In this document: positions 1 through 64,000 of the stretch, one piece after another
Layout: each line of letters opens with the position of its first letter
How positions within the stretch are numbered: position 1 is the first letter of the stretch
Assembly (NCBI RefSeq): GCF_949628215.1
Contig: NC_134281.1
Coordinates: 11,542,501 to 11,606,500, forward strand
From: Phalacrocorax aristotelis
Taxonomy: Eukaryota > Chordata > Aves > Suliformes > Phalacrocoracidae
DNA length: 64,000 bases
Reading direction: 5' to 3'
The notes under the pieces: model-generated
What the model was told of the DNA's origin: nothing
Databases searched by the model: none
What the model saw: the letters and a program-made list of their open reading frames with translations, nothing else
Made by a program: the position numbers and the translations under genes

Positions 1-3000
1 AAGGTCTGTGCCAGAGAAAACTATTCACAGGCTATGCAGATGGCAACGCGGCCAAAGGACCTTGAATCAAAACACGCCGGAGCCCATCCAGGCCTGGCGA
101 GCACCCCCAGGCCTCCCTCCATGTCCCCCAGGATCCTCCAGTTCATGTTGCCACCTTGCTCCTAGCGCAACTATGGCTTCAGGCGGAACGAAGGACCTTA
201 CGATAGCAAGAAAGTAGTAAAAGCGGGTTTTAAAAGTCCTGCAAAATTCACAGCTTGTCCTCTGATCTGTTGGAGGGAAAAGATGGGGGAGAGACTGAGC
301 TCAAAGCCTCAAATCTCCCCGCCGGGGATCCTCCTGTCACCGCAGCTTGCCAGCGCATGCCTGAGCTCCCCAAACACGTACGGCAGCTCTCCGCTCGCCA
401 GCAGCCTCGGCCCTGCTCTCACACACCAGGAAACCATGCAGGGACAGCCTGGGCAGCCATGGCAACATCAGAGTGTGGCAATTACGGAGCCACGGCTCCC
501 AAGTGAAGGTTCAGCATTGCTTTCCATTACAGGGCTCATTTTGACCCTTCCCCCCTGCTAAAAACCATCACGAAATGCCCTCCCGTCTCCAGCCTGCCCT
601 CTGCAGTTTGCAACTAGCGGGTTTTGCAGCCTTGCACCTGGGCTCGAGATCACACAAATACGTTTTTCTCTGCATTGTAAGAAAGTTACTCCAAGCTTAT
701 GTAATGCTCTTGTGCTGCGTCCTGACAAACACCGGCTTGTCCAATGCGCCTCCAGTGGGAAGCCAGGCTATGAAGACACCTGCAACCTGCGCCGCACAGA
801 GCAAGTCGGATCCATTTACTAATTGAGCTATGCAATCACCGAGAAGCATTAAAATCCAGTGAATTTTACATGGTAAATAAGGATTTCAGCAAGCTCCAGT
901 ACTGTGGCAGGTTTCAGAGCTCAGCCCACTGCGCTGCCCCACCACATCCCCTTCTCAGGGCCATCTTTGTAGGAAACACCGCTGACTGTGGCACTTGCCC
1001 AGGCACCAGTGCCCAGCAGCATTCTTGGTCATTTAAGATGGTTCTGGGACCCCTAGAAAATTCCTACATTTCCTGCAGATCTACTTTTTCTGCTTAAGAG
1101 AGCAGAGTGAGTCAGTAGGACAGTGACAGAGAGTGATCACAAAGCCCCAAAGGCAGCATATCAGCCAAAAAGCCTTATTTCACCTTCTGGGGCTTCTACC
1201 TGCTTGCTGATCCTGACTCATGTTCAAGAGATATTCTTTACTGTCATTCACTTTTCTGGCTTATTGACATCGCATGTTGTGTTGTATTTTGGAAAGATAC
1301 GTGCTGATCCCAAAATGCTGGTACTACCGACATGGCAGCATGGCATGCCCTGGCTCTGCATGTTGGATCCTCCATGCACGGTGGATGTTCACCCAATTAC
1401 ATCGTTACAGTAGTCAGATTTACAGAATAAACCATCAGTAAACAACATATTGGACCATCAAGCTTTAAGGAATGTAAGTTTTGATAAGTTATTTTGATAG
1501 GTTTTTGGTAAAACAAGATAATCAAAGACTTGCTCTCACAACCACAGAGGAGAAGGTGTAACACTTATTCAGGAAGCTCCCAAATACCTGCTTCGTAACC
1601 ACTGGCAAGAAATGCAAAGCTCAGTGGTACGGACAGCACTGAGAGCCACAGTCACTTTTGACTAGCCCATTTTTTGTTAACAAAGTGAAAGGTAGATAAT
1701 CCAGTTGAACACATTTTCAAAGTAAATGCAGGTAACCAGAAATCAGCAGTCACAAACCTGCAACCAGTGACTGAAAAGAGACAAGTGTCACTTAAACCAG
1801 ATTTATTTCTGGTGACTTGCAGAAAAATTAGTCATTTCTTCCTTTGAGAGGAGCTTCTCTATGAGTGCACAACACTATAACCAACCACCTTTACTGCACG
1901 TGGGTGGTAACACCAGAGTACTACATCAAACAGTTGGCCAAGACTGCTTGCTGTGGAGCTCATGCAAAGGGATGCTGAGCAAGTGGTTCTGAAACACACC
2001 GGTAATGAAATGCTATCTGCTACCACAACCCCTGGGTTTTATGAATATTTAGTTATGAGCAGAGCAGTATATCGAGGATGTTTTCATGATTATCACAAAT
2101 TCATCTAAGCACAGGTTTTACAACCCCACAATGAAACTAAGAGGTTGAAACGCGAGAGTTGCTCGTGCTGAAGAGGCTGACAGCCCTCTTCCAGCAGGTC
2201 ATCTTGATCAGCCTCTCGATGCTGGGGAGAAGGGGGTGACGACAGAGCAGAGAAGAAAGGCAAGGAAGTGGGAAGATTTCTTTATTGCTAAGCCTTTGCA
2301 ATCTCTTTTATGCACAGCACTTTCTGTGAGCAGCCTCTGCAGGTTAAGACAGACAGGGCTGTCCAGAGAAGGTGAGTAGCAGGGATTGCTGCACTGGATC
2401 TTGAAGCTGGAGGCCTTTGCTTTACACACTGTGTAGTGCTCCAACACGTTTCTGTAGTTTGCTATCCCTTTCACCCTAAGCAAGGAAACTTGCAGTTGCT
2501 AGACAACCTCTTTCCCACCTCAGAAATAGCTCGATTTATGTGACAAATCAATAGCCTCAGCATTCGAAAAGCTACAGGGTTTTGAGCTGCCTCTTCTTCC
2601 TTAGGACACAGAAGTGTTTCTGTACTGCAAAGCTGCAGAGATGAGAGTGATGGGGCTCCTCCCTGGCTCGACCTGGAGGAGGAGAGGAAGGAATGCAGCC
2701 ATGCAGGAGAAGAGGCGAGAACAGCCCAGGTAGCTCCATGTCCTCCCCTGCGCTGGCAAGGAAGAGCATGTGCATAGGCAGGACCGACCAGAGCTCTACC
2801 TGCAAAGCAGCAGATTTTGAGAGCTACGAGAAGGGAGTTTAAGAGCTCTCCATGCCTGCAAAGCCACCTGGAACAAGGTAATCTATGGAAATCCAGAAAC
2901 TCGGCAGCCATTGAGGGATTGGTGGAATGGACAAATGCAAATAAAATGTAGAACTATGATCTGGAGCCATTATCAAACGGAGTCACTCAATTCCCCAGGT

Positions 3001-3854
3001 GAATTTACAAAGTGAGGGAAGAATAGAATCACTGAAGTATTCTCATTTGGATGGCACGAAGACCAGCAAAAAAGTGCTATTAGAATACTGCTTCTGACAA
3101 TTATTTAATATTGTTTCAAACACAAATAAACTGTCCGACTAAGTCCAGTTAACTTGAAAGGCAGAGAATATCCTACATAAATTTAAGAATGAAAACTACC
3201 AGGAGAGCCTGTGCTTACTTTGCCTCTCAGAGGAATTGTAATCATATTGCCATTGTACAGTTTCTTTAATACTGTTTCTAAAAAAAGGATGAAAAGGATT
3301 TACAGACTTCTGCTGCAGTCAACTGGAATTCAGAAATGCTCATCTGAATACAGTGAGTGTACACAGTTACATCAGGGCTTCTCTGTAGAGGCTTTCAGAA
3401 AGCCTTAACCATATTTTAAACATCTGAAGCATCGCAGAATGGGAAAGAACTGAGTTCCAACGATGCAAGCCACAAAGCATTAAATTTCAGAGTTCCCTTC
3501 ACATCTTACATGTCTTATGGAAGGCAGTATATCCTACCACCAGGTTAACTATTTCTCCTCTAAATTAATCTTAATTTCATGATCTTGGATTTGACTGAGG
3601 GTGCACGTATCTGAACTTGCACCAACTGATGATGGTATGAAACCTTTAAAGATTCTTAAACTCCATCATCAGGAAAGGAGTATTACCATCATTAAAAAAA
3701 ATAATCACAATATATTTTCTCCTGAAAGAAATGAGTTGGGCCTATGTTAAAAGACTAAGATGAACATTTGCTCCTTTCCCCTTTCCTGTAAACCAGTTTA
3801 ATTATTATCATTGCTTAGAAACTGTCCTTCAATATTGAATTTGTCTAACCTCAG
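1..3854. other. Non-coding stretch, nothing recognised
   Basis: No convincing exon, RNA gene or repeat was recognised. The first 800 bases are somewhat richer in CpG than the rest. A weak exon-like piece on the minus strand (2,137-2,221) is listed as a finding. The stretch probably is intron or intergenic DNA of a gene extending out of the window. Confidence 0.6.
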
Positions 3855-4340
3855 TTGATATTGCTATGCCTTTGTCAGCAAATCTCAAGTCCTTTCAGAG
3901 AAAGATCAAGTCTTCTCTCAATTGTCTTTTCAATAAGCTGAGTAAGTTGAGCTCCTTTAAGCCTCACATCATGAGGCTTATTTTCCAGTCCCTGGATCAT
4001 TTCTGCAGCTGTCCTTTGAATTCTCTCCAAATACACTGGCATTCTTCTTGAAGCATGGAAACCAAAATTCAATTCCAATATCAGTCTCAGTGTTGCTGTG
4101 TTTATAAGATTACTTTTTTTGCTTCGCATTCCTTTCCCCCACTTTTTATTTTTCTCCTCAATATGCCCAAGAACCACATTAATACTTTTAAATAAAATAC
4201 TGGCCCAAATACCATGTAGAGGCCACAAGCTATAAAGACCTTAAAGCCCTCTGAGCTACTGCTTTCCAAAATGCTGTTCCACAACATATAGTTTTGCTAA
4301 CAAATGCATCACCTTGCAACTGGATGGATTCACATCCTTT
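3855..4340 (-). repeat. Old CR1/L3-like LINE fragment
   Basis: Minus-strand translation still shows ERIQRTAAEMIQGLENKPHD followed by a degraded ...RLKGAQLTQLIEKT. This resembles the C-terminal part of CR1-type ORF2. The plus text (ttgaattctctccaaatacactggcattcttcttgaag) matches the usual CR1 block. No intact frame. Confidence 0.6.
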
Positions 4341-4683
4341 GTTGAAATGCGGCAAAACAATTCACAGCTCCCTAAACATACTTTATTATCCCACTAGTGT
4401 CTCTTTGACAGAAGCTTTATCAAATATTTTATGCTATCCAGACAAAAAGATTCTAAAGAGCAGTAAATTAACAGCTGATTTCATCTCACAACCTTCTATA
4501 AAGCTAGGTGTGTCCTTTCCAAGTCATAATCCCAGACATTTTAGATCTCCACTGTTAATGCAATTTTTCCAGCACAACCATTTCTAGTGTCAGTGTACCC
4601 TGCCTTCTTCCTCCCAACTCTTGCCCTCTCCACCCAAACCAGGCATGCCCCCCACACCTCCTACACCCAGTCCAGCTTCCACA

Positions 4684-4830
4684 GAGCCACAGAATAATCC
4701 AGGTTGGAAGGGACCACTGGAGGTTCACTGACTGAAACCCCCTCCTCTCCCCAAAGTGGGGCCGACTTGGATTGGGTTGCTCACAACATTGCTCATTTCT
4801 TCTCCAGGGCCACTAAGTGTTTGTGTAACT
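4684..4830 (-). repeat. CR1 3' tail remnant
   Basis: Short CR1-like tail on the minus strand: cacagaataatccaggttggaagggaccactgga, then ccaaagtggggcc and the block gttgctcacaacattgct. It is diverged and its edges are approximate. Confidence 0.65.
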
Positions 4831-7800
4831 ATGTGTTTTAAGGCCAAAAATAACCTTCTGATGATCTGACTTTCCACCTAACAAAGACTGGAAAATCTCA
4901 CCTAGTCATTTCTACACTTGGCATCACAGCTTACAAATGAGCTAGACCATGTTTGTCGAGCACAGCCTAAAACAGCATATGGATTTACCACAGTTCTCTG
5001 GTGGGAATTTAAAATCATGCAACACACTGTGGCCTAGAGGTCCCCAGGCAGCATCAACCCAAGCCATTAAGTCTTCACAGTGAGCACAGTACATTTGTAG
5101 TTCTTACGGAAAAAAGTGTAAAACTTTTTTAAAACTAAAACTACATCAAACACTTTCTCAGAAGCCTTTGAAGAATGCTTCAAACTACCCAAGTGAAGCT
5201 GCAGCTCTAACCACCCCTCTGAAGGAGATGGTTCTTCAGCTGCATACACAGGTGACTTGAGATGTTAGCTTCCCCGTAGTTTCATAAAACATGTTAGTGG
5301 CAAACGTATCGATACAATTTTAAAAGTTATCTTCCTTGTCCACAGTGGTAAGACTTACCAGCACCTATCCTTACCAGTTCGTTTATTTAAAAAACACTCA
5401 CAGGTTCTGTTTCTTTGACTACCTAAGCAAGGATGCCCATCACCCCTTAACTAGCACAGAATATCTTTCAACTCACACAGGCCAGTTCCTACAAAGCTTA
5501 CCAGTTCTTGCTTCAGTCACTAAAAAGATCTCCCCCATGCCTCCAAAAAACCCATAATTATATAAACAAAGGATTAATCTATCCATACAAAAGCATGTCA
5601 TAATAGTCAAGTTATCCCCCTTTCCTTAAAGAAGTCCAAAATGCCTGAGAGCAGGGCTGGATTTAATGTAAGAGCATGAACTACTACGCTGAAATTAGAG
5701 ACATTAGCCAAGATCCTGTGATCCTTTCACCTTACATTCTTCCCTAAGCATCAATTTTTGGCCCTGTCAGGTGAACAAAACCTTCAGTCTGACTCATGAG
5801 AGTCACTCTTGCTCTCATGTTACGTTCTCTGCTCTCCTGCCTGGGATTATCAGTGCTGTATTCCCTGCCAAAGGCAAGGAACTTCTTTAAACCTGGAAAA
5901 ATTGTGGAACAGAATAATAAAAAAAAAAACCCTGAAACCCATCACGTGAATAAATGAGGCTTGACAGCATGATGGATGCTGCAGGTTCACAAGTATGAAG
6001 GCACTCCTAAGAAGATGGCTTGCGCCTGTTACAGCTTCACATAAGCATAAAGGATGCTGGTTTGCCACATTCAGGGGGGAGATGCTCAACTATTCAGACT
6101 GGACGTATTATATATAAGACTGAAGATGACTAAGCCACAGCTGGACAGATTATGTTCTAGACACAAGCTACGCGCTCCTCCCTGTACTTTAAGCACCAGC
6201 ATTTCCTCATCTGCATCTTTTCTCCTTTCCCTTTCAAACACAAGACGTTGAATTCTCCCAAGAAAAAAGTAGGCAGAAAATATTCAGGACAACGTGCTTT
6301 AACTGAGAGGAATTTCACACGCACCAGTCATTGTAGGGCTAATTTGATTTTGTCATTATGGAAAAACTGAGAACTATTGAGACCTCAGCTGTGTAACAGT
6401 CGGATGGGAGACTGATCTCAACACAGGAGGAAAACAGCACAGACAGGAATTATCTTCCTGGATAATGCAGATAGACTTTGTGTGCACTAAGCATCCAAAC
6501 ACAGTTTGCCAAGATTCTCTGAAGTCTCCTTTACACAGTTTATCGGTCCTGATGGTACAAATCAGTAGCAACATTGTTCCTAACCCAAACTATCTTGTAG
6601 CATTACAATGCTAGTAAAACAAGCAGCAAAAATGCCCTGGCTCATACTACCACACCTGTCCATCAACAGCCGGCACAGGAGATTCTTCCACCTGTATCCA
6701 CTACACAGTGTACCACCGCAGCTATTAACGCCAGTGTTAAAACCACTGGTGGCTTTACTGAAAGAAACCAAAGGTACATACAGAACATGGATGTGCGGAA
6801 AGAGGTGAGGATTGTCGTGGGTGAGATGGCTACCTAAAAAATTCTGAGAGGCAATTTGTACCACTAGACCAGGAGTTTTACCTCCACGTTGCCTATGAGA
6901 CGTCCTATGCAAGCTAATCCTTCTTTGCACTTTAATTTTCCTATCAGTAAAATCAGAATACTACCTCTGAGATGTCACATGCAATGTTCCAAGCCATACA
7001 TGATAGCTAGAACTAAATCAATAGATTTAAACAGAACAGGAGCGGGGACAAACTGCCCTGACAGAACTGCATCTTGAAGTGCTGGGTGGGGAAAACACAC
7101 CTGAAAAAAAATGTAAATCACTGCGGCCATTTCACTTGTTTCATTCACGGTCAGTACAGGCTAAGTACCCAGGCATGCATCCTGGGTGAGATGCAGCAGC
7201 CTCCCCAAAAGCTGTGATGATTTGGTTTAACCAGAGAAATTTTAACCTAAGCTAAATTAAACTTCCTCAATTCTCACAGAACTCCATAGTGAGTCCCATT
7301 GTTCAAGGTGAGTTTTTACATTTTAAACCCACATACCATTTCAGTAACAACCATCTTTCTTAACAACTTAGGTAATTTCGTTTTATAAAATGCTGAAAAG
7401 TTTCCATCATTTTTTAAATACGTGTCAAGGCCATTTATTTCCTCCCTCACAACCTTCTCTTTACATAAAACTGAAAATATCAGAATTCCTTGCAAATGTT
7501 GCCCCAACACAGAGACTCTCATGGGAACAGCCTACTTCACTATCACTCAGAAAAAGGAGTGATGCCTAAAACTTTGACGCTTGAAAAGCATCAGAAAGCT
7601 ACAAACTTTGCTCACAAGAAGAGCCTGCTCCTGCTCCTAAATCACCCTAATCCATCACTGATGTGGAACATGGTTTTAAAAAAAAGTCAAAGGATTTCTC
7701 CAAGAGGGTCCTGGTTATATTTTCATACAGTTCTGCAAAAAACAGAGAAGTTATATCAACATTTGGACATGCCATTTAATTCTCCCTGCTCCTTCAAGGT

Positions 7801-10800
7801 CCTCTTCTCCAAGTGCATTCAACAAATTTCTGCCGAGCAGTTTCAAGCTGACAGCCCCAAGCCATGCCTAAGAAAGGCCTAACTAATGACGACAGGTTTC
7901 AGTGTATAGCCTCACTTTTTGAATATGCTAGCTCCTTTATTCTTTATTAGATTTTTACTTCTATTTGCACATTAAGACTTAGAAATACAGGAGCAGGGAA
8001 TAGGAACAGTGACATATTAATTTCACTCTTATGTTCTCTGGCAGCTTGTGGGGAAAGTCTTTACCCAGTTTGTGAATTTTTCATCTTCTTACAACATCTG
8101 TATCTGAACTTTTCCTAAAGGATACTCTGAACCCACAGTGGCTGAAGAGAATCCACTAAACAGTGGACTTGTGCCACCAGATACAAGCACATCTGTGCTT
8201 GGCTTCTTGAATTTCTCCAACCAGCCCACACCGTGCTCGATGTGTTTCAGGATTTAATATGGAAAGGTAACAAGTGCCACTCTTCCAGCAGCACTAACAG
8301 CAATTTCCATAGGTGTGTGAAGGATGCCTCCGGCTTGGCAGGTTGGCATCCAAGTGCCTCTCACCTCAGGCAGAGCGCCCAAGAACAGCCTCTCCAAAGA
8401 GGACCATCGCGGGGCAGCATTAAGGTACTTCCTTTACATATCTCACAAGTTGTAGTTTTAACGTCAGCAGAGATCTTCCTACTGACAAGACACTTATCTA
8501 AAGAGACAGGTTTGGGACGACATACCCCAAAATACAACGTCTATTTCTTAGTAAAACTTTCCACCTTCTGCCCGGCTGCTGTCAGATAAAGGATGTGTCC
8601 CTACCCTGAGTACTTATCTGGGGGCACGTGCAGGGAGCGGACGCAATGGTTCAGATGAAGTGCACAGAAACTCTACCTGCATACATCACCCTACTGCTCA
8701 CCCAGGTATTCAGCTACCATGCTGCAATGTCAAAACAACTGCTATCAGCTGTGAAGCATAACACAGCAAATACAATCTGCTTAGTTCCCTTACTGCAACA
8801 TGATTGATTTGGATCTATTTGTGAAGATGCTCATTAACTAAAACATTACCCTCAAAACAGATGAGATTTCCTGCTTATGAGGCATACAGCCCACACCCAA
8901 CATGAATTTTTTGCACAGCAATATGCATTTGGAGATGTCATGACATGCTAACTTTTAAATAACTTAATTCAAACTCAAACAGCCAAAATGCTGCCTCAAG
9001 TTCTACTAGACCAAATAGTCTCACCAGGTACGAAACTAAAAGCCCCAACTCATAGTGAGCAGATGCAGCAGCACACACTGGGAGTTGCAGTACACAGACA
9101 ATTGCTCTGTTTCAAATATATGCTGCTATAACCAAGTTTTCCATAGTAAAGAAATAGGATTAAAGTTTCTGCTGCAATTGGCATCGGCTGAATTAAATTT
9201 TGCACTGTTCCAGTCACATTCATGTCTCTATACATTTTCAGCAAAGCTAGATGGAATTCATGTTACCGGTATTTTTACTACTATATTTTTTATAATTTGA
9301 TTGACAATGCACCCTCAGAAAGTCATAATTTTCTGTATGCCTGGGTACCTCACAAGTCAATGACTGGCAAGTAAATGCAAAATAAAGACTTTGTAATTAC
9401 CAGATTTTAAAAAAAAAAAAACAAAAGGGTACGCTATATTGTGTGGTACGTTTATTTACACAGGTCTGTAATAGTTGTATACCAATTAATATTTTGCCAT
9501 CTTCTGAAATAAGACATCACTTCAGCTCTGTGCTGTATTTACTTTCTGCAAAAATATACCTACAAGAACTGGCTGTTTTGAAACAGGTTATAACACCATT
9601 CCACTACCATAAATCAAGCCTACATTAAAACTCACATCTGACCAGCTTCCTGAGCAAATGAGCAGAAAGGAAAGACTAAACCGCCAATTTTCACACAGAA
9701 AACTACATGCTTATCTAAAGAAAGTACTTCATGCACAGCAACCAAGGGCACAAACCCACAGTATTTCACAGACTGAGCTACCATGCACTGTGTGGTGAGC
9801 GCTCTCCTTTCAAAGGAGTGAAGTTTCAGGGGACAGCCTGAGCTGGTCGCACTGGGTGCTGCCACTGAAAGGCGGAGACCATACTCTCCTCCTCTGGTCC
9901 CCACCACATCCTCTGCGCTTCCACCCATATGCTCTCCCCCATTTATTTTGTATGGGCTCTGGACACTTTTCAAATCTCTTGGTGAGCCAATTCAGGTGTC
10001 TCTCGGCAAAAAAAACAGTCCAGCAAAAACCAAAACATAAAATAACCCCAACATGGCTTTCTGCTGGGTTAGCGAGCTGAAGGAGTTCTGAAAACAGATC
10101 CGGCAAGAACCAGAGCTGGCAAACAGAAAAGGCAGAACTCCCTGTTGGGTGGGAGAGGAAAGGGGAGCAAAACTTCCCCCATTCAGCAGCAGAGCTGTTG
10201 GACGTACTCAGCTGTCTCGTGTAACTTCACCCGGAGTAACCTCACACGCAGGGTGCAGTTCTGCAATAGTTTCAAGCTGACTTCAGTTGGCACAGCTTCA
10301 GTGCAGCCTCCCCATCCCTTTCTGCACTGGTGCTAACCTGACCCCACAGGCGAGCAGTTCAGGCAGCAGAAAACTCTTACTTCCAAAAGTGAAATGTACT
10401 TGTTTCTGTCATGGTACCCTTCCTGAATAGCTCACTACTGCGGCAGGCATGGCCCAGAACAGAGGCAAATGTGAAGGTGGGAAGGAGAGCGGGACTGTGG
10501 CAGCAGCACATCACATCAGCCTGAATTGCCATGGAACCGTATCGCTAGCGTGCACCAAAAACCTGCACAAAGCTGTGCAAAGAATATACAGTGTGTCACA
10601 AACACCCATGCCAGTTTAACACAAAAATTTCCATATACGAGCAAACCCTGAGGTAGATATTAGAACTGCACAACAAAGTGCGTTTGTGGCAAGCTTAGAA
10701 CCTGATTTTTACCCTACAAGCATCCTTGTTCCCTATTAATCTCCAGGCCATCTTGAACCCCTACATCCTTGAAATTCATGAAGCAGCAAAAGAACTTTGA

Positions 10801-13631
10801 ATCAGAAAGCCAGCCTCCTCTACAGCCAAGCAGTTAACTTGATCAAGAAGTTGTCTTTTCTTGAAAGGTTCACTTTAGCTGTATTTATACAGGAAGCCTC
10901 CAGATCTCTGCTGTGGCAAAAGTTAATCTACAGCCACATTACTGAAAGCATTCTTGTAGCATGATTAGAAGTTATTCCAACCTAATGCCACCAATACACA
11001 GGAAATTATTTGTTTTAGTGTCTTTAGTTAAAGGCCACATGAATGCAAAATGCTCATACATTCTTCCAAGTATCTATAAATTGATACTGCAACTCAGGTT
11101 GAGACATGCTAGCTATTTTAAGGGCTCCATGCTGGGCCCCAGGGTACTTCAGTTTCCTAAGTCAGTGGTTCTTAAAACCTTTCTCAGTGTATTCCTTCCT
11201 GTCTACAAGCAAGCACATTCTCACCTCCTCGCTCTCTCCCATAAAAACATTTGAGAATTGCTCCTTGGGAGCAGCTTCCACACCGACATCCTGGAGGGGC
11301 ATCAGTCCTAGAGAGCCACTGAGCATTGCCAGAAAGACGTAATTTGGGCAGAGGCACAGCTGGGGAATAGGGCCACACTGAAGAACACTCCTCTGCTCCC
11401 ACTCTCTGCACTACCTGGAGCTGTGACGAGAGCTCTGTCTTCCCCGTCCCGTCCTCCTACAAACTACCACCTCTGCAGCTCCCACATGCTGCTCCCAGAA
11501 GCAAGCTGCATCTTTCCCCTCTCCAGTCTGAGCAACACTGTCAGACATGGGCTTCCTTATCCAAATAGTTCCATGCAACACAATCCTCAAAACTCCTCCA
11601 GCCACTTATTTTCATGATTCAAAGCCTATGCAAAACCAAGAGGCTGCATTATCTGGCACTGACAAACCAAAGCTCCAAGCTGCATCCTGACTTTTTTTTT
11701 TTACTGAATCATCAGCAGCAGGCACATTCTGTTAAAAAGTTTGATGGCGGGGTCTCGCACTCCTTCCCTATCAACGACTTGCATTTCAAACTGCTCACAT
11801 CAATGTCAGGAGGATTCTTCTCAGTATCAGAACTTCAAACTGTTTTCTGGGCTGCTGGCATGGTCACTGAAAAAGTTTTGTCCTGTAAGTCTACAAGGCT
11901 AGAGAAGAAAACGCTGGTATAAGCTCTGTAAGGACAACAGAAATAAGCCTGAGTCACTAAATGAGCAGCTACCAAATCCAGACAATACCTTCTTGTCAAT
12001 GTGTATGATTGCAATTGTAATCACGCTCTAAATATGAACACATCAAAAGCACTGTGACCTTTCTACTCTGAAATTACTTTGAAATATTTTAAGGCTTAAG
12101 CATTTTTGCTTTAAAACTCATGTTCTGTCTCAAAAGGCTGCTTGTAAGTAAAAAAAAAAAAACCGAACAACTAAGCTCCTTTAGAATGGGATGAATAAGC
12201 AAAAAAGTTCGCTACCTTGAAAACTGCATAGATCTGACTGCTCTGGATACCTTCTCTTTGCTAAACTTAGCCCTTCTGTGACCCTTGGGGAGGAATGCAA
12301 GACCTGTCTACGTTATCAAGTTTATAAGGATTAAACTTTAGCATAAACAACAGATGACTTCTAAACTTCACTCTAAAAGCCAAATTCCTGACTATTTCTC
12401 AATGCCACTCTTCTATGTTCCTCCCTCTTCCTTCCCCCTTTTTTCTTCATGTTTGGTGAATGTGGGACTATTAAATTCCTGACCGCAAAAGAAACTACTT
12501 CTCCTGCTCACTAAAAGCTTGACACTCAAACTGCTGACAAGTCCTCCCACATTTTTCCACCTTGAAGTCTGAGCACTCCAGTACACTTCTCTGAGTATTT
12601 CCCATAACGCTCATTAAAATTATTGGGGTTTGTGTGTGTTTGGTAGGAAGAAAATAAAACTCACCAAGAAAGCTTGTCTTTCTCAAATTTGTTATTTAAA
12701 AATTTGTTTGTTCTACTGTTTAAGCATTTAAATTAGATTTAAGGATCAGAAAGTTGCAGGTTTACAATTTAAACAATACTAATGCTCCTATAGGGCTTGT
12801 GGCAACAAAAACTAGCATTAGGGCTATTATTCACTGCAGATTTCTTTTGGGCTACAGCTTTTCAAGTTCAGACTCATCAGCTGAAGTGAGGGAAAAATCC
12901 CTTTAGCTATTTTTGTTACAGGAAAATAATACTTCATGAGCACAAGGGGAAGGGGGATGATGAACAAGAATCTCCTGATTTGTCGTGTAGATCATCCTCT
13001 GAGACAAAGAGCATCTTTACTAATTATAGAAGAAAAATAAATTTTAACTAGGTGCAGTTGAAAAAACCGTTTCTCAGCATGCTCAGTGGGCACTAGCTGC
13101 GATTTCAGCAGCTTAGCAAGTCCCACCCCTCCATGAGCTCAGCGGGGAGGCTAGGAGCACTGCACATTCTCCCTGCTCAGCAGGGACAGGGGCCGCCACT
13201 CGGCTGATTTGCTACAGGAATACTGGAAAATTGCCACCAAAATAGCAAATCCTGTGAAAAAAAAAAAACAAGCCACCCAAAAAACAAAACAACCCACGAA
13301 CCCAAGAAACCCCCAGCAACTTCAATAAGGAATTAAGAAAAAAAGTGTTAAAAAAAACCCCTCAGCTCCCACAGTTTCAAGATGTTGAACTCTTGCTGCA
13401 TTACAGTCCGGGGCTTTTTCCATGATCAAAAAAAGCAAAGGTTTAGGCTAAGACAGATTTATACAAAACTCTAACAATATAAAAAGTGCAAACTTAGTGT
13501 GCACTAACTCCTGCCACAAGTCAGTCAGGGAAGCCAAGGTCTGGCTGTAGAATCAGCCTTAACATCCATTGCGCTTTTTTTTTAATTTGGAAGAGAAAAA
13601 GCTAAGGAGACAAGTGAAATGCAACAAAGTC
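4831..13631. other. Non-coding stretch, nothing recognised
   Basis: AT-rich with frequent stops in all frames; the open stretches present show no family motif or splice support. A plus-strand AATAAA followed by an A-run lies near 9,380-9,421. Probably intron or intergenic. Confidence 0.6.
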
Positions 13632-13637
13632 TTTATT
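13632..13637 (-). terminator. Candidate poly(A) signal on the minus strand
   Basis: AATAAA (complement of 13,632-13,637) in the context AAAATAAAGACTTTGTTGCATTTC, with a GU-rich stretch downstream. It would fit the 3' end of the transcript starting in the CpG island at about 17.5 kb, or an internal poly(A) signal in a long intron. Other minus-strand AATAAA copies lie near 14,622 and 15,512. Confidence 0.4.
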
Positions 13638-16379
13638 TTAACATCAAACAGCAGTTTAAGTTTCACAGCGGCAACTGAGACTTAATATCTCACATGCTGT
13701 ATGTTTAAACATACATTTAATGCTTTCAACTCTAGTAGTACTGCTACTACATCTTGTATATATATAAAAAAACCTGCCTATTGCAACCTTTCTTATATAC
13801 TGCACATAACACGAGATTTCACTGGCGAGATTTCAGAGTCACACACACAAGCAGCACCAGAGTAAGAACACAAATGTGCATCTGTAATACAGTAATATTG
13901 CCATGAGACCAATGATTTTTGAAGTTTCAAACCTCTGAACGCTCATTATGTTTGTTTTACTATTGCCAGAATAGATAGAAACATTTTTATCTCATCACAT
14001 CATTCAAATTAAGTTTGTAAAAGTCTGATCACCCAAAATGGGAGAAAGAATAGACTGGTCAGGCCAATAAATTACACGGCTGGGACATCACACATTTAGT
14101 TCTCCCTTGTGTGCTTCACACCTGGAACTTTGAATTAAAAATGCCTTTTTTTTTACTTCATCTGGAAAATTCAAATCAGCAGTAGTTGTTTCATCCCCCC
14201 CCCCCCCCCCCAAAAAAAAAAAACCAACAAAAAAACCCCACACATAAGCCTTTGCACACTCTGAGTTGCCAGTTCAATGCCATCTCTTTCCTATGGGTTT
14301 TTTTTCTACCTATTATTTTCAAAATAAGATATGGCTGTAACCGAGTCCTCTTTCTAAAAAGGAATTTAAACGTATGTGGGATTTCACTGCCTCACTTTGG
14401 GGTGGTGAAATCGCAGACAACGTTAGCTAAGGACTATTACTTTCAGGTCACTTGGGATATGACAGTAAACTGAAAAGCCAGGGCCTTGTCAAAGTGGTGC
14501 CAGTTATTCAACAGGATGCAAGGCAGCGGATTAATTCCCCATTATAACATACAGTGAGACTGTAAACAATGCACAGAGACTGTAAACAAAGACTGAGGGA
14601 CCACGAAGACCACTTGCTGTATTTTATTAAACCGAGGAGCTAGTTTTCGTACTCACAAACCCCCAAGTTCCTTACTGTTGGCATGCCACGCCATGCTAGG
14701 CAGTGGATACCACATTCAGCCCCAGCTATGGAGGCATTCTAGGTGGGTTAAAAGTTGCTCACCCCCCTTGTGAAACAACTTGGGTGCTACAGATACTCAA
14801 ATACAAGAGCTACTCAGAGTTTGGCCGCTACCACGTGACTGCTGCCAGTCAAGCAGATTTAAGGGCATGCTTTAATCTCTCTCACATTATTCTGTGGTCC
14901 TAAAATTTTTCCTTCAAGGCTCATGGTAGTTCTGATTTTGGTAACTCAGGCCAGCGCAAGGGGCTCCCCATTAGAGGTGTTAGTTTACAAAGATGGCAGT
15001 TGTTTTCTAATACTAATGTATTCCCATTTCCCACACTGCATACCTCAACTAGCAGTTTCATCTTTAACAAATACACTGGAATACACAGATAGCTCCAAGT
15101 CAACAATACAATATCATACGAACAGCGGCCAGTGCCAAATGGCTGTTAGTTAAGCAGATAAGAAAGGCACTCATTCTTCCTTTGGGGGGGGAAAAAAAGA
15201 AAAAAGGAAGCTATTGCAGTGAAGCAGACAGAGTGTGGGGATAGAAGCTGGCAGATTCCACAATACAGAGTCATGTCAAAAATGGCCTCCTGCAAACTGT
15301 TCCTTCATTAAGCATTTGAGTCAACCAAAAGAGAAGAATCTTCCCCATTATTCACAAGAGGTTTCAACTCCCTATTCCACAGCAGAGCAGCATTTTCTGT
15401 ACATTTTGACATACAGCTGCCCAGGAAGTGCAGAGGGTAAATTTTACTCTGCAGTGGAGGAAAACTCCTCTCACTCCTTTCTGTTTGCAGTCCCAAAGTT
15501 GAGCCGGGCCTTTATTTTGACTGCTCCCTGGTCTGTGAATGGAAAATCCCTTCTCAGCACTAGCAGGCTGGTGTCTGCTGCACACACCCACTGCACACAG
15601 CAGAAATTCCAGTCAATAAGGCAAGTGGGGCCCAGGCGATGGAAGGGGAGGAAGGAGACATACAAACAATAAGGAAAGCATCTGGCTCTGTTACTGGCTG
15701 GAAAGGAGACTGGACTTCAAACGAGACACGACTGCAGCCTTCGCTTAACAGGAAGATCATATCAATTCTCCCTATTCTACTTTTCACATGGACCAAAATA
15801 TCTGGAAAGAGTAACTCGGGGTTTCCAGCCCACACTTTAATGCAATTCCATTAACTCAAGAACAGCGACGAAACCCACCTTGTAGGTTTTTGTCTCACCA
15901 GAGAAAAACATACCCTGGCATCTGCTTTGGACCTGTGGAAACGGCCTGAAAAGTAAAGCCCTTTGCTGAACGCGAGCCAGCCATCTCCCCACCACCACAC
16001 TAATGGAGGCTGCTCTGCTGTCCTTCCCTGGAGATAGCAGCCAAGTCTACTGAAGCTTCTCTCATAGCAACCAGAGCTCCAGAGCCAACAGCAGCTGCTG
16101 TCACTGCCTTCAACGCTTACCCACAGGATCCAGAGCAAAGCAACACCCTCCTCCCTGCACCTCTAGAGAGAGGAAAAAAAAAACCAACCAAAAAACCCAG
16201 AAGGCTGGCGACAAGATGACTTCCTGGGTCAACCACAAGAAGAAGAAGAAAAAAAAAATCCTAGTGTTTCCTATCCAAGTGAAAAGGGGAATCTCCTATT
16301 CTACTGAAGAAATAGTTAATTCCTTTTCTGGGTTTGGGTTTTGCCTTATGGCAGTAACACCCAGCCGGGGAGGGGGGCA
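13638..16379. other. Non-coding stretch between a poly(A) signal and the CpG island
   Basis: No recognisable coding exon. It could be intron and 3' UTR of the minus-strand transcript that starts in the CpG island. One 32-base minus-strand exon-like piece with an ATG (15,914-15,945; acceptor TTTACTTTTCAG, donor CAGG|GTATGT) is possible but unsupported. Confidence 0.5.
14195..14223. repeat. Homopolymer pair C17-A12
   Basis: Seventeen C followed directly by twelve A on the plus strand. Likely length-polymorphic and prone to sequencing error. Confidence 0.95.
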
Positions 16380-17423
16380 ACGGTCTGAAACCCCCGATGT
16401 ATCGGCACACACCGTCGGACACCGAGTTCTCGGAGCCTCGGCGGCATCCTCCACGGGGGAAGAGACCCCGGCTCTCCCACGGCACCATGGCCACAGCCCA
16501 CAGAGCCCCCGCAGCCCCAAGCCCGCCCGAGGACCCCATTTTCTGGCAGCGGACCGGGGGGATACGGCCAGGAAGGAAGGGACTGTGACACCCTCCCCCC
16601 CACCGTTACACCCATTTCCCCGCTTCCATGGGGCCACACGCGGCCTCGCACCTCGCCTCCCTCCGCCCCAGCCCCGGGACGGCGGGAGGCTGCCCGCCGC
16701 CGCTTCCCCGCCCAGTGAGCTCCGGTCACCGGCACCCAAGGACGCAGGCGACGGTGACCTTGTCGGTACCGTCGGAGAGAAGGCGGCGGGAGTCGGAGCG
16801 GGGCCGGGAAGCCCACCCCGCAGCGGCCACGCGTGACGGGAGAGGGGGAAATACGGGAGAATCCACGCCGCAGCCCCCGGAGGCGGGCGGGCGAGCCGGG
16901 GGGGAGCGGGGGGTTACGGAGGGGAAAGACGCCGCAGGGGCACCATGAGAAAGCAGAAAATGCAGGTCAAACACCGCCTCCCCCGGGGCCCGGCGGCTCG
17001 GGGCGGGTGGCGGCGGCGCGGAGGAGGCTGCCCCGGGTGGGACGGCGACTCCCGAGTCGTCCCCCCCCCCGGGACAATAAGGGGATGAATGGGAAGCGGA
17101 GGAGCACAGCCTGCAGCGGGTCCTCCCCGCCGCTCGCCTCCGCCGACAAAGCCCCGCGGCCCCAGCCCCGCACCGGCCCCAACCCGACCACCGCGGGCGG
17201 GCGCGCAGCACCGGAACCGCCATGATGGCCCGGGTCGGCTCGACCCGGGCCACTGCCCCACCGCGGCAGCGGCGGAGCCCTGTGGCCCAGACCCCAGACG
17301 CAGGGCAGTGCGGAGCGCCGGGCAATGCGGAGCGCCGGGCCGCACCGGGACCACCCCACCCCCCCCGCCCCAGCCTTCCCTCCCGCCACCAGGCACGACA
17401 GGTCCCCGCCTCCCCGCGCCTAC

Positions 17424-17600
17424 CTGGCCGGCCCGTTCCCCGGGCCCCCACGCGGCACTAGGCCCGGCTGAGCGCCACGGCGTTTCCTGGGCAGCCGGCG
17501 GGAGCGAGCCCTCGGCGGCGGCCGCGGCGCCAGCGCCAGCCCCTCCCCCTGGCAGCGGCCGCGGCGGCTTCTCCCCAGGCCGGGCGGAAACGGCGCTGGG
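17424..17600 (-). other. Candidate untranslated first exon of an unidentified minus-strand gene
   Basis: The minus-strand donor CCAG|GTAGGCGCG (exon border at 17,424) matches the consensus well and lies downstream of the CCAAT/GC-box cluster. The exon's upper edge (transcription start) is a guess. No convincing open frame runs through it, so it would be 5' UTR. Confidence 0.4.
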
Positions 17601-17737
17601 CGCACGGGGATCCCCGGCGCCGGCGCCAGGGGCGCCCCGGGCACGCCCACTCCCGCTCTCCGTTGGCTACCACGGCTCTAAGCCCCGCCCCGAGGGGCCG
17701 CCCACCGTCCCTAACGCCCCACCTACCCCCTTTTCTC

Positions 17738-17835
17738 ATTGGTTATCTCGCCGCCTTGCCCCGCCCGCGCTCCCGCCTCGTTGGAAACCGCCCATCCACC
17801 CCACCCCTCGCCCCACGGTCCTGGCGCCCCATTGG
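17738..17835 (-). promoter_or_regulatory. Two minus-oriented CCAAT boxes
   Basis: ATTGG at 17,738-17,742 and 17,831-17,835 on the plus strand read AACCAATGAG and TGCCAATGGG on the minus strand. These are NF-Y type contexts, 93 bases apart, upstream of the candidate first exon at about 17.42-17.6 kb. Confidence 0.55.
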
Positions 17836-18094
17836 CACGGGGAGCTGCCAGTCGGCGAGAGGAGAAGGGAGGGAGGGGTGGTGGCGGCGGCCACCAGCGT
17901 CGAGGCGGCGCGGGCGGGCGGGCTGCGGCAGTGCCGCGCTACGTGCCGAGAGGCGGGGCCGGCGGGGCCCGTCACCGCCCCCGCCGAGGCGCTGCTCTCC
18001 GCGGGGTAACTCCCGCGTCGGGACACGTGGCAGAAAGAAGGGGCGGTGCGGCCGGACGGGATTCCTGGGCGGTGGCGGGAGCCGCCGGCTGCGC

Positions 18095-18106
18095 CGCGCA
18101 TGCGCG
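18095..18106. promoter_or_regulatory. Palindromic NRF1 site
   Basis: CGCGCATGCGCG, a perfect palindromic match to the NRF1 consensus, lies inside the CpG island. NRF1 sites are common in bidirectional or TATA-less promoters. A CACGTG E-box lies close by at 18,024-18,029. Confidence 0.6.
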
Positions 18107-18870
18107 GGGCGGGAGGGGAGGATGGGGGAGCGGGGGCCTGCCGCTCCGCACGTCCGCGACGGCGGCGGGGCGGGGTGGGCCTGGGCCAGGGTCCCGGTAG
18201 GGGAGCAGGGGTAGGGACCTCACCCCGCTGCTGTTGCTTCCTTCGCAGGCTAAGCTGCTCTGCCCCGGTGTTCACCCACTCGGCGGGTCCCCCTGAGGCG
18301 AGGAGGGGCAGGACGCGCCAGGGCTGCCGCCTTCCGCACCCCCGCACAGGGGGCCGGCGCGCTGCGGGAGCTCAGAGCCGGCTGGTTCTCCCTTCCCGGA
18401 GCTCCCATAAAGACATGGCGTCGGGCGCTGAGGCGGCTGTGTGAGGCGGTGGAGGGGTGCGGGAGGGACGCTGCGGAGCCAGTGGGTGCCCGGTGCCCGC
18501 GTACCGCCTCTGCCCGGAGAGGGGATGCAGCGCGAGCGGCCGCCCTCCCGGCCGGGGGAAGGCAGGCTGCGCCGCCGGCCCGCCCGCTGCCGGGGAACGG
18601 TGAGGAAGGACGAGCGGGGGCGGGCATGGAGCGGCCCTCAGTGCTCCTACCCCTCGCTTAAACACGACTGCGGGACTGTAGGAAGCTAATTACTGCTCCT
18701 AATTGACGCTGCGCGCGGACTAGAACTAAAGGGACGCTTAAGGAAGGCGAACGGAGCCCCGGTGCGGGAGGAGCGGCGGCGGCCAGCGCCCCGCCGCCGG
18801 GACCGCTCGGAAGGGGGCCGTGTGGCGGCCCGGGGACGGCGGGCGAGGGGAGGTGGGAGGCTGAGGTACC

Positions 18871-18882
18871 GCCGCCATCTTG
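18871..18882. promoter_or_regulatory. YY1 consensus element
   Basis: GCCGCCATCTTG on the plus strand, that is CAAGATGGCGGC on the minus strand: an exact YY1 core-promoter element. Such elements usually sit just downstream of a start site with AAGATGGCGGC in the sense direction, which would favour minus-strand transcription starting near 18.9 kb. A minus-strand ATG overlaps it, but its frame (46 codons) resembles no known protein. Confidence 0.5.
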
Positions 18883-19006
18883 TGCGCAGCGCCCACCCGC
18901 TCGCTGGCCGCTGCGGCGGGGCCGGAGGCCCGCAGAGCTCCGGGGAGCGAGGAGGAGAGGTGGTTCCGGCGGGGGTGCGGGGCCGGGGGTCCCCCCGCGG
19001 GGCCGG

Positions 19007-19194
19007 TCACGGCGGGCTCAGCCAGGCGTGCTGCAGGCACTGGGCGGCTGTGGCGCGGCGCTCGGGAGCGTACCGCAGCGCGGGGAGGAGGAAGGCGGCG
19101 AAGGGAGTAACCTCGTGTTTTGTCCAGTTGTGTCTGTCTGCCAGGATGCTGTGGAGGCTGCGGGGGGAAAGTCTGGAGATACGCAGGAGAGCGC
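19007..19194 (-). CDS. SRPK-like last exon
   Basis: Exon of 188 bp from acceptor CTTTGCTAG to TGA at 19,009-19,007. Encodes [40 protein letters not shown] and QHAWLSPP, matching SRPK [27 protein letters not shown]. Its GC-rich 3' half is part of the CpG island. No canonical AATAAA was seen on this strand between the stop and about 15.5 kb. Confidence 0.94.
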
Positions 19195-22100
19195 CTAGCA
19201 AAGACAGCATAAGCACAGTACCTTAGCTAACACTGGCAGGACCGAGAGGCTACCGCTTCTTGCCCCGTACAATTAATCCAAAGCATCGTGAAGGGTGTCC
19301 TCCCTTCGCCTCTGAACCTTCCTCTCTGTAAGCTTCACCTGCACTGCCCCTTGCAGGTTTGGCTCACGGGTGTTTATCAGAAATAATCTTTCCAAGCTAG
19401 TGTTTCGAGTCTCCCCATTCCTGAGTACTTTTTAGGTAAGCATGTGCCAGGAGTGAATGAAGTGTTCCCAGAACAGCCATGCCAAAGCCACTGCTGCTTG
19501 TTCCCTCTGCCTGTCCACACGCAATCCAGAATGCATCGGGCCATTCCAGTGCCAGAGCTCACAAGACTAAGGTTTAATATGGTTTGTGCCTGCTAGCTCC
19601 CTGGGGCCCAGAGGAGTGCCACTACTGACCGAGAAGCTGTTCTGGTCCCCAGGAGTATGTGGTGTAAATGTAGTGATTCAGGTCAGGCCGCTTTGGTTCA
19701 CATGGGGAATGAATATAGAACAAGAACTAGTTTTGACTAATTTCTTTTGAGTGCCATAGAAGGAATAAGCGTGAGCAAAGGATATGCATGTGCGGGGAGG
19801 TGCTTGTTCAGCTGCAGCGTGGGACTAGCACTCAGCATGGAATGAATGGTGGGTTGGCTGAGGCTGTGTGGCTAGTGAGCGTTGAAAGCTGAGAAGAAGG
19901 AGGATGGACTAAATTGCAGAAGGATGGAGTCATGTGATGACTTGGAAGTCAAAGACAAGGATTTCAAGCATCATGAGTCAAAGGGAAAGGAATCAGGGAG
20001 AATAAAACAGAAGAGATGTTACAGTTGGGTCAGAAGACTAAATATAGCAGCCATGTTGGAAGGATATGAGTGTCCCATTCCTGATCATCGTTCTCTGCCA
20101 GTGAACGGGTGAAACCCAGCCAGTTACACACTCTTCAGCCTTCCTGGCATGTAGCCATTTCCTGTCCATATTTCCATTCTCTCTAAATCCAAAGGAGAAA
20201 GAATGGAAATGTTTTTCCCTGTTGGGTGTTTGCTATGACCATTCTTCAGGATTTTGCATTCACCCCTGGCACGCTCCTGGCTTGCAAAGGTAGGCAGGGC
20301 AGGGAGCATTGGTGCTCTTTATGAAATTGCCACTTGTGTTCTGTCCTGCTTGTAGCCTGTGTTGTGTAATGTAACTTTGGGGGGCTTTCAGTGTGAGCTG
20401 AGTAGCAGCGTGTCAAGAGAGTCACAGCAATTTTTAGAATAAGCTTCCTTACTCCAATTCTTACCTGGCCTGCTGAAAAATTTTGTTGACTTGTTCCAGG
20501 AGAAAGCAATTTGAGGAGGAATTCTTCCCAGGAGCTCAATAATAAGAGCAACGTGATCTAGCCAGAGGGAGTGAAGATAGACACATCTAGATACAAGGAC
20601 TGTGACACTTGTTTCAGTGAAACGAATAAAACTGATGGAGTCCTACCATCATCTCTGGAGAAATACTTCCCAGGTTGAGGATCAAATAGACACTCCCCAG
20701 TTGCCATTTCAAATGCCTAGAAATGGAGTAGCATTGTTAATTCACTAACTGATGGGGAATTTTTCTTCTCCATTAACTGATAGTACCCATTTCCCTTGCT
20801 ATCACACAAAACTGATCCTAAAACGTGGACGTGGTCACACTGGTTTGATCCATACTGTGGTGAAACAGCACCTTTAACTCATCAGGGTGAAAAGCAGTGT
20901 GTGCCTGCTTCAGTCACGCCTATGAGTTAACATACTCAGAGTGTGAATTGCCTTATCGCTTAAACTAATTAAAAGTGAATTTTATCAGCAGCATACTTTC
21001 AATGCAAAGTGAATGAGTGCAGACAGCCCCTTTCTCCTCTGCAAGGAAGCCTTGCTCCCCACGTGGGTGGGAGCCGAGGACACGCTGCCTTGGCCTGTTA
21101 GTGTTGGTCACCCCCTACGCACACACAGTGTCCTCCCCATCCTACCAGGCAGCCTGTGCTCCAGATATCTGCAGGTGTGCCGTAGTCTAATCCCAGAAGC
21201 ACTTCCAGGGCACGGTACGGCTGGGTCTGTATCTCCTTGGAAAAAGGCTTGTACTGAAACAGAAACAAACTCCCTTTGGTTAGCCTCCATAAACGGGCAA
21301 CAGCAACACTTGCGGTCGCGAGCTTCCCGCACAGCGAGGAGGACGCTGCAGGGCAGAACCAAATGTGTGTGTGAAACTGCGCACGGCACGGCAGGCATGG
21401 TCTTGGCCCTGCTGACACCACGGGGGAATTTATCTCCCAACATTTCACATTGAACACAGTGTTGAATTTCTAACTGTGGGGGCTAACTGCAGGCTAAAAA
21501 ATGTCCAGAGTTGACTGTCTCCAGGATTCCAGGGGCCAGCTCTGAGCTGGGAATGCTGAGTGTAGCATCACCCAAATCACACCTGAAATAGCTGTTCAGG
21601 TGTAAAAGCACAGACACCCCAGGTGGGATGGGAAGCACACAGCATCCCGCATTGACACGGGATGGAGACTTGGACCAGACTCACTGTCCAGCATGCGCTG
21701 CCCAGATCTGCAATTTTCACTTCTATGCTCATTAAATCCAATTCTTCCAAACGATTCCCAAGATCACCTCCTAGATGGAGAGGACAGAGAGAAATCAGGT
21801 CCTTCCAAACCAACAGGTACGCATCACTTACCTCAGGAGAGGCACATAGGCCTGCCTCTCAAGTTTTTCGACCTAAAAGCTCAAACTGCTTTTTATCATC
21901 AATAGAATACCACCTCTGTTGTTTGAAGAAGCATCAAGGAGGAGCTGGTATCCAGCCAAAATCTAAGAGGACGTTTGAGGGGACAGTAGCTTGGAGTAGA
22001 GTGGTGTGACCATGTGTTCCTGTCCTGCTGCAAGGTTCCTCTAGTGCCGATGTTGAATACTGTGGGCCCAGAGGAAAGCACATCCTACCAGCAGTAGTCA

Positions 22101-25100
22101 GACACAAAATGTCTGTTATGCCTCTGTAGCCTTCAGCATTCCTGGCTGTCACAGGCCTCAGACACAGCCTGCTTGGCAAGCACCGTAAAGGTTATGTTTT
22201 TATTTGACCCTGGAAAAGGGTAATTTTTGGTGTACTGCTTTACAGTGAGCTGTACATCTGTGCCTAATACTGTGTCTTTGTTCTCTGAGCAAGACTCAGT
22301 CACTAAGTTAGCATTCCCCAATTGCCCCAGAGTTTGAGAGACAAAACGGGACCGTCATGGGAGAAACGATCATGGGAGAACATTGTGCGAGGAAAATATT
22401 AAGGGTCTCATTGCTGGGATATAAGCTGATCTCTTGAGAAACTTTACAGCCCTATGTCTTGTTCAATATTGACACCATTCTCTGCAAATAAATTGTGCCT
22501 TAAAAGGCCTTGAAGATTAGCAGTATGTACAAGTCTTCCACAAACCTCAGAAGCGGGAAATAAAGAGCCAAAGTGTCACACAGCTTTTTTGAGCAAGTAT
22601 GTAAAGCTCTCTGTGGCTGAAAACAACAGACACGCTGGAGCTATCCTGTACCTAAAGCTAGAAGAATGAGCTCCGTGGTCATGGTGGGGCTGTTAACGGA
22701 TGCCTGTGATCTCTAGTTGTCCTCCCCACAACCCTACCTGTGAGACCACGTTTCTGTAGGTGCCTTGAGTAGCTTGTAGCTGCTCGTCCTGATGTTTGTA
22801 CTGATCAGAGATGGGAGAGGGCCCTCAGCAGCATAAGATGGCTGTACTGTTTTGTACTGGCTGTTGCAGGAGATGGGAACTCTATTTCCCTCCTGGCAAT
22901 AAACACACAAGTCCCTTTTCTTTTTAAAATCCCCCCTGGAGCACTCACCTGGTCCTTTTAGCCTTAAATCTGTTCTCTGGTCACAGTCGAGCATATCAGG
23001 CAGGAGCCTTTGGAGGCTTTTGACCTGTCCGTACAGCAAGATGTTCTCCGGTTTGATGTCGGCATGGATGATGTGGCAGCGCTTGTGCAGGAAGTGCAGC
23101 CCTGCCAGCACCTGGGTGAGCAGGCGGCAAGTCACGTCAGCCATGCCAGGGTCCCCACCAGCCCCCCTGCCCCAGCAGCCATCAGAGCAGTCAGGCACAG
23201 CAGAAATGCAAGTTGTGGATGTTCTGGTATTGGAGAAAGGGGACACTGATGATAACTGTCTGCAGTAAATTATTTCTGTGTAGCAAGTGCCCTGTATGAA
23301 GCCGGAGGTGCAGCCAGCAGAGCGGCGACGTTGGCTGGGGTGGCTCTGCGGGAGCAGGCATCAGGGGTTTCATTGCGAGAGGCGGCTGCAGGAGCCGGTG
23401 CCGGAGCCCCATGTGCCCAGTGTGGCGAGTGAGGGTGTGCCTGGGGAGCCCAGCAGGGAAGGGACGGTTTGGGGGAGGCAGAGGTGACATGCGGCAGAAG
23501 GCGGCATGAAAATAGATGGGTGTCAGCACAGATGAGCTAAGCCCAGAGAGACAGAAAGTGGATAGGGTTACGAGGAGGCGTTATGATCACAAAGCTGAAC
23601 TTTCTCCTGAAAAAAAACCACCCCTGTTTGTGTGGCTGTTCTGTCTTGGGCCCGCCATGCCTTCCTGCTGATTATTATTCAAATGGAAGTTGGGGGCTGG
23701 TTCAGAGCAACATGGCACAGGAGGGCGTCCCATTATAGGAGGAAAGACAAGGAGGTGCAGCATAACCCAGACAGGAGGAGGGAGAGATGATGAGTGACTG
23801 CGTGTAAAGAGAACTTAAGGGTAGTGCTGGAGAGCCATGTAGGGAAAGAACAGCTTATGACAGAGCAGGGAGAGTCTGGCCTGTCACAGGGGAGAGATGA
23901 CGCCTACCAGAGAGAAACAGTCGCTATCGGAAATCAATAACAGCAAAAACGCTGCTGGGGGTGGTGCAATTTTTGTTTTTTTCAACATTCTGGTAAGTCA
24001 TAAAGGACTGGCAAATATTCTCTGTATTATCAAATTCTATTCTGGGATGAGCACCAGCCCCGGGGAAATACCAACCTTAAATGGTAACTGTGAAACACGG
24101 GGAAAGATTTAAATAGCTAAACTGGAATGAATCAGAAGTAAATACTGCCCCAGTGCTGATCTGGAGGGGAAAAAGGATTCTGAGATTTTACAATTAAAGC
24201 AGGTCAGGGAATGCATCAAGCAAAAGGCTTGGGTGTGAAATGGGGTATGTAGATTAATGCCGCTGCTTTTTTGTATGACTTATTCAGGTGTTAGTGGAGC
24301 GTCTGTATAGGAAGAAGAGGCTACTCCAGAAAACAGGATAAAGGAGGAAGCAGTTTTCTTTCTTAGTGTCCCTAGAAGGGCTCAGGAATCAGGGTGGCAA
24401 ATCTCCTTCTTGGCAAGTGTGCAGACTTCTGATAAATCTCAGCGCAAGAGGCAAAATGAATTCTAAATATTCTGAGGCCTCACTCAGGTTTCCCACTCCT
24501 TAACTATTCTCAACCGATGCATAAGAAACTCAGTTTTCAGGGTCTTTTTGGTCAGCACACCACATCCTTACAGGGGATGAAGGAAGAGTTGGCTCTGAGC
24601 AGGAAAACCTCAACGTGGGTGGAGGACCAGCTGACCAAACCAGCAATTTAGAAAGCCCTGGAAAGACATCAGTGCTGAGGGAGCCCTCGAGCAGCCTTTG
24701 GTGGAACCATGCAGAAAGCTGCTGGATCTGCCAGCACTCCCGCAGCTGGATGCCGAGGGGAATGCCAGCAGGTCTGGCACTGCTGCCAGAGGGGACTTCT
24801 AAGGGTGGTGGGAGGGCAGAGAGACACACGGTTTGCCCACAAGAAGCATAACTATGGCAGGCTGTTTGTCCCTCTGCTACTCCTGCAAGAAGCAGAAGTG
24901 TGGGACACCTTGATGATTACTGAGATGAGGGGAACACAGGTGCCACCCCTGAGTCCCTGGTGTGGGTCTGCAGGCTGCTGACTCCTTGTGGTGGTGGTGC
25001 TGACTCCTTCCCAAACCTGATGAGACTACAGGCTTGGGCAGTAGCGTGCAGTGCCCCTGTATTAACAGGAGTGTGACGACTTCCCACATTTTATTTAATG

Positions 25101-28100
25101 TTTTCTCTCCTTTTACCCAAAAGAAACAGTTACTGGTTTTTAGTTGCCTTGGGCACTCACTATGCATTGTCCCTTTCTTTGCAGATGCAGCCATGGAATT
25201 CATGGCAGATGACCCCAGGATGAAGACTATGGCATGTCCCCTGGCCAACAGTCCCTTGGTGCCCTCACCCAGTTCCAGCTAACTTCTCACCTGCTGTAAA
25301 GATTTTTTCACAAAAGGCAATGGCAGTCCCTGGGCTGTGTAGTTGCCCATCAGGCATCGCAGGGAAGGACCCAGCACCTCAAATACCAAGCACACATGTG
25401 GGAAGAGTCAGGGATTCACTAACAGAAGATTCTACCGCCAGCCTTTTCCCCCTCACCAGAGCAGCGCAAGTATCTCCTTATCCAACCTGTCCCCTCCAGT
25501 CACCTCCATGTGCCCCTGTCCAGCTCATCCTCCTCACAGCAGGACAGCGCTCAGCTTTACACCATCCTGCAACTGTCTGGGGCAAGCCCCAGCTTTGCTG
25601 ACCCAGCGCTGCAGCACTCTCAGCAGAAGGATATGGAAGCCGTTTTCTCCAATCATTCTGAAGTTGTCTAACAAAGAGATGATGTTTTCTCCTGCCTGGT
25701 CCTTCTTCTTCATACTGCTCACCTGGGGGAGGATTCCAAGAAAGCTGCAGTTAGAGACATATATAAGCACAAGGACATGTTGTACCCGTTTTGTCCCATT
25801 CTACAGACTTTCTCTTCTAGGAGCTGGCACTTCATGACAAATCCCATGAAAACAGCATCAGGAAAAACAGGCTCCAAACACACAAGTCTGTTACCAAGGA
25901 ATGAGTTTCTGTATGTTGTCCAGCTCGTGGCCAGGTGGGACCATCACCTTCACAGTGTCTGAATAACTCAAACTGATCCTGCTAATAGTGCCTAGAACAC
26001 TTTCCACTGCTTATTCTACCCCATGCAGGCCCAGAAGGTGCTCCTGCTTGTGCTGGAAGGGGATTCCCCCAAGAACACGCTCCCTGCTCCCAGAAGCAAT
26101 GGCTGTCCATTTCTTTTGCCCCTCTGCACCCTCTGCTCCTTGTCCTCAGAGTGGGGATGGCACTGTCCCTGCTCCGCTGAGAGCAGCAGGTGGGACATCA
26201 CCTTTTAAAACCCACCCCTTCCCTTCAGCAATTTCTTGCAAGGGCGTGCAGAAAGGCAGAGACCTTGTGGTTGTCTTCAGCCACTTGAATCATAGAATCA
26301 TTGAATCATTAAGGTTGTAAAAGACCTCTAGGATCATCACATTCAACCATCAACCCGACACCACCGTGCCTCCTAAACCATGCCCTGAAGTGCCGCATCT
26401 ACATGCTTCTTGAACACCTCCAGGGATGGTGACTCCACCACCTCTCTGGGCAGCCTGTTCCAGTGCCTAAACACTCTTTCAGTAAACAAATTTTTCCTAA
26501 TACCCAATCTAAACCTCCCCTGATGCAGCTTGAGGCCATTTCCTCTCATCCTATTGCTGGTGACTTGGGAGAAGAGACCAACACCCACCTCGCTACAGCC
26601 TCCTTTCAGGTAGTTTTAGAGAGCAATAAGGTCTCCCCTCGGCCTTCTCTTAAAGGAGGCTACCTGTCCTATCAGGTGGAGAGCAGCTTCCACGCCTGGA
26701 GGAAACCAGCAAACTAGGCTTCTTTGGGCTGAAAAAGGGTTATCTATGGGCAACTACTGCAGAAATCTAGAAGATATGGAGTCGTGGTGGAAGGAGTGAA
26801 CACAGGTCTTTCGTACAAGAACCAAGGGGCATAAAACCTAGCACTTGGGAGGTTCAAAAACAAAGCTGAGGAGATGGGTCTTCACGCAGCACCTGGGTAA
26901 TTGGTGGCAGTTCTTGGTTGTCACAGGGTGCTGCAGCTGCTGAAACCAATAGGCCTCTTCAAGGTAAAGCCATTGAGAATTACTGCCCACACAGGCCTCA
27001 CCCTTGGCCCAAGACATTTCCAGCTGGAAGCTGCTGTGGGCCAGGGGAGCATTCAGTGGGAGCAGTACCCTGTGCTTAGCTTGTCTGTACACCCATCTGG
27101 ATATCTGCTGCTGGCCCAGGGTGCTGGGCTAGGTGAAGCCCCGGTCTGCCCAAGCATAGGTGCTGCAGTACCCCCAGCTCTTGCACCAGCCCTGTAGACC
27201 CGCATGGCAAGGTGTATCGGGAGTTTGCTCCCACAGAGCACTGATTGTGGTACAGGATCCTTCCTCTTCACAGCCATAACTGTCAGGATTTTGGTTTGGT
27301 GTGCTGTGCAGCTGCCGATCCGCCTGCACCAGTGCCAGGAGGTTCGTGCTGGTATGACAGAGGTGAGCAGCCATGGAAGCAGGGGAGACCAGATCACCTC
27401 TCCTGGCAGCTCTGCAGGCACCGACCACCTCATGCTGGTGGGAACAGCCCTGGGAACCAGCTACATTGTGCTGAACAGAAGGCGTGTCTTTCAGAGTGAG
27501 TTAGTAATAAATTAAGAGTAAGGCTCGGTCTATACGCAGGATTGTGCTGATGTGTAGAAAAGCAGCCCTCTGATTACATTAAATTAGTGCCACTTGGTAC
27601 TTCCTCTTGCATCACGAAGTCTGGCTCACGTCCGTTTGGACAGGGCCTCCAGATTTACAGGTGCAAACAAAACCTTTCTCAAACCTGTTGGAGAAAGGCC
27701 TCAGAGTAATTTGAAATGCAAAAATTAATGGCTTTTACTCATCTAAAGCTGATGTAACTTTGTATTTAGGCAAACTGGAAGAATTCTAACCACGAACTTT
27801 CTAGAACTAGCAGGTCAAGCCACCTTCAAAGGCTGAGACCCAGATACAGGCACCTAATTACCACATCCATTAGCAAAGGTAGGAGGAAGCTTTCTGACTG
27901 CAGAGTTTTATTACATTTTTGCTACATCCTGCCTTTTTTTTTTTTAGATATTTGCTTTTACTTCAGTATCAGTGTTGTGACAGAGGAATGCCCTCTGAGC
28001 TGTGAACAACACAGATAAAATGGACACACTCCCATCTCCTGTTTAGGAATATTACTTCTTTTTTTTCTGTTAGTTATCTGCCTTATCTTTCTGCGGGTGC

Positions 28101-29301
28101 CTCCAATTTACTGTATTTTGGTCTCTGCTAAAAGAAATGGGCTGACAGGGCAAGTGGGGCACAGCCAGTGTGTCCCATCACGACAGGAGAAAGGAGACGG
28201 TGCCTGTTTCTGAAGCCAGTGCTGAGGCAAGGTGAATACCATGATCATCTAACTTTTTTGGGGGGTTGTTTTCTGCTCCTCAGACTGAGACCTGGAGGGA
28301 GAAGGGATGATGAGACTGATATACTCAGACCTGAACTCAGTGGTCATCCCCGCGGAGCAAACACAGAGACCCAGAGTGTACATACACAGTGGAGGAGAGC
28401 GACCTCATCCTGGGCAGCCTCAGCAAAGCCTTCTCTGCTTTTCAGGACCTTCACAGCTACGTGTTTCTTCCTCCTGGGAAATGAATCACAGCTGCCAGCC
28501 AACATGTGCCAGTGTGGCCCTAACCAGCAGCACCTCCCCTTCTTCCAGGCACCCAGCCCTGGGCCCATGGGTGGCCACTGCCCTCTGACAGCCAGCCTTG
28601 CCCATGGTCTGCAGCACACCAGGCCCGTGGGCACCCCTCCAGCGATGCTGCTGGCATCTGGCAGCACAGCCTCCCCAGGGACCAGCAAGGGACTGCAGAG
28701 AAAAAGGCAGAGCATGGACACTGCAGGGTGTAAACAAGAAGAGCAAATGCAGTGGAAGGGCTGAGCCCACCTCATTTACGTTCTTTGGTTTCCAGGGAGC
28801 AGCTCTGCTTGTTGCACCCCAGCAATCTTGCCGCCAGGTTTGCCCCATGCTCAGGGGATGCCAGTGTGCTCCCAGGCAGGCAGCTGGTCTCCGCTGCTTC
28901 TGCCAGAGGGGCAGGTCCTACCCAGGAGATCAGCCTTCCCACCTCCGCAAAAGACCGTCAGCTCCTCACCTTGTGTCCTGGCACAGCCAGACGGTGGCAA
29001 AGGTGCCACAGCCCAGCTTGCGCAGAGCCTGGTATCGCATGTTGAACACCTCTCCTTCCCGTGTGGGGTGGTGGCCTCCTGCGGGGACCATTGTCAAAAG
29101 ACGTTACTGACATCTCTAAATGTGCTTAGACTAAAAGAGCAGCTGAGGACAGCTCTCCTCCCGGAGGAGGAGCAGCTGGACAGGTCCCGGCAGCCTCCTC
29201 TGGCCTGGGAAAAGCCTGGCACTATCTTGACTGTGGAGCCGTGCGCCTGAGGACTGACCTGTGCGCTGGGCTGCTGGCACCTCCTGCACCTGCTCCTCCA
29301 T
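19007..29301 (-). CDS. Compact SRPK-family protein kinase (11 coding exons, 380 residues, complete)
   Basis: Expected to phosphorylate serines in Arg-Ser repeats of SR splicing factors. Eleven exons join in frame from ATG (29,299-29,301) to TGA (19,007-19,009). Visible: SRPK lead-in [16 protein letters not shown] (residues 15-30), glycine loop LGCGTFATV (36-44), ATP lysine K59, helix-C E74, SRPK blocks [12 protein letters not shown] and VCLVFEVLG, catalytic loop HADIKPEN (161-168, Asp163), DLG (Asp221), YRALEVL replacing APE, ADIWS, SRPK C-terminal insert [20 protein letters not shown] and the final [15 protein letters not shown]. All catalytic residues are present and no frame is broken. Oddities: only about 14 residues precede the SRPK core, and the insert between kinase lobes is about 45 residues instead of the usual couple of hundred. 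An in-frame TGA lies 12 codons upstream of the ATG. One intron looks U12-type AT-AC. It lies directly downstream of PLXNB1 on the same strand. It may be called SRPK3-like; orthology to SRPK1, 2 or 3 cannot be settled here. Confidence 0.9.
20465..20557 (-). CDS. SRPK-like exon 10
   Basis: Exon of 93 bp encoding [20 protein letters not shown] and [10 protein letters not shown]. It matches [20 protein letters not shown]...KYSKEFFTK. Acceptor CTCTGGCTAG, donor CCAG|GTAAGA. Confidence 0.92.
20647..20716 (-). CDS. SRPK-like exon 9: start of C-lobe insert
   Basis: Exon of 70 bp encoding [20 protein letters not shown] and RDD plus one base, matching SRPK [24 protein letters not shown]. Acceptor CCATTTCTAG, donor GATG|GTAGGA. 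Confidence 0.93.
21146..21253 (-). CDS. SRPK-like exon 8: activation segment
   Basis: Exon of 108 bp (36 codons, phase 0/0) encoding [20 protein letters not shown] and [16 protein letters not shown]. It matches [37 protein letters not shown]. Confidence 0.95.
21685..21770 (-). CDS. SRPK-like exon 7: DLG motif
   Basis: Exon of 86 bp encoding [20 protein letters not shown] and [11 protein letters not shown] replaces DFG, as in all SRPKs (KIADLGNACW). Acceptor CTCCATCTAG, donor ACA|GTGAGT. Confidence 0.94.
22949..23111 (-). CDS. SRPK-like exon 6: catalytic loop and shortened spacer
   Basis: Exon of 163 bp encoding [20 protein letters not shown] and PENILLYG. A short spacer of no recognisable motif follows ([20 protein letters not shown]). 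SRPKs have HTDIKPEN; the Thr-to-Ala change leaves catalytic Asp163, Lys165 and Asn168 intact. Most of the kinase's spacer insert is missing here. Confidence 0.94.
25291..25397 (-). CDS. SRPK-like exon 5: hinge region
   Basis: Exon of 107 bp encoding [20 protein letters not shown] and [15 protein letters not shown], matching SRPK [35 protein letters not shown]. Preceded by an AC, not AG, 3' splice site. Donor CAG|GTGAGA. Confidence 0.93.
25398..25634 (-). other. Predicted U12-type (AT-AC) intron in the SRPK-like gene
   Basis: Read on the minus strand, the 237-base intron begins ATATCCTT, the exact minor-spliceosome 5' splice site, and ends ...CTCTTCCCAC (AC terminus). A branch-site-like TCCCTGAC (complement of 25,407-25,414) places its branch A about 10 bases from the 3' end, the short spacing typical of U12 introns. 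The intron is phase 1 and joining its ends restores the SRPK consensus. Confidence 0.85.
25635..25722 (-). CDS. SRPK-like exon 4, ends at the predicted AT-AC intron
   Basis: Exon of 88 bp, acceptor CCTCCCCCAG. Encodes [20 protein letters not shown] and FRMIGENGF plus the first base of a His codon. No GT donor keeps the SRPK alignment. The border ...GGCTTCC|ATATCCTT does, giving [14 protein letters not shown] across the junction. Confidence 0.9.
26287..26650 (-). repeat. CR1 LINE 3' fragment in an SRPK-like intron
   Basis: Minus-strand-oriented CR1 tail: the low end carries the CR1 3'-terminal octamer repeat (complement of catagaatcattgaatcatt). The body retains the end of CR1 ORF2, readable on the minus strand as [20 protein letters not shown]. 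It is 5'-truncated, as most avian CR1 copies are. Confidence 0.92.
28386..28473 (-). CDS. SRPK-like exon 3: ATP-binding lysine and helix C
   Basis: Exon of 88 bp encoding [20 protein letters not shown] and QDEVALLHC, matching SRPK FVAMKVVKSAEHYTETALDE. Acceptor TTTCCCAG, donor TGT|GTATGT. Confidence 0.93.
28970..29078 (-). CDS. SRPK-like exon 2: glycine-rich loop
   Basis: Exon of 109 bp, acceptor GTCCCCGCAG, donor CAAG|GTGAGG. Encodes [20 protein letters not shown] and [15 protein letters not shown], aligned with SRPK1 [32 protein letters not shown]. Confidence 0.92.
29259..29301 (-). CDS. SRPK-like exon 1 (start codon)
   Basis: Encodes [14 protein letters not shown] plus one base of Gly15. 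The ATG sits in GTGCCATGG, a good Kozak context. An in-frame TGA lies 36 to 34 bases upstream, so the start cannot move further 5' within this exon. Donor ACAG|GTCAGT. The start is well supported only if no coding exon is spliced in further upstream. Confidence 0.72.
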
Positions 29302-32300
29302 GGCACCAGGGGATGGAGGCAGTGGGGAACCGGGTCATGGGGCACAGGTGGTGTGATCTTCAGCCTATTACTCCTTTAAAGAAAGTTGGAGAGCTGCAAG
29401 GCAGCCATACCTCTGCTGCATGCCGTGCATGTCAATTCCCTCTTCTACCCCTGCTGCCTCCTCACCCCCTCCTTCCCATCTGCTTCATCAGCCCCTGGAG
29501 CCGGGCTGTTACAAATGCTTTTGGTACTTCACGGAGGCAGGGATTATTTTAAAAGTTCAGAAGAGGAAAGCTGGCAGGCTGGGGCCAGGCAGGGATTCTG
29601 GCTGGGCCAGGGCCAGGTGGGAGGCTCAGGTTTCCCTGTGCCCAGCATGGATTATCAGGGGCTTAGTGGGGACTGTGGGATCCCCTTCCGTGGCTGCAGC
29701 CGGGGAAAGCACCCGCTCCCCATCCCGGTCCTGCCTGAGGAGGGGACACGGACATATCTGGGCTTTTGCTGGCAGGAGGAGCCTCACGCTCCACATGGGT
29801 GCGAAGCAGAGACTGTGTTTTATACACTGCAGTGCTGCACATCTGTCTGCAGCCCAGCCCTGGGCCCCAGAGCATGGGTTTATCTCTGACCATCCCCTGA
29901 TGCCTGAGCGAGAGGCCGTGATGGAGAGGCAGGCTGTTCCTGGGGTTTGTTACTATGACAGCCAGAGGTACAAACACCCAGATGGTGCAGACGGACTGAT
30001 GCAACTGCTGTCCCCCTCCCCTGCCCCACAGCACTGGTGGAGAATTGGCTTGAGCACCAGTCACCTGAAATAGCAGCCCAGAGCCTGTGTTGCTAACTGA
30101 AATATAGATGTAAAGATGTAAGCCACCACAGCTGGGGTATTCCCAACCCAGCCTGGGAACTGTCACTTGCTGTACAGCCAAAGCTCCAGGCTAACACATG
30201 TTGCCAGAGGTCATGACAGGTGATAATAATCCCAGTAGACCATTAGCATGGGTAGAAATATTGACCTTTAAATCCTTCAAATCAGGTCACTAAAGCTAAG
30301 AGCTCATCTGCACCAGAGAGTTTTTAGAAATAGTTATAGTGGGCTGGCAGTGGCGGTGGCAGCAGGAGCCACTGACAGGGAGTTGTTCTGCGACAGTAAC
30401 ATCTTCCAGGTGCTGAGACAGAGGTGTGCCTTCCTCAAAAGACTAAAAGGTTTCTTTTCAGATGCTGATGCTCCCCTCCCAGCATAGCAGCCAGAGCTGC
30501 AGCCTGTCTTTGAGCAGTGAGCAAACTCCCAGCATGTTTCTAATTAAGGGTCAGGCTGGATTGGAGACTTCAATCCTGTCAGGGACAACCCCTATTGCCA
30601 GACCTGGTGTTGCTCCATCCACCCAAGCCCATACAGCAGTCTGAAGGGAGCTCAAAATCTCTCTCCCTCCTTATACTTTCACACCTCTAACCATGGTGTG
30701 TACACTTTTCAGAATCAGTCATTTTTAAGCATAAACCTCCAGGATGCTGCACGTCCATATGGCCCTGCTTTTCAGCAAATGCTTACTAATGTCTTAGCTA
30801 TGAAAGAGGGGAAATCAGAATTGTCCTTATTTGTGCACAGTCTGAGCGTGTCAGGAACCTTGGAAGCTCCTGCACCACCAGAGTCCACCCAAACCCTCTT
30901 CACTCATGTCAGCAGGACAACAGGAGCTGATCTGAGAGCTGGGCAACAACCTTAAAGATTTTATAATGTTGCTCTCTGCTCATCTGCTAAAGGAAAACTC
31001 AGAAGCATGTGGAGGCAGGAGTTCAGCAGCATTTTCCCTAGGTGGATTGTTATGGTCATAGGAGATTTTGGTGGGAAAGTAGGACCCAAAGAGAGGCTCA
31101 GAGCGTAAAACGCATCCTAGCGCTGGCACAGATTGAGCTTTTGGGCAGCTCACCGGGCCCTGGTGTCCTTGCCACGGAGGCGAGGCAGGCCCATCCTCAG
31201 GCGTGCGAGACACTCCCTCCACCCACCCTCGTTACATGGATGCACTGACAAAGGACGAGGAGTGCTGCTCTGCCACTCAATATAGGAGAGTGAAAAGTAC
31301 TTTTCTAAGCTTTGTAATAAAGGACGATCAATGCTCTAAAGTCCTTCATCGCTTAATGGCTTTATGTTAAAAACAACTGTTATTTTGCTTTTGTCATTCA
31401 AAGCTACGTTGTGCAGAACCTACTGGCTTGCTGCAGGCCTGGACCAGGGCAGACAACTTCAGCCCAAAACCATACTGGTCCTGCCTGGTCTGTGAGAGCC
31501 ACGGGCAGGCAGTGGGGCTTCGCCTCTGGCCTGGGCAACACCTGGCCTGCATGGAGGGGTGTATGGAGCTGCCCACCGCTGGTCACGCCTCAAAGCACCT
31601 GGGCCTCAGGAGTCCCAGAGCTCACTAGCGACACGTGCCTTCACCTTCTGCACGAACACAGACCTGGCAAGCCCTCGCTGAACGCAGCATCCCTGCAAGT
31701 CGCAGCACGCAGCAAAAAAGCAGCCCTGTCGGCACACAGGGCTCCAAGCCCCAGGGGCCCTGTGCAGACTTACCATGCAGCAGCTCAGAGGCAGGGCATA
31801 CTGCTCCGTTTGTCATCTGGCTCGTTCTGGAGCTCCCCAAAGTGAGATACCAGCTGGTCCTGCTCTCCTTTTAGTCTGCGCTGCCTGGGAGGGGTGTCCT
31901 TGAGCAGACCAGACTCTTCCTGCATCGCTGGATAGACGTGGTGAGGAGTGGGGCAGGGTATCAGATCACAGCACTGCTTCTGGGAACAACCTTGGCTTCG
32001 GGATAGCTGGAGACCTAGGACAGCTGCGGTGGGTTCACTTTACTGCTGGCCTCTCCCTACCTCCCCCCAGCTTCCCTGGCAGCAGGTCCATCAGCCTGCT
32101 ACAGCTCCACAGGAACTATTTATAGAGGGAAATTCACAGCTCTACTGAGATGGAAAGGGAGAAATCCTTTCCCTCTGTTCCACTATCCCCAGACCCAGAA
32201 ACCATGGGGCCGCCTGGCACTTCCCACCACTCCTGGCAGTGTGTTGGCAGGACTTCTGGCCTAGCCTCGCTGCTGTGGCACCACCTCCTGTCCCCGCCTG

Positions 32301-33529
32301 GCACAACGGCCCTTGACCTGTGCCTGGCAGAGGAACAGGCTCCCCAAGCCCACCCATGTGCTGCACCGGCGGACCTGAGGCACCGCAGCCTCCCCCAGCA
32401 GCGCCCGCACGCAGCCGAACACAAATCATAGTGTGGGGCCTACGCTTCTCCCGTTCTGTTTTCGTGGAGAGCAACGGTGACAGCAGCATCCTCCCTGCTC
32501 ACCCGGCAGCCCTGCCCCACTGAGGTGGGACCCGAGCACCCCAGCACCCGCGCGACACTGAGGAACAAATGGCCACACACAGAGTAAAAATCACTTTTTT
32601 TTTTTTCCCCCGCTGCCACATGCTGCAGCCTCACAGCAGAGCCGGGCATGCCCCGGCCTCCCCCTTGCTGGGGCCCTGCTGTTGTACAGCTCAGGTTTCC
32701 TCGCTGAGGCTTCAGAGACTGAGCTGCAGTCCTGAAGCAAAGGGTTAACACTGCCTAGCAGTAGCTCTGCTGCAGATCCAGGCTGCCAAACCGAGGTCGG
32801 GGCCTCCCAGAGTGTTTCTCCCCTTGCCTGTGCCCCTCTCCTCTCACCTGCCTTCCCCACGCTAAAAATAATGCGAGGGGGCAGAGGCTGCGACAGGCTG
32901 GGTGCTGAGCCAGGGCAGCACCTGGGGGAACAAGTGACTTGCAACCCCTCAAAGGCCAGCAAGAACACACATCTAGGGGAAGGAGGGACTTGAGCAGCAA
33001 CAGTGCGTAGATCAGAGTTGGGAGAAGCAGACTATCTAAAACTGTGCTAGTGAAGGAAAGGCAGCTTTTTGCCTAGGAAGAACTGTGCAACTAGTTTAAG
33101 AATTAAGTTGTTTTGCTAATTTAGGAACGCTGGTTCCTGTCTCACACTGGCGGACAACAGCGATCCACACAAAGCGTACCTTGAGCAACCCCAAGGTTGG
33201 AAAGCCACAATGGGAGCTGTGCGGTGCCCAGTGCCCCCAGTCACAGCTGCAGCTGCAGCCCAGCTCCTGCAGCAGGAAGGAGCAGCAGGGATGGTAGTGC
33301 AGCCCTGGAAGCTGCAGCAGTGTCAGGATGCAGGATGGGCAGTGGAAGGTGGCACAAGGTTACCTCGAAGCAAGCCAGTCTTAGCTCCTGGACTAGGGAG
33401 GAGGGAAAAGCCCCACACTTGCTCCCGGCCTGGCTCCCAGGTCCTGGCGCTCAGAAGGACACAGTTGCCACACAAGAGGTGGATAGATTTTGGGCAATTG
33501 ATCATTGTGCAACACAAGTGTGACACACA
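29302..33529. other. Intergenic region between PLXNB1 and the SRPK-like gene
   Basis: No conserved exon was recognised. It should hold the promoter and any untranslated first exon of the SRPK-like kinase. The only notable motif is the MEF2/TATA-like site at 32,116. Several open stretches on both strands lack splice or homology support. Confidence 0.6.
32116..32125. promoter_or_regulatory. MEF2 consensus / minus-strand TATA box
   Basis: CTATTTATAG is an exact MEF2 site and, read on the minus strand, contains TATAAATA. It lies 2.8 kb upstream of the SRPK-like start codon. About 55 bases downstream on the minus strand is a possible donor GGGAG|GTAGGG (exon border at 32,061). Mammalian SRPK3 is known as a MEF2 target in muscle; the link to this gene is inference. 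Confidence 0.35.
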
Positions 33530-33544
33530 GATTGTATATTAAAA

Positions 33545-33577
33545 TTTATTGATTATTGTGTAAGAATTCTTTTTATT
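33545..33577 (-). terminator. Candidate poly(A) signals for PLXNB1
   Basis: Two AATAAA hexamers on the minus strand (complements of 33,572-33,577 and 33,545-33,550). A GU-rich element (TGTGTGTCACACTTGTGTT) follows just downstream, the arrangement expected for cleavage near 33,530. Confidence 0.55.
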
Positions 33578-34080
33578 AAAATCATTTGGACTCTAAACTG
33601 ATTATTTACAGACAAAACCTCTTATATCACCAATAGATTCCTACATCTCAGAACAGTATCTACAAACAGTTATTACACTATGTAACAAAATTCAGATTTT
33701 TTTTTTCAAGCTTTTTATATTAATTATTAATTCCAATTTGAGAAAGACAGTACCTCGGGTGCTCTAAGCAGAACTCAAGGCGTGGCAGGGCGTAAATGCA
33801 GGTCAGGCCATTCCGTAACAGACAAACACCAAGTCACAAGGCTGGGAGAGGGCAGAGTCACCAGGACAGGGGACCGGGACAAAGACTGTTAGAACAAACA
33901 CATGGGGTGTTCTGGAAACCAAAAGAATCATCCCGACAAGAAAGGCACCAAAAAAGCAGCATCTCACTGCAACTGGGGCACACCCTGAAAAAGAAGTGGC
34001 ATTCCACCGAGGCAGCAGCCTCCGAGAACCCTCTGTTTCCATTCAAAAAAAAGAAAAAAAAAAAGTTAGCCATCTTTTCT

Positions 34081-34099
34081 AAAAAAAAAAAAAAAAAAA
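34081..34099. repeat. A19 homopolymer in the presumed PLXNB1 3' UTR
   Basis: A run of 19 A on the plus strand (T on the transcript strand), preceded 30 bases upstream by another interrupted A run at about 34,045-34,064. Confidence 0.9.
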
Positions 34100-37000
34100 G
34101 CACTTCCAGGTACAGCCTAAATTTGCCACCTGAGAGATGAAAGCCAGCGCTCTCACACCTACCAGGTGTGGGTGCCAGCTACTCGTAGTTGTGCCAACGG
34201 GAGAGACATTCAAATACGCTAACGGGCATTTATCTTAATACTGATCAATTCTCAGTGCTTCATCCAGACCATGGTGGAAGCCAGTTTCTTTCTCTGACCA
34301 CAGTACTAAATAAACCTTAGTGCCTGCCATTCAAGAATATCGTCTTTCTGAGAGTACGATTAAAGCAGCGACATCCCCCTGCTGCGCTTGTGTCTTGGAG
34401 AAGGGGAAATGGTCGCTGTGGCACGGCGCTCTCAGCTGGTGCCCGCAGAACCAGCTACCTGTAAGAGAACAGGAACATCTAGAGAGGATTCTCCGTCTTT
34501 GAGAAGGAACATCCGTCTCCAGAGTGTCTGACAAGCTGGTCATGGAATCAGGCAGAGACTGGAAGAAACTTTGAAGGATCATGAGAAATAAATAAGTCTT
34601 CCCCGCAACAGGGAATTTCATAATAAAACCTGTTTTGTGCAAATTTAAATGCACAGAACCCTGTCGTAGTAATGGGCTTTGCCACAGGAGAGGGGCATGG
34701 ACGGAGAGAAGGGGAGCCATGCCTAAACCAGTGAGGGGCCTTCCATGCGTGTCCGCAGGGGAGGAGGATGCCAATATCGAGAACACCAAGGACAGACGGA
34801 TGGAGAGAGAGGGGCACTACCAGCTTTCTGCCCTCACTGCACCTGCGCTGGGCCATGTCTCCTGTCCTGCTGCGCAAGGACAGGCTCAAGATGTTAAATA
34901 AGTCAATCACCTATGTTTAGCTCTATTTTAAAGTCTTGATTATTGCTCTAATAAAAGCAGACTTTCACAGATACACTCAGAGAAAGCAGATAATTTCCAA
35001 CACCCAGGAGCACTGCTGAGAAGCAAAGAGGATGAGGAGCCCATGTATCCCACGGCCCAGGTCAGCCACGGGGGCAGAGGCCATGCTCTCAGCAGACACA
35101 CCTGGAGACCTGTCACTACAATTCCAGGAGGGCCACCAAGTCCTCCTCCCTTTGCCAATGTGAGGTGGCTCTGGAATTAAGCCCCAAGCTGCCCTGTCCT
35201 GGGAAAGTACAGAGAGAATTCTACAAAAATAGGGGCAGATGTTAACAGCCTGCAGAGCCACAAATCCCGAACAGAGCCTGTGGCTCCTGGCAGATACTCA
35301 GCAAGGTGGAGAGGCCACAGACTTGCTGCCTGGGGCAGAAAGTCCATCCATCAACACACAAGGGGACAGTGCTACTCTGCCGCTATACCTGCACCTGCCT
35401 CAAACCAAGGAATCGCCTCTTGTGGTTCCTAAGGGAATGGGCTTTACTAATGTGCATTGTATCTGCTTTTTTCCCATCTGCCAGCCCCTTCCTCCACCCA
35501 GCTTTTTGGGGGCTGATTTAATCAGATTTGATCGAGACAGAGGTTTCAGAGGTGCTGAGTCCCCATAAGTTTCATGGAGATGGACAGGCAGGAGCGAGAC
35601 CCAAACTGGAGCCCACCTGGAGGAATAGAGGCAAACTGCCCCTGCCTTTCTGCCTGGCACAGCCAGCTCGCTCGCCTGCAGCTCGGTACAGCAGGACAGG
35701 AGCAGGAGGTGGCACAGGGATGTTGGCTGTACTCTGGGCACACCACCTGGGCATACTGCTGAGAGAGGGTCACAGAAGAGAGCTGGCTTTCTAGGAAGAG
35801 AAGCCAGCATTAGCTTGTTGTTATATTGCTCAGAGAACAGTTTTGCAACTGTGCAGCACTCACGCAAAGCCACAGGGCTGATCTGATAGGCCTGGGATTA
35901 CTGCTATCTGCAACGTAAAGAGAGGCAGGGACATGAGTCTGCCCTGTGTTAGCTCTGGTCCCTCCCGGCCCCACAGTTGCAACCTCAGGGAAGTGACAGA
36001 GAAGTCAGACCTGTCTACTGCGCCCAGGCACGCAGGACATCAGCGTGGGATTAGCAGTGGGGGCTGAGAACGAGTAGGGCACCCTTATAAATAGGAATTT
36101 GCTCCCAGAAGGGCAGAGCACCTGGTTTGGAAGGCGCAGGAACTGAGAAGGGAGCAGCAAGGAGCTGCCCAGTGACAGCTGGCAACTAACTGTGCTTGTG
36201 CCTGCTCCAGCCTCTCCTTCCTCGTGCAAATCATTCCTGTTCACAGGACACCTGATGCTACTTGGGAACAACGCAGTTGTGCTTCATAGCTTCCTCGAGT
36301 TCACAGCTCACCAAATAACCCTTCTACGTGCCACAACAGGAGAGTTTGGGAAGTGAGACTGTGAACAAGGTGTAAGGCAAGCCTAACAGAAGGGCACACA
36401 GCTAAGCCTTGAACTGAGCTGTGGGGAGAAGGGAGCTGCTGTTACAACAACGGAGACATCTACGAGTTATCCCTGCAGACAAAGCAGTGGAGAAAACTTT
36501 GCTCCAGTGCTGACAGACGTTTGTCAGTAGAAGTGCACAGAGATACTTCTCCATGAAAAGCTTTGTCTCAAAGCCACAAAATTAAACATTCTCCTTTAGC
36601 ATTTAAATACATTAACTTTCTGAGGGTATTTACAAGTCCAGTTCAGAGCAGCAGAACAGCCAGACACCAGAGGAAGGGGAAGTGGCACAAGGCATTTGTT
36701 GTGCTTTTCCAAAGAGCAGGGCAACCTCTGGCCACAAGGAACCAGGAAGATGGATCCTGAGCTGGGTCAGTGGAGGCTGAGGCAGGGCAGGCAGCAATTC
36801 TCACATGCTGAATTTGTCCTGAGGGGAAGGGTGAGGGACTGCTGTCCGTTTATAGTAGGCCCCTGGGCAAGCACACATGCTGGTGAGCATGTTACATCCA
36901 AGCAGGTGTCACGCACGAGCTGTCAGAGACCAGAACACCGAGGAGCAAGAGACCTTCGCCATCGGACAGTCTCCTTTCTACATCCAACATCCAGAACCCG

Positions 37001-37540
37001 TGGGGACATTGCTGCATGGAAGTTTCTCAGGTGTGATACTGCAGGAGTGCTTGCTAGCTGGGGACAGAGGTTAGCACAGCTGTCAGCCTGGGGAGAATTT
37101 CCTGTGTCCCCGCTGAAGTGAGTGGCTGCAGCCAGGGAGTCTGCGGCACTGGCAAGGGCATCCATTCAAGGCCAAGGACTCCACAGACACAGTGCTTGCT
37201 GTTGTCACCTGGCTCTTCAACAACGTTGTTTGGAAACTTGGCACATTCACATAACATCTGTGGAAAGGAGCCGTGTGGTCCTTCTGACAGTCTGCCAGAG
37301 GAAAACCAAAGTCTGGGGTTTTTTTTTTGTTGTTTGTTTTGCTTTTAAAAAGAAAAAACGGTAAAAAAATATTCTCTGAGATGCAAGGACGCTTGTACTT
37401 TGTACTGCCTTGGCCACCCCTGTTCATGTCACCTGTGGGTTCCTTGGAGAGTCTGGTTCCAATGGCAGCAGGACACCCTGTGTAGAGCTAGGACGAGCAC
37501 TGTCCCTGTTCGCCAGGGGAGAGCAGTTTGTCTGTGCCTG

Positions 37541-37645
37541 TCACAAATCTGTGACTTTATTCTCTACAGCTGCTGCAATCTGTTGTAGTCTGTATCCGAG
37601 CTGCATCTTCTGTGCCGTTGGGTCTTCTTCCAAGGCAGTAATGAT
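37541..37645 (-). CDS. PLXNB1: PLXNB1 last coding exon with PDZ-ligand C-terminus
   Basis: Exon of 105 bp (34 residues plus TGA) encoding [20 protein letters not shown] and [14 protein letters not shown]. The final VTDL is the class I PDZ ligand by which B plexins bind PDZ-RhoGEF and LARG. The stop codon is the complement of 37,541-37,543. Confidence 0.98.
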
Positions 37646-40600
37646 CTGCAATGAGACAGAGCTCACCGGCAGCCCTTCTCCAGCACACAACACTGCCAGC
37701 CAGCTCACCGCCATGCACAGTGGGGATCCCCGAGCTGGAATCCAGCATGCTCAAGACTAGAGTGGGTATGTAGTAATTAATCTCAAATTAACCACAAAAT
37801 AAGTATTCTAGATTCGTCCTAATAATTTATAAACTTTATAGTGCAAAAAAACCTTCTCACCTGAAAATGATATCTTCAGTAAATGAACCTGAACTAACTG
37901 CATTTCTTTTTAGGTGGAGCATTTGGATACCAGAGTCAAAAAAAAAAAAGAAGCGTACATGAAATCCCAACAGCCACCAAGTTAGAGATAAGTTCTTTTT
38001 TATGATTTCCTCCCTCCCTCTTTGATAAGAATAAAGCAAACTTATGACATGGAAGTTATGCATGCCAATGAAACAGATCGCAGCATTGTAATAGTCTGGC
38101 TGCTCTTAATTATTAATCTTTGGAGGTTTTCTGATTGGATGGTAAAAGGAGAAGGCATGTTCATACCTGCTGGAAACACACACTCACCTGGTCATAGTAT
38201 TTATTGATGTATTTGTACAATTCGTGTAGAGCCACCAGGGAATTGAGGTCACCTGAGTAATTCTGAATAAAAGAGGAAGTTAGACAAAACCTTGAGACAC
38301 CTAACCATTGTTCTTTTAAGTTCTGCATCCTCACAACTCATTAGGAAACGTGCCTGTTGCACAAAGCTACAGGAAAGGAATTCACCAACGGTTCCTAGCA
38401 ACGGAAAAATCACACGTACTCCTTGCCCTGAAAACCTGACTACACTTTTCAGCACTAGCTGGGCAGACCCTCACCCTCCCAGTGGTGCCACAAAGCAGAG
38501 CAGCCACTGGGAACGGTCAGTACATCTGAGCAGAACTGAATGCTCAGCTGGACTATCTCATCTTTGCATTACTAATGTTCTCTCGGATGCACAGGTGAGG
38601 GGTCAGGGTGACTTCTGAAATAGTTTTATTTACCCGTGATAGCTCAGCCAGGGCAGAGTTCATCTCCTGGTCACTGGCAGAGATGGTCTGACGAATGTCC
38701 GCATAATACCTACGCAGTGGTACACAGACAATTAGCACATTGTTCCTCCCAGCCTCCTTCTTACCGCTTGAACTGCGACTCCTCACATTCACTGCTTACC
38801 TTTCCACCATCTGCTTGTAGCGAGGAATGTCCCGGGCATAGAGCAGCTTATTGATCGGAGAGTCCTTGAACATCCAAAACCAGAATTGATTACACAAAGC
38901 TCCTTCCTCATGCTGTGGACTAACCTTAGCAGGTAACACCATCACCGCTGTTTTCTGTCATTCATTCAGGATTGGGAACTTTTGTCCTCTGCATGGAGAG
39001 GCACTTAAAATACCAGGCTCCCTTCTAGTAACGCAGTCTGAGGAACCATGAGATGTGTGGGTGAAAGGACCTCTGGGGTCCCTAGGCCCAAGTGAAGGCC
39101 TTTCACTTGGGAGCTGAGTGATCCCCAGCATGAGATCACATTGGCTATGGCTTTGCATAGCTGATTCCTGAAGACGTCCAGAGATCCACCCATCCCATCT
39201 CTGGTGGGATGTTCCACCCTTAGTACAGGGTGAGGCACGGTGGTAAAAAGTTTTTCTAGTGGCCAACCTCGATCTCCCAAGCTGCATCCTGTGACTTACA
39301 CTGCCACAGCCAGCTAAAGTTTAGCTCTGTCCCCCAAGTAGCTGAAGGCTGTAAATAAAGAGCACCCCTCAACAACTTCTGTACAGAAGTAGTATTTGTA
39401 TGCTAAACAAAGTCTCTTCTCTCTCCCCAGGAGTCCCCATTACTCTCTGGTGCTCCAGTGGCACATGGGAGCAAGGATGGGCCTGGCCGTCTCTCCCAGC
39501 AGTGCTACATAAGCATTATTGCCTTCCTGGTGCAGCACTGCTTGACTCTCTGTGCCAAGCACACTCCCTTCTCCCTCTGTACTTACCCGCCCTAACTTAT
39601 GGTCAGCTATCGTACAGGAGTCCATGAAGGTCTGCGCAATGACCAGGAGCACAGCATCTACGTTATCTGACGTCTGCACATCAAAAACAAACTGGGGATT
39701 CTTGATGATGTTGATCCAGAACCGCAGGGGCAGGCTGTGGAGAAGACGGAAACACACCAGGGTATCAGCAAAGGCAGCAGCTACGGTGCTGAAAGATATT
39801 CTGCACCTTTCAGCTTTGCCCTCCCAGCAAAACCAGCTTTTCTGCTGCCTTGCACTCCCATTTTGCTCCTCCTCAGTAGGCAAAGGTGGCTGTCGCTTTC
39901 AAGCGATCAGCTTAGTGCCTCCTCTGGGGCCCAGAGGAACACCATACCTGTTTGTCTTCCAGATATGGATGGTCTCAGGGTCTGCAATCCCATAGTGTAT
40001 TGCCTGCTCATCCAACAGGTCAAAGAAGTATTTGACCGCCAGAGGGACAGGGCGGTTGGTACTGAGGATCACCTGGAATAAGTCATCCACAAACTTCTGC
40101 AGAGTGCCCTGTGAAGAACCGAGCAGGACTGAGTCAGCATAGGCAGAGGAGAGTGGAGAGCCCCGGCCTCACGCAGGTGAGAGGTGACCCTCTGTGGGTC
40201 AGCAACCTCCCCTCCACTGCAGGGAACAGCAGCAGAGGAGAAGAGGCCCCAGTGGTTTATGGAATAGAGGCCAGGGAAAAGCTCATGAACAAAGTGAAAT
40301 GTAGGGGGGAGTCAGATGCACTTGGAACCACTGCAGGTAAAGGGCATTGCTACAGGGGAGAGAGCTTACAACAGGATGGAATGGCACTGAACTGTAGAGA
40401 CTGCACTGAACTGTAGAGACCTCCTAGCAGAGCGGGACTGCTGGCTGCCAGCAGCTGTATTCAGCCAGACAGAAACAAGAAGGGGTTTGCTCAGCAGCAA
40501 GAGGAAGTTCAGTAAATGTGAGAAGAGCACAAGCACTGCCTGGCAAAGTGCCTGGGCTGTCCCCTGAGGGATGGTACTACTCCAAGCAGGGCATTGCTGG

Positions 40601-43600
40601 GGAACCTGGATGCCAAAAGCTGATCCTTTCTTGAGAACAGAGCAGACACACAAGTTCCTGGGTCAATTTTTTAACAATGACACTGTAATAAGGCAAAAAG
40701 GAGAATGCGAGCAGGCATTATGCCTGATTTATGACGGCAGCTGAATCTGTGCATGGCTGGTATGTACTATTAACATCATCTTGCTGCAGCAGGTAACAGG
40801 TCAGTCGATCTTTTGGCCTTGGGTGGGTGAAAGGTGAGCAGACATGGCAGACCAGTGGACACTGCTGCCAAAGAAACTCTGCTGCAAAGCACAGGGTACC
40901 TGCTTTTTTCTGTGGGACACACAACAACAAACATGGGGTGGACACAGGGATAAAACCATTTCTTACTCTCCTAGCAGCTCTGCAAAATGTAACCCATTAG
41001 TAGAAGTCTGGCACTGCAGTGCTGGATCGGAAAGGAAACAACCAGCATGTACAGAAGCCCAGGTAAAGGCGCTCTTCATTGTCATACACATCCCTGCAAT
41101 CTGCCAGGGACATGAAGGAAGGCAAGATCCAGAGCACAACGCAATCTGCGCTTCTTCTCACCTTCATTGAGAGTAGACGTGTCAGATAGATCTCCGGGAT
41201 TGCCTTGGCTCGCTCCCGATCTCTTAAGCTCCCACGCCGATGCTTGGGAAGCTCTGGCTCTTCTGTTGGTTTTACCAGGTGCCAAAGTTTGATCCCACCT
41301 TCATCTGCATCCTCCAGCATTGGTGTTTCTAAAACAAGCAATTGTTTACAGATGAGTGTCAGTTCTCTTGGAGTAGAGCTTGGCCAGGTGAGCCCCAAGG
41401 AAGCAAGATTTCACAGTATGATAGAAACACAAATGGGAAGGAACCTCTGGAGGTCTCTATCCAGCCTTCTGCACAGAGTACAACTGTTGCTTGTACTACA
41501 GCAGGTTGCCTTTGTCCACCCAAAACCTTCAAGGTCTTGCAAACTTCCCCAGACAGAGATCCCCCACTACCCCAGTGCTCTGTTCCAGGGCTGCATCACC
41601 CTTTTGCTGAAGAGGGATTTTTTTGACATCCAATTTGAATCTGGTAAGCTGCAGCCTGTGGCTACTGTCCCTGGCACCACAGGAGTACCCATGGAGCTGT
41701 TTGCTCTGCCAGGCAGTAAGGTAACTGCCTGGTGACCCATCACCACCCTCAGGCCATGCTCAGCACCTGAGGGTATTAAGATCGTGCTCCACCCTAGGGA
41801 GTCAGAACTAGAGAATTGTCCTTATCCTGCATTTTCATGCTCAGTGTGGCTTTCCTCCGTTCTTACGCTCTTTTGCTTTTCTGTCATCTCGCCTGCCCAA
41901 GCTTTCAGTATTCTGACAATCCTATGAGGGTCCAAATTGTGTATCAGCCTTCTATAGCAGCATAAAGCTGGGGCTATGGCAAGAGACCTGTCTCCCTAAG
42001 TGACAAGTGCTATAAAATAATTTTATGAGAACAGGACATCAAACTCACTCTCTCCTGGGATGTAATCCTGATTCTCCCTATGGATGTGCTTGGTCAGGCG
42101 TGGGACCAGTGCTACTGTTGCTCCATCAGGCACCTGCACACAAGCAAAAATCAATGTTCAAAACAAATGGCATATTTCTCATCAGTGCAATGGGCAAGTG
42201 TTTGTAGACCGAAACAGACTCTACCATGACTAGAAACAGGGACAGGAACTGGGATTCTGGGGTACCATCACTGTCTTTCCTGATGGTGGGGGAATCTTAT
42301 TTGTACCAATTAAAAAACTGATGTGCAAAATACGATGAAGACTATAATACTCAGGGTCTGAGGTCAATCACATCTACAGCATGTTGCAGCAAGGTATGAC
42401 ATATTGGTGCAAGATATGACACGTTGGTGCAAAGTAGTTAAAAAACCTCCTCTTTCCATTCCTAGAAGCTACTGCGTAGATCAGTGCGCCATCACCTGCT
42501 AACCCATTTGGACTGGAACATTAACAGATCCAGCAGCATCACCTTCACTGCAACAGCCATCAGGCATGAACTTGGTGTCTCCTTCCAAGCCCTGCACCTC
42601 AGGTACAGGTTAAGAAGGGGGCTATGCTTGTGGAAGTCAGAGTGCAGGCCACAGCACTGGCTTAATTTGAACATGCTGCTGCAAGAAAGCTCCAACCTTT
42701 TGGCAGTGATCCGAGCAGGAGCCAGAGCCACAAATAGAGCATAGCAGTGTGGAAAAGACAAGAGGAGACACGAGGCAATGGTAGACTGAATTCTGACCTT
42801 GTAATGCTGAAGAGTATTCAGGCGTTTCCAAGTTCCTTGAACAACAGATGTCACATCCTCATCGGACAGTATCAGATGACCTGCCAGCCCCGATCTCCAC
42901 TCTACAGCCATTAAAACACAGAAAAATGAAAAGATAAACTCTTAAGTTGAGGCGTCTCTGAAGTCTGTTGTGCTTCAACCTGAACTAGTAGAACCCTATG
43001 CCAGAGAAGACTAATGCTCAAGCTACATTAGCATCATGGAAGGGCTGGGACTTCATCAGCCCAACACTCAGGGAATAGGAGAAGGGTCCCATGGACACAC
43101 TGTTATGGTGCACACATCCAAACCATCTGTGTACGTAACCCACCCAGGATTAATTTTCTGTACATAAATCCCTTGCATCTACTGGCACTGAGGTTTTTTT
43201 ACCCAGTTATCGAATAACAAAATCTTCTTCTGCAGCTTTTCAGAGACCGCTTCAGGTTTGACTGTCCTGAATAAAAGGGGGCATGATTTGCCAATTCAGT
43301 CTAACGACCACCTTGAAGGAAGAGGATTAACAGAAAAGTCTTTAATGTCAGATATTTTCTCCATTTTTAAAGGCACTGAGTCACATATCAGCCTTCTCTT
43401 CAACAAGCTGAATATGTTAGGCTCTTAACCCCTTTCAGGTTTGCCTTCCATCCCCAGGATAATTCAAAGTTCTTTGTACTTGTCTCTGTTATTTCCATAT
43501 TCCCCTGGAGAGTGAGCAGCAAAATCTGGTCCTAGTAGTAGCCCTGCCTCAGCTCACAGCACCTATGAGATCACTGCCTTACTTTGACCTGCCGTATCCC

Positions 43601-46600
43601 TTGTTACACACCCACTGATCCTGGTCAACCTTTATCCATGCTGTTTCACAGACAGCATAATCTGAGCAAGTACCTGTAACAACACAGAGTCCTGCAGCCT
43701 CCTAGAGCACAGGGAGAGACGGCCTGGCCACCCAGGTCTCTCATCTGACACTTGCAAAGTTCCTAGGAATTCTGTCAGATTGTGACTCTTCAAGTAGGTG
43801 ATTCAAACCACAAATATGTGCTTACAGTTCTTATTACCTGCTATTCCCCCAGTACCTGCTCATCTATAAATGTCACCACTATTCAGCAACAGCCAAAGAA
43901 TGAAGAAGAAGATAGAAAACTGAGTGGCTTCCCTCACAATGCAAGTTCTACCTTTCATTAACCACTGTGGGCAAAATCCTCCCTGACATACATCACTGCC
44001 ATTGACTTCGCTGGCAGGAAGAGCCAGTCTATGACTACAGCATCTCTGCCCTGCACTCAAATCATCCTCCTCTCCTACACATTCTCCATGCTTCCCCCCA
44101 CCCTCGTGCGCCCTTGCCCAAGCCATTGCCATGGTCCAAAGTCTGGCAAAGAACACCGTGAAATGGAAGGGAATGGACTCAACTGCTTCTTTCCCACCCC
44201 TACCTCTTGCTGTTAGCCTCTTTCCTGCATCATGCCCTGTTGAGTCCAGCCAGAGTGCAAGATCCTTGGTCAGTGACTCTGCACACTCAGCAGAGAATGA
44301 CAAACGTCATGCGTGCTGGGGTGCTGTGCACAGACAGCACACGACAACTCTGCCACTTCCTTACTGAGTTTTGGCACAAAGGAGTTCTGCTCACCGAGGT
44401 CCAGGGTGTCTGGGTCTGGTCGGTGACAGTATGGTGTCCCTTTGTAGATCTGATCTAGGATTTTCTCCTTCACCTGTGTTATGGTATCACAGTCTAGCAC
44501 TTTTGCAGAAATCCCTTGGGAGTCCTCTGCCCCTCCTGTAGCACCTCCTGCTTGTGTCAAAGCGTTTAAGGTCTGGGAAAGAAAAGAAAAGGTCGTAGCT
44601 ACTCAGCTGATAAGATTACATATGACATGTTTACAGCTTTGATAGTTGGCACGAAGGCAAGTTAACAGCTAGTCCTTTCACTGGGACAGTTTCAGAAAAG
44701 AAGACATCACAGATGTGTTTTCAGTTTAGTGTCAAAAGCTGGAAGCCAGTTCAACAGCATTGGAGAGGGGCTTTCATGTACTGTTAGAAATTTCATCCCC
44801 TTATTTCTAGACACAGAGCACAGCACATACACCAGATTGCTGTGGTGACGGCTCCTAAAAGCCTAGGGCAAAAGTACTCGATTTACCAAAGCTCTTGCTC
44901 ATCTGTGGAGTTGTGCTGCTGGAATAAGCCTGGCTCCCAGGAGACAGAGGCAGGGTGCTGCACTTCTGCTGTAGCAATAATAGGAGGAGAGACATTCAAC
45001 CCTGTCCCATCAGAGAGCCCAGAGAGAACAAAAGATTTGGTGCTTACCAGAGTCCGGTACTCGAGGTCCTCTCTTAAAAGGCGGTTGTCATTTAGGGTAT
45101 ATTTGGCTTTCCCTGTCACCCAGTCAACTGGCCCTTTGTCCACCTGGTGCTTGATTCCTCGAAACAGCATGTAAAGTGGCTCCCCAACAGAGTCCTGACG
45201 CAGAAAGGAAGGAGTTTCACCTCAGAGAAATTCAGCTTCCTCCTCCCAGCAGAGCCCAATGGCTTGGAAATATGGACACCCAAACAGAGAAGCAGGACTG
45301 AGGGTACAGCAGCTAAGCCAGAGCAGGCAGAGACAGAGCCTCTGCGGACAGCTCCTACTCCATGCATAAGGGAAGTGCACGGGCCAACTACCAGGCGGGC
45401 GCACAGGACGAAGGCATTGCTCTGCCTCTTGTCACTAATCTGAGAGACTGTCCTTGCCACCCCCTCTCCAGGGAAGGAACCAGATCAGAATCTGTGTCCT
45501 CCCCACACACAGACCAGCCTATGGCCAGTGTGTCTCAAGACAAAGGAGGTACACTGAACCCTCCATGATCCAGCAAAACATCCTGGAAACACTGAGTGGT
45601 GTTAGTGCTGATTGAAGCATACCTCTCCCCAGCAAACAGTCCAGGTCTGTCATTCCCCACCCTGAAATACAGGGCAGCTCTGGCGCTATTTCAGCTACGA
45701 GCAAGGCACAAAGGAAATCTGAGGCTGCCTCCCCTCTTTTGGCCCCTCTGCGCCACAAAGGGACAAAAAGCTTACCCTCACAAATGCATACAGGCAGATG
45801 GACATCCAGTTGGTTAACAGCTTCTCTACCACTGTCTCTGTCCTGAAAGAGAGCATGAGGTTGGTCACAGGGATATGGTGCACAGCAGGGAGGGATCTGG
45901 AGATAAAGATCACTCCAAAAGAGCATAACAAATGATGGATACAACATCAAGGGAGAGAAAAATTTAAAAAAGGACTTTAGAGACCGGTAAGGTTAATGCT
46001 TTCAGTACTACTTATTTGAGGCACTTCTCAGCCTGAAGGAGGCACCAAATTACAGGCAAGCAGGGGACAGAGGAAAGCCTCTGGTAGGTCTCAAACAAGG
46101 GAAATTTGTTCAGATCAGAAGGATGGGCCAGACAGGAGGCTAATGGGCATCCAGACACAGGAGATATTTCAGTTTCACTTCCAAACATGGCATGACTGTG
46201 AGCCCAGGGACCTCTAAACAGCAAGGAGAGATTAGCAGACCTGCAGAGCCCAAGTACCTGAACAAAAGGAGACAGTTAACGTACAGCAGCTTCAAAAGAA
46301 GAGGCATTTGGGGTGGGCAACTCCAGCTGCCTACTCTTCTCACACATTTCCTGCTATTTTCCCTGCCAATTGCTGACTGGGGAGATGGGTATCATTGTTA
46401 CTGTTTCCTCCCATTTGGTGTGTGTTGTCTGAACAGCTGCAGCCCGTGCCACGATGTTACCCTACCCAGAGGAGTTTCGGAGCTTGCCAGCTGGGCAGAA
46501 AGCAGTGGGACCATGACTGGCTTGCTCACCTCCGCAGCATCAGCTTGGGGTTCTTGGCCACATACTGCTCCACAAGGTCATTCAGGAGTGTTTTGAGGAT

Positions 46601-49600
46601 GTCAGTGAAGTACTCCAGCTTTCCATGCAGCGACACAGTGAGCAATGATGCCACATAGGCCCGGTCTCTCGGAGAGAAAGTACGCTGGATTTCCAGAGTG
46701 TGGATGAACTGGTGGGGAGAGAGATAAGCCAGTGTGTGATTCTGCTGACAACAAGGCACTCGCATCTACTGGCTCGTGGAAGAGGTGGTGCTGCAGGGAG
46801 CTATTCGGGAATGAACTTTAACAGACACTGCCTGCTTCCTGTCACCAGCTGCCAGTGATGTGGCCCTGCAGAGAGAGGGACATTACCTTGGTGAGGAAGA
46901 GTTTGCTGTTGAGCAGGTTGGAGAGCTGGACTAAGCCCTGCTCCACAGTTTGCCGCCGGCACTCAGGGATGTCCAGGTCCCTTTGCAGTGGTGACTCGCG
47001 GTGGCCCGGGAAGAAAATGCGCTCCGCATAGGACTTGTAGTCCAAGAAGGGTATTCCTGTGCCCACAAGGTCACTTGTGAGGTCCATCATCTCAGTCATC
47101 AGGTCTGAGGGAAAGGAAATGCCCGTGAGGTTGACTACACGATCACACAACTGATGGTGCAGAGCATGAGGTGAGTGCAGGAACTAGGCCAGCAGGATGG
47201 GACTGAGGAAGGATGTTTCCTATTGGGAAGAGGCACATTGGGGTCCCATTGCTAGAACATTTAAAACTAGGGACTGGGATAAACTGCTGTAGGAAGCTTC
47301 CAGCCTTGGGGAGGAACCAGAATGTGAATTTGGTGATTATTTTAATTTACAGTCAAGGGCTGTCTTCCAGCTTTATAAAGAGGAAGACATTGTTCAGCAC
47401 AGATCTGTGGTTACAGGCATTACTTACATCAGTGTCTCTGATTATTAGAGATCTGCTCCTCACTGCTTCCCACATTAGTTGGAGATTACAATCTGAGTCA
47501 CCTGCACAGTTTTAGAGCCCCAGGTCTCCCAACACAAGGGCTCACTGCTGTAAGAAGCTGAAGGTTTGCAGGTCCAAAATATGGGATGTAATTCAACTTG
47601 CCCTACACACACTGGACTAGCTGTCCTTAAGGTCTTTGCAAGTGCACTGTCTTGACCTTTAGCTCTTCATCTGAATCTGGAGGATGAACTGGAGAATCTG
47701 AGGGGTCAGTATAGAACACTGTGCTCTGAATTAAAGAGAAGAATTAAAGATGGAAGAATTTGGCCATCTGTTTCAATGCATCAGCACAGGATAAAGTTAT
47801 TGCCTGCTCTGAGCTACCCAAACAAGTACATAGAAAGGGAAAGAGAAGTAGGGCTGAGAATGGTTATTCAAGCTTCCTTGAAGTTGCAAGAACCTAGGAG
47901 CACTGTGACTGACCTGTGAATTCCTTTTTGCATCTGTCCCGAACACTTGTTTCCAGATTTTCCAGCTGGATTTGAACTTTCTTATAATCCCTGAGAGCCT
48001 GTTTGCTCTTCCTCCTGCAATGAGAAGCAGAATTGTTCCCAGTGGCCCTAGCCCAGGGACTGTCCTTGCCAACTGTTGTGTTGCTGCAAAAGACTCCAGG
48101 GCAGTTGGTGTTTAGGTGATTTCTACTGAACGTCTCCTGAATAGGATACCAAACAGTGTTCTGTAAACTAGATGTGCCTCTTGGAGCACCCATTAGGTGG
48201 GGACTCTGAACGAGCCACCGTGCAGGCTGTGACCAGCAGGTGCAACATGCCTCACAGATCCAACGCCACCACGGGCTCAGAATTTGGCACAAAATAAAGA
48301 AAAATAGGACCTCGTTTAGGCCCAACGCTTGGCCACATCCACTGAATAATGTTGTAGAGGCACCTAAAGGCCTCCTACAATGCCAGAGTTTCTTACCTGT
48401 ATACAAAGACAATGACCAGAACAATCAGCGCCACAAAGGATGCACCAACACCCAAACCAATCTGTGCCTCCAGTGGGAAGGTGAGCTGGCTTTCTGTGTC
48501 ATATTGCACTCGGCCCAGGAGGAAGTTCAGGTTTCCCATCTGTACCTGTAAGAAAGCACATGCCATGGTATGAACTCAGTGCGGCAATGCAAAGCCACGG
48601 GGCTTCTCCAGAACGGGTACAGGTGGCATACAGCTCTCTAGCAAAGCTGTCCCACAGCACAACTCCTGAATCCAGCTACACCATTTGCTTTCAGCCAGTG
48701 TGTGGCACCTAAGTGTACAGTTGAGAACAAGAGCAGCTCCTTGCCACCCCTGGTGTCTCCCCTGACCCCCACCAGGGCTTCTGCCTTTCCTCCACTTCCC
48801 ATCCCACTCCGTGCCTCCACCACTACTTCCTGCTTCTGCTTCAACAAACAATAGGATTTCTTGTGGTACTGCTGACTCCCTACCGTGAACTCCGGGAGCA
48901 AGTCTGTGCCCTCCCGCTTTGTGCGGTGCCGTGGAGCTGGCTGCTCAGGGGGAGGCTCACAATAGAGGTGATTCCTTGTTAGTGTCTTCACCACACAGAC
49001 TCCTTCCCCAATCATAGCCATAACTTCATCCTTGGAAATAGCCAGATCTAGATTTTCCCCCTAGAACAGATGTGGAACAGCACATCAAATCAGGCAAAAA
49101 ACAACTCTGCACTTCCATGGTTCCAGAGAAGATGGAGAAGACCAAGAACATAGGATGAAAGCAGCATTTTTTTCTTCTCTGACTAGGCTCACATCTGAAT
49201 TGGCTGCAGGAGTTCATTTTGTAAGCTAAATAATTCACTTGCACACAATTTACATTATAGCTTTAGGACCCAAACCATGCTTCATAAGTACAGTTATAAA
49301 TAGCCTGTCTTCTGAAGACTCTTCAGCCACAGCACAACTAAGGTCAACTCTCCACTCGGTGTGCATATGCATACACATACACACGATGTGTATATATCTA
49401 AAAAGGTAGGCTCGTGTCAGTTAACCCAAGTACTTGGGTGAGTCAATCAATGCCTTTTGAAGCTGTAGCATATTCATGCTACTGTTCTTATCTGCTACAC
49501 AAATCAGCTTTAATTTTGGGGATTAAGACCTTTTTTTTTTTTTAATAAAACCATGCTGACTGATGTTAATTACATTTTTATGCTTTAATGCTTTCTAAGC

Positions 49601-52600
49601 TGAACCCTGCAGCAGTGTTTTCATGCTTTTGCCCAGAGCTCTGTCAGGGTATGCTGACAGGTTGGTAGATCAACCTCCTCGCTCTTTGAAAGTTTTCATC
49701 TTGCTAGTTCTCTGTCAGCCTTCTCAAATTGCCCTTCTTCTCCAAGATGCATTCAATACTAATGGCAGCAGTCTGGATATTTCTAGACTAGTACATCCTC
49801 ACAGTTTTTACTAATACACAAAAAAAGAGCAAGTGGAGAAAGTGCATCTCCAACTGCAACCATTAACTTTCTTAATGAGTACTGGACTAGAAAGTACCTT
49901 TCCATATAAAAGAAATACCTCAGATTTTTTTTCTCGCATGTACAGAAAAAAACATGAGCCACTCTGCCCTTCCGTATCGTCTTTAAAGGAGGATTTTCCT
50001 ACCTCCACCTAGTAATAGGTCTTCCCTACTGCCAAGATTCTTTTACTTCTAAGTTACTTCTAGAAGAATCTTAAGAAGTTATGAAAAAGCCAGCAGCTGA
50101 GAATAGGATGTGGGGTTTATTTAGTACTAACATCTCATATACAAATAGTTTATTAGGATTAAAAATGAAAAAGCAGAGCAGTTTCCACAAGCCCTGTGAA
50201 GCCTTTCACAATGATTTATGAGCTTGAGAGGCTTTTTTTATGCACTTTTCCCCCCTCTTCTTCTGTACCATTTCTCATAGGCCAAAGTAGATGTGCTGTG
50301 ACAGGTTGTAAGCCCATCAAATGCTTTCAAACTTGGATGCTGCATGACACCAATTTAAAACGCTCAGGTTAGAAACAACTTTGTACAAGGAACATTATTT
50401 CCAGCTAGTTTTTGTGTTACCTCCACAGAGATGACGCTTCCTGGCTTGTGACGATATGGTTTGGCAGGGTCTTCAGCATTCAGTGGTTTTAGGATGGGGT
50501 TGACTTCATAAGAGAAGGGCATGGGATGCAATGAGTTGAAATCAAAGCTCAGATTATCCAGAATAAATTCCAGCTTGATATGGACACTCCGCAACAGCAG
50601 GTTAATGGCTGGAGTTTTGCACAGGATCAGGTAGGAGGAGTTAACAAGACATGGTTCTTCAAACTAAATGTGAAAGGCAAAACAGCGTCAGTAGCGAACA
50701 CTAATGCTTCTCCCGTAGCTTTGCAATGCTTCCCAACCCTGAGCAATCTGGGGCCAGTCTGCATTCCTCTCATCTGGAGCAACGCCAGAAGAACTCTGCT
50801 TAATTGTAGAGGGAAAAATCCAAGATCTAAGGAATTCCCCATGTTCCTCTAAATAAAGTTTTCATAGCACTGCTTTTTTTTTTTAAGTACCTAGGTCTCA
50901 GCAGTGGGAATCAACTCTGACATTCCCCCAGCAGGAAATTCTGGAGGGGCATCACCTTTAGATCTCCCTGCTCTGACAGAATGGGACCAAAGAACTTCAA
51001 TGCAAGGCTGATTTCCTAGCCTGAATGCTTCTGTGAAAAAAGTGTTCCTTCTTCTGGTTTGATACATTTTATACATTTGGCGAAACTATTAAAGTAAAAA
51101 TTTTTTTCTCCCCTACAGCAACAGATGCCTTCCATGAGTAAAACCAACTATTATTGATGCATGTGCATCAGAGCCATATCGTCCCAGTTTACGTACAGGA
51201 AGCCACCCATCATTTGGACCAATAATGCAAACCCTTCTTGTACTTCAGCTGCCAAACACTCTCTACCTCTGCAAATTCTGCTGCATGACCTTGGTGACCA
51301 CATCGATACCCCTGTAGTGACCCATCTCAGGACACTGGCAGCAGGAGAGCAGAAAATGTTGGTAGAACTGGTAGTTTCGCTGAACTCTACCTGTTTTTGT
51401 GTCTCAGAGTGAAAGAGAGCCCAGGGGCTATAGAGGTGGGCTGAAGTACACAAAAGGAAGAGTCTGGAGCGCAGAGATGCTGAGCCACACAAGCTCTCTG
51501 GCTCAGCTGTAGATTTCTGTATCTCCACATGGCTGCCCTGCTGTTTCTGTCCCACATCACAAGTCCTGCCCACCTATAAGCAGAATCAGACCCAACTCCT
51601 GGAAATGTTTGTGAAAGTGCTTAACCTCTCAGTCTGGCAGAGAACACTTCCACTTGGCCAAGACTGTTGGTGCAATCCAAGCAGATAACGGCAAGTGGGG
51701 GGAAAAGCCTTAGGGACAGAAAGTCCACCTCTCCAGAGGAACAACCACCCTTATGTACCCTCAGCTCCACTGAGCACTTGGCTGTGCTACCTGCTGGATG
51801 CTGCACAGAGCGTCCTCAGGGCACTCGGTGTCTGGGATGATTCTGCGCCATCGTCCCAGTCCTCGGCGCCGGCGTTCAGATGGAGAAACTGTAACTCGGA
51901 TCTTTGGTTTCTGTACAACATCCAAGTTGTATCCATGAACTCTGAGCACTCTCCCTCCACTGAAAGAGAATAAATGCCTGTTCTCACCCACCTATTACTC
52001 ATTAGCTCTGCCTTTGCCCATACTCCCACCCTTCTGCTTATGCTCATTCCTACAAGCCTGGCTTTACTCCAAAGTGCAACTCAACAAACAGGTGCCATTG
52101 GTGCAGTGGTACCTGCCTCAGCACACAGCCCTGGGAAAGGGGCATTCAGTCTTTCTACCTGAGGAAGCTTTTAGGTGGCTCTGCAAAAGTGATGTTGGGA
52201 TCCAGAGTATATCTGAAGAGGGATCCTTCCAGTCTCCGCTCTTGGTCCCCATATTTGATAGTGACTGGGAGTTCTGCAGACACATTGCTGGGACTTGTCT
52301 GGCACGCCAGCTGATCCTCCGTCTTCTCAGAGAGGCTTGGAGAGACAGAAGAGAGAACAAGGGATTAACACAGCCACTGCAGAGACAGATTTTATAGTAC
52401 TATGCCTTGCTCTTTGCAGACAGTCCGCAGATGTCTTCTGGTACTTTCCCGAATTTATTGCTGAAAGGTCTTGTGCCTTATCTAGTTAAGCAATAATAGC
52501 TGGGCAGTTGTCAGTGAGCAGCATAGGGACATAGAGCATGTACAGTCACTGTCCAGACTGAAGAGACTGGAAGCATGCTTCCAAGGTCTGTGCATCCCAG

Positions 52601-55600
52601 GATGCAAAAGAACAAGCAGCTCTTAGTGTTAGTCTGCAGGAGCCAAAGGCAGCTCCCCATCAGCAAAAGCAGAGCTGTCGGGATTGGGTATAGTCCTGTC
52701 AAGAGACATGCAGAACAGAGGACATGCAGCACTCTTCACATCCAAGGGAACGTGGGCAGGAATGTAAGATGGTCGAGGTTGCTGCCATGACCCTTCAAGG
52801 GGAGGATCTCCTGGAACACAGAGGACAGCAGAGCTCCAACAGCCTGTGCTAACGGCTGAGCTAGGCAGCATCACACCCTACAGGGCTCTGGGAAGGACTC
52901 CGGGCAGTGCACAGCCAGCACATCAGCAGGCTCTGATCTTACATGTGGCAAGGGAGGTCTCCAAGCAGGACACTGATCTCATTAGGATGCCCAGTCAGCA
53001 GCTTTGAGCCCAGAAGGGTAAGGCAGGTTCCTCCCGCTTTGGGGCCCTGAGTTGGAACAATGGATTTCAGCTCTGGGTTCTAGAAGAGGGGAAAAGAGAA
53101 AAAAAGAAAAAAAAAAAAAGGAGGTGAGTGACAAGGATGTCAAAAGATAAGGCAAGGAAAGAAAACAGCAGAACGTGTTCAGTGACCTCCAGTGCTATGA
53201 AAACAACCTATAGGTCCCAGTCACAGGCAGGCCTCAGCTAGGCTCCAGCAGCTACCTTACAGAGCAGAGGCAACAGAAGAGGGATCAATCACACCGTCAA
53301 GAACCACAAACTGGGGACCAGTCTTTCCACAGACTGCAAAAGGCAGATAGATGCTGCAAACAGCAGAGCTGTGAGCCTCACACACAAACCCTAGGACTAC
53401 CAATTCAAAGGGATTGTTCAGATCAGTAACTGGATTAATCAACTCAAGTTAGGAAAAACAAGGTAGCAAATAAATTATCTGTTTGTCTAGAAGATGAGAA
53501 GATTAGCAGCAGGGAGCCCTAAGAATGTGTTGAGACCTGTGCTGTTAAACATACTTGTAGGTGACCTGGAATGGGGAAATTAAATTTGATGAATTACTCA
53601 GAGTAACAAAAACTTAGTACCGCTGAGGAGCTACAGCAAAATTTAGAGGAACCAGAGTGGCACAAGTAAGTCACTGCTGATAAATAAAGAGCAAGATACA
53701 AGAAGTGAGAAGGAGCACGGAGACTACAGCAAAAAAGCAACCCAACCATATGAACACAGTTGTGAGTTTTGAAATAGCTCCTGCCCAATCAAGGGTGCTT
53801 TGGTACCTATAACAACTCTACCAGCTGTAAGCACAGATCTCAACAGAAACACACCTAGTGGTAGGAGTTACTGGGAAGGGAATTAAGAAAAAAGATTTTT
53901 ATGCCACAGTAAAAATTCCTTTTGCACTTGCATCTTGAACATAGTATGCAGGTCTCATTACCCTGCCTCAAATGGTGATAACAGAACCAAAAGCAAGAAA
54001 CAAGCATAATCCAGTATATGAAATGGTTCTATACAGCCAAAAATGAAATAGCCTAAGACTTTTCAGGCCTCTCTTTTCCATTCCCGTGGGACAGAGAGAC
54101 ATGCAACTAGGTACATAGCTTGTAAGTTACACAGCAAGCATGTAAAGCAAATAATTGTATCTAAAAACTACTTAAATATTATTTCATAATTGCTGGGTTT
54201 AATGTATCAAAAAGTTATCAGAAATGTGTTTAAAAATTAATAGGAAACATTTCTCCATACAATGCCCAGTAACTTTAGATTTAACTGCCTCTAGCTGCTG
54301 AAGATAAAAAGTGTGTTCAAGCATCAAATTGCAAATTAAAAGGAAAGTCAGAAGTCTTAATAAGATGTTAAGTCATCACCACCAACAAAAAAATCTCAAA
54401 ATCAGAAAGGCACCCTGTATTTTTCCTTTCTTTAAGCATTTAATAGTTACCATTGTCAAAAAAACCCCAATCACTGGACTACAGAATCTTTAGTGTTACC
54501 CAGTACAGCTGTTCTTATAATCTAAGGGATGGTGGGGTGTGTGGGGGAGAAAACCCACAAAACAAATAACCCCCCCCAAACACCACACAACACGAACACC
54601 AGAAAAATGAGATAAAAAGAATAGCAGCAAGTGCCTGGTAGAGTCCCACCAGTTCATGCACAGCCATTTGGCAGAGATACTGGAAGAGCAGGGAGAGGTA
54701 TTAAAGAAGCAATAGTTACATTACCTGATAGGTGAAAATATGCCCAGAAACTCCTCGTCCTCCTCCAGGCACTTCCACCACAATGTGCCCAAATGTCTCA
54801 GCCCCGCTCCTGCCAGTGATGCATACGATACTGCAGGGCAATCCAAGAACAGTGTCACACCGTGGAAGAACAGATGAGCTGTACCCATTACATCATGTCC
54901 TAAAACCTTCTAGCAACCACAGCTCCCTTCCTTCAGCCTTATCACATGCTTGGAATATACAACCAAACATTGAGAAACACCTTTAAAACCTGGATTAGGT
55001 GCAGCAGAAAAAAGCAGGGGGTGGTTCCAAACAGGCCCATCCTATCCAAGATTATTCTTTCTGGGACAGACAGGATGAAGCCCATAGTATCACAGATAGA
55101 CGAGGAGTCTAAGAACTCTGCTGTTGTCCAGAGCTGATCAAATCCATCACATCTGGAGTGACTCCAGGCTAGCAGTGGTCAATCCACACATTAGCACTGT
55201 GTCTGATGCAGAAGAAAACTCAAGACTGTAGGTTTAGCTGGCACTGGTCTTCAGCCAGTGGCCTCTGGGACCAGCCAGTTCCCCTGATCTGCACCAGCCA
55301 TCCTTCCCAGCCCTTTTCGCAGCCAGAATTTGGTATGGGAGACGCTGACAATGTGAAGTGTCAGGTGGCACTTAGAACAGGGCAACAAGGAAGCCCATGT
55401 TACAGCACCAATTTGCTAACAAAAAAAAAAACGTACTCCATGGGATACTTCCCAGCCTTCCTGCACAGGAGGAGATTAATTTTATCTGGGCCTTGCTCAG
55501 GAGTGGGTTCCAGGTTCACAGCTATATCCCCTCAACCAAAAAGGCTCAGAATTTGAACCTAGGCAGCGGAGTCCCAAGCCAGGACCCTGTGATGCCAGGT

Positions 55601-58600
55601 GATTTACAGATACAGAACAAAGACAGTGCTAACCCCAGAAAGATTATGCTCTAATTCTAGAATGAAAACAGAAAGCAGATGGATCCAGACAGACAAGGTG
55701 CACAGACAGGACAACACTGCTCAACACAGCAGGCCATTTCCCAGCAGGCTCTTACCTGGCTCCGAGGGACAGGTGCTACAAAACTACTGCTACCATGGAA
55801 TGGAAAAATGGGTTTGTGATAGCTGTGATGAGAGGTTACTCACAATTGCTCTCCTCTTCTCCTGCTTGTTGCTCGGCTCATCTCCCTCCCTTGTCAAATG
55901 CTCCCACCTACCTGCCCTCCCACAGGCCAATTATATAAATATTCCTTTCTCCTTGCTTCCTACCTACTCCCCAGTCACACCTCTCAACGCCTGACTACGC
56001 TGCCTTGTTATATGGTGCTGCCCTGGCCAGACATACCAGCTACCCAGTTATCTATCACTGACATGAGCTGGATTCAGCAGGACAGGTCTCTCCACTTCTC
56101 ATCCTCCTCCTCCCCACTACTTTTACAAGCATTGTGTGACCTGCCAGGCACTCCTAGCCACCAGAAGAGTGGCATAAGGTCCACCAGGACTCCCTGGTCT
56201 CTCCCTGGTTGAGAGGGTCCTTTCATGGGGTTTGTTCCTGTGAGGTAGAAGCCTGGCTGGCAAATGAAGAATGACAGCCTAGGGGTGTGCCCACTCAAGC
56301 AGAGGCAAGAATCTGTGCCGTACTTCCAACCACATGTTCCCATTCTAACCCTGTGCTAACATGGTCAGGATATTTTCCTAGCAGTGACACTTGCACAAGC
56401 CATGTCTCTCACTTTCTTGAAATCACCCTGCGACTGGGAGAGACACCCATGGTTCCATGGTGAAACTGCATAGTTCCAAGCCTGTGACTCCCTGATCTGG
56501 CTGGCCTGCAGGCTCTGCCCTGGCAGTATGGTTGGTATATGGCAGCACTGTTTGGCCGTTGCCTTGTATGCAATGGTATCTCTCCAAGGTCACTGCCTGA
56601 GTAACTAATCAGGCAGTGACCTTACTGAGGGGCACTCCCTGGGGAAGGGGCAAGGCTCAATACCTGCTACAGCAAAGGCAATGACATCTCAGGCTGGTGT
56701 CAGCAGCCAAGGGAAAAGCCAGCGCCTGCCTCTGGGAGGAGGTTTCACAGATACTCTACCTGCTAGAGATCTCATACTCTTGAGCATCTACGGCACAGGG
56801 AATTCCTGCAACAGTGACAGTTTCTGCAATGTCTTGATGTTTCTGCCCGAGGTTTGAGCCAGTGATGGTGATTCTAGTGCCACCTTCCACTGGTCCAGAC
56901 AGGGGGTACACCTGCAAAGACATCCGCGCATGTGTAAATGTCACAGTATCTCAGACTGCTGCAGTCTGGCAACTGATCTACAGCACAGGGCCCTGCAACT
57001 GCCCCATTACAAACTCTGCCTGGTTGGATCACTGCTATGGATTCCTTTTACTGGCTTGGACTAGTACCAAGTTGCACCCTCATCAGAAGAGAGGCCACAA
57101 AGAGCACCACAGTTGGAGCCTTCTTTCTGATAACTCACTCTTGCCAGCAGTCTCCCCCCTAGAGGTGATAACCCACTATAGTCTTCTAAAGGCAAGGACT
57201 GCCCCGCTTTGCCTTCTCATCAACATCCTGACCGCTCCATAAGGCATTTCTGCTGAAGAGTGGGAATGCACAAGCCAATATGTGTTACTAGTATTGAAGC
57301 AGCAAGCACCATTCCCCCCTCAGCATCAGTACGACAATGAATTGCATGCTGCACAAACGTCAAAGCTCTGTCCCTGAGCAGCATCCAAGATAAACTAAGA
57401 CAAGATGCAGCACATGGATGTTGTGTGCCACCGGAGGGAGGACAAGCTGACAGCAAAAGGGACACATGGCTACAGACACTTGTCATGTGGCAGTTAGCAA
57501 GAAACATTTAAAATAAACAGACAAAAATAATTAATTTCAGTAACCTGTCATGCCTTTCCCATCCTTGCTGTGCTGTTATCATTAGGTTTTGCTCTCTTTT
57601 GACTCAGGCTCAGTTGGGCCAACCTGTTTCAGGGTCTGGCTCGGGACAGTTGGAGGATCCAATCTGTGGACCCTTTCCCAGCTCCTGAATGATTCTGTTC
57701 CTTCTGGTGTGGCAGTTTCAGCTCACACGAGATACAAATGCGTCTTTCCCCACTGTTTTCTATCAGCAAACTGAATGCCCAGCACAAAAGTCTAGCATCC
57801 TTACAACACCGAGGGCTCGCAGTAGAATAGGACTACCTTGCTCTTCAGATGGCCCATGTATTATTGAGCTGCGCTGTTTGCACTCTGAGTTCACAAGCCT
57901 TTGATTTCAACTGGAGAATGGAGCCCTCCTTGCCCCAGATGCAGTACTCTAGCAAGCAAGTTACTCACAGAGTGAATGAGAGGTGCTGGACACAGGTCTT
58001 CTATCTCTTCCTTGCAGGAGCCCCTGAAGATACAGCTGGGGTTGCCACCTCCACACCATACACAGTTGTACTTTGAGTCAGCTGTTTGGCAGCGGCTACA
58101 ATCAGTGTGTCCCACAGAGCAGTTGTAAAAAGTCACTGCAAAGGAGGAAAATTCAGAGGCATCTGCAAACATCCTCTAGGGCACAGAATAATCCACCAAA
58201 CTGGCATCTTGCACAGAACCCTCTCCTCTATCCCCTGTGACAAGCAACAGAAATGAGGATATACATCTTCCTTAGTTTCCCTTTGATAGGGCTACTAGAG
58301 GTGGAAAAAGCCTCATTCGAGGATTTCTCAATTCTCTTCCACCTCATGTGCTGTCTTTTTGCTGGGGAGGTATTGCACTCCTACCATGAAGATCTGCAGC
58401 ACTGTCCACTCGAAGGTGTTGTCGCCTCTGTACAAACACCACAGCATTGAATTCGAGTTCAGGCGCTGTGTAACTGTACTGCAAAGACAAAGACCATCAG
58501 GACAAAGGACTTAGTAGAGGCACAAACAAGCCAGCTGAATAGGCAAAAAGCAACAGCATCCATCCTGCATAGTGCACTGGCACATGCAGCCTATGTGGAT

Positions 58601-61600
58601 CTTCCTGTGAGTGCAGCAAGCCAACGTTAGCTGGGGCGGTGGCAAGGCAGGCCTGTCCTCACTGGTTCGTGCAGTCACAATTCTGTTCTAGAAAGCATAG
58701 CAGGCATTGGTTCACTAGGACGAATGCTGAAGACAAATGTATGCTCACAACAATACTTGTCTAACTTCCTAACTGCATTCCTAAATGGCTAATTCCTAAC
58801 TACCAGCCACCTGCTCAGAAAGCTGCTCAAGCTGCAATTTCTGCAATTTCAGTAGAGATGAAGATGTAGGATTACAATTGGTCCACAGGGCTCATGTGCA
58901 CAAGAGCCTGTGTCATTACTCTCCCTTAACTATATGAGTTTGGGAACTAAAAATACCACCTCTACTTGCAAATCTTGCCCTAAGTAAAATCCACACATCA
59001 TCCAGAACTGTACGTGGCTGGTTTAATTTTGCCTGTTAATCTTACAATCCCCAGGCTAGCTTCCACCACTAAGAAAAAAATGGTATTAACAGCATTTTTC
59101 TTTTCACAAAAGAACCACCATCACAGAAGTCACAATCCAGAGAAACATGAACAACAGTGCCTCGAGCTAAAGCAGAAGTGGCACTGTCCTGGCAGGCTGC
59201 AGTGAGTGGTGATTCAGAGATGGCATCATCCGGTACTACAGCAAATGCAACAACAGGTTGTATGGCTTAGACTACACAATCTTTCTGTAAGCTGAAGATA
59301 CCAGTACCACCGGACAGCAGCATCACAGATGAGGGCCCCACAGTGCTAAATATTCTACAGATATTTTTGCAAAATATGTCCCTTTCCCCAAAGAGTTTGC
59401 CTTCCAGCCTGCTGCTTTGCTGAGCAAAAACAGCACCAGTGTGAACTCTGAAATAGCATTGTATTCCAAGCACTCACCTGGTTCATCTGGCAGGTGATAT
59501 AACAGATGGAGTGGTTTGTTTCTTCTTCTTCCACGTAAGCATCCATCACCACTGTCCTCCCTTCCAAATTCAGGACACACTCATAGTCCCACTGCTGGTC
59601 CTGCAGAGAAGATACACATGGCACCATTTCTCAACTACACAGAGCTTCCTGCAACACGACAGTGTACTCCTGCCTCTCCAATTCAGCACTTTTTAGCAAG
59701 CCACTTACTGTGCAAGCAGTGTGCTCTTTTCATTCCCTTCGTTATGCCAATTCTACGCTATATTTAGAGGCTCTCTATGCTGTCACTGCCTCTACGTATG
59801 AAAGGTAAACCAACACAAAACAAAACACCTTGAAGGGAGCATGTGTACCAGTGGGACTGTGAAGTTATGCCTGTATGTCTGTGAAACACTAGCTTGGAAA
59901 CGAAGAGTGGAGTACACAGATTAGGGCAGTGCACCTCAAAAAACACTAAGTGTATTTTTCTTCTCTCTCTCTCCTGTAAATCTTCAACTGAATTGCATAG
60001 ATACTTCCTGTAAAAAAGATGGATATGCAACTGTAACCAGCTCTGCTCCTCTGAGCAGTGCAGTATATCAGGTTTGACATATAAAGTAACAATTAGTCTG
60101 TGGGCTGCATGTTCCTGAGGCGGTCATTTGTGAAAGGTTGCTAAATCAGTCTTCTGTCTTGAGAAGCAAAGAGAATTTTTATCAGAGGCACACCCAAGAA
60201 ACATAGCTTTCAAGGGTGGTTTTCCCTGTTGCAGAAGTTTCAGGTATGACAGGAATAGCTGCACTAACATGAGCATGCCAGAAAGGAAAGGGAACATGAC
60301 TTTAGCTTATGGAGACACAATCAATCAGCAGAGATTCAGCAAGAAGTTATTCCAAGAACTACTATCTACAGTGCAGCACAGGTGCAACTTAATCCAAACA
60401 CATGCAGATTTTCTTCAGCAGGTTGGTGCACACCTGTACTGTACTGTAGGAGGTGGGCGACCTCCTACCCACCAATAAATCCAGCTATGTAATCCTTTAT
60501 TCACAGAAGTAGATAATTCCTCTAGGTGTTTCTGCGAACAGGAGAAACCCAGGCAAAGCCACAATTGTGTCTTACGGGTATTTTTAGTAGTCCAGTGGAC
60601 AGGTTGCCCAAACAGTGCTCTGTATGAACACAGTTTCTCAATGCTGATGGCACTGTGCTGACTACCTGATAGAGGTGGAAGTTCTTCCCCAGCAGGGTTA
60701 TCTTCCTCGCCACGTTGACTGGAAACAGTGAAGGCCCCTGGATTCTCTGCACACAGGGACATGCATCTGGACCCCAGCTAAGCTCTTCATTCTGAAAACA
60801 AACACAGGTCTTCACAGAGAGAGACCTCCATGGCTCTGATACAGGGAATCAAAGCTAACGTGTCAACAGAGAAACAAGACCTGCCTGAATGAACACAAGG
60901 CTGTGCTTCTTTACCATGGAGTTACAAGAAAGCAGTGCAAGATCCCAAGGAGGTAAACAGCAGAAAGCTGTGAATATGCTGCATATCACAGCAGCTGCCA
61001 CTTTCAGGCCAGCAGCATTTCTACAAGACCCGGGAACCTTGCACACATTTTTCTTCCTTAGGCTGCCACTTCTCATTCTGCACATTACAGCTGTCAGCTT
61101 CTACAGTCTCAGAGGGCACCACCTCTCCTGTGTGCTGAAATACTAGACCAGCAATCTGTATGAAAATTTCAAAGTGTTACAGCCTTAGACTGTGAATTCC
61201 AAAGCCCAGCAACTTACCTCCTCCCAAAACTCAGGGGCATCATACTGATAGTCGAGGTCAGGGTGGAGGATCCTGGGAAAGTCAGGGACATCTCTCTCCG
61301 AAGAATCACCATCACCCGACAGAAGAGTAGAAGCAGAGAAGGGAGATGTGTCATTCTCAGCTTGCAGCAGATCCATCCAGTCCTCTGTGTCCTGGAGCTC
61401 CGTGCCTTCTTCCAGCAACCAGTCTGGGGGAGCTGACGGCGGGAGCTCTGAAGCAGGTAGTTCAGTTCCCAATAATCTGGGAGAGTCATCAGAGGCAGCA
61501 GGGCCCCCCGGCACCTGGCTGGGTGTCTGGGGGGATGGGATGGCAGATGTCAGTGCCTCTGTGGTAGGAAAAGAACTCGGAGGCCACTTGAAACTGGTGA

Positions 61601-63012
61601 CACGAGGGGAAGGTGTTACTGCTACTGCAGACGTGTGCAGAGGGCTACCCACTAGGGTGGTGGGTGGGTCGGTGTGCCATGGCTCCGGGGCAGTGGCTGG
61701 CCCTTCAGTGAGCAAGGCTGCATGATCCATGTTTTTGGATGGGCTGGTGAGGACAGATGCAGCGGGAGAAGTTGTCTCTGGCACAGTGACAGCTGGTTTG
61801 TCTGCTGGTGGTGGTAGAGGGGATTCTGTGATGGCCTGGAGAGAGGCTGCTTTGGTTGAGAGAGTCACGTATGTATAGCTGAGGGTTTCTGTAGGCTCAG
61901 TTGTCATACCCAAAGCTGCAGAGAGCGTGACATGGTTGGGCTCTGTGGGGGGCACAGTGCTTGGTACCGCACGCATGGGGGGAGTGACAGGTTTTGTGGC
62001 CGTGGTTGGAGCTGTGGTAGAGGACTTGGTGAGGGGAGCTGCTGAAGAAGGAAACACACTTGAGGTTGGGATCTGGGCCTAGAGAAAAACAACATGGTGA
62101 GGTGAGAAGAGAGAAAGAAATGAAACAGAATAAAAGCCAAGCAGGAAAACACTCCATATTACTTCCCATAGCAGTGTTCACAAGAGGCTGCTTCACCCTC
62201 TGGATTTCAGTGACAGCTACATCTCGTGCCACCTTGTCTTGGGATGGGACTGGGGAATGCCCACAGTGCAGAAGATCCAGGCACATTCTCTCCTCTCACA
62301 TATTCCTGCACTCACCTCCACTCAGAAGGAGGTCTGCCTGCCTTCATCCCCTGCAAAGCTGCAAGGCCACCTGTGGCAACCAAAAACTGGGCATCTGTCC
62401 ACCTCCTCTCTTGCAGCCTCTCTGCCAGCTTGCGCTTGTCCCTTGCTTTGAAAACACAGGCTGGATAACCCCAGAAGTGTGACCTGCTTCATCTGATGGC
62501 ACTTCCTCAGAAACCTAGCAGGGCATTGTAACATCAGGGACACAGAGCCTTGTGTTGCTCCAAGGGAAGGCTTTGCTCCAACAGCTCACCTCCTTGCTAA
62601 TGTGACTGACAGCTGCTATTTTACCTGGGAAGAGATCTGACTCACTGCAACTTGCTGAGGCTGTTAGAGCACATGGGACTAGGACTGAGTAGGAGACTCA
62701 CCCTTTCATTGTAGATAATGGTTCCTTCCTCACAGGCTGCTTTGTGGGTGCAGAGGTGCTGCTGGATGCACCAGTTACATCCCCAGAGACTGCTCACACA
62801 CTTCTGGCACCTGGAACAATGATAGAAAAACAGCTGCTAAGACGACCCAGGAAGGGACAGCCATGCTCCTTATAACTACAGAAAAGAAAAAGCAGATGCT
62901 CACGGTGACGATTTCCACAGCAGGGCCACTGCAGCACAGTCATAGAAAGAGAAGTCCACAGAAGCAATGAAGATGTCATGGAAACGCACTACGAGCTTTA
63001 TGGTGACATGAT
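37541..63012 (-). CDS. PLXNB1: Plexin-B1, 3' part of the gene (30 coding exons, 1,590 residues; 5' end outside window)
   Basis: Single-pass receptor for semaphorin 4D; its cytoplasmic GAP domain acts on Ras/Rap GTPases and its C-terminus recruits RhoGEFs. Thirty exons with GT/AG borders join in frame (4,775 coding bases; the first exon starts two bases into a codon). Order seen: end of the post-PSI1 region, PSI2, a Ser/Thr/Pro-rich mucin-like exon, IPT-like segment, PSI3, IPT repeats, transmembrane helix, juxtamembrane coiled region, GAP part 1, Rho-binding domain, GAP part 2, and the C-terminal PDZ ligand VTDL. It is PLXNB1 rather than B2 or B3 because of the mucin-like insert and near-identity to remembered human PLXNB1 in stretches such as [30 protein letters not shown] and [19 protein letters not shown]. 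The arginines expected as GAP fingers ([24 protein letters not shown]) are present. The Sema domain, PSI1 and start codon are missing only because the window ends. The following gene is a tandem SRPK-like kinase. Confidence 0.96.
38188..38262 (-). CDS. PLXNB1: PLXNB1 exon: end of GAP domain
   Basis: Exon of 75 bp (25 codons, phase 0/0) encoding [20 protein letters not shown] and KYYDQ. Donor CAG|GTGAGT. Confidence 0.95.
38634..38709 (-). CDS. PLXNB1: PLXNB1 exon: GAP domain, segment 2d
   Basis: Short exon of 76 bp encoding [20 protein letters not shown] and AELSR. Donor CGG|GTAAAT is slightly weak but keeps frame. Confidence 0.94.
38800..38864 (-). CDS. PLXNB1: PLXNB1 exon: GAP domain, segment 2c
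   Basis: Short exon of 65 bp encoding [20 protein letters not shown] and E, with two bases of the next Arg codon. Donor AAAG|GTAAGC. Confidence 0.95.
39587..39734 (-). CDS. PLXNB1: PLXNB1 exon: GAP domain, segment 2b
   Basis: Exon of 148 bp encoding [40 protein letters not shown] and TIADHKLGR. It carries the second GAP arginine (LPLRFW). Donor CGG|GTAAGT. Confidence 0.97.
39948..40108 (-). CDS. PLXNB1: PLXNB1 exon: GAP domain, segment 2a
   Basis: Exon of 161 bp encoding [40 protein letters not shown] and [12 protein letters not shown], the conserved C2 part of the plexin GAP domain. Confidence 0.97.
41162..41328 (-). CDS. PLXNB1: PLXNB1 exon: return into the GAP domain
   Basis: Exon of 167 bp encoding [40 protein letters not shown] and TRLLSMK. 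It matches human [20 protein letters not shown]...[16 protein letters not shown]. Donor AAG|GTGAGA. Confidence 0.96.
41405..41745 (-). repeat. Degenerate CR1 fragment in a PLXNB1 intron
   Basis: Complement resembles the avian CR1 3' region: tail near 41,405 (cacagtatgatagaaac...gggaaggaacctctggagg), then the diagnostic blocks ctctgttccagggctgcatcacccttttgctgaagag. Diverged, with no open frame. The upper boundary is approximate. Confidence 0.75.
42049..42133 (-). CDS. PLXNB1: PLXNB1 exon: end of Rho-binding domain
   Basis: Exon of 85 bp encoding [20 protein letters not shown] and NQDYIPGE. Acceptor GTGTGCAG, donor GAGA|GTGAGT. Confidence 0.94.
42798..42901 (-). CDS. PLXNB1: PLXNB1 exon: Rho GTPase-binding domain, middle
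   Basis: Exon of 104 bp encoding [20 protein letters not shown] and [15 protein letters not shown]. Acceptor GGCTGTAG, donor AAG|GTCAGA; phase 1 in, phase 0 out. Confidence 0.95.
43370..43660 (-). repeat. Possible old CR1-type remnant in a PLXNB1 intron
   Basis: The run around cagccttctcttcaacaagctgaatatgttaggctcttaaccc, followed by gataattcaaagttctttgtacttg, resembles the diverged CR1 3' region on the minus strand. The call is by eye and the edges are uncertain. Confidence 0.4.
44395..44572 (-). CDS. PLXNB1: PLXNB1 exon: Rho GTPase-binding domain, first half
   Basis: Exon of 178 bp encoding [40 protein letters not shown] and [10 protein letters not shown]. The ubiquitin-like RBD (VLDCDTI...[11 protein letters not shown]) binds Rac and Rnd GTPases in plexin-B1. 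Ends one base into a Glu codon. Confidence 0.95.
45048..45194 (-). CDS. PLXNB1: PLXNB1 exon: cytoplasmic segment before the Rho-binding domain
   Basis: Exon of 147 bp (49 codons, phase 0/0) encoding [40 protein letters not shown] and REDLEYRTL, almost identical to human PLXNB1. Confidence 0.96.
45776..45842 (-). CDS. PLXNB1: PLXNB1 exon: GAP/RBD linker
   Basis: Short exon of 67 bp encoding [20 protein letters not shown] and FVR. The acceptor TCTTTCAG and donor AGG|GTAAGC keep frame with both neighbours. Confidence 0.95.
46530..46708 (-). CDS. PLXNB1: PLXNB1 exon: GAP domain, segment 1b with arginine fingers
   Basis: Exon of 179 bp encoding [40 protein letters not shown] and [11 protein letters not shown]. 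The R-D-R within [11 protein letters not shown] carries the arginines of the plexin GAP active site. Phase 0 in, phase 2 out. Confidence 0.97.
46887..47104 (-). CDS. PLXNB1: PLXNB1 exon: GAP domain, segment 1a
   Basis: Exon of 218 bp encoding [39 protein letters not shown] and [19 protein letters not shown]. This is the start of the split Ras/Rap-GAP fold (C1 region). Donor AAG|GTAATG. Confidence 0.97.
47914..48014 (-). CDS. PLXNB1: PLXNB1 exon: cytoplasmic juxtamembrane segment
   Basis: Exon of 101 bp encoding [20 protein letters not shown] and [14 protein letters not shown], the positively charged juxtamembrane helix that leads into the GAP domain. Nearly identical to human. Donor ACAG|GTCAGT. 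Confidence 0.96.
48397..48545 (-). CDS. PLXNB1: PLXNB1 exon: transmembrane helix
   Basis: Exon of 149 bp encoding [20 protein letters not shown] followed by the hydrophobic run [20 protein letters not shown] and the stop-transfer Tyr-Arg. This is the single membrane span of plexin-B1. Phase 0 in, phase 2 out. Confidence 0.95.
48884..49060 (-). CDS. PLXNB1: PLXNB1 exon: last IPT segment with second dibasic site
   Basis: Exon of 177 bp (59 codons, phase 0/0) encoding [40 protein letters not shown] and [20 protein letters not shown] fits a furin-type motif; at the corresponding place the remembered human sequence reads HHALRE, so this site may be lineage-specific. Confidence 0.95.
50421..50663 (-). 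CDS. PLXNB1: PLXNB1 exon: IPT-type membrane-proximal segment
   Basis: Exon of 243 bp (81 codons, phase 0/0) encoding [39 protein letters not shown] and [12 protein letters not shown]. It matches human FEEPCHVNSSQLITCRTPA...FILDNLVFDF...FRHKPGSVFSVE. Confidence 0.95.
51791..51959 (-). CDS. PLXNB1: PLXNB1 exon: IPT segment with convertase cleavage site
   Basis: Exon of 169 bp encoding [20 protein letters not shown], a basic loop [12 protein letters not shown], then [17 protein letters not shown]. The basic loop aligns with human GLGRRRRVVPE, the site where proprotein convertases split plexin-B1. Here it reads R-W-R-R, still an R-X-R-R furin motif. Confidence 0.94.
52159..52335 (-). CDS. PLXNB1: PLXNB1 exon: IPT repeat, second half
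   Basis: Exon of 177 bp encoding [19 protein letters not shown] and then [20 protein letters not shown], matching human ...[20 protein letters not shown]. Contains two possible N-glycosylation sequons (NVS, NIT). The acceptor chosen, CTCTCCAAG before CCTCTCTGAG, is the one that keeps frame with the preceding exon. Confidence 0.93.
52943..53079 (-). CDS. PLXNB1: PLXNB1 exon: next IPT/TIG repeat
   Basis: Exon of 137 bp encoding [20 protein letters not shown] and [20 protein letters not shown], a second IPT start (P-x-x-G-P-x-x-GGT). Phase 0 in, phase 2 out. Confidence 0.95.
53500..54010 (+). repeat. Old CR1/L3-like ORF2 remnant in a PLXNB1 intron
   Basis: Plus-oriented text gacctgtgctgttaaacatacttgtaggtgacctgg... 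and atgccacagtaaaaattccttttgcacttgc resembles the reverse-transcriptase C-terminal region of ancient CR1/L3 elements. It is riddled with stops. The orientation is opposite to PLXNB1 transcription. Confidence 0.5.
54725..54830 (-). CDS. PLXNB1: PLXNB1 exon: end of the IPT repeat
   Basis: Exon of 106 bp encoding [20 protein letters not shown] and [14 protein letters not shown], the closing strands of the IPT repeat begun in the previous exon (human LVCITGASG...VEVPGRGRGVS). Donor CAG|GTAATG. Confidence 0.94.
56760..56911 (-). CDS. PLXNB1: PLXNB1 exon: IPT/TIG repeat
   Basis: Exon of 152 bp encoding [20 protein letters not shown] and [19 protein letters not shown], a classic IPT fold start (P-x-x-G-P-x-x-GGT) nearly identical to human PLXNB1. 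Phase 0 in, phase 2 out. Confidence 0.96.
57969..58135 (-). CDS. PLXNB1: PLXNB1 exon: third PSI domain
   Basis: Exon of 167 bp encoding [31 protein letters not shown] and LCPAPLIHS, the conserved cysteine pattern of plexin PSI3. Begins with two bases completing Val and ends on a codon border (donor TCT|GTGAGT). Confidence 0.96.
58385..58478 (-). CDS. PLXNB1: PLXNB1 exon: segment before PSI3
   Basis: Exon of 94 bp, phase 0 in and phase 1 out. It encodes [19 protein letters not shown] and [11 protein letters not shown], matching human [30 protein letters not shown]. Donor CATG|GTAGGA. Confidence 0.93.
59478..59600 (-). CDS. PLXNB1: PLXNB1 exon: extracellular Cys-containing segment
   Basis: Exon of 123 bp (41 codons, phase 0/0) encoding [20 protein letters not shown] and then [13 protein letters not shown]. 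It matches the plexin-B1 block ECVMELEGLEVVVEARVE...CHVTCQQHQ. Acceptor TTCTCTGCAG, donor CAG|GTGAGT. Confidence 0.93.
60666..60791 (-). CDS. PLXNB1: PLXNB1 exon: start of IPT-like segment
   Basis: Exon of 126 bp (42 codons, phase 0/0). Encodes [20 protein letters not shown] and the strand [12 protein letters not shown], corresponding to human ...CPCVESVQGSTLMPV...IRLLGRNLHLFQ, the first IPT-type beta segment after the mucin-like insert. Confidence 0.94.
61218..62078 (-). CDS. PLXNB1: PLXNB1 exon: mucin-like Ser/Thr/Pro-rich insert
   Basis: A single 861-bp exon of exactly 287 codons, phase 0 at both ends, acceptor TTTTTCTCTAG, donor GAG|GTAAGTT. The first two thirds is a low-complexity Thr/Pro/Ser/Ala sequence (for example [14 protein letters not shown]), suited to O-glycosylation. 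The end is more structured: [14 protein letters not shown] and [13 protein letters not shown] closely match the remembered end of the human PLXNB1 insert. This long insert separates plexin-B1 from B2 and B3. Confidence 0.93.
62702..62810 (-). CDS. PLXNB1: PLXNB1 exon: second PSI domain
   Basis: Exon of 109 bp encoding [20 protein letters not shown] followed by THKAACEEG, the cysteine-rich PSI2 module typical of B plexins (CNWC...HLCTHK). Phase 2 in, phase 0 out; donor AGG|GTGAGT. Confidence 0.95.
62904..63012 (-). CDS. PLXNB1: PLXNB1 exon: extracellular segment before PSI2
   Basis: Exon of 109 bp between acceptor ...TTTTCAG and donor GTGAGC. It encodes [10 protein letters not shown]...[17 protein letters not shown], matching the plexin-B segment just before PSI2. 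It begins with the last two bases of a codon (completing an Asp) and ends with two bases of a Pro codon. It is the most 5' exon that could be supported; no further exon was found in 63,013-64,000. Confidence 0.9.
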
Positions 63013-64000
63013 CTGAAAATGAAAATAAAAATTTCTTAGAAATGGAGCCACTATAAGTCTGCCATACTGTTAAGAGACAAAATATGCTTTAGAAAAGACA
63101 CTGTCAACCATGAAGACAGATTCCCTTCCATGCTTCTTGCATCTCAATCACTGGATTATCCTATGGACACTAAAAACAGGTTGGACAAGTTTGTCAGGAG
63201 TAGTTTATGACAGCTTCTGCTAACCCACGGGAAAGAATAGTCTGAAGATCTCTCCATCTTTATCTAGCTATAATCCCACTGTCACCTCTGTATTAGAGCA
63301 AGACATAAAATTCCAGGCTCAAAGCTGATTGTCTTCCTTTGTCATCCACAGGAAAACCAAACCCTTAGAACTGACATGCCCTTCACATACTGCCTTCACT
63401 TTAAGAGCTTTGTTCTATGTCCAGACTAAGAAGTGAGTCAGTGAAGAGGTTTATAAGACTTGTAATCTCACTTGCAATAACTGAAGGCTTATCTGTTTTA
63501 AATCCAGGTCTCATGTCAACTATAAGCCTCAGGGTAGCCCAATTCCCTTTGGGAAGAGACTATCACTGTTTTCTCATAGACCAAATAGCTGCAGAGATGG
63601 TCAAAACTTACTGCAGCTGATAGCATGAACTTCAAGGAGATATTTTGCATATGACTACAAAAACAGCTAATTAATCTAGTTCCAGACAAATGCCCCCAAC
63701 CCTAGAGTTGGGTATTAGTTCTCAAAATAATGGAGGCGTATTGCACGCTCTGCTCAACTCCAGGAGCTGCCCTTTCTCCAAGATAGTCTGCTATAACAAT
63801 AAGTAACAAGAAGCTTGTCCATTGTTCCCCTCACAGAATTCAGACCTCCTCTTACAAGAAAGCTCTATTCACAATGAAACAATTAACATGTCTGGTGAAG
63901 GATCAGTCAGGCCTAAGCTGGGTTCCTGATAGGATGACAAGCGAAGAAGTATGTAAGTAAAACAGTGGATGATGAGGTGTGTATGAAAACCCACAATTAG

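Follow-up and report, generated by a model that had tools for sequence, protein, structure and literature searches.

Which member of the SRPK family, a group of strongly conserved splicing kinases, lies beside a plexin gene in the genome of Phalacrocorax aristotelis, and is it an intact gene or one in decay? The question arises from a stretch of 64,000 nucleotides (NC_134281.1, positions 11,542,501 to 11,606,500; hereafter the window), on whose minus strand 11 exons between 29301 and 19007 join in frame to 1143 nt including the stop codon and encode an SRPK-type kinase of 380 amino acids (Table 1). This is the structure that an earlier note had read from the letters, with the same exon count, length and frame, and it contains neither stop codons nor frameshifts. 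Nine of the ten introns have GT...AG ends and the remaining one, intron 4 between exons 4 and 5, has AT...AC ends; with ten introns, the gene cannot be a retrocopy. Within intron 3, at 26280-26720, a CR1-like repeat can be read, which points to a bird genome.

Table 1. Features of the kinase gene and its surroundings (window positions)
Feature	Position	Strand	Remarks
PLXNB1 exons, intracellular part	37544..47144	-	same strand as the SRPK gene and upstream of it
SRPK exon 1	29259..29301	-	residues 1-14; start codon context GCCATGG
SRPK exon 2	28970..29078	-	glycine loop GCGTFATV
SRPK exon 3	28386..28473	-	VAVK lysine and alpha-C glutamate
SRPK exon 4	25635..25722	-	3' end adjoins the U12-type donor
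Intron 4	25398..25634	-	U12-type AT-AC; donor ATATCCTT, branch site TCCCTGAC, acceptor CCCAC
SRPK exon 5	25291..25397	-	hinge
SRPK exon 6	22949..23111	-	catalytic loop HADIKPEN; reduced spacer begins
SRPK exon 7	21685..21770	-	reduced spacer ends; DLG motif
SRPK exon 8	21146..21253	-	YRALEVLLG and ADIWST
SRPK exon 9	20647..20716	-	docking position 548 (E); position 561 (R)
SRPK exon 10	20465..20557	-	docking positions 564 (D; codon split over exons 9/10) and 571 (E); position 568 (L)
SRPK exon 11	19007..19194	-	docking position 615 (R); end of C-lobe; stop codon
CpG island	16250..19250	.	500-base windows with GC 0.64-0.79 and CpG o/e 0.72-0.96; last SRPK exon runs into the island

Judged by the consensus for U12 donors and branch sites, intron 4 (25634-25398) has the donor, the branch site and the spacing of a U12-type intron, with an AC acceptor that ends 17 bases from the first base of the branch site TCCCTGAC. 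The minus strand of the window has three copies of the donor motif ATATCCTT, at 25634, 20067 and 19785, and the plus strand has none. The combined branch-plus-acceptor pattern is found at a single minus-strand site within the gene, which is intron 4 itself, and at five sites along the plus strand of the entire window. Since SRPK1 appears in a preprint's table of U12-intron-containing genes (PMC12637451), an AT-AC intron of this type may be a trait of the SRPK family.

Among the best 60 of 388 matches in the PDB, the predicted protein scored 380 bits against SRPK1 (best E-value to an SRPK1 chain 8.8e-113), 373 against SRPK2 and 291 against yeast Sky1p; DYRK and CLK, related CMGC kinases that likewise have no long spacer, reached at most 134 bits, the best of them a DYRK. 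Pfam assigned Pkinase (2.8e-37) and, more weakly, PK_Tyr_Ser-Thr. For alignment, tree and column counts we used SRPK1, SRPK2 and Sky1p together with a human SRPK3 sequence. Over the 330 ungapped columns shared with human SRPK1, SRPK2, SRPK3 and Sky1p, core identity of the window kinase is 50.9% to SRPK1, 49.7% to SRPK2, 52.4% to SRPK3 and 43.6% to Sky1p. The yeast enzyme shares this kinase core, yet at 53.6-55.8% it is nearer to the three human SRPKs than the window kinase is (49.7-52.4%); between human SRPK1 and SRPK2 core identity reaches 81.8%. Estimated branches are 0.96-1.14 substitutions per site for the window kinase and 0.87-1.08 for Sky1p. Among the 91 columns that vary between human SRPK1, SRPK2 and SRPK3, the window kinase matches none of the three in 48, SRPK3 alone in 11, SRPK1 alone in 10, SRPK2 alone in 1 and pairs in 21. 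The similarity to SRPKs is far greater than chance would give, the window gene is an SRPK-derived, apparently intact protein-coding kinase gene, and the earlier view of a fast-evolving gene of this lineage is supported. The human SRPK3 sequence agrees with a published description on length (567), H159, T458 and E529 (PMC10055661).

The catalytic residues said earlier to be in place were indeed found at all ten landmarks checked. Also real in the alignment are HAD for HTD and the altered hinge, which had been listed as departures from otherwise fixed positions; the third, YRALEVL for YRSLEVL, is present but less unusual than claimed, as human SRPK3 has YRAVEVL at this site. Among the altered invariants are three P-loop changes (W38C, H40T, S42A), T162A preceding the catalytic Asp, and R239Q. 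Glutamine occupies the R515 site, which belongs to a basic pocket, and R518 and R561 are retained. From the P-loop GCGTFA in place of GWGHFS, this glutamine and the new hinge, a shift in substrate or inhibitor preference seems likely enough to suggest. The key residues of the SRPK substrate groove are D548, D564, E571 and K615 (PMC10878513, PMC11211491), and the corresponding E/D/E/R of the window kinase comprise two identical and two conservative residues. Position 568, where the difference between Leu in SRPK1 and His in SRPK2 has been tied to processivity (PMC11211491), is leucine as in SRPK1.

The spacer between the kinase lobes comprises 46 residues, and the long spacer of the SRPK family is absent, which is why we class the gene as a variant rather than an ordinary member. 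With human spacers as queries, tblastn revealed no spacer exon between exons 6 and 7 on the minus strand. Apart from exon 2 and exon 7, human N-termini and spacers matched stretches rich in proline or in GC (best E 4.6e-6, with composition statistics off) and scattered weak sites (E 0.3-5), none of them on the minus strand between exons 6 and 7, and overlooked spacer or N-terminal exons were rejected. Compared with human SRPK1, the window kinase is alike in core identity, docking groove, L568 and the listing of SRPK1 as a U12-intron gene, and differs from its GWGHFS P-loop, HTD, R515 and the 272 residues between its lobes. Human SRPK3, which is X-linked (Xq28) and adjoins PLXNB3, resembles it in the kinase core, in some SRPK3-like residues and in having a plexin-B neighbour; it differs in a spacer of 185 residues and in the identity of that plexin, and the branch of the window gene is far longer.

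The plexin that the earlier note had named as PLXNB1 is indeed this gene: the protein encoded in the window scored 1046 bits against the solved Plexin-B1 and 716 against Plexin-B2. Its last codon, at 37544, lies about 8.2 kb ahead of the kinase start. PLXNB3 was ruled out as its identity on the same scores, with 18 matches that include no PLXNB3 chain; a plexin-B intracellular probe, that of PLXNB3, was 50-77% identical to the individual plexin pieces. Minus-strand segments of predicted coding potential extend to about 62 kb, beyond the PLXNB1 intracellular exons, and three long open frames in these plexin-side segments had no Pfam match. At 61185-62078 on the minus strand, in the extracellular part of the plexin, there is a long Ser/Thr/Pro-rich, mucin-like open frame, again with no Pfam match; PLXNB1 has a proline-rich insert.

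Human PLXNB3 and SRPK3 are arranged head-to-tail, and human PLXNB1 is not known to have an SRPK neighbour. In frog, mouse and human alike, SLC6A8b is followed downstream by PLXNB3 and SRPK3 (PMC13264567), and a published list groups SRPK1-3 as a three-member family of 2R ohnologues (PMC4042849). A duplication of a PLXNB-SRPK pair in the early vertebrate genome would explain the PLXNB1 and the PLXNB3 neighbourhoods alike, and the window gene is probably the sister that SRPK3 acquired by whole-genome duplication, linked to PLXNB1. The fuller reading, for which we have a modest preference, is that of an intact PLXNB1-linked SRPK that stems from this duplicated pair (the PLXNB3-linked copy being SRPK3) and that would be SRPK-like, mainly nuclear and not chaperone-gated. 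Of the paralogous neighbours expected of a 2R ohnolog, PLXNB1 is present on one side, and no convincing exon appears in the 16 kb that flank the gene opposite to it.

A parallel is offered by SLC6A8. The surroundings of USP19, LAMB2, CCDC71 and QARS1 correspond to the human 3p21 region of PLXNB1. Near these four genes on chromosome 12 chicken is reported to have SLC6A8a only, and no SLC6A8b (PMC13264567). The retention of SLC6A8a in chicken versus SLC6A8b in frog, mouse and human is the same kind of exchange that we propose for SRPK. More generally, birds and mammals keep different paralogues, and SLC6A8 was named among the genes that birds lack, its loss being one for which a paralogue might make up (Lovell et al., PMC4290089). 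PLXNB3 has likewise been listed as absent from birds, though an annotation of it exists in one chicken assembly or more (PMC11061957). This annotation counts against an ohnolog, as do the view of the SLC6A8 authors that the duplication of that gene was local and not genome-wide (PMC13264567) and a statement that chicken possesses all three of SRPK1, SRPK2 and SRPK3 (PMC8369645). Among the papers listed in our literature searches none was seen to describe a PLXNB1-linked SRPK, and the gene may be annotated already; the term 'srpk' is absent from the main texts of Lovell 2014 and PMC12954441.

The same report of three SRPKs in chicken would fit a different reading, namely that the window gene is the true SRPK3 orthologue of its lineage, strongly changed and now beside PLXNB1. 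The highest core identity, to SRPK3, and SRPK3-like residues such as YRA, IPP and CLQH agree with it, as does the unconstrained maximum likelihood tree of the window kinase, the three human SRPKs and Sky1p, which placed the window kinase beside SRPK3 (bootstraps 38 and 46, that of the SRPK3 position being 38) and oddly paired SRPK2 with Sky1p. In the bootstrap consensus the window kinase stood outside all three human SRPKs (52), and this was also the best of the six topologies compared in an AU test, from which the maximum likelihood tree was absent (0.63). The SRPK3-sister topologies scored 0.43 and 0.51 and the SRPK1-sister topology 0.14; a sister of SRPK2 (0.009) and a sister of SRPK2 plus SRPK3 (0.038) were rejected. 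The five-sequence tree thus neither supports nor refutes an ohnolog origin. Instead of the PLXNB3 expected next to an SRPK3 orthologue, the neighbour is PLXNB1, and this linkage favours a separate locus over an SRPK3 in another place. A same-strand tandem behind a clear PLXNB1 is what an ohnologous pair predicts, whereas SRPK3 could have come to lie beside the ohnologous plexin only by coincidence, and ten columns match SRPK1 alone. We therefore regard SRPK3 orthology as rather unlikely.

On the left side of the kinase, the CpG island that the last exon enters is probably a promoter of the next gene. Near 18870 on the plus strand, GCCGCCATCTTG resembles a YY1-type promoter motif facing left. 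Given the island and this motif, the 3' UTR of the kinase may run through the promoter of another gene. None of four kinds of poly(A)-signal hexamer occurs within 3 kb past the kinase stop; the nearest on the minus strand are ATTAAA at 15836 and AATAAA at 15511. Positions 1-16000 form an AT-richer stretch of 16 kb with no convincing coding exon of a left neighbour on either strand, perhaps a large first intron. Rfam yielded no match, and Pfam none for six long open frames.

That the gene is not a decaying pseudogene, as stated in the earlier note, is favoured by the open frame, by the splice sites including those of the U12 intron, and by selective retention of invariant residues. Of the columns invariant in yeast and the three human SRPKs, 121/162 are kept, compared with 26/77 of those invariant in the human proteins only (Fisher p 2.4e-9); without the SRPK3 sequence the counts are 124/170 versus 29/100 (p 2.4e-12). 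Neutral drift would not spare residues shared by yeast and human, and this difference is a mark of selection on the protein over much of the gene's history. The 41/162 yeast-human invariants that are altered argue for a changed or relaxed constraint, and they would also suit an ohnolog that lost its function recently, with a frame that is open but unexpressed or encodes an inactive kinase. In neutral simulations that started from the window coding sequence and allowed substitutions but no indels (300 runs per identity level), the frame was still free of stops in 101/300 runs at 95% identity, 41/300 at 90%, 4/300 at 85% and 9/300 at 80%, and in 0/300 each at 70, 60 and 50%. Death of the gene could thus be recent; the stop codon inside the CpG island without a near poly(A) signal points in the same direction. 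Against recent loss stand the intact splice sites of all ten introns, the U12 intron among them, and the complete set of catalytic landmarks, and we consider it distinctly improbable. An origin by duplication of SRPK1 or SRPK2 within this lineage, with a chance landing beside PLXNB1, would agree with the AU value of the SRPK1-sister topology and with the leucine at position 568, but is very improbable, since a young copy would be expected to be far closer than 50% identity, the SRPK2-sister topology is rejected and a known PLXNB-SRPK neighbourhood is repeated.

Returning to an intact, PLXNB1-linked sister of SRPK3, its product would act like an SRPK, always active and serine-phosphorylating, and would hold arginine/serine-rich substrates in its acidic groove. 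The spacer of SRPK1 anchors the kinase to cytoplasmic Hsp70/90 complexes (PMC9818988), and deletion of the SRPK spacer shifts the kinase to the nucleus, the spacer being not critical to catalysis when the N-terminus is intact (PMC10952393). The N-terminus of the window kinase is short, so that catalysis without a spacer is not assured on this ground. With the cytoplasm-anchoring spacer nearly gone, a mainly nuclear kinase that is not gated by chaperones would be expected; catalysis, substrate class and location of such an ungated SR-protein kinase are what we infer from the sequence.

New in this analysis are the U12 intron, the loss of the spacer, the divergence beyond yeast, the selection pattern and the likely ohnolog origin. 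More tentatively, it is possible that the gene represents a fourth SRPK of vertebrates, lost in mammals but retained next to PLXNB1 in birds once SRPK3 and PLXNB3 had disappeared there, which without its cytoplasmic anchor diverged beyond the yeast enzyme and became a nuclear splicing kinase of changed specificity. A vertebrate SRPK that is further from the human SRPKs than Sky1p and nearly free of a spacer would be a natural test of the roles of the spacer and of the invariant residues. If birds kept the PLXNB1-linked copy and lost SRPK3, avian and mammalian muscle and brain would depend on different SRPKs, and the label SRPK3 may be wrong for the bird genes that carry it.
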